The notes under the pieces are model-generated. The model had not been told where the DNA came from. It was given only the letters and a program-made list of their open reading frames with translations, and ran no database searches. From Corbicula japonica (lineage: Eukaryota > Mollusca > Bivalvia > Venerida > Cyrenidae): a DNA stretch of 64,000 nt. Positions 1 through 64,000 of this stretch are shown in pieces. Position 1 is the stretch's first letter; each line of letters starts with the position of its first letter. The position numbers were made by a program, and so were the translations under genes. The stretch spans positions 1 through 64,000 of the forward strand of contig JAZAYU010000196.1 of assembly GCA_038501625.1 (NCBI GenBank). The letters run 5' to 3'.

Positions 1-265
1 GTAAAAGTTGGTAGATTTCGCTCTTGTAACAAGTTGTTATTATTTTCACTTATTGTATTTTAATAACATTTATTCGTCATTAGTACTAACTCTACAAGAG
101 GTATTTTATTGAAACTGAATAAATGTACAGTTAATGTTAGACATTCTTCTTTAATCGACGTATTATCACCAGACGAAATTTGTGCACGCTCTTTATTATA
201 TTCTTTATTACATATAAAAATCTTCTCCATCAACGCCGTTTATCTTTTTTAAAGATATTTCTTGT
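1..265 (+). repeat. 3' part of the 1-kb tRNA-like repeat (family R1), cut by the window edge
   Basis: This segment matches the last 260 bases of the copies at 8,651-9,465 and 7,600-8,648. It ends with the family's AACGCCG-containing terminus followed by AAAGATATTTCTTGT. The tRNA-like part would lie to the left, outside the window. Confidence 0.8.
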
Positions 266-385
266 ATCAACTGCTGCCATGTGTCACCAGGCTGTCAGGC
301 TAATGCTTCAGGTGTGTGTGTCTACTAAGTGACATTGAATTATGGTTGGTCGACAGAATATGAAATGTTAGCTTAAAGCATAATT
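266..385 (+). repeat. Short interspersed repeat, family C
   Basis: About 110 bases, starting at the conserved string CTGCCAYGTGTCACC and containing GGCTGTCAGGC, recur at 31,655-31,770 in the same orientation. I see no coding potential. The stretch from 386 to 700 holds nothing I recognise. Confidence 0.6.
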
Positions 386-698
386 ATGGAAGAGAGGGGA
401 ACCGAACGTAACACATATGAAATGATTTTGCAGAAAGTGTGTAATGGAAATGCTATTGTTTTATATTTTGTTACATCATATCAAATATTTTACTTTTTTA
501 TTTTGTTTTGTATTTAGAAAGACATCTGTCTTATATTGCGTTATGTGTGTAAAATGCCTTTTATATTAGTCCAATACAAAACAATCCATATTTTAAATGT
601 AGATCAAATAAACTTTAAAAACCAACGAACACAACAAATATGACAATTCAACCTGTTTAAATCTAACACTCGATAACATTGCTTCAAGAACATTTAAA

Positions 699-1020
699 TA
701 GATGAAAAGGGAACTTCGAAAGCCAATGCGACAATATAAAAATATTTCAGGCTCGGTTTTATTGAGCCTGTAGATGGTCAGTAATGTAAGTGCATATACA
801 TGTAACATGCCTTCGGGTTGAGCGACTCAATATTTACATATTGTAAGATTTAGATCCATCCAAAACAATGGTATGCACATGGCGGTGAACATGGGACCTT
901 CAACGCAGTTTTTTTTAGATAAATGTCATTCCATGTTCAACGTTATATGGTCCCGCGATAAAAGAATGTGTTTGCCCTAAAATAAGATAACAGAATAGAA
1001 ATTTTACAAGGGTTCAGAGA
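699..1020 (+). repeat. Hairpin-rich repeat, family B (diverged copy)
   Basis: Opens with GATGAAAAGGGAA, followed by the hairpin CAGGCTC...GAGCCTG. It shares the later string CATGGCGGTGAACATG with the copies at 22,937 and 62,772. The second conserved hairpin is degraded here. Confidence 0.75.
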
Positions 1021-1029
1021 AAACGAATA

Positions 1030-2040
1030 AGCCTAATTCTGCAATATTTTTTTCCATATTAGAAACGTTCTACAATCTTACATATTAATTGTTTTGATTA
1101 ATTTCAATGTTCACTTTTAACAAAAAAAAAGATTTATGGTTTATCAGATATATGCATTGCGATCTCTTCTCTTTAAACATAAACAATTCAATACAAAATA
1201 ATGAACTCTGTGTGACACAATTGTAGCGTGTCTTCCGGCTTCGCTTTAACCAAATTTCTATTATTTTGAGGTAAGGGAAATGAAAACAAAAATTGTAACT
1301 GCCCTTCAGGAATAGTGAATATTTCAACAGTTACTCAATTTAATCTCTTTTACTTCAAAACGTTTCGGCCATTGGCCTTCATACTATCACAACGAGTCTA
1401 CAGTTTTTTTTCTTTCAAAACATACATAAGAAAGTAAATTGTTAATGACTGAAATACTTGAAGATTTCACCAGTCTCTAATTAAATGGGACACATTACGA
1501 GATAAACTACATTCGGAAAGTTGAGTTAAATTCTCGAAAGAAAACGTACGGTAATAACGTTGAGCAGAAAACATCATTTATTGTGCATTTCAGGTTGAAA
1601 TAACAAAATGTTGTCAAAATGTGTATCAAAATCTTTAATTAGTAATGAGAAACAAATACATATGTGTAAGTTCTTTCCAACTTTAGTAACAAATGAAATG
1701 TTAAAAATATTATGGAAAACACAGTTTGCTGTTGCGTGCCCCAAGAAAGTTAATTCCTGTATGAAAATAGGACTGATCTAGCACTGGTTAATTCGCTTCT
1801 TTGCACTGCAAAAAGCAAATGAAATAGAATCTCATTATCAAGATATTACAAATGAAAATGATATAAGATGACATCTTAAAATCTTAAAAAAGAATAACAT
1901 ATGAACAAAAATTAAAAATTCAAAAGAACAAAAGAAATATGTAACAATAAAGGTTATAGAATCTATGTGTATTGTTCTTCAACGCCATTAATTATCAATT
2001 TGAAAATAGCAATGTATGTATTATAACAGTAAAGAAAAAT
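1030..2040 (+). repeat. Paralogous 1-kb block, family D (empty-site copy)
   Basis: Aligns over its whole length with 19,570-21,570. Shared landmarks are CCTAATTCTGCAATAT, TTCCGGCTTCGCTTTAACC-like text, AAACGTTTCGGC, and GACTGATCTAGCACTGG. This copy lacks the 977-bp insertion present in the other, so it records the uninterrupted site at about 1,288. No gene is seen. Confidence 0.85.
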
Positions 2041-2266
2041 TATAGCTAGACCCTTAAATTCCCCAAAATTGTATTGATTCCAAATCACAAAAAACTAAGT
2101 ACTCAAAACAAAAACAAAAACTGTCAACATGAATATATGATAATTGCAAAAAATATACCAGCATCTGTCTAACAAGTGCTAGCAACATGAGATATCATAA
2201 CTGTAAACTTGTGTTTGACCTTGAATTTCCTGGTCGCTTGAATAAAGGAAAACAGAACACCAATGT

Positions 2267-2489
<223 letters not shown>

Positions 2490-2519
2490 GAAGGACTTTA
2501 AAGAGGAAATCATATATTG

Positions 2520-2790
2520 TTGCCAGTGTCATTTTATATGGGCATTAAATTGATGTTTTGTGTTTGAAGGTAAATATAATTTTAGGGAATTTTCAGGTCA
2601 AGCTATAACTTTTCTTTCCTCTTCTATTTGTATAAAGATGCATAAAGTTTGTGTTAAATATGACTGAACTGCATTTTGTCATTAAAAGATATTTGGATAA
2701 TTTTCTTTTTTATCGATGACAGTGATATGACGACTGTAGGGCGCATTCATGCACATTGGATGCGCAAAGTTTGAAGTCGCTTTTCACAGG
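2520..2790 (+). repeat. Interspersed repeat, family E (old copy)
   Basis: Carries the family marks TTGATGTTTTGTGTT, then TTTTTTATCGATGA near 2,710. They also occur in this order at 34,715-35,130 and 59,650-59,890. From 2,790 to 3,460 I see only a short GGGT run near 2,990. Confidence 0.5.
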
Positions 2791-3464
2791 GAATTAGTTT
2801 AATTCCAAAATATGTAATTATCTTCAGAATGGATGCCAAAAATATACCAGTAAATTTTTACATGCGTTTATCTGTTTTAGCTGTGAGCTATTTGCAATTT
2901 AGGCGTCGTGTTAATTTATACATAAATAAAAGTCATTATTTTGACCAAAGGCCAGTAGATAAGCAGGTATGGGTTAGTTAGGTATGTGGGTGGGTGGGTG
3001 ACTAGATAGACAGACAGGTAAGCACGTTAAGAAGCTACAGAATTATTTAAATTAAAGTAATAATCTTCTTTACATTACCCGATCATGGCATAAATTCAAC
3101 ACTATCTCTGGGTTCTCTTAAGGCAACTTAAGCAAGGAGTGAGATAGAAGTAACCCTAACCCTTTTGCCTAAAACTACAAATTAAAACAGCTTTAAAAAG
3201 ATAAGACTAAATACTGTTTATAAAATGTTTATATAGAGAGAAACAAATTACAAATGCCATAATTAGAATCAACAAACATATGACAATCGAACTTTGCAGG
3301 TCACCGATCACGATAAATATAAATTTCAAAACATTGAAGTTTAATTGATCCTGTTTATGTGAAGATACGGAAATGCGTGTTACTTTACACAACTTTCCAG
3401 GTTGACCGTAACGATGTTTGCACATCAAGTAAAAAGTACAATAATCGATCTATATTAAATGACG

Positions 3465-3660
3465 CTTTTCATACGGGGATCGAACACGTAGCTTCAATGC
3501 GTTATTTTCAATGTTCATGTACTAAAGCGTATGACCCCAAGATAAAAGTGTGTGTTTGCCCTTTACGAGAAAAATTGGTCGAAACTCAACAGAATAGAGT
3601 TTTGACAGGGATACTTGCATATCATAGATTAATATAGAACGCCAAAGGCAAACAGTAAAA
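3465..3660 (+). repeat. Family B fragment
   Basis: Matches the second half of family B: the GAACAYG...CTTCAATGC region, TTTGCCCTTTACGAGAAAA, AACAGAATAGA, and the GCCAAAGGCAAA end. From 3,660 to 4,240 there is no recognisable gene. Confidence 0.6.
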
Positions 3661-4240
3661 TGCATAAAATATATAATAAGACAAAAGGAAATAAAAAAAA
3701 TGAAATTGAGCGAAAAACAATAAAAGCAAAACAAACATGATTTCCTAATAATGGCACCAAAATATATAAATAAAGTTAACATTAAATTTACATTATTGCT
3801 GCGTAGAATAAATTCGCCTCAAAAACAAATGACCGTAACTATTCCTTATTTAAAAGCGAAATATGACACAAAAATACAACAAAATGCAGATAATTATATG
3901 TACACGTCAACATTTTCGTCTACGATGAAGTATAATTTATTTAACGAATAATAATTCCTGTTGGTACACAGTGTGACGTATAACCTCAAGAGGAAAAGCT
4001 GTAGAAAAGCCGCAAAACAAAATTTGGACTGTTTTCAATGTTTTGACGTGTGACGGTGATGAGTACTGTACGAACGTTTTGCCTCTAGTTGCTGCGAAAA
4101 CTCGTGTCGCAATTCACTTTTTCGTCAACGTTGCAAGTCTAACAGCTATTCAAAACAGCAGTAATATTACATTTTCGTCTCATAATTTTGATAAATTTTA
4201 AAATGAAAGTATGTATGTGTTTAAACAACCAAAGACCTAC

Positions 4241-4243
<3 letters not shown>

Positions 4244-4324
<81 letters not shown>

Positions 4325-4382
4325 CACACGCACGCACACACACGCACACACACCCGCACGCACGCACGCACACACACACACA
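4244..4382 (+). repeat. CA microsatellite with ACGC interruptions
   Basis: About 50 bases of pure CA are followed by mixed CACG/CA units up to 4,382. The cysteine- and valine-rich frames read across it on the minus strand are not genes. Confidence 0.97.
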
Positions 4383-4590
4383 TAATATAATAGTTATATA
4401 AATATTCTCAACAGTTTTCCATAGCTGATACACTTATTAAATTATCCATAATTATATAGTAATGCTTGATATGAGACCAAATAGACTTCGACAGAATATC
4501 GAAAAAATAAGATAGATCATCAACTTAAATGAATTAAAATCTATTTTCATTAAATTACGGTTCGAATTTCAAATGCGAATCATATTTGGT

Positions 4591-7467
4591 TTAATTCTGA
4601 AACAACTTTGTTTTCAGAGTCAATGATGCACTTCGCGAACTGGTACTTAAATCTGGTAATAGTGACAGTGCAGGTGTTGACTTGATCGCGTCAACAATAG
4701 TATTCCACTCCAGCCAGGTTGGTCCCCAACACTGAAATAACTCCACCGTGATAGCCTGTTGTAGGCTGCTGACACCAAGCAACAGCTTTCTCCACTCCTC
4801 GGATGTCATTTTAATCCATATGAGTTTAACGTAGATATTCCGTTGTAGTTTGCTGACATTGAGCAATAGTTCCAACCATACACCAGGCGGCATTGTCACG
4901 AGGTTATTAGCTCCAGCTTTGTCAATGAAGGTGGAAAGCGCGGTATGACGTCATTTATATCAATAGACACAAGTTTGAGATGCTGGACCTGAGGTAGCTG
5001 TCCGACACTGAGGAACAGTTCTGTCCATGTTGCAGAGGACATTTTCACACGGTCAAGCTCCAAATGTTCTAGCTTTGTCATTGCAGGCGAGAAGCGTGGT
5101 GTGAGGTCACCCATATTTATATTCACAAGATCGAAATACTGTAGATGATTTAATGAAGGAATGGTTTGTATCATCTTCTGGCATGCTGACATTCTGTATA
5201 ACGTTAAGGATGATAGGACCGTTGCTCCATTAAGATCTTGCCATAATGCGGCACTGGCAGTGGCAGCAATGTCATATCCCAGCGGCCGGAACTCAAGCAT
5301 CTGCAGACATTTCCGGTAAACTCGTAGCTCTCTACATGGTACGATATTAAGATGCAACATCTTCAGCTCGTTCAGATAACGTAGGTCCAATGTGAAGTAC
5401 GAATCGCAATATTTGTAGTCTGAGCATTTGATGGCTTCCAAGTTGAGCTGTGTCAATGTTGTTGTCTGGCGGATATAATCGTAGAGATGTTCAAGGTTAC
5501 TGCTTGTTACGATAACTCGGCGAAGATCCAGTGATTGTAAGCACTTAAGTCCCGTGAGCGCCGTTAAACTGATATCGGATAGAAAACATTCACATCCTAA
5601 CAGTGTCAGACATTTTAATGTACGGTCTAATTCCCTGATTATGCCTGCCATACATCTTGGTTCCTCAACATCGCAGTCTAACATTCTCAATGTCTCTAAG
5701 GATTTGAAAATCTCGGGATCAAAGGGCTGCAAGAAGGCTGGCGTCTTGTTCGTTATATGTAGTTGAAGCGATTTCAATGTTGCCTTTATTGAACTTTATT
5801 ATTGTTTTATATGATGTTAATCATCTTCTGTTCATGTGTGCAATCAAGCCGGATATCGTGCAAAAGGATTGAACAATTTTTATTTCCATTTCTTACACTT
5901 TCTTGCAAGCACTGTAACTGCATCGACTGGTAAGATTTCATTGTTTTCCAAGCCTCATTAAAAGAATCAGTGTACACTTCTGTTCTATACCGGAGTGTAA
6001 CATTGTCAAGTTCAACGATCTTCTGAAGCTAATCGAAAATGCATGCATATACGTCTGGATTCATGCCGCAGACGAAAACAAATAAAGTTTCCATTTCAAG
6101 TATGCTTGGAAACGATGTACAAACTTCGAGAATAGTTAAGTTTATAGTTTCGTTTTTCCATTCTAATGTTATGTATAATGCAGCCATAAATTCTTCAACA
6201 GATTTATGTTGAAAGAAAACTTTATCCCGCCTTACTGAGACTTTACTTCTGTCCTTATTTTGGTTCAACAGCCCGATTTTCAGACAAAACTCGAGTTCTT
6301 GCTCCGTCAAAACGTTTAACACAGTAGTGTATTCATTTGCCAAGCAGCTGGATTCTTTTATTTCTTGAAATAAAGTTTGGAACGCCATCTTCCCAAGCTT
6401 CAAAAGTAAGTCCACATACTTGTTACACAACACGTTATGTTTTACACATTCTGGAACTATTTCATTACGTGCTGGGTTTTCAGTAAGAAGGGGTGTAACA
6501 TTTTTCCTGTTCAAAACCCGCTGAAGAGTTTATTCAATAGTGTTACTGTACGTTTCACATTTTGAATTGCCAATGCTCAGATCATCAAACCAGGTGCCAA
6601 TCAGCTGGATTAAGATCTACGGAATTAGACAAATATCCCCGAGTTTAACAAACTCTACTTTTCTGTTAAAGTCGGTCAAATCCCGCTCTAAGACGTCTCC
6701 GTGACTGTTTTTGCTCAGAAGTTTAACCGCATTTGATTTCAGTTCGTTAGACGTTGTTTCACCTAGTTCTGATATTTCTATATGTCTGTCAATCAGGTTC
6801 GAATGCAGCCTTATCGTAATGAGCTTTCACGGCCTAGTTGTAATAAGGACCGTGCAGTTCTCGAGATAGTTGTTGTGTGGTACTTCGGGTGTTCGCGTAC
6901 AAGTCAAGGGAGGCACCCACTCGTCCAGGCCATCAAAGATGACCAAACAAGTTTTCGTAAGTAGCATTTTAACAATAAATTGTTTTGAAAAGTGTTCTTT
7001 GCTCTGCAAGTATTTTGTCACAAATTTAAAAACAAGTTCATCGAGAAGACACGTGTCATCAACCTTATAGTCTCTTAAGTGTAACAGAAACAGTTAGTCA
7101 AACTTTTTTGCTTCAATGTCCTTGAGGTGATATTTGCTGCTTGTTGACTTCTTTGTATTTTGAGCCAGGCACCATGTCATAGCGACCTTTTGGGTAAAGG
7201 ATGTCTTCCCAAACCCGGCATTTGCCTCGACGTATATATTTTTATACGGAAAATTGTCGTCTTTGAGGAATAACTTTCGATACGACGAGACTGGCGTCTT
7301 TTCACAAGGTTTCTTTCCCTGTCCAAAGGCATTCGGTTTGATAAATGCCGACATCGGTGGCTGCACGTAGAACTCCGTCAAAGGAACAGCATGGTCGTCA
7401 ACAAGAGGTGAAACAGGAATCATGGACTAATTCTCGTTGTAGAAACGTAGGAGTTCGTCTTTAAATT
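4591..7467 (-). pseudogene. NACHT plus leucine-rich-repeat exon of an NLR-type receptor, broken
   Basis: An NLR-type innate immune ATPase exon. It starts behind a good acceptor (TTTTTGCCTACAG, exon base 7,467). In order, the minus strand shows a pre-NACHT segment with IPVSPLVDDH; a Walker A region EANAGFGKTS near 7,215; a Walker B region CLVIFDGLDEW near 6,935; the sensor segment VLITTRP near 6,835; and FQHKSVEEFMAAL near 6,200, typical after an NLR winged helix. Leucine-rich repeats follow from about 5,777. From 7,467 to about 6,000 one frame carries stops at about 7,431, 7,096, 6,827, 6,617, 6,527 and 6,030. At 6,827 TGA replaces the Trp usual after TTRP. Frameshifts near 5,800 and 4,900 split off the LRR part. 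Disruption is certain; the NLR assignment is strong. Confidence 0.88.
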
Positions 7468-7599
7468 CTGTAGGCAAAAAGATTAACGCTCAGTCTGTTA
7501 TTTATTCAACATTCATAAAAATACACATGTTCAACAAAGAAACATAAAATGCAGTGCTTCAAATCGTGACAACGGGACCGACATCTCACCAAAGTATTT

Positions 7600-8648
7600 T
7601 TTTCGGCGTTAGCTGTCTAAGCTCACTTTTGACCTAGTTTTTCGACCAATGAAATGTTGTAAATAATACTCGTATTATATTATTATGTAGCGGGAAAATG
7701 AAATAAAATATTTCGATTGGTAGCTTTTTACACCAGAGAGGCATCTAGCAGGGTGGAGAGGTATCTAGTGGGATTTTTAATTTTTATTATTATGCAGTGG
7801 GAAAATCAAATAGATTATTTCGATTTGTTGTTAGTGGGTGTTGTTTACGATTACCGTGAAGATTTTTTATATTTTGTGTAAGTATTTCTACCTGGCACTT
7901 ACAGGTTGGAGCATTTTCGTTTTGAAAAGCGATAATTGTATTGGAGAAAAACATTTTACGATTTAAATAACCAGTTAAGTAAATATTGATGGCTTAAATA
8001 CAATTTTATATGGAATATTCATGGGTGTCAGGTTAACACTGTAATACACAGTGTAAAACGAAAGAGGTGCAGATATTTCTAGTTCTTACGGGTTCGTTTC
8101 TAGTTTCTTTGATACTGATTGTTAATTTCATTTCGAAAGTACAAGCTTTTTGTAGTGTAGTGGATATCTCTCTCGCCTCTCAAGCGGAGGCCCCGGGTTC
8201 AATCCTAAGGTGGGATAATTTTTTTAATGTTAATTTACGTTAGTTGGTAGATTTCGCTCTTGTAACAAGCTGTTTATATTATTTATATTTATTAAATTTC
8301 AAGGACATTTATTCATCTTGAGTTCTAACTCTACAAGAGGTATTTTATTTAAACTGAATAAATGTAGATCAAGGCTTAATGTAAGACATTGCTTCTTTAT
8401 TCGACTTATTATCACCGTATGAAATTGTTGCAACAGCTTCAACATTTTTTTGAAAGACACTTTCAATGAATTTATGATTTGTCATGATTCGGTCGCTTAA
8501 TCTCTAGGTCATACTAAGAAGGCAGGAGGGTTCGTCAACAGCTATAACAAGTAAATTAAAATAACTGTGTCTGCTTCGCCTCTCTATATTTCTTTCTTTC
8601 TTATATACATGTATATATAAAATTAATCTTTTCCATCAACACCTTTTA
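7600..8648 (+). repeat. R1 repeat, full copy with internal tRNA-like segment
   Basis: Runs from TTTCGGCGTTAGCTG to the CATCAACACC-type end. A tRNA-like segment at about 8,152-8,212 has box A-like GTAGTGTAGTGGA and box B-like GGGTTCAATCC around a CTC-type anticodon loop. Joined head-to-tail to the next copy. It lies in the intron between the NACHT exon and the coiled-coil exon of the pseudogene. Confidence 0.85.
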
Positions 8649-8650
8649 TC

Positions 8651-9465
8651 TTTTTCGGCGTTAGCTGTCTAAGCTCACTTTTGACCTAGTTTTTCGACCA
8701 ATGAAATATTGTAAATAAAACTTATTATGCAGCGGGAAAATCAAACAGATTATTTTGATTGGTTATTAGTGGGTCTCGTTAATGATTACCGTAACGATTG
8801 TTATATTGTGTGTTAGTATTTACCTGGCACTATTATGTTCGGGCATTTTCGTTTTAAAAAGCAATAATTATTTTCGTTTTTAAAAGCGATAATTGTATTG
8901 GAGAAAAAGATATTTACGGTATAAGTAACCAGTTAAGTCAATTGATGGATTAAATACGATTTTATATGGAATATTCATGGTTGTCAGGTAAACACTCGAG
9001 TACAATACACAGTGTAAAACGACAGAGAAGTGAAGATATTTCTGGTTCTTACTGGCTCCTTTCTAGTTCCTTTGATACTGATTGTTAATTTCATGCCAGA
9101 TATTCAAATCGCCTTGGTGTAGTGGTTATCACACTCACCTCTCAAGCGGAGGACCCGGGTTCAATACTCGGGAGGGACACTTTTTTAAAGTTAATTTACG
9201 TAAAAGTTGGTAAATTTCGCTCTTGTAACAAGTTGTTATTATTTTCATTTATTGTATTTTAATGACATTTATTCATCATTAGTACTAACTCTACAAGAGG
9301 TATTTTATTGAAACTGAATAAATGTACAGTTAATGTTAGACATTCTTCTTTAATCGACGTATTATCACCATACAAAAATTTTGCAAGCTCTTTATTTCTT
9401 TCTTTCATATGTATAAAAATCTTTTCCATCAACGCCGTTTATCTTTTTTAAAGATATTTCTTGTT
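8651..9465 (+). repeat. R1 repeat, second tandem copy with internal deletion
   Basis: Starts at CGGCGTTAGCTGTC immediately after the previous copy. It lacks about 200 bases present in copy 1. The tRNA-like segment at 9,113-9,175 is better preserved, with GGTGTAGTGGTTATCAC and CCGGGTTCAATAC. It ends at AACGCCGTTTATC plus AAAGATATTTCTTGTT. From 9,466 to 9,790 nothing is recognisable. Confidence 0.85.
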
Positions 9466-9789
9466 TTAAATTCGATGTCTCCAAATCTAATCTCCAAATC
9501 AAATTCGAAGAAAACATAACGTTTTGTTTTCAAAAACATTTGTATTTAAATAACAATCATTTAAAGGCTACTTCGCTTATTTTCTTTTCTTCGTCACTCT
9601 TCTAACTAAGGTCGTTGAGTAAGATTAAAAATTATAGTCGTTAACGTTCAGTGTTTACATGTAGCATTAGACCTAGTTCAATCAATAGAATTAAATCAAT
9701 GTTGAGACCGAGTTTGCACAAAGTTTTTGTGATTAAAAAGCTAGGTCACTAGTTAGAGCTTTTGGAAAAGCTTGTTAACACAAAGAAAA

Positions 9790-10050
9790 AGGTGAAATAT
9801 GCATTTCAGGAATCGCCACATTAATAGCTTTTTTCTTAAGTTTATACATAGTATCTCCATAAAAACTTGCTGTGAAAAACCTTGTTGCAGTTATAGATTT
9901 TAAACTGCACAATGTCATGTATTTTTGAATTAAATCTGGATATCGGCGATAAACTTGCAAAAGGTCTTCCTTAATGTGTGATACCGATAACCTTGTTTGA
10001 AAAAATTGTTGAGTAATGGAATGATTACGTTTACTGAAATCTTAAACATC
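9790..10050 (-). mobile_element. Penelope-type element, 3' end with internal deletion
   Basis: The left edge carries the family 3' terminus (AAAGGTGAAATATGCAT on the plus strand). Minus-strand translation gives the post-RT segment YRRYPDLIQKYMTLCSLKS and FYGDTMYKLKK, then jumps to the terminus, so several hundred bases of tail are missing. From 10,050 to 10,840 I see no gene. Confidence 0.8.
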
Positions 10051-10841
10051 ATTATTATCATTTTTATCTTTATTCAGGGCATATTTTCCATCAGATGTTA
10101 TAAGCATGAATCAGTAAAATGAATGAAAAAATGACCTTAATATTAAAGACTTAAGCATTCCATAAAACCGTACATCCGTCCGTCTGTTTGTCAGGATTAA
10201 CATTCTGGTGTTTGTAATCTTCATCCAAAATGTGATTTATCGAACCCAAATTTATTTAATAAAACAGCTTTTGACTCTAAGAAGTATCGTAGTATCAATT
10301 ACATGCTACTCTGCCTGAACTGGGTTTTTATTAATTTACATAAAAGCAAATTGGTCCAATATTTACGATTCAATAAAACTAGCCAATCACAAGTCGGATA
10401 TTTGAGACTGGTATCTGAGCTGAAGTAACTATATATCATATTTCGCATATATCTTTCATTGAGAGTTCTACAGACTGTTTTTTCTTTTCAATTATGTCTT
10501 AGCCTGAAGAATGTGTTCTTGAAAAGATTTTTGTTAGCTTTGCAGTTTGTAATTGGAAGAGCCTGAAAAATCGTCCGCTATGGTTTTTCTACCGTTAAAC
10601 AACTTAATAATATTACTTCACAGAATATTATTGCATAATAACACTAAGTAATACATAATAGTTACTATAAAATCACAGCATCACGACGGTGCTTTGAAAA
10701 TATCCTTATTATAGACTTTATGTGTTTGTTTTTAATAATGAAAAGACGCATGTTACAAATTAGTAAAATATTCAATTTATTATATAAGGCAATGGTTTAT
10801 GGTATTTTTATATTTATATCGTATACATGTCTTTTACATAC

Positions 10842-11425
10842 CTTTCAATGATATTTCATTTTCGTTAGTACAGACATCCGCTGCTCTATTGATTTTCGCT
10901 AAAACTTGTTCACCCTGGACGTTGACCTCCTGTTTTAACGTTTCAGTTACTTGCTGGAGTTCTTTTATACCTTTATGTGTAGCGTCATCTATGGATTCGT
11001 CCATATCATTTAACATATGTTCTATCTCTTTTGATTTTGCATCTAGTGCAGCGTTTGCGACCGCGATTTGTGCACTTAGTTCATTTTTAACATGTTTGGC
11101 GTATGCATTCAGTACATCTTTCCCTGTTCTAAATGTGTCTGAATGTCATATTTTTCCGTTTTGCTTTGTTTTATTATTTCAGTTGTTGCCTTGTCTTTTT
11201 CTTATTGATTTCGTTCTTTCCCTTTTCTGTCTGTGCTTTAAGCTCAGCGAGCTGATTTTAAACTGATTCTTGTATGTTTCTATCGAACTTTTCGGCTGAA
11301 TCTGTAAAATGTTCTTGAATGTCCTGTAAGAATGCTTTCTCTTCATCGTTGAAGGTTGTATTGATACTTTCATTCTGAACTATTGTTATGTCGTCCGCAT
11401 GTATTGTCAGCGTGTTTGTCTTCAA
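10842..11425 (-). pseudogene. Coiled-coil exon of the NLR-type pseudogene
   Basis: Acceptor TTGTTTTACAG before 11,425 and donor AAAG|GTATGT after 10,842. Minus-strand reading begins LKTNTLTIHADD and continues as a charged, heptad-like region (LDAKSKEIEHMLNDMDESID, then KELQQVTETLKQEV), as expected of a coiled coil linking sensor and NACHT parts. In-frame stops and a frameshift near 11,120 break it. The exon ends in phase 1 and the NACHT exon at 7,467 begins in phase 1, which supports one gene. The 3.4-kb intron between them holds R1 repeats and a Penelope fragment. Confidence 0.75.
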
Positions 11426-11666
11426 CTGTAAAACAATTTATATCTTTCAAAGTTAAATCAGTTTTTTAGAGATTTCTCTTCGCTATTTATATACAAGTTC
11501 TAAACCAAATATAGGGTTATTAAAGCTTTATATTAACTTCACTTCTAATAACTATAGCTCTGATAGATAGAAACTTAGTCTGCGACTGTGTGTCAATTAG
11601 TTAGTTAATGTTACTTAATATATTTTTATTGAAAATCTATCAAAATAATTTTAAAAATAGTTCAAC

Positions 11667-11809
11667 CTTTTTCAGCTTTGCCACAGCATTTTTTGCTTGC
11701 AAATCAGCAGCAAGATCAGGGTAATGAGGTCGTCAATATACTTTATGAGATCCTGATCTTTCAGTAAATGATTCGCTGAATGACGGATTTCACGACCAAT
11801 GATTCGAGC
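11667..11809 (-). pseudogene. Third DUF4559-type exon of the NLR-type pseudogene
   Basis: Begins in phase 0 after the acceptor GAGCTAG. It reads ARIIGREIRHSAN and DQDLIKYIDDLITL, then continues one frame over as PDLAADLQAKNAVAKLKK. Its 143 bases are one short of a multiple of three, matching a single-base deletion between these blocks. The REIRHS motif resembles the conserved core of CXorf38-like proteins (from memory of the family). Confidence 0.72.
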
Positions 11810-12144
11810 CTAGCTCAAAATTTGTTTAATCAACATTACTTGATTTAAAAAATAATAAGAATGCTTGTTATATATTTGCAATATTGCAACGTAGGTTGAT
11901 CTTAAATATGAAGGTTTGCTATCCACAAATAATTGACTGCAATTAACATTATTTTTTTTATACATGTAAGTTATAACTATCTACTTTTGTCCAACTTTTC
12001 TATCCAAATTAGAAATATTAGATTTATTTAGTATTATGATTGTAATTTACACAGGAAATTCGTTAGCATTCAACATTATCCACGTACAATACATAATTGC
12101 TGGCTACAAACTACAGATAAAAAAGAAACAACATAATAAAATAC

Positions 12145-12744
12145 CTCTGTGCATATATTAGGTTCCAAACCCAAATTAACTGACAATTTCATCTGGAATC
12201 GCTTGTTATTGATAACAATCGCATGGATACCGTTAAAATCTGTTTCTCCCAGACATGTTTTGTCAGAGTACTCATCCGGTGACATGAAGCATTTACCCAG
12301 TTCGAAGGCATCAGTGCACCATTTTGTCGCGTCAGTATTTTTCCATGAAGGCCCTTAAAACCTATGTTCGATTTTGATGGCGTCTCTTATAGCAGTACAT
12401 AAACCATTAGGACATGCTTGGTTAGGTCTCTTATCAGGTACCTTTGAATCATGTGCCTAGCATTTCCTTCCTTTACTGCAGAACCCTTCTGTAGGGCAGA
12501 CCAATACATTGGCAGTCGTACACGAACTGTATGTAGTACCAGGCGGTATACCTTTCTGTGTGTATACCGTATGCCAAAGGTGTCTTTGAAAGTCGTCGAT
12601 TTCATGTCCAACAAGATCTAGCAGTCCCTCTTTTGCAAACAGAACTGCCAAAGCTCCCTTGAGCCAGTTTTTAAATTCTTCGTTTACCAACGTTGGCGTC
12701 AAAGCAGCTGTCATCTGGTCAGAAGTGAATTGATTGACTATACA
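12145..12744 (-). pseudogene. CXorf38/DUF4559-type N-terminal exon, two in-frame stops
   Basis: Exactly 600 bases, phase 0 to phase 0, between acceptor TTTCTCACAG and donor GAG|GTATTT. Landmarks in one frame are EFKNWLKGALAVLFAKEGL, cysteine-rich NVLVCPTEGFCSKGRKC, ACPNGLCTAIRDAI, SWKNTDATKWCTDAFELGK, and ETDFNGIHAIVINNKRFQ. These resemble the CXorf38 (DUF4559) core, with WLK, a Cys cluster, W-E-K and D-x-x-x-I positions. TAG after GRKC and TAA after EHRF interrupt it. It is the most 5' exon I can support; none is clear between 12,744 and 13,100. The family is expanded in bivalves (recalled, not checked here). Confidence 0.78.
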
Positions 12745-13099
12745 CTGTGAGAAATAAGTAGTTATATTTAACATAATAAGCAGTTATGACAAAAAAATTC
12801 GTTTACTAAACTAAAAATAGAATTTACTTGAGAAATTCATTTCTAATTTCCATTTTGTGTATCGTTTTCAATACCCTTTACCTAAAATTCAGTATAAAGA
12901 TTGGCTGCTCCAGTCAGCTAAAGTAATAAACCACTAAATCAAATAACATACAGAACTGAAAATTATGAAGTTGACATTGTTTTATTCCATTTCGGTCCGC
13001 TTTCAATATTAATGGTATGTATAACCGACCCGATTCCATTTTAATTGCGATCCAATTCCAATTAAATTGCACTCCAATTTTTTGCAAGTTTAAAATGCT

Positions 13100-13205
13100 T
13101 TAGAACTGTATGAACTTAAACGTTTCCTCTCTACTGTTTTGCTGTGTGGGGAGGCTTTGTCTGCTGGATGTGGCCATCCATGATATGCATATTTCACTTT
13201 TAAAC
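13100..13205 (+). mobile_element. Penelope-type 3' tail fragment
   Basis: Reads TGTGTGGGGAGGC, then GGATGTGGCCATCCATGATA, then GCATATTTCACTTTT, which is the constant 3' end of the family. Confidence 0.75.
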
Positions 13206-13429
13206 CCTTATGGTCATGTATGCATGAGTCATTTTGTTTCTTACCTTTTACTATCATAGCATATGTAAAAAAGGAACTTACATGCAAAGTGAATCCAAAA
13301 TGTTTAAGTAAAAAAAGGAAAATATTATTCATTCAATGTAAATCAAAAGTATTGTACTTGAAATTAACCGAACTAGGCATATGGTTCTGAATAAGTATAC
13401 AAAGCTTTTAAGCTGTTCTAAGAATGATA

Positions 13430-14785
13430 TAAAAAGGTGAAATATCCATATCAGGAATCGCCATATTCAGAAAAAACAGCCTCCCCACACAGTCAAGAAG
13501 AAGAGAGGGAGAGCATGGTTAATAAAATTATCAGTTTCAAAAGAGATACCACTAACAATTAACAAAAATGAGAACCCGAGGGGTTACCGCCTTGGACCGG
13601 TCAGTGGCAAATCAAATTGCCACTGGGGGTTTAAACCAGGTTCTAGGGTGCGCCAACCTCACATTTGCCCCAACAGGTTCTCATATCACAAAACAAATAC
13701 AAGTTGTCTTGGTGAAACAACTCCAACCCACTTATTGGCTCAACAATGTTGCATGCAAAGGCAAACAAACATATAAAACATAAGAATCTAATAACATTGC
13801 AAAGCCAAAGGGCAGGTACTCAATGATCTTACCGAGACCAGAGCTCCTGGACTAAAATCAGCAAGAACACGATGACAGGGATAAAAGAAACAAATCGAGC
13901 TTCTAGGTTTTTTTAAGAAAAGATTTCCCCATAAACCTTCATAAACTCATAAACTCCTGCCATCGCCGTACAGCCAAAGAGGTAAGCATAATGATCAACT
14001 GTAGAAGGGTTAATCACCAGACATGCAGAGCGCTGTAAAATATCATGTTGGTAACCTTTCTTTTTAAATTTACAGATGGTTTACAGATGGTTTTTACGAA
14101 TAACCGGGAGAAATTAACATTACCGGGTCCTTTATCTTCTTAAGTTTATAAATTAAATCTGCATAAAAAACTGGCTGTGAAATACCTTGTTGCAATAGTG
14201 ATTTTAAACTGCACCTGTAATTATGAATTAGATCTGGGTATCGACGATAAAACTTGCAAAATATTTTCCTCAATTTGTGATACCGCTAACCTTGTTTTAA
14301 AAGTTTTTCTGTAATGCAAAGATTACGTTCATTGAAATCATTAATATCGTTGCAAGCTCTTGAAAAGCGAGCAAGCTGTGAAATATAAACCCCGTAAGAT
14401 GTTGCACGGGGAACATCGCCGTCTAAAAACGGAAAATTTACTATATTAAAATTAAAATCTTCTTTTTATCATATATTTTAGTAGTGACATAACCATTTTC
14501 AATTGACAGATTTAGATCGAGAAAGTTTGCTTGCTTTTCTGGTGTTCGCTTTATTAAGTTGTAGTTCTTTAGGGTAGATCTTATTAACCAGTAATGGAAA
14601 ATGGTTATTATCTATATTTAATAAATCATCAAGGTACCTCGAGGTGTTGTTAAAAGCTATAATAATATCATCTTGATGTTCAGTAGAAAGAGATAGCATA
14701 AAGTCTCTTTCATAACAGTATAAAAACAGATCAGCAACAAGGGGTGCACAATTAGTACCCGTTGGGATTCCTATTACTTTTAAAA
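13430..14785 (-). mobile_element. Penelope-type element, tail plus C-terminal reverse transcriptase
   Basis: The plus strand opens with the reverse-complement 3' terminus (AAAAAGGTGAAATATCCATA). Going left to right it runs backwards through the tail, the post-RT domain (14,120-14,480) and the RT palm. RT landmarks on the minus strand are SRYLDDLLNIDNNHFPLLV near 14,600 and the MGTNCAP-type motif near 14,750. Stops and frameshifts show it is dead. The FLDGDVPRATSYG block lies near 14,410. From 14,785 to 15,240 nothing is recognisable. Confidence 0.85.
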
Positions 14786-15391
14786 AGAATGTAAATGGTC
14801 AGTTGTGTGGTCAAATGAACAAAAGATATCTGCATTTTTCTCTGTTTTTGAATGTTTATTATTTTAATTTAAACTAACTAAAGTTTTGGGTTCAGACTGT
14901 CACAGTGTTCATTTATCAAAGAACAGGATACTTTGAAATGTTTAAAGCTTGGGTAGTGCTTTTAAAAACTTTTGGCACTAATACGTATTGTAAAAGATTT
15001 ACACAAAACTTTAAATAAATACTTGTTAAACAGGCTATTTCTTGTTATCTATTAAAAATTGAAAATTGAAAATGAAAAAAAACCAACATATGTAACATTT
15101 AGGCTTAAAATGTCCCTAATAACATTCAATTGTGAATAAGTAACCATTTGATTTATATTTTATCGGAAAACTGGTTATTTTTATTTCATTTTATTCAAAA
15201 ATTTCTAATAACACATGAAAATGACTGTGAGTAACGCTTTTAAGTATCTTTTAAACAGACTACCGCGGTAGTGCAGATACCGCTTTCAGACTTAACCTGT
15301 AGTGACCTCCCCTTAAATTGTGACGGGATATTGGTTTTTCATTAAACAGACAGCGATGTTTAGAGAATTATGAGAATCAGTCTGGAAAAAT

Positions 15392-15411
15392 GGCGGCCTC
15401 CTGGCCGCCAG
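15392..15411. other. GC-rich perfect hairpin
   Basis: TGGCGGCC and GGCCGCCA form an 8-bp perfect stem around TCCT in otherwise AT-rich DNA. It lies 120 bases left of a much larger GC hairpin. Function unknown. Confidence 0.6.
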
Positions 15412-15530
15412 AATTTACATCTTAGAAATCTTGATGGACTATAGATAAGTCAAGGCATCAGAAATATATTTGATATTTGTTTGATTTCGTTTGACTTTGT
15501 TATTTTAAACATGTACGCTTATCTATAGGC

Positions 15531-15582
15531 GGGAAAAGCCCGAAGGCGACCCGCGAAGCAGGTCGCCTTCGGGGCTCTTCCC
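15531..15582. other. Large GC-rich stem-loop
   Basis: The arms GGGAAAAGCCCGAAGGCGAC(C) and (G)GTCGCCTTCGGGGCTCTTCCC pair over 21 positions with one mismatch and one bulged base, around the 9-base loop CGCGAAGCA. The block is far more GC-rich than its surroundings. From 15,583 to 16,140 I see nothing further. Confidence 0.8.
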
Positions 15583-16139
15583 AAATCATTTTAATATAGT
15601 ACACAAGCTGCTATCATTTCATTCCAAAGAAGAACTTTATCCAAAAATGTGAAAATTCTTAACACACAAAATAATCAAATAATCATACACTAAACTTTAA
15701 ACCAATCATTATTTGTTAGGCAATTGGTAGGACCCAATGTATTTATCTTTCTAGGTCTTGATTGACAAAATTGTAATACTTTGTGTCTTGTTTGCCAATT
15801 GGGAAATCTAATATGAGTGGGGTTTAATCCTAAAAATGCTGCATATTAAGTCAATTTTTAAAGAAATTGCTCCCAATAAGTTTTCCGTACATGTCTTTTT
15901 TTTGTTGAATAAAATTTTCATCGCAAGACAATTTAATTATGCAGGAGGGAAACCTCTTACATAACGTTAAACCTAACCCAAAGACAAATTAGCAAGTACA
16001 AAAGATATACATTTAATTACAGTTCCAAGACAACACATATGTAAAGGAAGCCAGCCTAGCATTCATTAAAAATAGAATAAAAACTGAAAGATTCTTCAAT
16101 ATTGTTAACACCACTAAGTAAAGTGTTATCTTAAACGGT

Positions 16140-17945
16140 TATTATGCCTTCATCCAAATCTAATTTTTTATGAATACAAAATTATCCGTGCTCTTAACAT
16201 CTTGTCTTACAGCTATAAAAGAACATGTAGTTAGGTATTGCGAAAGAGTTTTTGAAACCACTGGCAAAAATTTATTTTGGTCTGTAAAAAATTCAAATGA
16301 CGTTTCGAAGAAGCTCAAATCAAATAATTTTCAGGCGTTCTGTTTGTCTACTTATGATTTTTCAACTCTTTATCGCAAATGTGAAAAATAATTTAAATTT
16401 AAAAAGAGACAAGCTAACAAGTCTAATTGAAAAAATACTTTATCTAGAGAAAATAAAACATTTATCGCTTGTAATGAACTTAGGGCATTCTTTACAGATG
16501 GTTCTTATGATAATTATACTTAATGGACCTGTCAAGACCTTATACATGCGCTCACATTTTTATTGGATAATATTTATTTGAGATTTGGTACCTCTATTTA
16601 TAAACAAGTAATAGACATTCCAATGGGTACTAATTGTGCACCCCTTGTTGCTAATCTGTTTTTATACTGTTATGAAAGAGACTTTATGTTATCTCTTTCT
16701 ACCGAACATCTAAATGATATTATTACAGATTTTAAAAACACCTCGAGGAATCTTGATGATTTATTAAATAAAGATAATAACCATTTTCCATTACTGGTTA
16801 ATAAGATTTATCCAAAAGAACTACAGCTTAATTAAGCTTCAGAAAAGCAAGCAAACTTTCTTGATCTAAATCTGTCATTTGAAATTGGTGATGTCACTAC
16901 AAAAATATATGATAAAAGAGATGATTTTAATCTTAATAAAATAAATTTTCCGTTTTTAGACGGCGATGTTCCTCGTGCAACATCTTACGGGGTTTATATC
17001 TCATAGCTTGTTCGCTTTTCAAGAGCTTGCAACGATCTGAATGATTTCAACGAACGTAATATTTGCTTTACAGAAAACTTTTAAAACAGGGTTATCGGTA
17101 TCACAAATTAAGCAAAACCTTTTACAAGTTTTATCGCCGACACATAAATCTAATTCATAATTACAGGTGCAGTTTAAAATCACTATTGCAATAATGTATT
17201 TCGCAGCCGGTTTTTATGGAGATTTAATTTACAAACTTTAGAAGAAAAAAGGTAATGTTAATTTCTCCCGGTTATTCGTAAAAACCATCTGTAAATTTAA
17301 AAAGAAAGGTACCAACATGATATTTTACAGTGCTCTGCAGGCCTGGTAATTAACCCATCTACAGTTGATCATTATGTTTACCTCTTTGGTTGCACGACGG
17401 TGGCAGGGGTTTAAGAGTTTATGAAGGTTTTTGGGGAAATCTTTTCTGAAAAGAACATAGAAGCTCGATTCGTTTCTTTTGTCCCTGTCATCGTGTTCTT
17501 GCTGATTTTACCCCAGGTGCTCTGGTCTCGGTAAGATCATTGAGTACCCGCCCATTGGCTTTGCAACGCTACTAGCTTCTTATGTTTTATATGTTTGTTT
17601 GCTTTTGCATGTAACATTGTTGAGCTGATGGGTGGGTTGGAGTTATTTCACCAAGACAACTTGTACTTGTTTTGTGATACGAGAACCTGTTGGGGCAAGT
17701 GTGAGGTTGGTGCACCCTAGAACCTGGTTTTAACCCCTAATGGCAATTTGTTTTGCAACTGACCGTTCCAAGGCGGTATCCAAAGGTGCTATTTTCGTTA
17801 ATTGTTCGTGGCGTCCTTTTTGAATTGAAATACTAATAACAAGCATGCTCTCTCTCTTTCTCTTCCTCTCTTCTTTTTCGCTGCGAGGGGAGGCTGTGTT
17901 TTGTAAGTGTGGCGATTCCTGATATATGCATATTTTTCCTTTATA
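16140..17945 (+). mobile_element. Penelope-type reverse transcriptase element, longest copy
   Basis: The most complete copy in the window. In order: fingers region (TAIKEHVVRYCERVFETTGK near 16,210, LSTYDFSTLY near 16,350), RT motif IPMGTNCAPLVANLFLYCYE near 16,620, DDLLNKDNNHFPLL near 16,760, FPFLDGDVPRATSYGVYIS near 16,950, a post-RT domain to about 17,410, then a 530-base tail ending at the CATATTTTTCC terminus. The fold order (YxDD after MGT, then FLD) fits Penelope-like RTs. No GIY-YIG endonuclease is visible. Frameshifts and stops break it throughout. Clade assignment is uncertain. From 17,945 to 18,900 I see no gene. Confidence 0.82.
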
Positions 17946-18910
17946 TATATTTGCTTAAAACAATGCAATTTTCAAAAGGTACTTACAAAAAACAACGTTT
18001 CCCCCCTCGTCGTACACAAAAATAACTGTATCGTGTGTTTTCCTTTGGTGAGTAATACATCACGTTTTTATCTGCCTTCAAGTTATAACCGTTCATCGGT
18101 CGTACCATTTTAACATTATCAAAAATAGGTTAATTTATGAGATAAATTTCATGTGACTGTAAGTAACCGACATACATTTTAAATCATGTCCAAAATTATT
18201 GACCGACTTGCTTAGATAAACATCGTCTATAACGGGGACAGATGGTTAAAATTTTCAATAATCAGTTCAATCTGTGTGTTAGATAAACAAAGCTTCTCCA
18301 CAATGGGAATAATTTGCGAACAACGTCCACTATTAGATATTCCTGTGTGAGACGTTGAGGGTTGATAATTTGTATAATACATAAGTGACTGTGACTGAGA
18401 AAAAGACCTAATGCGCAACAATTTCAATTGCGAAATACTAAGAGTCAGTTCAGAGAAATTTTACGAAATTGTGACTTTTCATAAAAAGTCGAAACTTGTT
18501 GCGCATTCATAAATATGATTGAAGATGTCTGCTAAGCCATTTCAGTAACCATGTTAGCACTGCAACCTGTATTTATCTTTCAAATTTGTAAAACTTAAAA
18601 TGAAGGTCTCTCAAATTCAGATTAAAAAAAAATAAATAAATTTACATCCACTTTTGAACAAGCCATGTACTGATAAAAAATTGAGTACTATTTGGTATTG
18701 TTTGAACAAAAAGTCACGTGAGTGTTCATCATTACAATGAACGACGTCAGAAAATATGATATCAGTATTAGTGTTTGACTTGACAACCGTATTAATGAAC
18801 GAGGACAATAGTTGTTATCTGTTACCCTAAAACATTCATAGCTTTAAAATAGTCGATAGTTTTGCTTGCAGTTTTCACCTTGTACTCATTAGACGTCATT
18901 ATAATTCAGA

Positions 18911-19390
18911 AAACACATCGTGTTCAACATGGAACCTTCAATGGAAACTGTTCAGATAAACGCCATTCCAGAATCCAAATTAACAAACATGTTTTCCTAA
19001 AACGAGAAAAAAATGTGTTTTCCATAAAAGAGAAAAATGTGTTTGTCCTAAACGAGAAAAAATTCAAAAAATGTGTTTGCCCATAACGAGAAAAAAAATT
19101 GTTTGCCCTAAACGAGAAAATAATAGACGGAACTGAACAGAATGCAATTTTGACAGGGGATCTGAGAAAACAAATCACAGAGAACCCCAAAGGCAAGCAC
19201 TTAAAAGCAGGAAATATATCCTAGGGGTGATTAAACAATATCCAAATTTATAATTGATGGGCTATTGAAACCATCCATCTTTAATCTGGACAAAATATTA
19301 AAACAAATTAATTTTAGAAGTGCTTTTAACAAAAATAATTATCGTGCTCAACGACCTTAAAATGACGTAGCTGAGAACAGCACTGATTGA
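18911..19390 (+). repeat. Family B copy with internal short tandem expansion
   Basis: Contains AACATGGAACCTTCAATGG, then a run of AACGAGAAAAAAATGTGTTT-like units at about 18,990-19,125, and the later marks GACAGGGGATCTGAG and CGTGCTCAACGACCTTA. Reading frames over the tandem part are artefacts. Confidence 0.75.
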
Positions 19391-19846
19391 AGTAAACTAA
19401 AATTATCACATTCAATATTTTATGTACACTTATCTTAGTCCCGTACATATAAAACATATTCCAGTTCATTTTAAATTACCAAAAAATGGGAAACAAATGA
19501 AGATTCAATTTACCAAAATAATACGTATTACAATTTAAAATATAACGTTCGAAATTAGAAAACAAATATTGAGCCTAATTCTGCAATATTTTTTCCATAT
19601 AAGAAACGCTATACAATCGTATATTTTAAGTGTTTTGAATATTCACTTTTAACAAATGTGTTAGATTACATGTATATGCTTTATCAGATAATGCGTGCAT
19701 TGTGATCTCTTTTAACATAAACAAATTTAATACAAACTCAATACAAAATAATGAATAATGTGTCCCAATTGTAGCGTGTAATCCGGCTTCGCTTTAACCT
19801 ATTTGCACCAATCCCTTTGTTTTGAGATAAAGTAAATGAAAACAAA

Positions 19847-20823
19847 CAAGAAATATCTTTAAAAAAGATAAACGGCGTTGATGGAAAATATTTATATATA
19901 CACGTATATAAGAAAGAAATACAGAGAGGCGAAGCAGACACAGTTTAGTTATTTTATTTTACTTGTTATAGCTGTTGACGAACCCTCCCTGCCTTCTTAG
20001 TATGACCTAGAGATTAAGCGACCGAATCATGACAACTCATAAATTCATTGAAAGTGTCTTTCAAAAAAAATGTTCAAGCTGTTGCAACAATTTCATACAG
20101 TGATAACAAGTCGATTAAATAAGCAATGTCTTACATTAAGTCTTGATCTACATTTATTCAGTTTCAATAAAATACCTCTTGTAGAGTTTGAACTCAAGAT
20201 GAATAAATGTCCTTGAAATTTAATAAAAATAAATACAAACAGCCTGTTACAAGAGCGAAATCTACCAACTTTTACGTAAATTAACTTTAAAAAAGTGTCC
20301 GTCCTGAGTATTGAACCCGGTGCCTCCGCTTGTGAGGCGAGAGTGTCATCCACTACACTACAATGAACTTGTTTTTTGTACTTGAAATTAACAATCAGTA
20401 TCAAAGGAACTAGAAAGGAACCAGTAAGAACTAGAAATATCTACACTTCTCTTTCGTTTTACACTGTGTTAACTTGTATGCAAGTGTTTACCTGACACCC
20501 AAGAATATTCCATATAAAATTGTATTTAAGCCATCAATATTGACTTAACTGGTTATTTAAATCGTAAATATGTTTTTTTTCTCCAATACAACACCCACTA
20601 ACAACCAATCGAAATAATCTATTTGATTTTTCCGCTGCATAATAATAAAAATCCCACTAGATACCTCTCCATCCTGCTAGATGCCTCTCTGGTGTAAATA
20701 GCTACCAATCGAAATAGTTTATTTCATTTTCCCTCTGCATAATAAGAGAATACGAGTATTATTTACAACATTTCATTGGTCGAAAAACTAGGTCAAAAGT
20801 GAGCTTAGAGAGCTAACGCCGAA
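19847..20823 (-). mobile_element. R1 element, 977 bp, insertion with about 13-bp target duplication
   Basis: Bounded by AAATGAAAACAAA at 19,834-19,846 and AAATGAATAACAAA at 20,824-20,837. The paralogous site near 1,288 has this string once. On the minus strand it starts TTTTTCGGCGTTAGC and ends near GATATTTCTTGTTTG. A tRNA-like segment in sense orientation lies about 460 bases from its 5' end (20,300-20,370). A target duplication of this length fits LINE-mediated retroposition. The short CGGCGTT/AACGCCG inverted ends are an alternative clue to a DNA element. Confidence 0.85.
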
Positions 20824-21541
20824 AAATGAATAACAAAATGCTCTGCAAGGATAGTGACTATTTCAACTATATTTAAACTCTTTATTTCAAAACGTTTCGG
20901 CGATTGGCCTTCTTAAGTTGATATTGTCACAACAAGTCTACATTACACTTGTTTCTTTCACAACACACATAAGAAAGTAACAAGTAAATTGTTAATGACT
21001 GAAATACTTGAAGACTTTCTCAGTCTCCAATTAAATTGGGCACATCATGGAAAAAACGACATTCGGACGGTTTACTTTAATCCTCGAAAAGAAAATCAAC
21101 AAAAAACGACAACATCATAACGTTGCACAGACGACATTACATATTGTGCATTTCACGTTGAAATAACATATTGTTGTCAAAATTTGATCACAATTATCTC
21201 TAATTAGTTATGAGAAAATAATACATAATTGTTAGTTCTTTCCAAATGTAGTAGCAAATGAGATGTAAAAATATAGGCCGAAAACACCTTTCCCTGTGGC
21301 GTGTCCTAAATAAGTTAAATCCTGTATGATGATAGGACTGATCTAGCACTGGTTAATTCGCTTCTTTGCATTGCTGAAAGCAAATGGAATAGAATCGCAT
21401 TATCAAGATATTTTAGAATGTAAATGATATATTATGATGACATCTTAAAATCTTAAAAAAAAATTACATATGAACAAAAATTATAATTTTCAAAGAACAA
21501 CATAAATATATAAGAATGGAAAACGATTAAAATATATACAT

Positions 21542-21567
21542 TGCTATTTTCAAATTTGAAAATAGCA
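21542..21567. other. Perfect 26-bp palindrome
   Basis: TGCTATTTTCAAA is followed directly by its exact reverse complement. The paralogue near 2,000 keeps only the right half. From 21,570 to 22,150 nothing else is recognisable. Confidence 0.85.
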
Positions 21568-22149
21568 TTGTATTTATTTTAATAGTTTTTCATATCTGAG
21601 TTGTTTCATCTTGTAGCAATAAAATCTAAACCTTGCAAAAAAGATTTTAATTAAATAATAGTATCATTTGCATAGCAGCTATAGTCTGTTAATTTTTGTA
21701 AATAATCTCAGACTTAACGTTATGTATTTGATGCAGTTTTAAACATTTTTTTATTATCTACCAAATAAAAACACCAGATAGACTTACGCTGCCTTTTTGT
21801 AGCATACCGCACACACAATAATTGCTGGTATTCAAAAAGCTAGACCAACTCCAAAAACAATAATCAAAACACACGTCAAGTTACCTGAAAATAAAAAAGA
21901 AAGGATGTCAAGTATAAAACGTTGTATAGATCTGAGAGACGGGCCAATGTTACAACCAAAAGTAAATAGTTTACGTTCCAAGATATACATCATTTGCAAT
22001 GAATGCCATGTATGCGACATGAACAGTAAACAAATTTACAGTTCCAATGCGGTTACACATATGATTCTCTTTTTCTCGTCTTTGTTAATGGTGTCAAATT
22101 TCAAATTGATAATTTGAAAAAATCATGCTATCGTTTCCACTTTTTATTA

Positions 22150-22680
22150 CTTTTTCTGCGTGGGGAACCGTGTTGTGTGGGTGTGGTAATGCCTGATATG
22201 CAAATTTATCTTTTCTGAATGTTGACATGACCGTCAAATATGGTTAAAACAAAAAATAAAAAAAACACTAAAGGTTTTCTTATCTTTCCTCAAATGTGTG
22301 TTTTTATCCTAAGGTCATAGCTGCCTTTATCAAGGTCACTACGATCGGTATATTTTTGACACATTTAAAAATCATCACCTGGCGCATCATTATTACATGC
22401 ATGAATCCTTATGAATAAGTTTCGTGTACTATTTGCGAACTGTTAAGAGAAATATTTTTTTTGGTATCAGATTCATCTAAGGAGATATATTTAATCGAAT
22501 ATTGACTTTTTCCCCCAAAAAAATTCATATGATTATCAGGAATCGCCACACTCACAAAACACAGCCTCCCCACGCAGCGAAAACGTAGAGAGGAAGAGAG
22601 AGAGAGAGGGAGCATGTTTGTTATAAGTATGTCAATTCAAATAGGACGCCACAAACAATTAACGGAAAAGAGAACGATGA
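22150..22680. mobile_element. Two Penelope-type tails facing each other
   Basis: A plus-strand tail (TGCGTGGGGAACC... CCTGATATGCAAATTTATC) ends near 22,210. A minus-strand tail begins near 22,515 (TTATCAGGAATCGCCACACT, CAGCCTCCCCACGCAGCG, a GA-rich run, ACAAACAATTAACG) and runs to about 22,680. Their 3' ends point at each other across about 300 bases with no recognisable content. Confidence 0.7.
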
Positions 22681-22936
22681 TCATCGTCCGATGATGCAAA
22701 TCATAACGTTACGTCCTGGTAATAACACTTCGGCATGATATATTTTCATTTGACCTTACACCAGATCATCATGCAAAGATAAAAAAGTCAACGTTGACGT
22801 TTACAAATGTTATCTGGATGGACTGGATGGAGATACGGTCTCAGAATGATGAACAGGAATTACAGGAATACGTTTTCGGTAACATGCGCAGAACAAATGT
22901 ATCGCAAATGTAAGTCTCACTTACCCTTCATTTGAA

Positions 22937-23300
22937 ATAGATGAAAAGGGAACTTTGAAGACCCTCGACCACGACCAATATGAAAATATTGCAGGCTCGG
23001 TTTAATTGAGCCTGTTCATGGGCAGTAATGGATATGCTTTTTACTGCCCACGCCGCCTAGCCCCGGGTTGAGCGCAACTCAATATTAACACCAATCAACA
23101 GTACAATTTTGATCCATCCCAAACGATGGTATGCATATGGCGGTGAACATGGAACCTTCAATGCAGTATTTTCAGATTAATACCATTCCATGTCCAGCGT
23201 CGTATGGTCCCCAGATAAAATAATGGGTTTGCCCTAAACGAGAAAACAATGGGCGGAACTAAACAGAATAGAATTTTGAGAGGGGGTCTAAGAATAAATG
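22937..23300 (+). repeat. Family B copy with three conserved hairpins
   Basis: The hairpins are CAGGCTC...GAGCCTG, GGGCAGTAA...TTACTGCCC and TTGAG-CGCAA-CTCAA. They follow one another between about 22,990 and 23,085, then come CATATGGCGGTGAACATGG and TTGCCCTAAACGAGAAAAC. Confidence 0.82.
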
Positions 23301-23474
23301 ATAAATTTTAATAATGCTAGTCTACAAAATATAACATAAACACTTACAACCTGCTCTTTCTGAATCGAAAGCACCTGAAATAATTATCCTTTATCAGGGG
23401 TTTTTCTTTTTATATTAAACTTTGTATTTTTGAAAATGTAAGCTTCTTTGAATCGCTTCCTTTCTTACTGGATA

Positions 23475-24560
23475 ACATTTATGTTAGATTTGGTACCTCT
23501 ATTTATAAACAAGTAATAGGCTTCCCAACGGTACTTATTGTGCACCCCTTGTTGCTGATCTGTTTTATATTGTTATGAAAGAGTCATAATGTAATTTCTA
23601 TCTACCGAACATCAAGGTAATATTATTACAGCTTTTAACAACACCTCCAGGTACCTTGATGATTTAATAAATATAGTTATTACATGTGTTACTAAATATA
23701 GTAACAAAATTGTATGATGTCAAAACTTATTATCATGTCACCAGCCTCATTATCAAACAAGGCCCAGGGCTTAAAAGTGATAATGTGATAATGGCCCTGC
23801 CAATTTTTGTCTGATTCCAATTATGTACAGGCAATCGTTTAAGTAAGATATTAAAAAAAACAGTCAAAATAATGATCATTGCACATGCGCATTTGAGCTT
23901 ATTATTGCAGAAATAAACACTTTTTTGTTAATTTTGTAAAAGAATTGACATCTTGTTGGCGTATGAATACATCCGTCAGTGAGACAATACTTTGTAAACA
24001 AAAGTCGGCTATTTTGTTTAAACTGATGCTTTTATAATGTGCAAAGAAAACTGAAATATCAAAAACATATGAGGGGTGTCTTTTTAGACTTTGAAACAAA
24101 AAAATTTGCAAAACCCATTGGGAACAGCCGACAAACCTGCTGTCATCCTTGAACAGCTGGTTTTCTGGTAGTAGGCTTCCAATGTGCAAAATCCAGTTCT
24201 TGAAAAAAAGCTTATTGCTGAATTTCCTTGTCCAAATATACACACAACTTAAAAGAATATTCTGTGTTGTTGTTTTTGTTGTTTCCTTCTTCTCTTCAGT
24301 TAGTTGAAATTTAACACCAGCAACAAAGCCATTTAAGTTTTTATTTAGAAACCGAAATGACCTTGACGCAGGCATTCAGTTTATCAGGATTTCTGATCAT
24401 CATATGATAAAGAGTTATTTTATGTTCCGTTTTTAGAGGGCGATGTTCCTCGTGCAACTTCTTACAGGGTTTATGTCACACAACTTGTTCGCATTTTTAG
24501 AGCTTGTAATGATGGTAAAGATTTCAATGAACGTAATTTATACGTTAAAGAGGTAATGCA
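23475..24560 (+). mobile_element. Penelope-type RT fragment interrupted by unrelated DNA
   Basis: 23,475-23,690 encodes the MGT-type motif region and the YLDDL region in shifted frames. 24,420-24,560 resumes at the FLDGDVP block. Between them about 730 bases replace roughly 150 expected bases, and they carry the unassigned minus-strand ORF listed separately. Confidence 0.75.
23902..24375 (-). CDS. Unassigned 157-codon ORF inside a disrupted Penelope copy
   Basis: I do not recognise this ORF. It is basic, rich in Phe, Leu and Lys, with KKETTKTTTQN near residue 30 and HYKSISLNKIADFC near residue 113. No signal peptide or clear motif is visible. It lies wholly within DNA that interrupts a Penelope-type RT, so it is more likely transposon-derived or chance than a host gene. 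Confidence 0.25.
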   Translation of the reverse strand: MPASRSFRFLNKNLNGFVAGVKFQLTEEKKETTKTTTQNILLSCVYIWTRKFSNKLFFKNWILHIGSLLPENQLFKDDSRFVGCSQWVLQIFLFQSLKRHPSYVFDISVFFAHYKSISLNKIADFCLQSIVSLTDVFIRQQDVNSFTKLTKKCLFLQ

Positions 24561-24692
24561 TGGCAATCGTTGAAGAGTAAATCAAGTGCTTCCCTTTTCT
24601 AAAATCATACTGTGTACTTCATTTCATTTCTTATGGTGGATGTACTTTCCGTTAATTATGGTGGAACACAATTTTATGAAGAAAGAACTTAC

Positions 24693-25225
24693 TTTGGCAG
24701 ATTTTTTCCCTGCATTGATATCTAACACGGTAGTCTTGGCATCCAATAGGAAAATTCAAGATGTCTTCGCAAATGAGACCCTTCTGCACATCACACGACA
24801 CTATATCACTCGCCAAATTGAAGTCCGTTCCATCAGCCGTCTGACACTCAATACTGTTAACAATGCCTCGTTTGCAGAAAATGGAAAGTTCTGAGGCTGT
24901 CATGGATTCACTATCTCCACGAACCCACGGTTCTGGAGTGTGACGGTTAATCCACATGGACCAGCGTTTCTGAGTCTCGCATGGAGGTCTAGGAGCGGCT
25001 GCTGGGGTTTGTCTGGTAACTGGAGCTAACAATCCTAAAGTTGGTGCCAGACTTACTGATGCCGCAGTTGTCTTTTTCTGGTCAGTAAAACTGGTGCCGC
25101 AGTTGGCGTTGATCCGTTGTCGCCGAACAGAGCTTTACCTGTTGGCGTTTTGCCGCTCATGATTGAAGGCCGGGCAGTAGGCATCTCTGTTGAACCGAGG
25201 CGTGGCTCCAGGGTTGAGAATGGAG
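24693..25225 (-). pseudogene. WxxW-domain exon of a mucin/CILP-type extracellular protein, frameshifted
   Basis: The minus strand encodes a Pro/Thr/Ala-rich linker followed by a WxxW domain: CETQKRWSMWINRHTPEPW, then GDSESMTASELSIFC, ECQTADG, SCDVQKGLIC, and CQDYRVRYQC. This Trp-x-x-Trp plus cysteine pattern is found in mucins, otogelin and cartilage intermediate layer proteins, which are secreted. Donor AAA|GTAAGT after 24,693 is strong; acceptor AATATAG before 25,225 is weaker. Both ends are phase 1, usual for mobile extracellular modules. The length of 533 is one base short of 3n, and the frame changes at the T5 run (25,073-25,077), so a one-base deletion or assembly error is likely. No neighbouring exon is identified. 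Confidence 0.75.
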
Positions 25226-25829
25226 CTATATTAAACATTCAACACTAATGCATTGAAATCACGTAATTATTACTTGGTAATCCAAAGTAACATTAATTTT
25301 AAATTAATTTCATGCTTTTTATTTAGCGATATTTAAATATTTCTTCTGATCAATTGGTTTCAGTTGTTGAATATACTTCGCTTATTTATAAATATAAAAC
25401 AAAATACAACATCCTATGAAATATAACTGATAATAGAGAACTAGATAGTCATATGATAGCAAACTCGTAGGAAATAACAAATATTGTTACATAAGAACTT
25501 GGTGACTATCTTGTTTTATTAGCAATGTTCGGAGGGGAGTAATGAAAATATCAAATTGAATCTTTATTTAATTTGCAATTGTAAAAAGATGTCTATTATA
25601 ACTTGACTGTCTGCTACTGTTTCCTTCAACTTAGAATGCAAATTATATAACTTAAAATAGAATACTAATCCCAGTATTTTATATAGAATAGTGAATCCCC
25701 GGTCATGATATTATCACTGCTTGGAATCACGTGGTTTTGTTTTAATACCATGCAATGGCCGACCAAAATCGCCGGTGAGTTCAAATAAAATTAGTTATTG
25801 TATAGCCCACACCGGTTTATACTTTGGGT

Positions 25830-26020
25830 GGGTTGGAGATAACTTGTGCTTGTTTGAGGTTGGTGCACCCTAGAACCTGGTTTAAACCCCCAAGTGGCAA
25901 ATTTGTTTTGCCACTGACCGTTCCTAGGCGGTAACCACAAGTGTCCCCTTTTTTCGCTGCGTGGGGAGGCTGTGCTTTCTGAGTTGAGGCTATTCTTGAT
26001 ATGCACATTTCACTTTTTTT
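25830..26020 (+). mobile_element. Penelope-type 3' tail
   Basis: Contains GGTTGGTGCACCCTAGAACC, GCCACTGACCGTTC, GCTGCGTGGGGAGGCTGTG and the terminus near TATGCACATTTCACTTTTT. The 600 bases before it (25,226-25,830) and the stretch 26,020-26,250 hold no gene I recognise. Confidence 0.8.
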
Positions 26021-26254
26021 ACAAGATATAGCCTATCATAAACTTTGAGCGAGCATAGCATATAAGAACACCTCCAAGGCTAAGTTACCTCCCCATATTT
26101 CTACCTCCCAGACATTTGTTTAACAAATACCATTACACACATTCTGGACATATACTTTAAGTTTTTAAATGCAATACCAAACAATAGTAAGAAATTTACC
26201 TTAAAGATGCATAGAGTTTGACTTTATATCTCATATTATCTTTCTTATTTCATT

Positions 26255-26765
<511 letters not shown>

Positions 26766-26786
26766 TACACAAATAACGTGGATAAA

Positions 26787-27354
26787 GGGGTTCACGAAGG
26801 CTCAAAATTGGCCTAAAATTATCTCAAATTTTAAAATTGCATTTATATCACTGAAAGTGTGCTTTTTATAATATATAATGGTTGTTTTCTTGAAAAGATA
26901 AAAAGTGAAGATTAACCCATAAACCAAAATAAAAAATTAAGTATGTCATATATGTCTGAAATTTGAAAATGTTTGCCAAAATGCAATTTTTTGTTAAATT
27001 TTCATCATATTTTGGTGATTTTCATATTGGGCACAGGCTTCGACCAAACTAATTTAAAGAATGTGTGCTGAATTCATGGTCAAAATTTGATTTTGGTCGA
27101 GAAGTGTGCCCTTATCGAAATCCTCTAAAATCTGTTGTGAAAATGGACAAAAATATGAATTTTTGCACATTTTCCTCATTTTTAGCAATTTTGATGGCCC
27201 CTTGTCAAACACCTTTAGCAGTAATCAAAATAAAATTTTAGGATATGAAAAGTATAACTAGAGTATTTATGTATTCAATGGCATTAAAATTTAAGATATT
27301 TAACCAAATTTAAATTTTACATATTTTAGGCCAATATTAGGCCTTCGTGACCCT
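26787..27354. mobile_element. Terminal-inverted-repeat element, about 570 bp
   Basis: The left end TCACGAAGGCTCAAAATTGG (26,792 on) and the right end at 27,322-27,354 are inverted copies sharing TCACGAAGGC and ATTGGCCTAAAAT. There is no coding capacity, so it is MITE-like. It separates two Penelope-type fragments. Confidence 0.65.
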
Positions 27355-27384
27355 ACTCCTTTACATTTCCTATTAATTTCTTAG

Positions 27385-28480
27385 TTCAGTCTCCATAAAA
27401 AATCTGGTTGTGAAATGGATTGGTGCAATAGTGATTTTAAACTGCACCTGTATTTTTTAATTAAATCTGGGTATCGGCGATAAATCTTGCAAAGGTTTTT
27501 CTTTATTGGGGATACCGATAGGCTTGTTTTAAAAGTTTTAAAAGTTTTTCGTTATGCAAAGATTACGTTCATTGAAATTCATTACAATCTCCAGTTTACT
27601 GATCCATTCATCTATCAGTCTATGCCAAATTAACTGATTTGAAAAAAATGAATTCAAGACTTTCATAACAGATTTGTTTTAACACCTGCTGATAAGGTTT
27701 CTAATAAATGTAATTAAAGAGTGACTAATACACTATATTAATATTCAAACTGAAGAACTGAACAGCACTAATGATTATATACTGATTTCTTCATCTGAGG
27801 GTGATATCATTACTGCACACACTCTACAAATTACAAAATTTAGAATCAGTTTTAAGCCGAAACAAGACAAAGTACCTACTATGTATTGGTTGCCTAAAAT
27901 GCATAAAACACCGTACAAAGCAAGATTTATTGCTAACTCTAGTTCTTGCACTACAACTAAGTATCCGTGCCCTTAAGCTCTTGTCTTACAGCTATAAAAG
28001 AACATGTAATTAGGTATTGTGATAAATCTTTTCTTAAAAAAACCTAGAAGCTCGATTTGTTTCATTTATCCCTGCCATCGTGTTCTTGCTGATTTTACTC
28101 CAGGAGCTCTGGTCTCGGTAAGATCACTGAGTATCGGCTTTGCAATGCTCTTTGTTTTTTATGTTTGTGTGCTTTTGCATGCAACATTGTTGAGCCGATA
28201 AGTGGGTTGGAGTTTTTTCACCAAGACAACTTGTACTTGTTTTGTGATATGAGAACCTGTTGGGGCAAGTGTGAGGTTGGTGCACCCTAGAACCTGGTTT
28301 AAACCCTCAGAGGCGGTAACCCCTCGGGTTCTCATTTTTGTTTATTGTTAGTGGTGTCTTTTTTGAAACTGATCATTTTATTAACCATGCTCTCTCCCTC
28401 TCTCTTCTTATTGACTGTGTGTGGAGGCTGTTTTTTCTGAATGTGGCGATTCCTGATATGCATATTTCACCTTTTTACTG
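27385..28480. mobile_element. Penelope-type fragments in opposite orientation
   Basis: 27,385-27,590 is minus (post-RT segment). 27,600-28,020 is plus and holds the N-terminal RT region (PTMYWLPKMHKTPYKARFIA near 27,870). It joins directly to the plus-strand tail (28,025-28,475), so the RT core is deleted. The end is TGATATGCATATTTCACC. Confidence 0.8.
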
Positions 28481-28649
28481 TAGAGACATGCATTAAATAT
28501 CCCTCATAAAGTTTAATTTTTTTTTCATTCTTTCAAAGAGCCATTGGTCTGAATAATTTCTTTACAGAGCTTGATCAGTCAAATATCAATCAAAACTATG
28601 TAGTTGTTATAACATAAACCTTTCTTACTACTGTTTTAATGTTTGAATA

Positions 28650-29085
28650 GATGAAAAGGGAATTTTGAAAGCCAATAAAACACGACAAATATCGTCATTG
28701 ACACAGCTTGATTAAGCCTGTCTATGAGCAATAATCTAAATGTCCACGCCGCCTTGTCCAGGGTTGAACTCCAAATCTACTATCTACTCAAATAAAAGTT
28801 TCGGGTTCAACAGCGTTTAAAGATGATACTTGTTAACAGCACTTCATAATGAATATACGGAGAGACATTTTACAGCAACAACACGGCACAAACAACGCTA
28901 CTGTCAAATATAAAAAGATAAAAAAGGAATTTTAAAAGCAATTGCACAAGAATACTAGTAATAATTAAAATGTTACAGGCTGGGTTTTATAACACCTTTG
29001 TAACATTTTTTTATAATTAAAAAAATTGAAGCATGCATTTCGGAGAGCCAAAAAACCACAGCCTCACCACACAGCCAAAAATATC
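28650..29085. repeat. Degenerate family B copy and a Penelope tail scrap
   Basis: GATGAAAAGGGAATTTTGAAAG and the ACAGCTT...AAGCCTGT hairpin mark family B near 28,650-28,740. The family's tail-like text GCACAAACAACGCTACTGTC occurs near 28,890. A minus-strand scrap of the Penelope tail (ACAGCCTCACCACACAGCC) lies near 29,060. Confidence 0.5.
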
Positions 29086-30930
29086 CTACGTGATGTTTTT
29101 TAATCTCACAATATTATTAAATATCTTACCAGATATAGGTAATCGACATGTTAAAAACACAAAAATAAACATTGAGAATGACAGCTGTTCTAAAAATATG
29201 TGAAATCGTCGATTTGTTGCTTGACTTTATACACATGTTCTTATCAATTAGAAAAACTAGACTGATAAACAAGAAAAGAAACCATTATTTTTGTTGCTTT
29301 TTTTTAAAGATTTATTAACTGTTTCGGAATAAATCGTTTGATCTATTAACATTTCTTTTCACAAAACTTTAATGAGTTAAGTTAACATAGGCAAAATAGC
29401 TTAATAATTGTCTTATCAGCTTAATGATGACAGTTTGGTTTGATTGACAACTTTTTATCGCATTGGTTAAATACGTGTATGCAGAAATTATTGTTCGTTT
29501 TAAAGGTTGCTAAAATATTAATTCTGTTAGAATCTGCACACAAATCAAAGAATTGCTAATTGACACAAACCATTGAAATGATTAATTAGTAAACTTTATT
29601 TTCTTCTTATTTGACACGAGGGCTGTTCAAAAATTGCGTCTGTAACATTGACCTAAGTAAAAAGGTTGCCAACATCATTTGCAATCATTCTTACACAGTT
29701 AATAGCATACTGAACTTAATAAAGAGCATAGTAATGGACTTTTTTCAAAATATCATATACGCAGGTATCAGAAAAGGCTTTACCACGTAATTTTTAGAAT
29801 GTCGCGCACACATATCGGAAAAACCTCTCGTATCAGGTAGGTTTTGCTTATTTCTCAGTAATTTCTGGGCCGATTTTGATCAGTTTTTTTATCAAGTATT
29901 TTCATCGTGATTTAAACTCTAATATCAATCGACTGCCGTTTTCTCAAACATTCAAGGACAAATTTTGTTTGAAATGCCCATCTAAAGATCATTCTAAAAG
30001 AAACATAGTATAACCACACTGGGTTTGAGCACTGCAATCATTGATGACGTAATGATTTCAACAGGATGCACGTCGAATGCCTGAAAGCCTTACTTCTTCG
30101 CGCAGCACTTCCAATAGAATGGGCGCCTGGCAAAATTGCCAGTCCTATAGGGCGATAACGGTTTTGTTGTGACGTTCGGTAGCGCGTTCTGAGTAAAATT
30201 GTATAGGTTTAATCATTGCACTCATTGCACTCATTAGTGGAATGTATTGCAAGCAAAAACGAAAACTGATTCGATTTTAAAATGAAAAAGTTTGTGTAGT
30301 GGTGCTATATTTTTTTCTTTATTTAATTTGTGGTATTTGCACTTATCTGAAAATTTGATAAAGCGGGAAGATGATGTTATTTTTTCACAGAGGTCAAAGT
30401 TATCTCCTCTTTCCTTAATAATGGTGAGCTCGATAATTTTTAACATAAAAGTCTCAAACAGATTATTGGACAGTCACATGTAGCAGTTAATGGCATGTAG
30501 AGAAGGAAAACAAAATCTTTAAAGCCCATTGAATAAATAAGAAGAAATAAGATACAGTTACTAAAATATCCATTTTTGTAAGTTAACTTCCTTTTTGAAT
30601 TAAGAAAAGAACAAAATTCAACGCTGAATTTTTCACAACCACGCATTGGTTTTTCTTTTCTCTTTTTTAAACCGATAGATACTGAACCGAAAACTTCCAA
30701 GATAAACATATTTCTGATCAATTTTCCCCAGATATTTGCATTAACTGGCATCATTAAGGTGGTTCGATACCTTTGACGGTAAAATGTAAAAGTTGTCCGA
30801 TCATTTTGAAATTTGGCAGGTTGATAGAGTTTGATGTACCGCGTTGCATAGCAACATCTGTTTTCCTCTGACGTCACGTAAATCACAGTAAACGCCCCCC
30901 CCCAGCGGCGTTCTTCTGGAATCATCACAC
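29086..30930. other. No gene recognised
   Basis: AT-rich sequence. The string CGAGGGCTGTTCAAAAA at 29,618 resembles a mariner end, but no partner end was found. Other interspersed-repeat-like text occurs near 29,860 and 30,755 (AAGGTGGTTCGATACC). Confidence 0.5.
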
Positions 30931-30937
30931 CGGACAC

Positions 30938-31590
30938 TTATTTGCATATAAGTTTATTGTTTGTCATCCGATATTTATTCTGTAAATTTTGTTGTGTAGA
31001 GAATTAAATTATCTTTCCGTCCATATCTTATTCTTTGTGTTTGAGTCATGATAGATTAGCCGTATTTGTTCCCTATGCACCCGCTGCGGCGTGTTAAACG
31101 TTAACTTATTGCAGACGCGTGTTTCATAGTTTTTGTAAAAATAAGAAAAACGGTATGGTGAAAGTTTTTCAATTTTTCATATGCTATTGTTGATGTGGAA
31201 ATAAACAGAAAGACAAAATAAAAACATTACCTAAACGATCTAGTTTTCTCGCAAAATAAGCTCGAAAAATGCCAAATTGAATACGGGTAAAAAGTGACGT
31301 TTCAGCATAGCTCTTCGATTGCTTATTTGCACATAACTTTATTTCTGTTATCCGATTTTTCTTTTATAGATTGTGTTGTGTAGAAAATAGAAATGTTTTT
31401 CTGTCCATATGTTTTCATTGTATTTAATTCATTAAAAATTGGACGAATTTGTTCCATATGCGCGTACCGGAGCGTAAAAGAACGCTATTTTTAGCAGACG
31501 CGTTTTTAATAAAATTGTAAAAATACAAAAACTCGGCACGGTAAAAGTGTTTTTAGTTTTGATGTGTTACTGTTAAAGTTCTAATAACAC
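30938..31590 (+). repeat. Two diverged tandem units of about 265 bases
   Basis: 30,938-31,200 and 31,318-31,590 align through TATTTGCAYATAA, TTGTTGTGTAGA, TCCATAT, GCAGACGCGTNTTT and ACGGTA-AAAGT. They lie about 380 bases apart. Family C (31,655-31,770) follows. Confidence 0.65.
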
Positions 31591-31654
31591 TGTCATGTAA
31601 TGTGATAATTGTGTTTATATTTATAAATGTTTCGGCTTGGAAAATGTTCGCAAT

Positions 31655-31770
31655 TTATCAGCAGCTGCCACGTGTCACCCGGCTGTCAGGCAAATGCTTC
31701 CCGTGTCTATGTCTAAATATGACAATGAATTATTGTCGATCAATATGGCAAATTAAAACTCAGTCATAGG
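31655..31770 (+). repeat. Family C copy
   Basis: Second copy of the block at 266-385, sharing GCTGCCACGTGTCACCCGGC and TGACAATGAATTATTG-like text. Confidence 0.6.
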
Positions 31771-31833
31771 AGTACATGGCTAATGCTCTTTCATTCCCTC
31801 TAAAAGGTGACACGTGCGCTGTGTGACATATTT

Positions 31834-33464
31834 ACACTTAACAACTTTGCTAAGTATACACCTTCATACTGGGGCATTACTGGCTTGATTTTTGGGCTAT
31901 TGCCCTAAAACTTTTAATAAATCATGAAATGTATACTAACTGATTTATTAGTAAAACTTCATTCAAAATGACAGACTACTGCCTGCTCTAAATCATTTAG
32001 AATACTGACACCCACATAATACAAATTCACAAAATCAGTAAATAAAGCGTATGTTCAACTTAATAAACGAATTACGCGTACATATAAATAAACATTTGGA
32101 ACTAGGGATGGCAACGAACAGCAAAATTGGCATTCGAATATTCGGTTGTGCAAGTATTCGAATATTCGAATATTCGATTGTTATTTTGTTTAATTGCGAC
32201 CTCTTTGCTCTAAGCATGCTGGATTTTTCTGTACGAGTCAGTAAACAGGCACTTGCGGTTGTATTACGGCATTTCAATTATAAATAACGCTCAACGCTGT
32301 CATAAGGTCAAGCTAAAAAAAAAAGAAAAACTCTCAATTTCTAACATTTAATGGTCATGTGATGTCCGCTTGCAGATTAATAACATGAAGTTACTGTAAG
32401 AGGTCAGTCTACTTTCGTTTTCTTTGTATGTGCATTTCCGGGACAGAGTAATTTAATGGTAATATCGTTGTCGTCACGGTCTTAACGCCGATTTTCTAAA
32501 TATTACACAACATTGTTTATCATTTAAATTTCATTTGAATTCATTCATATCATTTCTTTTACGTAAGCTGTATGGTGTGATGTAGGTTTTTTCTGGTTCC
32601 AACCAGTACTTTTAAGTAGAAGACTACATCTTATGTATCCTTCAACTGCTAAGTGTCGAACTTAAATAAAGCAATAGCAATCGGGATTGGATGCGCGTAA
32701 TACCGATTATGCAAATTATCTTTATTATGAAAATCATTGGATGCGGATTATTTTTGCATCATCCAATTATTATTGTTTTCAATTTTAATTAAAATATGCA
32801 CACGCATTATTAATATCGCACCTCTTGTGCAGAATTCTTTATGAAACACAGATCGGTATTGTTCTCCAGAATCGCCGATAATTGACGTTAACGGGTCACT
32901 CAATCTGCCAATTGCTGTTTATTGGGGGCCAATATATTGACTATGACACGTCTTATAATAACACCAGGTGTTTCTGTTAATTGCACATCGAATTTAGCAT
33001 GTTTAGGGGGAAAAGAAAAAGTCTATAAACGAAATAATTTGAATTTATTTGATTTTCTTTATATTTCATTTTACAAAATTTAATATTCGAATATTTAAAA
33101 AGTATTCATATGCCCCGTCGGCATTCGAATATTCGAATATTCGAATATTCGATGCCATCCCTATTTGGAACCTAGAAATATGCTATTCTTCTATTTCTGT
33201 TAAATTAAATTCATTTCATTCTAATCTTAATGTTTTATAACTTTTTATAGTCCAACCCACTTTTTGAGCAGATCAGTTTGAATGCATAAAATGTAGTCGC
33301 CTATCTTTAGTTTTCCAATTCGCCTGTTAAATAAGACACATTTTTAAAAATAAATCAGTTAGTATTTATTGCATTTTTATTGAAAGTTTTAGAGCAATAG
33401 CTCAATTATCAAGCCAGTAATGCCCCAGTAAGAAGGTGTATACTTAAAAAAGTTGTTAAGTGTA
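31834..33464. mobile_element. Long-inverted-repeat element split by a hAT-type insertion
   Basis: The arms 31,834-31,960 and 33,347-33,464 are inverted copies of about 120 bases (ACACTTAACAACTTT, AAGTATACACCTTC, GGGGCATTACTGGCTTGAT, ACTAACTGATTTATT). Without the nested element the unit would be about 560 bp. No coding region. Confidence 0.8.
32103..33163. mobile_element. Non-autonomous hAT-type transposon with 8-bp target duplication
   Basis: Ends are TAGGGATGGCAACGAA at 32,103 and the inverted match TTCGATGCCATCCCTA at 33,148-33,163. Perfect target duplications TTTGGAAC occur at 32,095-32,102 and 33,164-33,171. Both subterminal regions carry repeated ATTCGAAT units. The 1,061-bp interior has no transposase. 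The 8-bp duplication is the basis for calling it hAT-type. Confidence 0.88.
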
Positions 33465-34520
33465 TAAAAAGAGATGAATTCATAATAATGACTCGGCTAC
33501 ACCAATAATGAAATCAATTGTACCAGAATACAAATTATCAAATAAATAAAATTTTAAGATACAAACGTAAAATTATCTAAGTTACAAACGCTGAGGGCGG
33601 TTTCAAAATTTATTCGTATATATTGTAACGATCATGTTTATGAGTAAATAAGTATTCTGTTACAAATGAAAATCAACCCATACATAAACCTTTTAATATG
33701 CTTATACATTTGCCAGGTAACTATTATATAAAAAAATCAACATAATATGCGTTTTGTATATATTCGTAATAGTAAAACAAAACAAAAAGTAAAACAAATT
33801 ATTCAATGTAACTCCAGTTCAAAGAGATGTAATTAGTTATACTTTTCCTTACTCCGGGAATATTACAGTTCGGAATATTATATATTTCTTCTAGCCTAAG
33901 ATATAAAATATACTGGATTTGCGAAACTAAATTTATCATGGTACAAAAATCAAACTGCAAAGTTTTATGTCACATAAAACCTCAATTCATCTAGGAATAG
34001 TAAGTCTGTTTGTCAGATACCGAATGGTATGATTACGTTAAACACATTTTTACAGGTTTCAATAATAATCTAAAAACTGTTCTGTGTGTCACATTAGAAA
34101 GTATTTTTATGATTAGCAATATGGGCATGTAAAACAAAGACGATATTTGTCATTTGATAATTGACATTAATTTCCGTAAAACAGTTCGTTAAACATTTTC
34201 ATTACAAGAGGTGTTTAAAGCTAGGATAATGAAACTACCACAATGCAGATAACTGAGATATTAAGTGAACGTTTAATAATAATTTTCATCTTACTTTAAA
34301 TTTCATATTTCATCTCAAATAAGTATAAAAACTTACACAGTCGAAAATTTCAGACTAGAACAGATTTTAAATCTTGTTTAGTGCTTGTTAAGAGATACAC
34401 ATGCTTAATGGCCGTCTTCAGTAGTCATTGCACCTTCATCGGTAGTTCAATAAAACTTTGCATAAATAATCGTTATTAATGTATCTTAATTTTACCTACG
34501 TTAAGAAAAGTTAAAACAGT
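33465..34520. other. No gene recognised
   Basis: AT-rich stretch without coding signal, tandem structure or a match to the other repeats in the window that I could see. Confidence 0.5.
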
Positions 34521-35140
34521 AAAAGGAAAATACATGTAGCTAGTCTAAGATTCAAACATTCCCTAAAATTCTTTTTAATTAATTCACAAAAACAAAACAA
34601 CACGATCCTGACAAAGTATTTTATGTCATCTTGAAAGAACCTTTAGCTTTAAAGAGAGAAATAAACATTTGTCACTCATTTCCAAGACATATGTAAGTCG
34701 TAAGGACACACAATATTGTTGTCGGTAGCATATTACGCATGTTGGCATTTAAAATGATTTTTTGTGTTATGTAGGTTTTTTCGAATTTAAGGAGGTTAAA
34801 CAGAATTTAAGGGACTTTTCATCAACTTATTTTCTTTACTGCTCTAACGTGTCTTAACATATGCAAAATAAAGATACATTATTAGCACGTGGCTTAACAT
34901 TTGCAAAATAAAGATAAATTAATAGCACGTGGCTTAACATATGCAAAATAAAGATACATTAATAGCACGTGGCTTAACATATGCAAAATAAAGATACAAA
35001 AATTTTATAGCACGTGGCTTAACATATGCAAATTAAAGATACATTAATAGAATTGTTTGTGCAAAGTTTCATTGACGGTATTTTGTCGGTAGATAGATTT
35101 TTATTTTTTTTTATGTTTTATCGATGCACGTCCAAAAATG
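34520..35140 (+). repeat. Family E copy with a 40-bp tandem expansion
   Basis: Paralogous to 59,380-59,930, sharing AACATTCCYTAAAATTCT, AAAATGATDTTTTGTGTT and CGATGNACGT. At 34,847-35,050 the unit CACGTGGCTTAACATATGCA plus AAATAAAGATACATTAATAG occurs five times; the paralogue has it once. Confidence 0.8.
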
Positions 35141-35289
35141 ACGGTAGACGCGCCTTTACTGTTTGAAGAGAAACATAAGAATCAAAATTAGAATTATTAT
35201 GTGGCCGGTTTGAATGTAAATATCTAGAGGGCTTACATAACACATGCATTGCACTTTAAACATGATTATCACAAGTGCTGCAGCAAATG

Positions 35290-35445
35290 GACAGCAAAGA
35301 AGTGAAATATGCATATCAGGAATGACCACATCCAGCAGACACAGCCTCCCCACACAGCTAAACAGTAGAGATGAAAAAAGAGCATGGTATTACAATAATC
35401 AGTTTCATTATGGATGCCACAAACAATTAACGAAATTGTGAACCT
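35290..35445 (-). mobile_element. Penelope-type 3' tail
   Basis: Plus-strand text GTGAAATATGCATATCAGGA, ACAGCCTCCCCACACAGC and GCCACAAACAATTAACG marks the terminal 150 bases in reverse orientation. Confidence 0.85.
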
Positions 35446-35599
35446 GAGTTTTTCATAACTTTCTAATCTGAATGATATTTAATGCATTCATATTTTGTCC
35501 GTTTTCATTAACAGGCATTACTTAATTGAAAAAAGGAAAACAGTGTCATTTCATCTTACAATAATTTTGTTATAAGACTTTCACTGGTTTATCGTGTAA

Positions 35600-38500
35600 A
35601 TGGTTAACAAGTTTATTGGCAATACTCGGCAAAATAATGCTTTTGACCATTTACATTATTACATATGGCAAAGATACAAACATAATTACAAGCATAAAGC
35701 ATAATTACAAAACAACAACACACAATCACATGCAGAATACATACAAAATACACACAGCATGTTTTACGAAACAGTCAACAATGGAAGGGTATCATTACGG
35801 ATACGAGTAGAATCCCTAATAAATTTACATATTTTAAGAATAGTACACTTATTGTTTGAAGACATAAGATATTTAAATTTGTTAAATGAAGGACACGATG
35901 TGGCACCAAAATATTTTCTTCTTGTTTCAGAGTATCTTGTACAACATAGCAAGAAATAATACTCCGATTCAAAAGTATTCTGGTTACAGAGTTTACAAAT
36001 CATATTTTCCCTATTGATATTGTTATACCGATCTACTTCGATTTCAAGAGAGTGTGAACTTAAACGCATGTAGCTTAAATGTTTTCTTAATGACTTGTTA
36101 AAGATAATCCTCAAATTCAAAATTGGTTTTGAATTGTTTATAATAGTCTAATTTTGGCATGGTATTTATGGTTTCAGACCATTTTTGTAAAAACTGATCT
36201 CTGATTCCTTGTCTAAAAATAGGGAAATAATTATAATTCACATTAAATTTTTGCATTAGATGTGAAAATCCCAATCTATCAAACTGAATATAGTTTTTCA
36301 TAGAATTTACCCAAATGTTCGGATTTCCGCTTTGAAATTGTTCATTATAGATACGTTTTAATGGTGAATCTTCGTTTTCCATTATTTTCAGCCAGAACTT
36401 AACCGCCCTTTCTTTACAAAAAAGGGAACCTACCAAGTTCACCGTAAACAGCATGTGGTTCGACACCTAAAACATGTTTGCAAAATCGTATATGAAGCTT
36501 ATCAATTTCTCGAAAATCATATATTCCAATCACTTCAGAACCGTAAAGTAAAATTGGTGCAACCATGCTTTCAAATAGAAAATGTTTAGTTTTTATATCA
36601 AATTCAACTCTATCAAAAAGTAGTAAAAGGTTATGATACGCCTTCAGTGCTTGCTCCGAGAGAGTTTTCACGGCAGGTTATGATACGCCTTCAATGCTTG
36701 CTCCGAGAGAGTTTTCACGGCATGCAAAAGGTTACATGTGTAATAAAACTTGACACCCAAATATACGAAAGAATCAACCATTTCGACCTTTTCACCATTT
36801 CTGGAAATGTCTTTAAATACTCTATTCCGTTCCCTTCTTTTTTCAAACACACATACCTTTGTTTTATTAACATTTATCTTTAAACCCCATTTTTCTGAAT
36901 AAAGATATAAATTATCAAGTTGAATTTGTAAACTTTCTTGTCCGCGAGTTAAAATTACCAAATCATCTGCAAAAATAATGAAAATACATGGATAGCAAAT
37001 TTAAATCATTTTCATTTTAATAATTGAAGTCTATGTCTATGCAGCTTGATATATCATTTACAAATAAAATTAATAAGAGATGAGATAAAGGCTCGCCTTG
37101 TGTAACACCCAAAGTTACATCGAAAATATCTGAAGATTGCATAGCAGAACCTAGCTTTATAGAGGCTTTATCATTTTTATATATTTCTTTAATCATATTA
37201 ATCATTTTACAGCTGACCCCCGATTCAACTAATTTTATTCACAGGGCGTCCCTAATCACGGTATCGAAAGCCCGCTCGTAGTCCACAATAGTGCACCATA
37301 GTTTGTGCTTATTAGCTAAAACATTTTGAATAATGCCATGCAATATGAATATGGCGTCAGCAGTAGAACGATTATCACGAAAACCGTAGTCGTATTATGA
37401 TATTAAATATTTTACACAAATACGGGCTGATAAATTCCTTTGTGTCAATAAAAAAAGTCCACGACATTACCATCAAAATCACTACATTTATTTCGTTTTA
37501 ATTCTTTAATTGTTTTTATTACTTCCTCTATGATAATAGGTTTATCAAACATATCAAATTGTACAACATTATCTCTTTGATAAGATTCAGCATCCTACTG
37601 CTTGTGGGGTGTATTCGACATATTTTCAAAATATTCTTTAAAATAATTTACATTAATACTATTGTTCGTTATATCCTTTTGATTTCCAAATTTCTTTATA
37701 TATTTCCAAAACTTACGAGGCGATTTTCTGCTCAAATTTGATAATTTAACTTTTTCTCCGGCATTATATTAATTTTTTGTTCTCCTTTTTAAGTAAACAA
37801 AATCTTTTCTTTTTAGTAGGAAATTTTCTTTGTTTTCATGTGTTTGGTTATTTTTATAGGTTCGCTTACTTTCTAAAAATATGCGTTTTGCTTCCCTGCA
37901 TTGATTGTCAAACCACGGTGCTTTTTTCTAAAGGACTTTTTTATTTGTAGTACACATTTTACCAAAACAATTCAGGAAAACATTATGTGTTATGTTTGAG
38001 AAAGCATTTATGCAATCATCAATACTAATTTCGGCAGAGGTAAGTTTTTCTGTCAAATTTTCAAATTCTCCACTTTTTAAATTCAGCAATTCTAAAACTT
38101 TTAATGTATCCGGCGATTTCCAAATTATGTTTTCTTTTGTTTGATAGTCAATGTTATTTATACAATTAAAATTGCAAGCTAAGGTAAATAAAACAGGACA
38201 GTGATCAGAGAATTCCGTTATATCAAATACATACATACACTGTACAGAATAAAATTTATCGTAATTTGTCATTAAATAATCTACGGTGCTGGATAACACT
38301 CGATTTCTATATAACGATTGAAAAGTACATTTGCCCTCTTCTAATCTACCGTTACAAATCATCAAAGAATTATCCTTGGCTAGAGATAACAGTTACCGTA
38401 ACAGTTCAAAACAGTATCTGATTCATTATTTCGTCGCAAAGGGATTTGTAAATTCAAAATATCGACCTTTCACCCGTTCTCGCATTCATGTCACCTGTTA

Positions 38501-38815
38501 AATAAACATCTCCAAGATTTTTAAACTTTTTAATATCATTATTAACTGTTAAAAAATCATACTCAAATAATGTAGAATTACGGTTATGTAAACATTTGAA
38601 TCCTCAGGTGGTATATAGCACGTACAAAAATATGCATCATTTTCATTTTCTAAAAGCTCTTTCTTAATTTTAAACCAAATTGTACCATTTTGATTTTTGT
38701 CAACAAGTTTAAGGGAGCGTGAAAGCTTATTTTTAAAATAAAATATTCCACCACTATTCCGTTTTGCTTTACGATTAAATTTTGAACGGTAACAATCGTA
38801 ATATTCATATCCAAA
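35600..38815 (-). mobile_element. LINE ORF2, 3' portion: endonuclease end, reverse transcriptase, C-terminal zinc-binding region
   Basis: Minus-strand remnant of a non-LTR retrotransposon polyprotein. In order: endonuclease (RKAKRNSGG near 38,765, VYLTGDMNARTG near 38,490, STVDYLMTN near 38,270, TEFSDHCPVLF near 38,200); RT (GVTQGEPLSHLLLILFVNDI near 37,080, ADDLVILTRGQ near 36,960, INVNKTKVCVF near 36,860); and a C-terminal CKLCNQNTFESEYYFLLCC near 35,990. The 3' UTR runs to about 35,600. Frameshifts and a 47-bp tandem duplication break the frame. It continues at 50,399-51,225 beyond a large insertion. The clade is not determined. Confidence 0.9.
36629..36722. repeat. 47-bp tandem duplication inside LINE ORF2
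   Basis: GGTTATGATACGCCTTCAGT and the following 27 bases are repeated immediately with one difference (period 47). As 47 is not a multiple of three, it shifts the ORF2 frame, matching the frame change seen there. Confidence 0.92.
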
Positions 38816-38889
38816 TGAAATTGTTTATACGTTTCGAATAATACGAACTTGACGGTAATTGGCAGTGTGGAGGGAAAAGGTGCGTGTAT

Positions 38890-39020
38890 CTCGTGCGATT
38901 AGACTATTTAAGTGTTAGTTAGACTGGCGCGCATGCGCCAGTCTTAAGTAACGATGCCGTGAACTCGGCGACGCGCCGTTGTTAACTTCGGGTGTATCAT
39001 TGCGATAACGATAGCGTATC
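38890..39020 (+). promoter_or_regulatory. Promoter-like segment at the element's left end
   Basis: TCGTGCGATTAGACTATTTA holds a TATA-like CTATTTAAGT at 38,904, repeated at the left end of unit 2 (49,803). Just downstream lies the hairpin AGACTGGCGC-GCAT-GCGCCAGTCT (38,921-38,944). A donor-like CAA|GTAAGT occurs at 39,018. Promoter function is inference. Confidence 0.35.
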
Positions 39021-40150
39021 AAGTAAGTGGGGTTTTGTGGTCACCGCGAGAGCAGGCCGAAATGTTCTGCACAAGTGTGAAGCACAATGCCGCACACCAT
39101 TCCACGAATTCTGAGCAATATATAGTAAGCTTCCGTGTACTTTTGGAGCATCCATGCCAAAAACGCCAGCTAACAAATGTAGAGTGAAATACGACCAGCT
39201 ACGGCAGTGAACAAGCAACTGGATATGCATGAGTAGTTTAGTTACGCCTGAAAGATTTTGTTGTTGTGTGGCATAAAAAGTAGTGCATTTTCAGAAAATA
39301 CAAATATTTCGAGAAGGAATGTGAACTTTGAAAGATAATGCTGCAAATAAAAACAAGAAAACAATTTAATGTTGTTGTTCGAACAACTATGAAATGATAT
39401 TAAAAGAACGATTAAAAACAAATCAGTCACGTGACAAGCGGGAGATAGCGTGGGTTGTTATTTTGGTTAGGTTGGAGTAGTTGTGGATCGAGATTTTGCT
39501 CGGCTTTCAAGGACCGGGCCGGGCCCCAGTGTTCTCGCAGCTATCCCCACGCCGGACAACCGTTAACAAGCTTCAATCTATTTCCAACAAGCGTTAAATT
39601 TGCCGACATCGTTTATTCAAAACCGACATGTCATAATTTTCTGTTTCTTGCATTGTTAACACAGGTCGCTTTTCAATACACACCTCATTCAAGGTTAAGC
39701 AATGGGCGATTTGACCAATCACAATCGATTTCTTTACTATCAGCTGGTTAAATCCGCCTCTCCACTTGGCCGAATTCGCAAGTCTGTCGGTGTCGTTTGA
39801 TCGTATTTGGTTCTGCCGAGTGTTGATATTCTCAATTAACAGCGGGTGTGTTTGGCATATGTTCAAATGACAAATGTTCAATGATTTAAATGAGATGCGA
39901 TCATGAGTCATAATTTGGTTATTCTTTGTTCTGTGATTAGAAGACAAATACTTTGAAAATTGTACTGTATAGATGTATGAAAATAATTGCGCGATACTTG
40001 ATTGGTTTTAAACAAATCTATTAGCAAGTTGCAGTTAGAACTTAACGATCATTTTCGTCGGACATCAAGTATGCATGCGCAAAAGAACGACGATCTTATT
40101 TCAAGAGAAACCGGCCTTGTGAGGCTTATGCCAACTCCATCGGGCATTCT
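39020..40150. other. Unit 1 interior, no gene recognised
   Basis: Mostly unremarkable, with a GC-rich patch at 39,500-39,560 (GACCGGGCCGGGCCCCAG). Short open frames occur on both strands, none with a recognisable domain. Confidence 0.4.
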
Positions 40151-40170
40151 AAATTCAAAATTCTAGAAAT

Positions 40171-40425
40171 GAGATCGAGATCATTCTGGATAGCCCTTCA
40201 AGAGCGACTCTGACGACGCCAAGTACCCTTTCACGTCGTGAAATTACTCCGACGCCGGACGCGGTACCCCAACATGCCGAGACACTGAATCAACGCCGGC
40301 TACCTCGAACAGCCGGTTCGATCCAGTCAGGTGTCGATCCTAAGTGGAAGAAAGTCTACTCCTGGTTGCAAGAAGTTGGCAATTTTTATATACATTTACT
40401 TAGCCTTGTGACTTGCATTAAATAA
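40171..40425 (+). CDS. Unassigned Pro/Thr-rich exon-like frame
   Basis: 84 codons open to a TAA, preceded by the acceptor-like TTCTAG at 40,161-40,166. It reads ILDSPSRATLTTPSTLSRRE, then TPTPDAVPQHAETLNQRRL and VDPKWKKVYSWLQEVGNF. Base composition is clearly GC-richer than its surroundings. A second frame just upstream (MHAQKNDDLISRETGLVRLM) also looks protein-like. I do not recognise it. It could be a captured host exon in the large element or chance. Confidence 0.3.
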   Translation, partial: EIEIILDSPSRATLTTPSTLSRREITPTPDAVPQHAETLNQRRLPRTAGSIQSGVDPKWKKVYSWLQEVGNFYIHLLSLVTCIK

Positions 40426-40454
40426 ATAAAATAACTCAATTTCATGCTACTATA

Positions 40455-40665
40455 ATAAAAAGGGAAATATGCATATCAGGAATCGTCACACTCATAAAAC
40501 ACCCCCCCCCCCCACCCTGCAGCAAAAAAGAAGAGAGGGAAGTAAATGATTTGTTTGTTGATTGTTTAACAAAAAGAGAACCGTAAGGGTAAGCGTCTTG
40601 GAACAGTCAGTGGCAAAATAATTTGCTACTGGGGGTTTAAACCAGGTTCTAGGGGTGCACTATAT
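40455..40665 (-). mobile_element. Penelope-type 3' tail
   Basis: GAAATATGCATATCAGGAAT, a C-run replacing part of the GCCTCCCC motif, GAACAGTCAGTGGCAAAA and GGTTTAAACCAGGTTCTAGG in reverse orientation. Nested in the large element. From 40,665 to 40,860 nothing is recognisable. Confidence 0.85.
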
Positions 40666-40860
40666 AATTTATTATACCTGTTTGTGTTAACTGAATACCT
40701 ATTATGATACATGTATTATAGAAACTTTCTTGGCTCTAAATAAAGATAAACAAAACATCTATGTACTATATACCGTTGTTGCAGTAAACTTTGGTACAAA
40801 TATAAAACTGTATAAAATGATAGTTAAAAAATAAAGTTTCGCGAGCTAAAATCCACGAAC

Positions 40861-41312
40861 AGTCCAATGACAATCGAAGAGTACCTGTCCGTATTAATGA
40901 GGACTATAGCTATGACAATCATAGAGTACCAGTCCGTATTAATGAAGACTATAGCTATGACAATCAAAGAGTACCAGTCCGTATTAATGAAGACTATAGC
41001 TATGACAATCAAAGAGTACTAGTCCGTATCAATGAAGACTATAGCTATGACAATCGAAGAGTACCAGTCCGTATTGATGAAGACTCTAGCTATGACAATC
41101 AAAGAGTACCAGTCCGTATTAATGAAGACTATAGCTATGACAATCGAAGAGTACCAGTCCGTATTGATGAAGACTCTAGCTATGACAATCAAAGAGTACC
41201 AGTCCGTATTAATGAAGACTATAGCTATGACAATCAAAGAGTGCCTGTCTGTATTAATGAAGACTATAGCTATGGCAATCGAAGAGTACCAGTCCGTATT
41301 AATGAAGACTAA
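40861..41312 (+). repeat. 45-bp minisatellite, about 10 units
   Basis: The unit consists of ATGAAGACTATAGCTATGAC, then AATCAAAGAGTACCAGTCCG, then TATTA. Because 45 is a multiple of three, frames stay open on both strands as 15-residue repeats (plus: MKTIAMTIEEYQSVL; minus: MIVIAIVFINTDWYS). No other evidence of coding. Confidence 0.95.
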
Positions 41313-41835
41313 TACATGAGTACCAGGCCGTTATCATAACGATGAAACTTTGACATTGGCTGATTACTGGCTGTAATGAATATGTCTACAACTACCGAGA
41401 AACATAACGTACATGTTACAGGCCGACTATAGCTGTGACAACTGTTGAACACCAGGACGTAATAATAATGCCTAAAGCTGAGGCTTCCGCCGCATTATTA
41501 GCCGTTATTTTCGTAATTATATATAAGAATGACGACAGTACCAGGCCGTTATCGTTACGACTATAGATATGCCACCGTCCAGTTCCGTGCCGTCATCATG
41601 ACGTCTCTAGTTGTTACTCTAACAGAGTACCGTGCCTGATATCATGACGACTATATAGCTGCGTCAGACGCCGAGTACCAGGCTGTTATCGTGACGGCTA
41701 TAGATATGCGACTGCCCAGTTCCGTGCCGTTATCATGACGTCTCTAGTTGTGACTATCACAGAGTACCGTGCCTGATATCAAGACGACTATAGCTGCGTC
41801 AGACGCCGAGTACCAGACCGTTACATGGCGATTGT
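41313..41835 (+). repeat. Degenerate higher-order extension of the minisatellite
   Basis: The core GAGTACCAGGCCGTTATC recurs at about 41,537, 41,674 and 41,809, a period near 136, interleaved with GTTCCGTGCCGT and GACGACTATA. It shares AGTACCAG and GACTATAG with the 45-bp unit, so it looks like an older, diverged part of the same array. Confidence 0.75.
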
Positions 41836-44490
41836 TTATTTCTGTTAGAACTCATTTGATCTGTTTTTGTTCAGGGTAAGCTTTCTTCGGTCATTATGAG
41901 ACAAATATTATGAAAATATGTGCAACTTATTCGATGACTGAACACCACAGGCGAAAAAAACGAGGGCATGTTTTGCTGTTCATCCGTCGATCATCATGTT
42001 GTAATGTACGCAAAAGATTAGATTGAATGAAGTGGGTCTATTTACTGCATGAAATGTTAAGTTTAAATCCATATTAAACGCAACTTAAATGCATCTTTTT
42101 CGGAGATTAATCGCATTTCTTTATTTTCAATTCTTACTTTGTTTTAACGGTGAAGTCAAATCCTGGAGAGACCGTAAGTAAGTTAGCGAATATTTTTGTT
42201 AATGCATTGTTGCGATCGGCGTTAAAATTAAGATTTAACTGTTTCAGTCTCTTAAGGTACGTGAGCCTTGTGCATTTCATTGTTGACACTACTCAGTTGT
42301 GGCGGAGCCTGATCATCGTTATTCTAGCAAAATTTAACCACTAATCATATGCTCCTGCATCAAAAAGACCCCCAACCTAAGATTAAGGTGAAAAAAGGTG
42401 ATACCTTATTAATTTCCTTGCATCAAAATTCAAGTACCTGCATCTATTGAAATCCCTGAATATACTGAATTATTTGCTAATGTTGATGAAAGTAACTGTC
42501 ACAAAGTTTAACGAAAAAAATCACACAAAGTTTCATATGATTAAAGTAATGATATCTGTGCAGGGCAAGTTCGATTCAACCAGCGCGCCAGTCTTTCAAC
42601 GCTTTCAGCGCTTTGATTTTAATTATGTACATGTACACCATTCGAGGCGTTTCTATTCAGCGGTAAACATGTCGGCAAGGAGAAGAACATGTAGCAGTTT
42701 ACTCTTAGAGTTGCCAACTCTTTTTGAAACTTATTTCAGTGCACTGAAGGATTGAAGTTTGAGACAGGTTAGGCAGCAGAGAGCATCAAAAATAAAGCTT
42801 TTTCGACGCATTAAAGGATCACGTGGCAGTCAACAAGGACCTATGGCAACAGGGAGCTTTCTCCAATGGAAAGAAGTCATTTGTACAAGTGCGGATAAGT
42901 AGGGCACTTTGCCAGTGGTTTTGCCTCTGATTTATTAGGAACCAAATCGATGGAAGCAGAAACTAAGAGGTTTTTGTGATAAGTACTGTTTTATTTAATC
43001 GGCTTTTGTTAAATTCAAAAAAAAAAACAAACAGGTAACTTCTTCTGTTTGAAAATAATGTAACTGTTGTGGACCATTCTGTTAAAGGAAGATTAAAATG
43101 CTGCTTGGCTTTTTGTACAGAAATTATTTCAGCCGAAAAAGGAGTTCTTTGATTGGCTGTAAATGGAATTGGTGATTTGGCATGAGAAAAGCAAAACCAG
43201 TATTTCTAAAATAGCTAGGGTTTTTTTTATTTAATGAAGTGTTGTAATAGAGGCCTGAATGTAATCGTTAGTATGAGTTAACAAGTGAATGTACATTTTA
43301 AACAAGAACACTCATTGTAACATTTATTTTGAAACATGTAAACAGCAATGTTAATGAGCAGTATGCTTAGTCGATAATTGGTTAACAGTGAAAATATTAA
43401 TTTGTCGCATACAGTCATGCCGTTAAACAATCAGACGGGTTTCGTAAAAAACTAGTAATGACGGATAGGTGTGCCGTTATAAGTACAGATGCACATGGAA
43501 AGCGTGTACAATATATATTATACATTTAAAAAGGCTGTACCTTTCTGTTTAAGGATATAATTAATTTTGGTTATGTTTTATCCTTTGATTTTTGAAACAA
43601 ACGACTCTTACATTAAATACAATCAGTTGTAAGAAATGGTAAATTTGTAGAATATGTTATTTGATTTGTTTGTAATTTTGTGCCTACAAAGTGTTGTTTG
43701 AGCCCATAATGTAAACCATTTGTATATTACAGATCGTTTTTCCGGTAAGATCACGTAATGGTTGTTTTTTTTATGTATTTGTTACTCTTGCTTAGATGGT
43801 TTTTATTAATATTAATCAAGGACGTCTTCCATACTGATAGATAGAAGGAGGTTGCGTTTGCCACGCCAGATTTGAAAATCCTGATGCTGTTTTCTGAGGT
43901 CAAGGACGCTTTGTATTCTGGAAGGGAAGATTCTACAGTTTGTAATTTTACTGAAACGTTTACAAATTTTCAACAATGGTGAAAAGTAAACCATTTATGC
44001 AGTCTGTAGTTTTCGCCAGTAACGGTTGCTACATGTATGTATTTATCGAAGATTATTCAGAAAAAGGTTAGTACATAAAACTAAACCTGATATTTCATTG
44101 TGGAATCATATTACAGAAGACGTTGGAAAATCCTTGTAAAGATGATTGGTTGAAAATGTGTCTCTCGTATGCATTCGTACGATAGCTATGCCTGTTTGTA
44201 AGAAAGAACAACTTATTACTGAAATGGCTAAACCTTATATTTAACTTCGCTTTGGTAGGCATTTCCTTAGGAAATATCAGAGATGTGACTGAAACTATTT
44301 TACCATTTGATGGTTTCTTTAGAATAAGTGAAGTACTGGTTATCAAAAAGTCGGACATTAAGTTTTCTGAAACTTATTATGGAATTTTATATTTTATTTT
44401 TCTAATCGAAAACAGATGTTTAAGAGCAGGAAAAATGTTATTGCTGGAACAGGAAGTTATAATGACTGGTTAGACTTTTATAACGATATT
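41836..44490. other. Unit 1 interior, no confident gene
   Basis: Holds a third copy of a segment also present in unit 2 (TGTACACCATTCGAGGCGTT then TCAGCGGTAAACATGTCGG, at 42,632-42,677). A minus-strand frame at 44,095-44,358 reads RHSYRTNAYERHIFNQSSLQ, which faintly resembles a LINE C-terminus. Nothing else is recognisable. Confidence 0.4.
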
Positions 44491-44492
44491 TA

Positions 44493-44924
44493 AAATGATA
44501 GTGCCTCTAGCTGGGAGCGAACCCGCACCGTCACGGCGACAGCGCCTAGACCTGCAATTCCTGCGACGCAGCGAATTGAGCTAACCGGGACAACCCCCAT
44601 AAAAGGTTGATCGGATAGCCCTTTTATACGTTACAATCACTGCATGACGTCGGTAACGGGTTATTTTACTGATAACAGTACTGACCATATGTACGGGAGA
44701 CTTTTTACGGCCGCCACACTGCACAAATAGCGCTATTGTGAATTTCAAATGATAGTGCCTCTAGCTGGGAGCGAACCCGCACCGTCACGGCGACAGCGCC
44801 TAGCCCTGCAATTCCTGCGACGCAACCAATTGAGCTAACCGGGACAACCCCAAAACAATGTTGATCGGATAGCCCTGATATACGTTACAATCACTGCATG
44901 ACATCGGTAACGGGTTATTTTACT
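44493..44924 (+). repeat. Two tandem antisense-tRNA repeats (family S)
   Basis: Copies at 44,493-44,746 and 44,747-44,924. Each starts AAATGATAGTGCCTCTAGC. On the minus strand this part shows GGTTAGCTCAATT (box A-like) and GCGGGTTCGCTCCC (box B-like), spaced further apart than in a normal tRNA. The first copy ends in TGTACGGGAGACTTTTTACG plus CCACAC, a tail shared with family B at 63,361. Confidence 0.8.
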
Positions 44925-44979
44925 GTGTTCTAAAATATTGAAAAAAAAAATTCGGAATTCATTTTTAGATCACTATATT

Positions 44980-46914
44980 CTGCAGAATCTCGAAAATAAG
45001 CGTATACGCTTATATTTGAATTTGTGACGCTTTTATGCGCTTACATTTCGATATGCGCTTTTATTTAGGCCGCAGAATATGCGCTTATTTTTGATATGCG
45101 CTTATATTTAAGCCGCTGAATATTCGCTTATATTTGATATGCGCTTATAGCTTAGATTGACTGAATATACGCTTATTTTTGAAACAAAATAACACTAAAG
45201 GACCCGCATGCATGAAACATTATCAAAACAATTTTATCGTCTTTGAAGAGGAAAGACGTGTTTGAAAATGCATGTTTATTTACAAATTAACAAATTGAAA
45301 ACTACACTCGTCAAAAGTTCTAAGTGCACACTTTTCTTTTTTGAATATCTCAAAGTAAGCTTATTTTAATTGAATGAAAGTTTGATATAATGTTAATTAT
45401 GGTCAAACAATAATATTTTTTTGAAAACCGTGCATATGTTTTATGTATTACGTCATCCACGTCGGCATACGCTATTTATGCTTAATCCCCGTGAGGCAAT
45501 CGAAATTAATTTTTTTACAATCGTTTTTGTTTTCACATGTTCATCGACTCCAGACAAACACGAAAAACACACCAACAAATTGTAACCATTGAACGGTTGA
45601 CGTCAGCAGACAACGACATTCCCGTCAAAATTCGTTTCACTGGCACAACTTCAAATTTGATGTAAAAAATCTTGAAGGATTTCGTAAATGCAAAAGAAAT
45701 ATCTCATTTTTGGATATTTTATTAATATAAGAAGAAAATCAAACGATATTATGTTCTAGATTGATTACGCTGCTTACGTTGAATGCTGACGTTACTCAAT
45801 AGCGTCATTAAATATTTACGTAAAACAACGTAAACTCGAAAATATTAGTGTAACATGTGTTGGATAAGTGTCCAATAAATAAAAATTTAAAACTAAAATT
45901 TATAGAAATTCAATAAACTTTAAAATCGAATTATCCGAAAATGACGTTTATTTGGTCAAAAAGCGTGCCCGAAAACTGGTCAATTTTATCGAAATGAATA
46001 CATTTTTTCGTCCGGAAAGGCTGTTACACATCTATCATAGAAAATTGCATCATCCCAAACTGCTAGACAATTCAAAAGCTTTTTGCACAAAGAATTGTGA
46101 AAAAAATGGAATTTTCTCCTTGAAATCCTGTAAATACGTTATGGATAAAATAGAGAAGAGAGCGTTGGCTCATCGTTCCCAGCAGAACATTACAAAGCTA
46201 CAGGAAGCCATTTCAGTGCAATGGAATGGCAAACTACAGTATTTTCTTTAAATGTACATGAACTTTAAATGATACAGAGATGAGAAAACGATCACAAATG
46301 ATAGCCGATGCAATGATAATTAATTTGAGAATTGTTCCTTGAGTACAAGTGAGCTAAAATGTTATTATTTTTTAATTTGGTTAACCAGATTTAAATTTTT
46401 TGGTGTGCTTTAATAGAATATTGATTCTTCTTCATTGTAATTTACACTATTTTGAAAGAGTCAATCAAATAATTTGAAAAATCAACATATATCAAGTGTG
46501 CACTTAGAACTTTTGACTAGTGTATAATTTCATTGTACTCGAACAAAAGAATAAATGGTTTACTTTGAAAATAGCAATGCGAGTTGTTAACACCTTTCTG
46601 GCTAATACCGTTTATTGATCATTGTAAACGATACAGATACTATTATACTGTAATTATTTTTAATTGAAAGGCCGATTTAGCTCCCAGCTTGATGAAACTT
46701 GAACCACTGAGATAGTTAGGTATGCATATATGCGCTTATTTTGGGGATATATTTTAACTGTAAGGGACGGGTATGCGCTTAGTTTTGGGATAGATTTTAA
46801 CCTAAGGGACGGAAATGCGCTTATTTTTAGGTATTAGTTTTCTGTAAGAGACATATGCGCTTATATTCAGTATGCGCTTACTTCGATTATGCGCTTATTT
46901 TCGAGATTCTACAG
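44980..46914. mobile_element. DNA transposon with TATT target duplication and GCGCTTA subterminal repeats
   Basis: Ends are CTGCAGAATCTCGAAAATAA at 44,980 and its inverted match at 46,895-46,914 (CTGTAG variant, 22 of 23 identical including AGCG). TATT flanks both sides. The paralogous site near 48,065 has TATT once and no element. About ten copies of TATGCGCTTAT-like motifs lie just inside both ends. A Tc1/mariner copy is nested inside. Superfamily not assigned. Confidence 0.85.
45305..46522 (+). mobile_element. Tc1/mariner-type transposon, decayed
   Basis: 29-bp inverted ends starting CACTCGTCAAAAGTTCTAAG (left) with one mismatch to the right end (46,494-46,522), each flanked by TA. A plus-strand remnant at 45,952-46,251 reads MDKIEKRALAHRSQQNITKL and QEAISVQWNG, like the end of a Tc1 DDE transposase after its NPIENLW region. 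The catalytic core is not readable. Confidence 0.85.
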
Positions 46915-48055
46915 TATTTGGTAAATAATGCAATAAAGGTTTTCTTAGAGAATGTAATTAACAGCTGTTTTATTCAATCTTCAATGATTTGTCAAAGCAA
47001 AATCTGAGATTTTTAATTTAATAATAAGAATAACTTCGGATTACATTTTTGTTCGGTCTGGAGAAGCTACGGTGAGTGCAAATAATAAGACTACTGAAAG
47101 ACTCTCAGTGACATGGTAAATGCGAAAGACAGTTTGCAGGCAGACTTATAATATGGGTGAGTTTGGATTTGTAATGCTGAAATATTATGTTTTAAATTCT
47201 GCATTACTGAGAAAATGCTATCAATTTTAACGTCATCGACTTAGAAATGATTATCTTATTAAATAGAATATTATAGGAAATGATAGTGCCTCTAGCTGGG
47301 AGCGAACCCGCACCGTCACGGCGACAGCGCCTAGCCCTGCAATTCCTGCGACGCAACCAACTGAGCTAGCCGGGACAACCCCAAAAAAGGTTGATCGGAT
47401 AGCCCTGATATACGTAAGAAATCACTGCATGACATCGGTAACGGGTTATAATACTGATAACAGTACTGACTATATGTACGGGGAGACTTTTTACGGCCTC
47501 CACAAGTTATATAGTTGAAAAAGTAACGATTACTAAATGTAAATGTTTTTTAGAATTGCTTTATTTCAAGATATCACTGAGTGCTATTGTTGTGGGATAC
47601 AGTGCCAATGTATGTTGTATTTGTTTAACAAACGGCCCCCGGTTCCGTAGTTGTGTGGTCCCCAAGACCAAGTTTGTGTCGTATGTGTGATAACACGGCC
47701 CCGGTGCCAGCTGTGTTGTGTATGAGCTGTTAACGTTTATTTGCAGTATGATTTATGTAGCCGGTGCATTATTCCTAGTTTTGTTGTGTTAATTCAGCCA
47801 GTTATTGTTGTCGTCTTGTATATGTTTGAAAAAACTGTCCCTTGTGTCATTGTTGTGTGGTTTTATGTTGCAGTTGTGCCTGGAGTTTACATACAGATGG
47901 CCGTTCGTTTGTGATTTCTGTTGTGTTTGATATGTCCCATGAAATCGTTGTTGTGTGGTCCGTGGTTTCTGTGTTGTGTGTGTTTGATGCTCGGTCTCTG
48001 GTGCTGTTGTGTCAAATAAGTAGTTCATGTGGTTTATAAATATTCTGGTGCTTTA
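46915..48055 (+). repeat. Tandem duplication, unit A (about 1.15 kb)
   Basis: Collinear with 48,056-49,265. Shared landmarks are GTAAATAATGCAAT, GGAGAAGCTACGGTGAGTGC, TGCAGGCAGA, CAGTTNTTGTTGTCGTCTTG. This unit carries an extra family S insertion and a single proto-copy of the GGTGCC-rich motif. Confidence 0.87.
47278..47505 (+). repeat. Family S (antisense tRNA-like) insertion, 228 bp
   Basis: Matches the two copies at 44,493-44,924. Unit B lacks it: AATATTTTGGGAAGTTACAT near 48,414 corresponds to AATATTATAGGAA and GTTATAT flanking this copy. No long target duplication is visible. Confidence 0.85.
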
Positions 48056-49265
48056 AGATCACTTTATTTTTGTAAATAATGCAATGAAAGCTTTCTTAGA
48101 GAATGTAATAAAGAACTGTCTTATTCAATCTTAAATTATTTTTCAAAGCCAAAACTGACATTTTCAGTGTAATGATAAGAATAACTTTGAATTACTTTTT
48201 TCGGTCCGGAGAAGCTACGGTGAGTGCAAATAAGAAGACTATTGAGAGATTCTCAGTGACATTGTAAGAAAAGACACCTTGCAGGCAGATTTTAAGTCGC
48301 GTTGAGTTTGGATTTGAAATGTATTAAATATTATCGTTTGAATTATGCACCGCTGAGGAAATGTTATCCATTTTAACATCATTGGGTTAGAAATAATTAT
48401 CTTAATGAATAGAATATTTTGGGAAGTTACATAGTTGAAAAGTAACGATAAATAAATGTTAATGTTTTTCTAGAGTTGCTTTATTTCAAGATAACAATGA
48501 GTGCTATTGTTGTGTATTACAGTGCCTATATGTGTTGTATTCGACACACGGCTTCCGGTGCCGTTGTTGTGTGGCCCCCGGTGCCAAGTTTTTGTTGTAT
48601 GTGTTTGAGAACACGGCCTCCGGTGCCGTTGTTGTGTGGCCCCTGGTGCCAAGTTTGTTATGTGTTTGAGAACACGGCCCTCGGTGCCGTTGTTGTGTGG
48701 CCCCCGGTGCCAAGTTTATGTTGTATGTGTTTGAGAACACGGCTCCCGGTGCTGTTGTTGTGTGGCCGCGGTGCCAAGTTTATGTTATATGTGTTTGAGA
48801 ACACGGCCCCCGGTGCCGTTGTTGTGTGGACCCCGGTGCCAAGTTTATGTTGTATGTGTTTGAGAACACGGCCCCCGGTGCCATGTTTATGTTTAATTGG
48901 TTTGAGAACACGGCCCCGGTGCCGGCGTTGTGGCCCCCGGTGCCAACTGTGTTGTGTACGAACTGTTGCTGTTTGTTTTCAGTGTCATTTATGTAGCCTG
49001 TGCATTTTTCTTGTTTGTTGAGTTAATGTTTAGCCAGTTCTTGTTGTCGTCTTGTATATGTATAATTTATTGTGTCTGGTGTTTACGCACACAGATGCCG
49101 TTAGTTTGTAATTACAGGTGTTAATTGTGTAATATGTGTTTGATATGTTCCTTGAACTCATAGTTAAGTAGTCCTTGGTTTCTGTGTTGTATGTGTGTTT
49201 GATGCACGGTCAGTGGTGCAGTTGTGTGTAAAATACGTAGTGTCTGTGATTTATGAATATTCAGT
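48056..49265 (+). repeat. Tandem duplication, unit B
   Basis: Second unit, without the family S insertion, but with the GGTGCC-rich motif expanded into a minisatellite. The 181-codon plus-strand frame at 48,476-49,021 is a by-product of that array. Confidence 0.87.
48530..48935 (+). repeat. 65-bp minisatellite, about 6-7 units
   Basis: The unit runs GAGAACACGGCCCCCGGTGC, CGTTGTTGTGTGGCCCCCGG, TGCCAAGTTTATGTTGTATG, TGTTT. Units vary by a few bases and small deletions. Confidence 0.93.
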
Positions 49266-49676
49266 TGCTTTGTAGATTGATGACTCGATCCCGAGACCTA
49301 CTTTGGTTAGATCTGGTGTTAACAATACAAGTGCTTAATATTGTTTTTGACAGTGGCCGAGATGTCCGTGATGGTTCCAGAAATAATTTGGTGAAGTTTT
49401 AAATGGGTACATTTGTTTTCGTTTTTGTCGAAATTATGAAGTACACTCTTTTCACAGGTTAAGACGACACATGCATACGTTACAAGATTTGTGACAATTT
49501 GTTAAAATTTTAGTTTTATAAAATGTAAATGCTTTTCAACTGCAGTGCTCATCAGTTGTCTCTCTGTTTGATTCGATATTACCGCTGAATACAAAGACCT
49601 AATCCTAGTTTTTGTTTGTGTTTTACGTATTATGAGATAAGGAAAAAATTAATTTACTCAGGTTAAAGTGAGTAAA
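49266..49676. other. 3' end of unit 1 with terminal stem-loop
   Basis: No gene. 49,563-49,676 is the right-end segment shared with 50,284-50,398. It finishes in the stem-loop TTTACTCA...TGAGTAAA (49,653-49,676), directly abutting the next unit. Confidence 0.8.
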
Positions 49677-50374
49677 TGAAATTAATTACGTTTCGAATAA
49701 TACGAACTTTACGGTAATTATTCGTGTGGAGCAGGGCCTATTAATTGTTGATTAAATAGACCCTGTGTGGAGGGAAAAGGTGCGTGTATATCGTGCGATT
49801 AGCCTATTTAAGTATTGGTTTTATCTGTGTACACCATTCGAGGCGTTTCTTTTCAGCGGTAAGCATGTCGGCACCCGCCCACCCGCCCTATATGTTGTAA
49901 ATATATTGTTTTAGGATGGTTGTCAATGCTTAAAAGAACTTCCAGGTAATAAATAGAAATATGATGTAAATAAAATGTTTATTTTTGTTTCAGGTGTTTC
50001 GAGTTTGGTGTATTCTCTTAGTCATAAACAATATATTTATTTATCATGTAAGAAATATGGATATTTTAAGGCCATTCACTAGTTTCAGGTTCGAGTGGTA
50101 CTATTAGATGAAGCTTTATCCAGATGTGTTAAAAGTTCTCGAGATTGTCTGCTAAACAGCTAAATAGCCAGAGCTACTGATGTCGCTTTTCATTGGGACG
50201 GTTCGCATATTACAGGCCCACTGATTTCTACCTCTATTTGGACAGTTTTTCAGCAACATGCACTTGGACTATACAGACATTTGAAAAATTTAATGTATAT
50301 TACCGCTGAATACAACGACCTAATCCTACTTTTTGTTTGTGTTTTTACGTATTATGAGATAAGGAAATAATTAA

Positions 50375-50398
50375 TTTACTCACGTTATAGTGAGTAAA
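50375..50398. other. Terminal stem-loop of unit 2
   Basis: TTTACTCAC-GTTATA-GTGAGTAAA, a perfect 9-bp stem. The next base returns to LINE endonuclease sequence. Confidence 0.88.
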
Positions 50399-51225
50399 AA
50401 TATTTAGATTTGTGGATTTTGAATGCCACGTTTCAGTAAAAAGAATAATATCATAATCGGATACAAAATTTAAAAAGTCATGGTCATTTAACTTTGACCT
50501 AATACCCTGGACATTCCAGTTAAGAAAAGTCAACTGTTTCTGACTTGCTTCCTACATTTCAGCTGTGTCAGTGTGTTGCGCAGCAGTCTCCGGGGCATGC
50601 ACAGATAGTTTCCTTTAGATGCGCAGACCGTGCATTATTACGGCGAGTATACTCCGGGATCACAACATTCGCAAGCTCTTTAATGGGAAGCGAATTAACA
50701 GTATACATTGTGTTATTAATGAACAGTCTGTTTCTATCAAGTGTTGCTCGTTTATTTATGTAGCTGGCCTTGAGCATCCACGGAACAAGTTGCCGACGCC
50801 TTTCCTGAATTATTTTTGGGTATTGATCGTTAACACCCTTTGAGATTTCATCTTTTCTGTTTAAAGCTACACTTTTAACTACGTCTTTCACAGGTGGATT
50901 GTGAAATTTTGCAACGATAGGGTGCGTTTTACCATGTTGATATTTGCCAATTCTATGCGCTCTGTAGATTTTTACGCAGTCAATATCTATATATGTCACT
51001 TTTACAAAAGTAAATTATCTTAGAGCCACAGTCTTCAGATTTGCGATCTTGGCTCATAGTTTCCTCCTCAAAGTCAAAAAAAAATTCCCTCATTGATCTT
51101 GTTTGCAGATCCACAATATCTTCTCTCAAACAATCATTTTCTCCCTGTTGACGCGCAAAATCAGCCGATAATCGCTCACACTTAAACTTTTCATCTTGTA
51201 ACATTTTGTCTAAGAATTATGTTTT
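50399..51225 (-). mobile_element. LINE 5' portion: ORF1 and start of ORF2 endonuclease
   Basis: Minus-strand ORF1 shows REDIVDLQTRSMRE near 51,100 (end of coiled coil). Then, one frame over, come KTHPIVAKFHNPPVKDVV near 50,920 and IIQERRRQLVPWMLKASYI, LFINNTMYTV, the L1-type nucleic-acid-binding C-terminal pattern. It stops near 50,568. ORF2 starts at 50,533 (MTFLNWNVQGIRSKL, DIILFTETWHS) and runs into the large insertion after STNLNI. It is the same copy as 35,600-38,815. Its 5' edge lies about 40 bases past the stop of the Mab-21 gene. Confidence 0.88.
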
Positions 51226-51260
51226 GATGACACTTGTTAACACTTTACAAGGTTCTGAAA

Positions 51261-52690
51261 CTAAGACAAATATTGTTCCAGACGTCTACCGAGCAAATCA
51301 GACAACATTTGAAAATTTCCAGACAAGATCATCCTTTCTGGAACAACAAGATCCGCCAGTTCCGATGTTAATGCTAAAATACGTTGATCAGATATATGAA
51401 AGTCCTCTAACGAACCGGTCTTTCCACATAATTGATCGATAACAAAGTGTTTGATTAATAAACAGCCCATGAGTAACAGTAGCAGTTTTTCTATCTCATC
51501 TCTTTTTTTCCCATAGAAGAATATACTGCTTGGAGCTAAGATCAACGATAATTGGGAATGCTTTTTAAAAATGTTAAGTCTGCAGAAAATGTTCCTTCCT
51601 TCTTTAATCAAATCGTCTAATCTGTTGATTAGTTTCTGTTTATTTCGTAATGTGGGTCTGAAGGCGATCAAATTTCTCTCTGGAATTACATAGTTTGGTA
51701 AATGGTTCTTAATTGCACATGTTCTCATAAACGATAAGCATTTTACTATCTGGTCAAGGAGCAAGTCCGGACTCGAAGTTAGTGAACACACCCGTGGATT
51801 TGAATCGCGTACCTCCGAATTTAGTTCACATATCCAGAGAACAACATTTTTTACAACATAAGAGGATATAACAGGGAAGTCTTGGTAAATTAATTCTTTC
51901 GCTATCATTTTCATTATGATATACAACTTAAATTGTGTAGAGTTTAGATTACGAATTATCTTGTTTTCTGTCATCACATAGGATATTCGCCATTCCAGAT
52001 CTGGATTTTCTCCCTTACTAGATCCCATTGGTACAATATAGCCTTCAGTTGAACATATGTTGTCAATAAGACTGCGAGAAAACCAGTCACGGCGGCTTAA
52101 TCGTGTTGCCAACTTAGATGTATATAGTGAACTATAAAAGCAAATGCTGAACACTGTGTTCCCATCCGTTACAAAACACGAGGGTCCTATGACCTGGTCA
52201 GCTTTGCTTAAAATTTGCAATGATAACAGTTTTTTCTTCGAAATGTTTTTAAAGATTGCACATGACACATATGATATGCCATCTTGTGTAAAGTGGAACT
52301 TTGAACTGGATATAATCTGCCCCAAGATTGCAAGATCTTTGGTATCAACAGCCGCAACTCTTGTATATCCAGGTGGGACACTGTCATTGCGTTCTGCCTT
52401 TAAGATATGAAAGTCTGATGATATGAAATTGTTTTCTACACATGAGACATCTTGCGTTACAAACATAAGATCTGTACCGCCGCAGAGCGGCAAAGATGCG
52501 CCTTCAGCGCGGCTACCAACTGCTATAAGAGTTATGCCGGAAAAGCGAAAGTGTCTTGATTCTAAATTCACTATGGCATCATTAGCGCACTCTCGGTATT
52601 TTCGCATATCATCACTATATCCAAGGTTGTCCAGAAGAAAGCAAACGACGGATGAAAACGTTCTGTTCCATTCCTTACCTTCTTGGTATG
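51261..52690 (-). CDS. Mab-21 / cGAS-like nucleotidyltransferase exon (last exon)
   Basis: 476 codons including stop, open throughout, behind the acceptor TTTTCTAAGTTTCAG (exon base 52,690, phase 1). The fold starts with KEWNRTFSSVVCFLLDNLGY and FSGITLIAVGSRAEGASLPL. GSRAEG is the nucleotide-binding Gly-Ser motif. The metal-binding strand reads CGGTDLMF, where relatives usually have two acids (D-x-D or E-x-D); only one Asp remains, so catalysis is doubtful. The C-terminal half (LNSTQFKLYIIMKMIAKELI, SYVVKNVVLWICEL) matches Mab-21 helices. Family members sense nucleic acid and make cyclic dinucleotides, or have lost that activity. A LINE lies just downstream. Confidence 0.88.
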
Positions 52691-53715
52691 CTGAAACTTA
52701 GAAAATTATAAAAATATACTTGCGAAGACGGAGTCGATGATTGTAAGATTCCCCAACCCCTTCACAAACGAAACGTTTCTGAATGATTATATTAAACAAT
52801 GCTGAATTATAGAATATGTAATTGGAATATTTAAATAAATAAAAATGGAGTTTCGAAAGCCGAGCCGAGCCGAACACAAAAATATGAAAATATGCAGGCT
52901 AGGTTTGACTGAGCCTGTTCTAGGGCAATAATAGAAATGCATATCCGCGTGACAACAAAGAGAGACAAAAACAAACCGGCTCTTATTTCATAATTGTCGT
53001 GTATGGAGGCTTTCCAAATTCATTTCTAATCTATTTCTTGGTTGTATCACGTGTCTTCAACCGTTGTTTTTTTAATTATCGAACGAGCCTATAATTTAGC
53101 CTATTGGAAGTGCTTCTGTTTACAAATTTGGATCTCATCACCATTTCAGAAAGAGGAGACAGCTTTGGAAATAAGAACGTCTTTTTGACAAGTTTTATGT
53201 AAAATAAACACAACATTCATAAAATAAGAGTTTTGATGAAAAAATCAGACGTTTTTATCTTTAACATACACTATAAGATTTAGGTTATGAAAATAAAAGG
53301 AAACTAACTTTAGCTGTCATTATATAATTTTTGTTTTAACTTTTCTTACAAGCATGTTTACCCGTTAATTAAGTATCTCTTAGAATGAGTGCAACTATTT
53401 TGATAGGTTTTAGGTGATCCAATTTATGGGTAAAGCAATACGATTTTTGACCCTGTTTACTTTATAAGAAACTAGTGCCATCTTGATCTTAGTTTTTATG
53501 CCATATGTGACGTTTTTTTTGTAATTGATCGTATTGTATAATTTATTTCATTCTCTAATTCTTAAAAGTAAATTTGTGCGGTTCAGTAACATGCGTCTGG
53601 CTTTCCAGGATATGCGTTTTAATATGTTTAAAAATATGAAATAAAACCCATACAAGCATTACATCATTTGTGCTTTATAAATAACTTTTCAGAAAAAGAA
53701 ATGTAATCACTATAC

Positions 53716-53928
53716 CTGTGCTTCTTGTTAGCCCAGGCTCTGTTTTCCTCTTTGCATTTATGCTACGTGAGGAAACTGTGTTTTCTTGATGTTTCAATTC
53801 CTTATACGCAGATTTTATTTTTGTGGCGGAAGGTAAATTATTATCCACAGTTGCAGTTTCCAAGATCTGAAAATCTTCTGGTAATGTTAAATCAGATGAT
53901 GGATCTTCCTTAAGAAACTGTTCAAAAT
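53716..53928 (-). CDS. Linker exon of the Mab-21 gene
   Basis: 213 bases, phase 1 at both ends, between acceptor TTTTTTCAG and donor ACAG|GTATAG. Reads DFEQFLKEDPSSDLTLPEDF and a Lys/Ser/Thr-rich end, with no stop and no known domain; probably a disordered linker. It keeps the frame with both neighbours. The intron 52,691-53,715 contains a family B scrap (52,848-52,945) and otherwise no feature. Confidence 0.7.
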
Positions 53929-54665
53929 CTGAAAAAATATGGGGTTTGTCTCATTAGATTTATTTGAAAACATGCGAAACGTGTTCACTTGCGGCAAAGT
54001 TGCACCAAATTTCGACATAATTTATTTTTAACTAAGGCGGGATCGGAATTTACGGTAACAGAGAAATTAAATCACGTGCTAGTTGTTCCATTCAAGACCT
54101 TCAAATTTGTTTCCAACAACCTAGCGGACACGCTATGCTTTCTTGGTTGGCTTTTTTTCTGTTTTAAGTCAACAGAAAAAAAGTCACCTGAACACATATG
54201 TATATGGGGCCTTCATTTATCTGGTCATGTGCTATCAAACAGGCATGCGCATCGAATGACAACTAACGGGTTAAAATTGCACTTCAAAAATATTGTCATA
54301 AGCCTATGTTTTAAACCAACAATGATTTTTCTTCATCTTTCTTACTGTGTAGAAAGCATTCTAATAAAATTTCGATAGAGAATTTACCATGACGTAAAAG
54401 AGATTTTATATTACAGAAATATTTTGTCACATTGCCTATATGTTTGTTAGCTTCGTTCATGATATTGCTAACATTTATTATTATAATTTTCGGTAAAATG
54501 ATAAATACGTGTTGAAATCATCAACATTTTCATTGCACGGTATGGCAAACTGTATTAACTGGAAAAAATAAACGCTACGACATATCCTCTTGGACACCAT
54601 TTGGTCAACGTTTTTCTAAAATTCGGAACAAAAGCAAGTTCAAATCATTTAAAAATCCAAATTTT
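53929..54665. other. Intronic sequence without recognisable content
   Basis: Part of the intron between the TRADD-N-like and linker exons. A 129-codon plus-strand frame at 53,989-54,378 has no recognisable domain. Confidence 0.4.
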
Positions 54666-54669
54666 GCAC

Positions 54670-56585
54670 AACTATTAAACTATCTGTGCTATTAACATCT
54701 TGTCTTACAGCTAAAAATCCATGTAATTATGTATTGCTAAAAGGTTTTTGAAAACACTGGCACAACTCTATTGTGGTCATTTAAAACTCATAAGACGTTT
54801 AAAAGATGATTTATTTTAAAACAAGGTTATCGGTATCACAAATTAAGGAAAACCTTTTGCAAGTTTTATCGCCGATACCCAGATTTAATTCATAAATACA
54901 AATGCAGTTTAAAATCACTTTTGCAACAAGGTATTTCACAGCCAGTTTTTTATGGAGATTTAATTTATAAACTTAAACAGATAAAAAGCAGTGTTAATTT
55001 CTCCCGGTTATTCGTAAAAACTATCTGTAAATTTAAAAAGAAAGGTTGGCAACATGATATTTTACAGCGCTCTGCAGGCCCGGTGATTAACCCTTCTACA
55101 GTTGATCATTATGCTTACCTCTTTGGTTGCACGTCGGTGGCAGGGGTTTAAGAGTTTATAAAGGTTAATGGGGAAATCTTTTCTTAAAAGAACATAGAAG
55201 CTCGATTTGTTTCTTTTATCCCTGTCATCGTGTTCTTGCTGATTTTACTCCAGGAGCTCTGGTCTCGGTAAGATCATTGAGTAACCGCCCCTTCGGCTTT
55301 GCAATGCTCTTAGCTTCTTATGTTTTATATGTTTGTGTGCTTTTGCATGCAACATTGTTAAGCCGATAAGTGGGTTGGAGTCTTTTCACAAAGACAACTT
55401 GTACTTGTTTTGTGATATGAGAACCTGCTGGGGAAAGTGTGAGGTTGGTGCACCCTAGAACCTGGTTTAAACCCCCAGTGGCAATTTGATTTGACCGAAG
55501 GCTTACCTCCTTGGAACGGTCAGTGGCAAAAAAATTTGCCACTGGAGCTTTAAACCAGGTTCTAGGGTGCACCGACCTCACACTTGCCCCAACAGGATCT
55601 CATATCACAAACCAAGCACAACTTGTCTTAGTGAAATAACTCCAACCCACCCATCAGTTCAACAATAGTGCATGCAAAGCACACAAACATATAAAACATA
55701 AAAAGCTTATAGCATTGAAAAGCCGAAGGTGTGGGTACTCAATGACCTTACCAAGACCAGAGCATCTGGAGTCAAATCAGCAAGAACACAATGACAGGGA
55801 TAAAAGAAACAAATCGAGCTTCAAGGTTATTTTAAAAAAAGATTTCCCTTTAAACATTCATAAACTCTTAAACCCCTGCCACCGTCGTGCAACCAAAGAG
55901 ATAAGCATAATAATCAACTGTAGATGGGTCACCGGGCCTTCAGAGCGCTGCAGAATATCATGATGGTAACCTTTCTCTTTCAATTTACAGATGGTCTTTA
56001 CGAATAACAAAAAATTGGCATTGCCTTTTATCTTTTTAAGTTTATAATATAAATCTCCATAAAAAACTGGCTGTGAAATACATTATTGCAAAGTTAATGT
56101 GATTGTAAACTGCGCCTGTTTTTTTTTTAAATCATAAACATCATTGTACGCTCTAGAAAAGCGAACATGCTGTGAGTTATAAACCGCGTAAGATGTTGAA
56201 TGAGTAAGGTCATTGTGTATCCGCCGTCTTGCTTAACAATTCCATTAGTTTTTTTTTTATATTTTATACGTGTGTGGTTTTGCATGCAACTTTGTCGACT
56301 TGATGGGTGGCTTATTTCACGAAGACATGTTCATATGAGAACCTGATGGTGGCAAGTGTGAGGTTCATGCACTCTAAAATTTGATTTAAATCCCCAGTAA
56401 CAAAATATTTCGGCGCTTATCGTTCCAAATGGTAACCTCTCGGGTTCTCAAAATACGTAATTGTTAGAAACTGATCATTTTATTAACCTATGCACTCTTT
56501 TCCTCTCTGCTTTTTGGCTGTTTAGGGGAGGCCGTGTGCTCTGGATGTGGCCATTTTTGATAGGCATTTTCATTTTTTATTTCCA
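54670..56585. mobile_element. Composite of three Penelope-type copies in alternating orientation
   Basis: Plus copy 54,670-55,490: a scrap of the fingers region, then KTFCKFYRRYPDLIHKYKCS-type post-RT sequence and a tail cut at GGCAATTTGATT. Minus copy 55,497-56,200, meeting it head-on so that the GGTTTAAACC region forms a large inverted repeat. Plus tail 56,205-56,585, ending near GATAGGCATTTTCATTTTT. All lie in the intron of the Mab-21 gene. Confidence 0.8.
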
Positions 56586-56836
56586 AATAAGGACACCCGG
56601 TATTCTTAAAAACCGAATGGAAGTTTTATTTTTAGCAGAAATATACTGATCCAATAATGATGCTTTCTTAATTACGTTAGTGGTATTTTTTAGTTGTAAT
56701 GCAGTTGGATACCTGTTGGAATTAATAGTCAGGAGAAACTAATGACAGTACTTACAGAGGAGGTTACCAAAGTATCTTGAAGTATTATTAAAACATCAGA
56801 TTTTGTTTTTAGAAAAAAAAATTCACAATAGCTTAC

Positions 56837-57247
56837 TTAAGGCAGACAAAACCCTGTTGAACTCGTCTACGTATATAACTGTTTCCAATCGTAACTTCTC
56901 ACAGCCGTTTAATGATCGCGCTGCCTCCTCCAGCTTCTTCAGCAATATGTCTAGTGTTCCATCGACGTAATCTCTTAGTAGAGTGAGCAAAGAAAGTATT
57001 GATGAACATTGGATATGCAAAACAATACATCCGACTTCGGTCTTTTTTATAGTACAACCTCTTTCCTTAAATTCGCTACACAAATCATTGACCGCATGTC
57101 TTAATTCTTTCACATCTTCTGTACATGCAGGCAGCTCGGTATCATTATAAATACATGTATCCTCGTTGAATAACTCCGCCATCATTCTAGAGGTTGATGT
57201 TTCTACTTGATGAGAACAGTTACACGTTCTTACTTCCATGGCCATTT
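56837..57247 (-). CDS. TRADD-N-like first coding exon of the Mab-21 gene
   Basis: Acceptor CACTATTTTCAG, start ATGGCCATGGAAG at 57,245, donor TTAA|GTAAGC after 56,837. From this ATG the three exons total 2,052 bases, exactly 684 codons with stop, and their phases agree. The exon has ELRHAVNDLCSEFKERGC, then EVGCIVLHIQCSSILSLLTL and LRDYVDGTLDILLKKLEEA. The pattern G-x-I-V-x-x-I-x-C ... D-Y-x-x-G-x-L resembles the TRADD N-terminal-like domain of invertebrate immune proteins, so a signalling-adaptor role is possible. Domain call moderate, exon call good. A 5' non-coding exon is likely, given the acceptor two bases before the ATG. Confidence 0.68.
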
Positions 57248-57479
57248 CTGAAAATAGTGTATTTAAAAGTATATAATTCAAAATGATGTTCATTTTTTAT
57301 GAAGATGATCTTTAAATATTTGTCAGTCGAAGATGGTGTTAACTTTTAAAACATTAAAATATGAGGCGTTAAACTGCGATGACAAATCTTAATTATTCAT
57401 TCACTTCCCATTTCTCTTGTTCATTGATAATGCAATGAAGTTGATTACCTGGTGGAGGATTTTCAACCTGTGCGTGACC

Positions 57480-58080
57480 CCCGATGCGTCTTAAAATCTC
57501 TATTTGATATCTCATCATTTTATCCAACATACTTGTCACAGTTTGCATGCCTGAAAACAGAACGATGTATTGCAGATAATCTTCTTAGTCATTCAATTCA
57601 TCTATCTGATTTTAAATTAAAAGTAATCTGTCTTTCTAAAGAGAAAGAAAGACTTTCAAGAATGACATGTTTTGTACTTTGTAATATTTTAATTTTCCCG
57701 TTTATAGACGATGCTTGTAACGATGTTAAAATTTTAATGAACGTCTTTTTGCATAACAGAAACACTTTTTAAACAGGGTTACAGGTCCCATAAACTAGGC
57801 AAAATCTTTTGCAAGTTTTATCGCAGTACCTAGATTTCATTCGAACTACATGAAATGTTAAATCACTCATGCAACTAGGTCTTTCTTATCCGCAAGTAAC
57901 AGAGCTTTAAATCATAAACTAAAGTAAATATTAATTTTCCACGTTATTCATAGAAAATGCCAAAATAAAATGTTACTTGTATAATATTCTGAAGCGTACT
58001 GCATGCTTTATGATTGACCCATATACAACTGATCGTAATGTTCACTTCTTTGTAGGCACGATGGTGGCAAGGTTTACAGA
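57480..58080 (+). mobile_element. Old Penelope-type RT fragment
   Basis: Plus-strand LSRMTCFVL, DDACNDVKILMNVF and AGTTTTATCGCAGTACC-type DNA match the region from FLDGDVP to the post-RT domain, strongly diverged. The 57,250-57,480 stretch before it has a donor-like CCACCAG|GTAATC on the minus strand, but I cannot confirm an exon. Confidence 0.65.
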
Positions 58081-58084
58081 CTTT

Positions 58085-58836
58085 TTAAAAAAAAAGGTGA
58101 AATATGCATATCAGGAATCGCCACATTCAGAAAAAACAGCCTCCCCACACAGTCAAGAAGAAGAGAGGGGGAGAGAGCATGGTTAATAAAATAATCAGTT
58201 TCAAAAAAGACACCACTAACAATAAACAAAAATGAGAACCCGAGGGGTTACCGCCTTGGAACGGTCAGTGGCAAATCAAATTTAAGGTTTTTAATGGGAT
58301 CATGTGAAATAACCTAGAAGCACGATCTATTTCTTTAACCCCTGAAATCTTGCTTTTTTTACTCCAAGGATAATGGTCTCACTAAGGACATTGATTATCT
58401 ATCCTTTTGCTTGTCCATTCAATAGGTGGGTTAGAGCTTATAGAACTTGTACATGTTTGTTCATAACAAAAGAATCTATTGGCAAATTGTTTTGCCGCTG
58501 ACGTTCCAAGTCGGTTGCCCTTCAGGTTCTCATTTTCGTTTACTGATTGTGGTGTCTTTTTGAAAATCATGCCCATATGCATTTTCTGCTTGTGAAAAGC
58601 CCAACTATACTCGCGTTGTAGTCAGCAACCCTTTAATTTGATTTGCCACTGACCGTTCCAAGGCGGTAACCCCTCGGGTTCTCATTTTTGTTAATTGTTA
58701 GTGGTGTCTCTTTTGAAACTGGTCATTTGATTAACCATGCTTTCTCCCTCTCTTCTTCTTGACTGTGTGGGAAGACTGTTTTTTTTTCTAAATGTGGCGA
58801 TTCCTGATATGCATATTTCACCTTTCTTTAACTCGA
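58085..58836. mobile_element. Penelope-type tails as an inverted pair with outward 3' ends
   Basis: Minus tail 58,090-58,281 and plus tail 58,640-58,836 are near-identical inverted copies of about 190 bases (CCGCCTTGGAACGGTCAGTG, CAGCCTCCCCACACAGTCAA, GAAATATGCATATCAGGAAT). Between them lies an older plus-strand tail (58,285-58,580). Confidence 0.85.
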
Positions 58837-59099
58837 AAGTACACAACAGCGGAGGCGATACTCGTTAAGATTGCACAACTATCATTAATCACTATTGTTT
58901 GAAATACACAAAGTGTGACGTCAGTTTAAAGCCCAGTTTAATTTGTTTATTATTTCCGGCGCTATTATTTAACTTCATGCCTATTGATTTATTAAATGAA
59001 CGTATTTTTATCTTGATTTTATTTTCATGTTGCTTAAGAGAGAAAGCCATTATTATAAAGAACGCTTTGAAAGACTTGTTAAATTCTATTCATGGTTAC

Positions 59100-59190
59100 C
59101 GCTTTTAAGGTATTTGTCAATGAGAATTTCAACCCGATTCTTGAGTTCTATGATGTCATCGTGCCCGCCTAATTCTCACAGTTGCAAACA
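59100..59190 (-). CDS. Possible further 5' exon of the Mab-21 gene
   Basis: Minus strand reads ELGGHDDIIELKNRVEILID plus KYLKS, ending at a donor-like GCG|GTAACC in phase 1, which would fit the exon starting at 57,247. The acceptor side is unclear and a stop lies just upstream. Weak. Confidence 0.22.
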
Positions 59191-59379
59191 TGTACAAAGT
59201 GCTTCAGAAAACTAATATTATCCAACCGCGTTGAGGGCTTACCACACTCCCCCCCCCCCCAATAACGTTCATCGATAAAAAGAAATTTATCACAATCTCA
59301 ATAATGGCAAAATACCGTTCAATGAAACTTTGAACAGATAAATGTTACTAATGAATCTTTATTTTGCATACAGTAAGAC

Positions 59380-59930
59380 ACGTTAGAAAAGTATAGAAAA
59401 CAGCTAGATCTAAACATTCCTTAAAATTCTATTTACATAAATTCACAAAAAAACTAAGCGATACAAAACATAATTTTAGATTCCCACGTAAGTGCAATGA
59501 TACTGGCAAGAAAATGTTGTGTACGTTGTAAAAAACTTTCAACTTCTAAAAGAGAAATCAGTGATTGTCATCCGTTTACGCGACCAGGAAGCGACGAGGC
59601 AATTGAAGGTCAAACACACTTTTACAAATATCTCACGAGGACACAATAAATTGTTGTCAGTATCATATTACTAATGTGTGTATTTAAAATGATGTTTTGT
59701 GTTGTTTAGTTTTTGTGAATTTCTGTAATTAGAAATTGATGGAATTTTTAGATCTCGCTATTTTTCTTTACTGTTCTAACGTGTCTTACCATCTGCATAA
59801 TAAAGATACATTAATAACATATATTTGTGCAAAAATTCATTTAACAGCATTCAGCCGTTATTGAGATTTTGATAATTTTCTTTTTATCGATGAACGTGCT
59901 TGGGAGGAGTGTGGTAAGCCCTTAATGTTT
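59380..59930 (+). repeat. Family E copy
   Basis: Paralogue of 34,520-35,140 with a single copy of the CATCTGCATAATAAAGATAC unit, so it shows the unexpanded state. A C-run lies just before it (59,250-59,261). Confidence 0.75.
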
Positions 59931-60965
59931 TAGAGAAAATCAAACAAAAACATTAAAGTAGCTAAAAACTGCTATAAAGCGTTTAACCAACTGACACACA
60001 AATATATTTTAATCAGCAAGAATTCGATGGCAGGTGGTTTATAGGGAAAGTTTGGCCTTTAACGGGGTTTTCTCTAGATTTCCAATAAGGAAACGAAATT
60101 ATATACTTAAACAAAACCATTAGTAACATCATTATGGAAGCAAAACTTAAGAAAACATTCTGCGCATGTGATTTCCGAATAAATAATAGATGAGCAATAA
60201 ACTTCATGTACAAAGCATCTTGTTCGTACTAGTGTATCTTTAACAAAATTAAAAAACATCCCCAAAATTCTGGTCATCAATTGTGTAAATGTATGTTTAC
60301 AAAGTATGATAGTTTCTTTTCCTCCCCTATGTCAAGAGAGGTTGTAAAAAGAACTGTTTTGTCTATGATTCAATTATTGAATGCTTTTTAATCTTTATTG
60401 AGTGTTTTCTTAAATAAATCTAATAACATTACTTACACCGCAAGGTCAAACTTGAAAAAGTCTTTCATTGATTTATATCAATGGGTACTTTGCGGGGGGG
60501 GGGGGGGGGGCGAACAAACAAAAATGCTGCTGATTATTTATGTTCTGTTTTTCCTTCTAATGAGGCTAATATTAATACCAACCAAGAGATTTAGGCAAAT
60601 TTTCTGGTAGCTTGACTTTTACTTGTTTAACATGCATTTTTCGCAAAATTTAGGATTAGTCTCGCCAAACTAAAGTTAAATTAAAATCTGTTGTTCGCAA
60701 CTGATCACAATTAAATTGTTCAGTCTTTGCCTTTCTAGTATATAAATTACGGACAAAAATGACCAAGAACGTTGGGTGACTGTAAAATAAGAAACTCGAA
60801 TTGAATAAAACGTTGCTTGGTGACAGAAAAAAAAGTAAAAAATATTTCATACTTCAAAATCACTGCGTATGCCTGTACCATAAACAGGAGAACACTATTT
60901 GTGCAGTGTGGTGGTCGCAAAAATCGTCAAAAGGGTTACCGATATCATTTAGTGATCGTGACGTT
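59931..60965. other. No gene recognised; poly-G run
   Basis: AT-rich. A run of 17 G occurs at 60,494-60,510. Reading frames here have no recognisable domain. Confidence 0.5.
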
Positions 60966-60971
60966 TATCAG

Positions 60972-61165
60972 AAAAAAGTGAAATATTCATATCAGGAACT
61001 GCCACATTTAGAAGATACGGCCTCCCACACATCCAAGAAGAAAAAAAGGAAGAGAGAACATAGTTTAAAAATGACCAGTTTCAAAACAAACACTGTAATC
61101 AATTTATGAAATTGATAATCCAAGGGGTTACCGCCTCCTGATCTGCATATTTCATTTTTTTATTT
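60972..61165 (-). mobile_element. Penelope-type 3' tail
   Basis: AAAGTGAAATATTCATATCA, GGCCTCCCACACATCCAAGA and AAGGGGTTACCGCC in reverse orientation, with a short plus-strand terminus (CTGATCTGCATATTTCA) directly after it. Confidence 0.75.
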
Positions 61166-61196
61166 AAGAGTTAGACTTCAACCATTTTTGGAGGAG

Positions 61197-61280
61197 ATCC
61201 AAGCTAGCTTGGTCGGTATCGTAATGGGAGTAATGTGGCTGGGCGCCTTCGCCGTACGGGTTTGCTTCCCAGTGTATATT
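61197..61280 (+). repeat. tRNA-like SINE head
   Basis: TAGCTTGGTCGG (box A-like, inside the 14-bp palindrome CCAAGCTAGCTTGG) and GGGTTTGCTTCCC (box B-like) are about 50 bases apart. No clean cloverleaf, so a tRNA-derived repeat rather than a tRNA gene. From 61,281 to 61,750 I see only a CAGGGGCGGATCCAGGATTT transposon-end-like string at 61,396. Confidence 0.5.
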
Positions 61281-61754
61281 TAGCTTTTGATGATTCAAAC
61301 GAGTATTTTTCACAGAAACACCCTTAAGTCTAAATGATTTAAAAAAGAGTTGTGAGTGTCGAATTTATTAAGAACTATATAACCATTTAAATTCAGGGGC
61401 GGATCCAGGATTTCAGCAAGGGGGGTTCAACACAGCGAGTCGTATTTTTAACAGCGTCAAAATGCAACTAAGCTATAACATCAGTCCTTTGGACACTTCC
61501 ATGGTTCTGCACTAATAACTGTTTGTTGTGGGATGGGGTTTAGAGAGAAAATAAACTGTGAGATACTTTTGGTTTCCTACTGGGAAAAATATCAAAATAA
61601 TATTTTGAATCATTTTGCATAAAACAAATTTATGAACGTTAATGTGCCGAGTCCATAGTCAACTTTTGAAGTGATGGCTTTACTGTATAAGTAAAGTAAA
61701 CACTGTGTATGGAGAAAAAAACATATTTAATTTAAAAATAGAAAAAATGAAATT

Positions 61755-61990
61755 TGACAAAGTGAAATATGCATATCAGGAATTGGCACATTCAGAAGTC
61801 ACAACCCCTCAACCCCACACACACGCACACAGCCAAGAAGAAGAGAGAAAGAGATAATGGTTTATAAAATGACTAATTTCAAAACAGACACTACAAACAA
61901 TTAACAAAAATGAGAACCCGAGAGGTGACCGTTTTGTAACGGTCGGCGGCAAAACAATTTGCCACTGGGGGTTTAAACCAGTTATCAAAC
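61755..61990 (-). mobile_element. Penelope-type 3' tail
   Basis: GTGAAATATGCATATCAGGA, a CCCCACACACACG variant of the tail, GAGAACCCGAGAGGTGACCG and GCCACTGGGGGTTTAAACCA in reverse orientation. Confidence 0.85.
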
Positions 61991-62154
61991 AAGAAAAGTA
62001 TCAAACAAGATAAAAATAAGAAAATAGGTTAGTTACGACTGACCATGTTAATTTTCAATTTTTATTCACACTGCTTTGACCCGGGATAAGCGAAAGTTTG
62101 TATTTACACTAAAGTAATTATATCAAAGTTGACCATAACAGTCTAACTGTATAA

Positions 62155-62745
62155 CATTTATGTTATATTTGGTACCTCTATTTATAAACAAGTCATAGGC
62201 ATCCCAACGGATACTAATTGTGCAACCCTTGTGGTTGATTTGTTTTTACACTGTTATGAAAGAACTTTATGTTAATATCAATATCTACTGAACATCATAT
62301 GACATTATATAAGCCTTTAACGACACCATTTCCATCACTTGTTAATAATTTAAACTACAGCATAAGAAAGCGAACATTCAGAAAAGCAAGCAATATTCCT
62401 TGATCTGAATCTTTCCATTGAAAATGGTTACGTCCCTGCTATAATATATGTTCAAAGAGACGACTTTAATTTTAGTATAGTAAATTTTCCGTTTAAAGAC
62501 GGCGACGTTCGTGCACATCATAAGAGGTTTACATCTCACAGCTTGTTCGCTTTTCTAGAGCTTGCAGTGATGTTAATGATTTCGGTGAACTTAATCTATG
62601 CATAACAGTTTTTAATGGATATTAAATTTATAAACTTAAGAAAATATACGGCAATATTAATTTCTCAACGTTGTTCATAAAAATCATCTGTAAATTCAAA
62701 TACGGGTTACCGACATGATATTCTACTGCCATTTGCATAATTGGT
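62155..62745 (+). mobile_element. Penelope-type RT fragment
   Basis: Covers the MGT-type motif to the post-RT segment, with deletions and frameshifts (TTTGGTACCTCTATTTATAA near 62,166; TTCCGTTTAAAGACGGCGAC near 62,487). Confidence 0.75.
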
Positions 62746-62771
62746 GATTAACCCATCTTGTAAAAGAATCT

Positions 62772-63415
62772 AGAAATAGATGAAAAAGGGAAATTTAAAA
62801 GCCATCGAATACAACAAATATGAAAATATTGCAGGCTCGGTTTGATTGAGCCTGTTCAAGGACAGTAATGGAAATGCATATTACTGCTCACGCCGCCTAG
62901 CCCCGGGTTGAGCGCAACTCAATATTCACACTAATAAAAAGTACATTTTTCACCATCACAAACAATGGTGTGCATATGGCGGTGGACATTGAATCCTTCA
63001 ATGTGGTATTTTCAAATTAATACCATTCAATGTTCTGCGGCGTATGGTCCCAAGATAAAAGAATCTAAACGAGAAAACAATAGGCGGAACTAAACGGAAT
63101 AGAATTTTGACAGTGGATCTTAAAATATAAATCCTCCATATCACAGACAACACAAAAGGCAAAATTCAAAAAGCAGGAAGTATATCCTTAGGGTGATTGA
63201 ACAATATCCAAATCTAAATTGGCTGGGAAATTGAAACCACCCATCTCAAAACTGGCAGAAATATTAAAACAAAGGTAATTTTAGAAGTACATTTAACACA
63301 GTACATAAGTATCGTGCTCAACGACCTTCAAAGGACGTAATTAATAACAGCACTGATTTAATGTACGGGAAGACTTTTACAGCTGCCACACGACACAAAC
63401 AACGCTACTGTGATT
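62772..63415 (+). repeat. Family B, most complete copy
   Basis: About 640 bases from AGAAATAGATGAAAAAGGG to GACACAAACAACGCTACTGT. It includes the GGCTCGG...TTGAGCC hairpin, ACAGTAAT...ATTACTG and the CCCCGGGTTGAGCG segment. The last 60 bases (TAACAGCACTGATTTAATGT, ACGGGAAGACTTTTACAGC) are shared with family S. A Penelope-type scrap follows (63,416-63,560). 63,561-64,000 holds nothing recognisable. Confidence 0.82.
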
Positions 63416-64000
63416 TTGCAGTAGATGAAAAGCTCGATCTGTTTCTTTTATCCATGTCATCGTGTTCTTGCTGATTTGACTCCAGGCGCTCAGGTCTCTG
63501 TAAGGTCATTTAGTAAACGCCGTATTGCTTGACAATGATATCAGCTTTTTTTGTTTTATAATATTTTTAAGTATGGTATAAATTTAGGTTTGCTGGAATA
63601 CAAGATCGATCATATGTTTATTCCGCTGAAATGTGGAAAAATTAGTGCCTTCTCTCGGAAGGTCTCATAATATTAGACGTATCCGCCATAGTTTACACGA
63701 TTTATAGTTTCTGCAATTATTATTATTACTTTGTATGTGTATTTACATTTTCTCCTGTTTATATTTTTTATTTCAAAATGGTTTAGAAAATGTCATTCAC
63801 AACACACATCACATTCGATTTAAAACATTCGATTTTAGATTACTTTATTACTTTTCCGCCTGATCTGTCGGTGTTTGCTTTTGTACAATACAGTAAAGCA
63901 TTTTAACCCCAAAATTCCCTATTTATTTTCCATGCAAACAGTGTTTCTTCGTAGATGTTTCAGACTTGAATCTGATACCACACGTCCTAGTTTTAACAAT

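Follow-up and report, generated by a model that had tools for sequence, protein, structure and literature searches.

The window analysed here, a stretch of 64,000 nucleotides from Corbicula japonica, carries on its minus strand a LINE whose endonuclease is interrupted by other DNA. When the flanks 38815 and 50399 are joined, one open frame is obtained (...WHSKSTNLNI/FGYEYYDC...), which matches the Pfam family Exo_endo_phos (E 3.4e-6) and is gapless at the join against all four relatives found (P0004-P0007, 51-64% identity in the alignment). The insert thus has a net length of 11,583 bp. This agrees with the first-pass annotation, which had described a LINE split by an insert of about 11.6 kb whose removal restores the endonuclease frame. 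The same annotation held that no base was lost; there is no gap against the four relatives, but where the window has F at the join they have D, D, K and D, and 1-3 host bases may thus have been changed or lost. The base preceding TGAAATT is A in all 34 other loci with a visible 5' start, and we therefore redrew the element one base earlier at both ends, to 38815..50397 on the plus strand, in accordance with the flank join and the termini of other copies. A 478-residue minus-strand frame at 51261-52697 adjoins the LINE and has a Mab-21-like C-terminal match just under the Pfam cut-off (8e-5). Elsewhere in the window there are a predicted tRNA-Val (cac) at 20295-20368 (minus) and dense dispersed repeats in both orientations at 13100-28500 and 54800-63600.

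The insert consists of two units, 38815-49675 and 49676-50397, meeting at an exact junction where GTGAGTAA is directly followed by ATGAAATT. Common to both are a 5' stretch of about 150-200 bp and a 3' stretch of about 102 bp. The 5' matches between unit 1 and unit 2 are 38816-38872/49677-49731 (84%), 38865-38920/49765-49820 (93%) and 42632-42677/49828-49873 (96%), and the 3' match is 49576-49676/50297-50398 (94%). We call the 5' modules A1 and A2 and the 3' modules B1 and B2, all on the plus strand. A1 is found in two parts, 38815..38920 and 42632..42677, the second with an ATG at 42669-42671 where the gag of a gene-bearing relative starts. B1 (49576..49675) is followed by A2 (49676..49873), with the internal junction B1.A2 at 49675/49676, then by a spacer (49874..50296) and by B2 (50297..50397), the 3' end of the element as indicated by the match to B1, the hairpin and the other copies. 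A1 and A2 have 144 identical, 11 mismatched and 46 gap positions, and B1 and B2 have 96, 5 and 1, respectively. Sequence comparison of the unit 2 interior with unit 1 gave chance-level matches only; the A2-B2 spacer has no significant match in unit 1 and is 87-90% alike in other copies. Two copies of one element joined end-to-start had been proposed: the junction is exact, but the units are alike in their ends only and the interiors differ. The stem-loop proposed for each unit was recovered as a terminal hairpin at the 3' end of both, in B1 and B2, and the asymmetric subterminal inverted repeats also held up. In unit 2, three collinear inverted blocks connect the 5' and 3' modules with a chain of 29, which one of 2000 shuffles equalled; the chain in unit 1 by itself is weaker (21, reached in 43 of 2000), and the majority ends of the family have a chain of 31, which appeared in 0 of 1000 shuffles for each of A and B.

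Unit 1 contains several insertions and decayed genes. The two parts of A1 are separated by a 3.7-kb nested insertion (38921..42594) with 12-bp inverted ends AGACTGGCGCGC, recognised by unit comparison as missing from A2; the dispersed repeats mentioned above also reach 40440-40660 within it. When proteins of a gene-bearing relative were used as tblastn queries, its gag and the pre-core part of its RT frame matched unit 1 at 42783-43149: a gag remnant at 42783..42961 (plus) corresponds to residues 161-220 (E 5e-10) and is partly overlapped by residues 56-200 of the RT frame at 42796..43149 (plus, E 2e-13). A decayed tyrosine recombinase (YR) follows on the plus strand, its N-terminal two thirds at 43782..44446 (tblastn E 3e-43, 4e-37). 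Within the YR gene there are two SINE-like copies on the minus strand (44493..44925), identified by repeats and by tRNA-like boxes seen by eye, where ARAGORN predicted no tRNA, and a nested element with 35-nt inverted ends (44972..46922), for which a paralogous empty site exists near 48060. Between them lies a YR piece at 44895..44993 (plus, tblastn E 0.012 and 0.002), whose match extends into both neighbours, and the C-terminal YR piece is at 46908..47137 (plus). A second YR C-terminal copy at 48056..48249 (plus) lies in a tandem duplication measuring about 1.1 kb (46917-48054 / 48068-49271); a third SINE-like copy (47278..47504, minus) is missing from the duplicated copy. A minisatellite of GGCCCCCGGTGCC occupies 48546..48923, and relatives have frames of a similar repeat.

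The YR was recognised when unit 1 was read through with splicing done by eye (43838-44490): the product matches the 340-residue YR P0001 with E 2e-46; an earlier search with a single unspliced frame of unit 1 gave no match. In tblastn, P0001 found collinear pieces across 43824-47137 and its C-terminal part again in the duplicated copy, with a best E of 4e-37, versus 0.32 in a reversed-window decoy. Residues R171, H288, R291 and Y323 are invariant in three of three sequences and are presumably the catalytic R-H-R-Y of a tyrosine recombinase, and Cre was matched by the YR profile (E 0.0016). Pfam scans covered most of unit 1 apart from 44494-44925 (ORFs, and six frames of 42678-44493, 38921-42594 and 44926-49676) and detected neither YR nor RT, with matches below cut-off only (CD45 0.0034, Cad 0.026 and weaker ones). 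With the spliced YR read-through as query, Pfam and PHROGs gave no match and the PDB no useful one. Among viral contigs, 90 stretches fitted a YR pattern and none was confirmed, and no element end motifs were found there; 119 stretches from prokaryote genomes yielded one distant bacterial YR. Rfam gave no match. Residues 201-608 of the relative's RT were not found in the window copy by tblastn, and only 633 bp lie between the match to RT residue 200 and the YR, which is too short for an RT core. The class assignment of the window copy therefore depends on its relatives.

Using the B2 end as a genome query, we obtained 591 first-look candidates, of which 40 were scored including the window, and the other 39 loci were fetched. 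All 40 scored matches, selected by that very end, end at the same point, and the 39 others stop 3-16 bases beyond; GTGAGTAA is present in 39 of 39. Other copies with the same termini, which the first-pass annotation had proposed to look for, do exist. Twenty-five loci were called solo A-spacer-B copies (three of these calls, L029, L034 and L035, without a 5' end in view), 10 had a B.A junction, two were A-type (L016 alone, L022 fused to a B interior) and two were unclassified; as the query was the B2 end, the sample favours B2 and A-type copies are under-sampled. Seven of the 10 junction loci were seen whole, with A before B, and three at the junction only. If unit 1 had inserted independently beside an older unit 2, at this locus only, the different interiors and the existence of units alone elsewhere would be understood. 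The recurrence of the junction in 10 of 39 loci, with A before B in all seven seen whole, and also in four of eight YR loci, two of them distant, makes such a double insertion highly improbable.

Nine A units were compared, among which eight are 97.9-99.1% alike and the ninth, L010, is 95.4-96.2% identical to the others. All nine carry a YR remnant and none has a frame of more than 168 residues from a start codon. The majority sequence of the eight young A units lacks an RT core, with 589 bp between RT residue 202 and the YR. In the young two-part copies, ungapped counts of A1/A2 identity, which are lowered by indels such as the breaks in A1 of L010 and L012, are 150/150 in L013, L014, L021 and L027, 149 in L017, 86 in L010 and 68 in L012; B1/B2 counts made in the same way are 101-102/102 in six copies and 69 in L017. 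Solo and two-part B units are identical at every compared position in two pairs (L048/L021 and L046/L027). The B unit of the window matches the majority sequence at 92.6%. With 16 mismatches in 256 compared A1/A2 and B1/B2 positions (47 gap positions excluded), the window copy clearly predates the young ones. Two further pairs of loci were observed. L023 and L024 are one solo-B locus present twice on contig C137 in opposite orientation, with right flanks 99% alike. L044 (C72:161295) and L045 (C47, A unit about 5031370-5035792) have homologous flanks, 84-94% in the matched stretches, in which the same nucleotide is occupied in L044 by a solo B unit, 95.3% like the majority, and in L045 by a two-part copy (B 99.7%); this shared site could stem from a second hit at one position, from gene conversion or from an exchange in place.

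P0001 as a query against the same assembly gave 1225 first-look candidates, of which 119 were scored and eight YR loci examined. This YR family has many and varied members, with identities of 33-99% among the 119 scored of 1225 candidates and many stop-free frames. At three loci there are stop-free frames of 360 residues that are 98-99% like P0001. A hairpin 3' end lies downstream of the YR in six of the eight loci and a B.A junction in four of those six, two of which have just 53-54% YR identity; in the stretches examined of L057 and L058 there was neither. One copy, C1173:64062-70197, is complete and is the only one in which all genes and both repeats were read together: A1, gag (249 aa), RT/RNase H (one open frame of 810 aa), YR (360 aa), B1.A2, spacer and B2, followed by host DNA. 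Its A1 and A2 are identical at 167 of 170 positions and its B1 and B2 at 102 of 103. Another copy, L056 (C1:14661477-14666900), has A...B only. It carries frames for gag, RT, RNase H and YR, and its RT frame is broken at residue 608, between RT and RNase H. The Pfam domain scan was done on this sister copy (L062 and L056, RT frame in two pieces), and found a zinc knuckle (2.5e-4), Phage_integrase (4e-10), RVT_1 (8e-7; 29.3 bits, cut-off 29.6) and RNase H (5e-4, under cut-off). Pfam hit no methyltransferase in the frames of these four genes, nor in a six-frame scan of the 1.4 kb that follow the YR in L055, which gave below-cut-off hits to other families only.

In the light of the complete relative we read the two units as parts of one element with split direct repeats, and the dimer reading is given up. 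Judged by this layout, unit 1 is A1...B1 and unit 2 is A2...B2 of the same element. A Crypton-like DNA transposon, moved by its YR alone, would account for the YR in unit 1, for the lack of a consistent target duplication described below and for the young majority sequence, where no RT core was found. Relatives with these ends, however, encode gag, RT and RNase H, so the YR is not the sole gene, and animal Cryptons are reported to have no terminal repeats (PMC3212892). We consider this origin very unlikely, and the candidate was dropped on the gag-RT of the relatives.

The relatives also explain the size of unit 1. Elsewhere, A-type units of the young family measure 4,717-5,012 bp; the one in L022, which is fused to a B interior, has 5,389 bp, and those of two gene-bearing copies have 5,424 bp each. 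At nearly 11 kb against 4.7-5.4 kb, unit 1 is indeed unusually large, as had been remarked, but the swelling is due to nested insertions (the 3.7-kb one, the 44972-46922 element and three SINE-like copies) and to the tandem duplication.

After removal of repeats, and with the window counted in, target sites were analysed in 31 left flanks and 38 right ones. On the left, L-3 is T in 27 of 31 and L-2 is A in 25 of 31, and L-1 is never G; on the right, R+3 is A in 29, R+7 is T in 29 and R+8 is T in 33 of 38. The consensus is AT-rich, TAW/AWATATTTW, and is similar to the joint of the element itself, TAA/ATGAAATTA. The host base L-1 varies and the 3' end of the element is constant, which gives a one-sided pattern. 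As the first-pass annotation had noted for this locus, no target duplication of consistent length was seen in these flanks; the left-flank end and the right-flank start agree over 0-4 bases. The pattern of these flanks is not that of insertion between T and T.

The first-pass annotation had assigned the insert to the Helentron/HINE class. On such a rolling-circle reading, the head-to-tail units would arise by replication past the first terminator and the YR would be captured cargo. The ends come close to those of Helitron2: a 10-bp ATIR lies 4 nt from the 5' end and is used by a 5' hairpin, its partner lies 25 nt from the 3' end directly before the terminal hairpin, and there is no consistent target duplication. 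The Helitron2 description gives an ATIR 0-2 nt from the 5' end, together with ATIRs and terminal hairpins (PMC3627910), and our element departs from it in the 5' ATIR at 4 nt and in the first base, A rather than T. Against this class, the complete copy has split direct repeats and gag, RT/RNase H and YR, the target is TAW/AW and not T/T, and related 3' ends sit downstream of YRs at only 53-54% identity. A Rep/helicase in longer copies had been suggested as a check; Pfam found none in the L062/L056 frames or in the 1.4 kb past the YR, none was found in the complete copy, and gag, RT/RNase H and YR are there instead. A rolling-circle origin has only a slight chance, a little above that of a Crypton. 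The Helentron dimer was discarded on the gene-bearing relatives, and capture of a YR by a rolling-circle element, which the Helitron2-like ends and the one-sided target would suggest, is contradicted by the YR loci.

We conclude, with a probability of about 0.93, that the inserted DNA represents one Ngaro-type tyrosine-recombinase retrotransposon, an old copy that is non-autonomous. Several observations count against the Ngaro reading: solo units outnumber two-part ones (25 versus 10 of 39 loci, though the B2-end query biases the sample), the window copy has no RT core of its own, a full set of genes and repeats was read in one copy while L056 is A...B only with a broken RT frame, and the one-sided L-1 pattern is not predicted by two-strand exchange with a mismatched overlap alone. 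In YR retrotransposons RNA is copied to cDNA, which forms a circle with a joint that is integrated by the YR. Applied here, this class model implies that the RNA would be copied to cDNA and that the inner B1.A2, which in the split-repeat layout has the sequence that joined circle ends would have, would supply the end sequences for a circle with a B.A joint; the YR, acting in trans for the window copy, would then recombine this joint into the target. The RT core is missing from the window copy as it is from the young family; unless it was lost after insertion, the copy was probably mobilised in trans. Solo A-spacer-B copies would most simply be deletions between A1 and A2, as in solo LTRs.

With this assignment the element joins a known kind, the Ngaro-type YR retrotransposons, and what looked like a giant Helentron dimer is removed. 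It means that a split-repeat YR retrotransposon can bear ends near the published structural description of Helitron2; since the solo copies nearly fit that description, naming by ends alone may mislead. One genome offers gene-bearing, RT-less and solo forms together with 31-38 mapped target flanks, and such a family suits the study of YR target choice and mobilisation in trans. We speculate, as a conjecture with the odds against it, that some hairpin-ended, TSD-less mollusc "Helentrons/HINEs" named by their ends are solo A-spacer-B remnants of YR retrotransposons, and that a two-part element without RT and with a dead YR has long been multiplying in trans in this lineage.

Ngaro elements are described as having split direct repeats, A1 at the 5' side and B1 A2 B2 at the 3' side (PMC9210276, PMC4157794). 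Our element is like them in its A1...B1.A2...B2 repeats in the complete relative, the young two-part copies and the window, in internal repeats downstream of the YR, in RT and RNase H in the relatives (Pfam scores just under the cut-offs; the window copy is without the RT core) and in a tyrosine recombinase with R-H-R-Y and no methyltransferase found. It may differ from known Ngaro elements in the Helitron2-like terminal hairpin with asymmetric inverted repeats, in the many solo A-spacer-B copies and in the young RT-less family. PAT/Kangaroo of the DIRS group likewise have split direct repeats and a YR, but carry a methyltransferase domain (PMC4157794) that was not found here. With Helitron2/Helentron (HINE) it shares a similar end anatomy and the lack of a consistent target duplication, whereas no Rep/helicase was found in the gene-bearing relatives, the target is another one and the genes are those of a retrotransposon. 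Cryptons resemble it in the tyrosine recombinase and, again, in having no consistent target duplication, but here there are also gag, RT, RNase H and structured ends.
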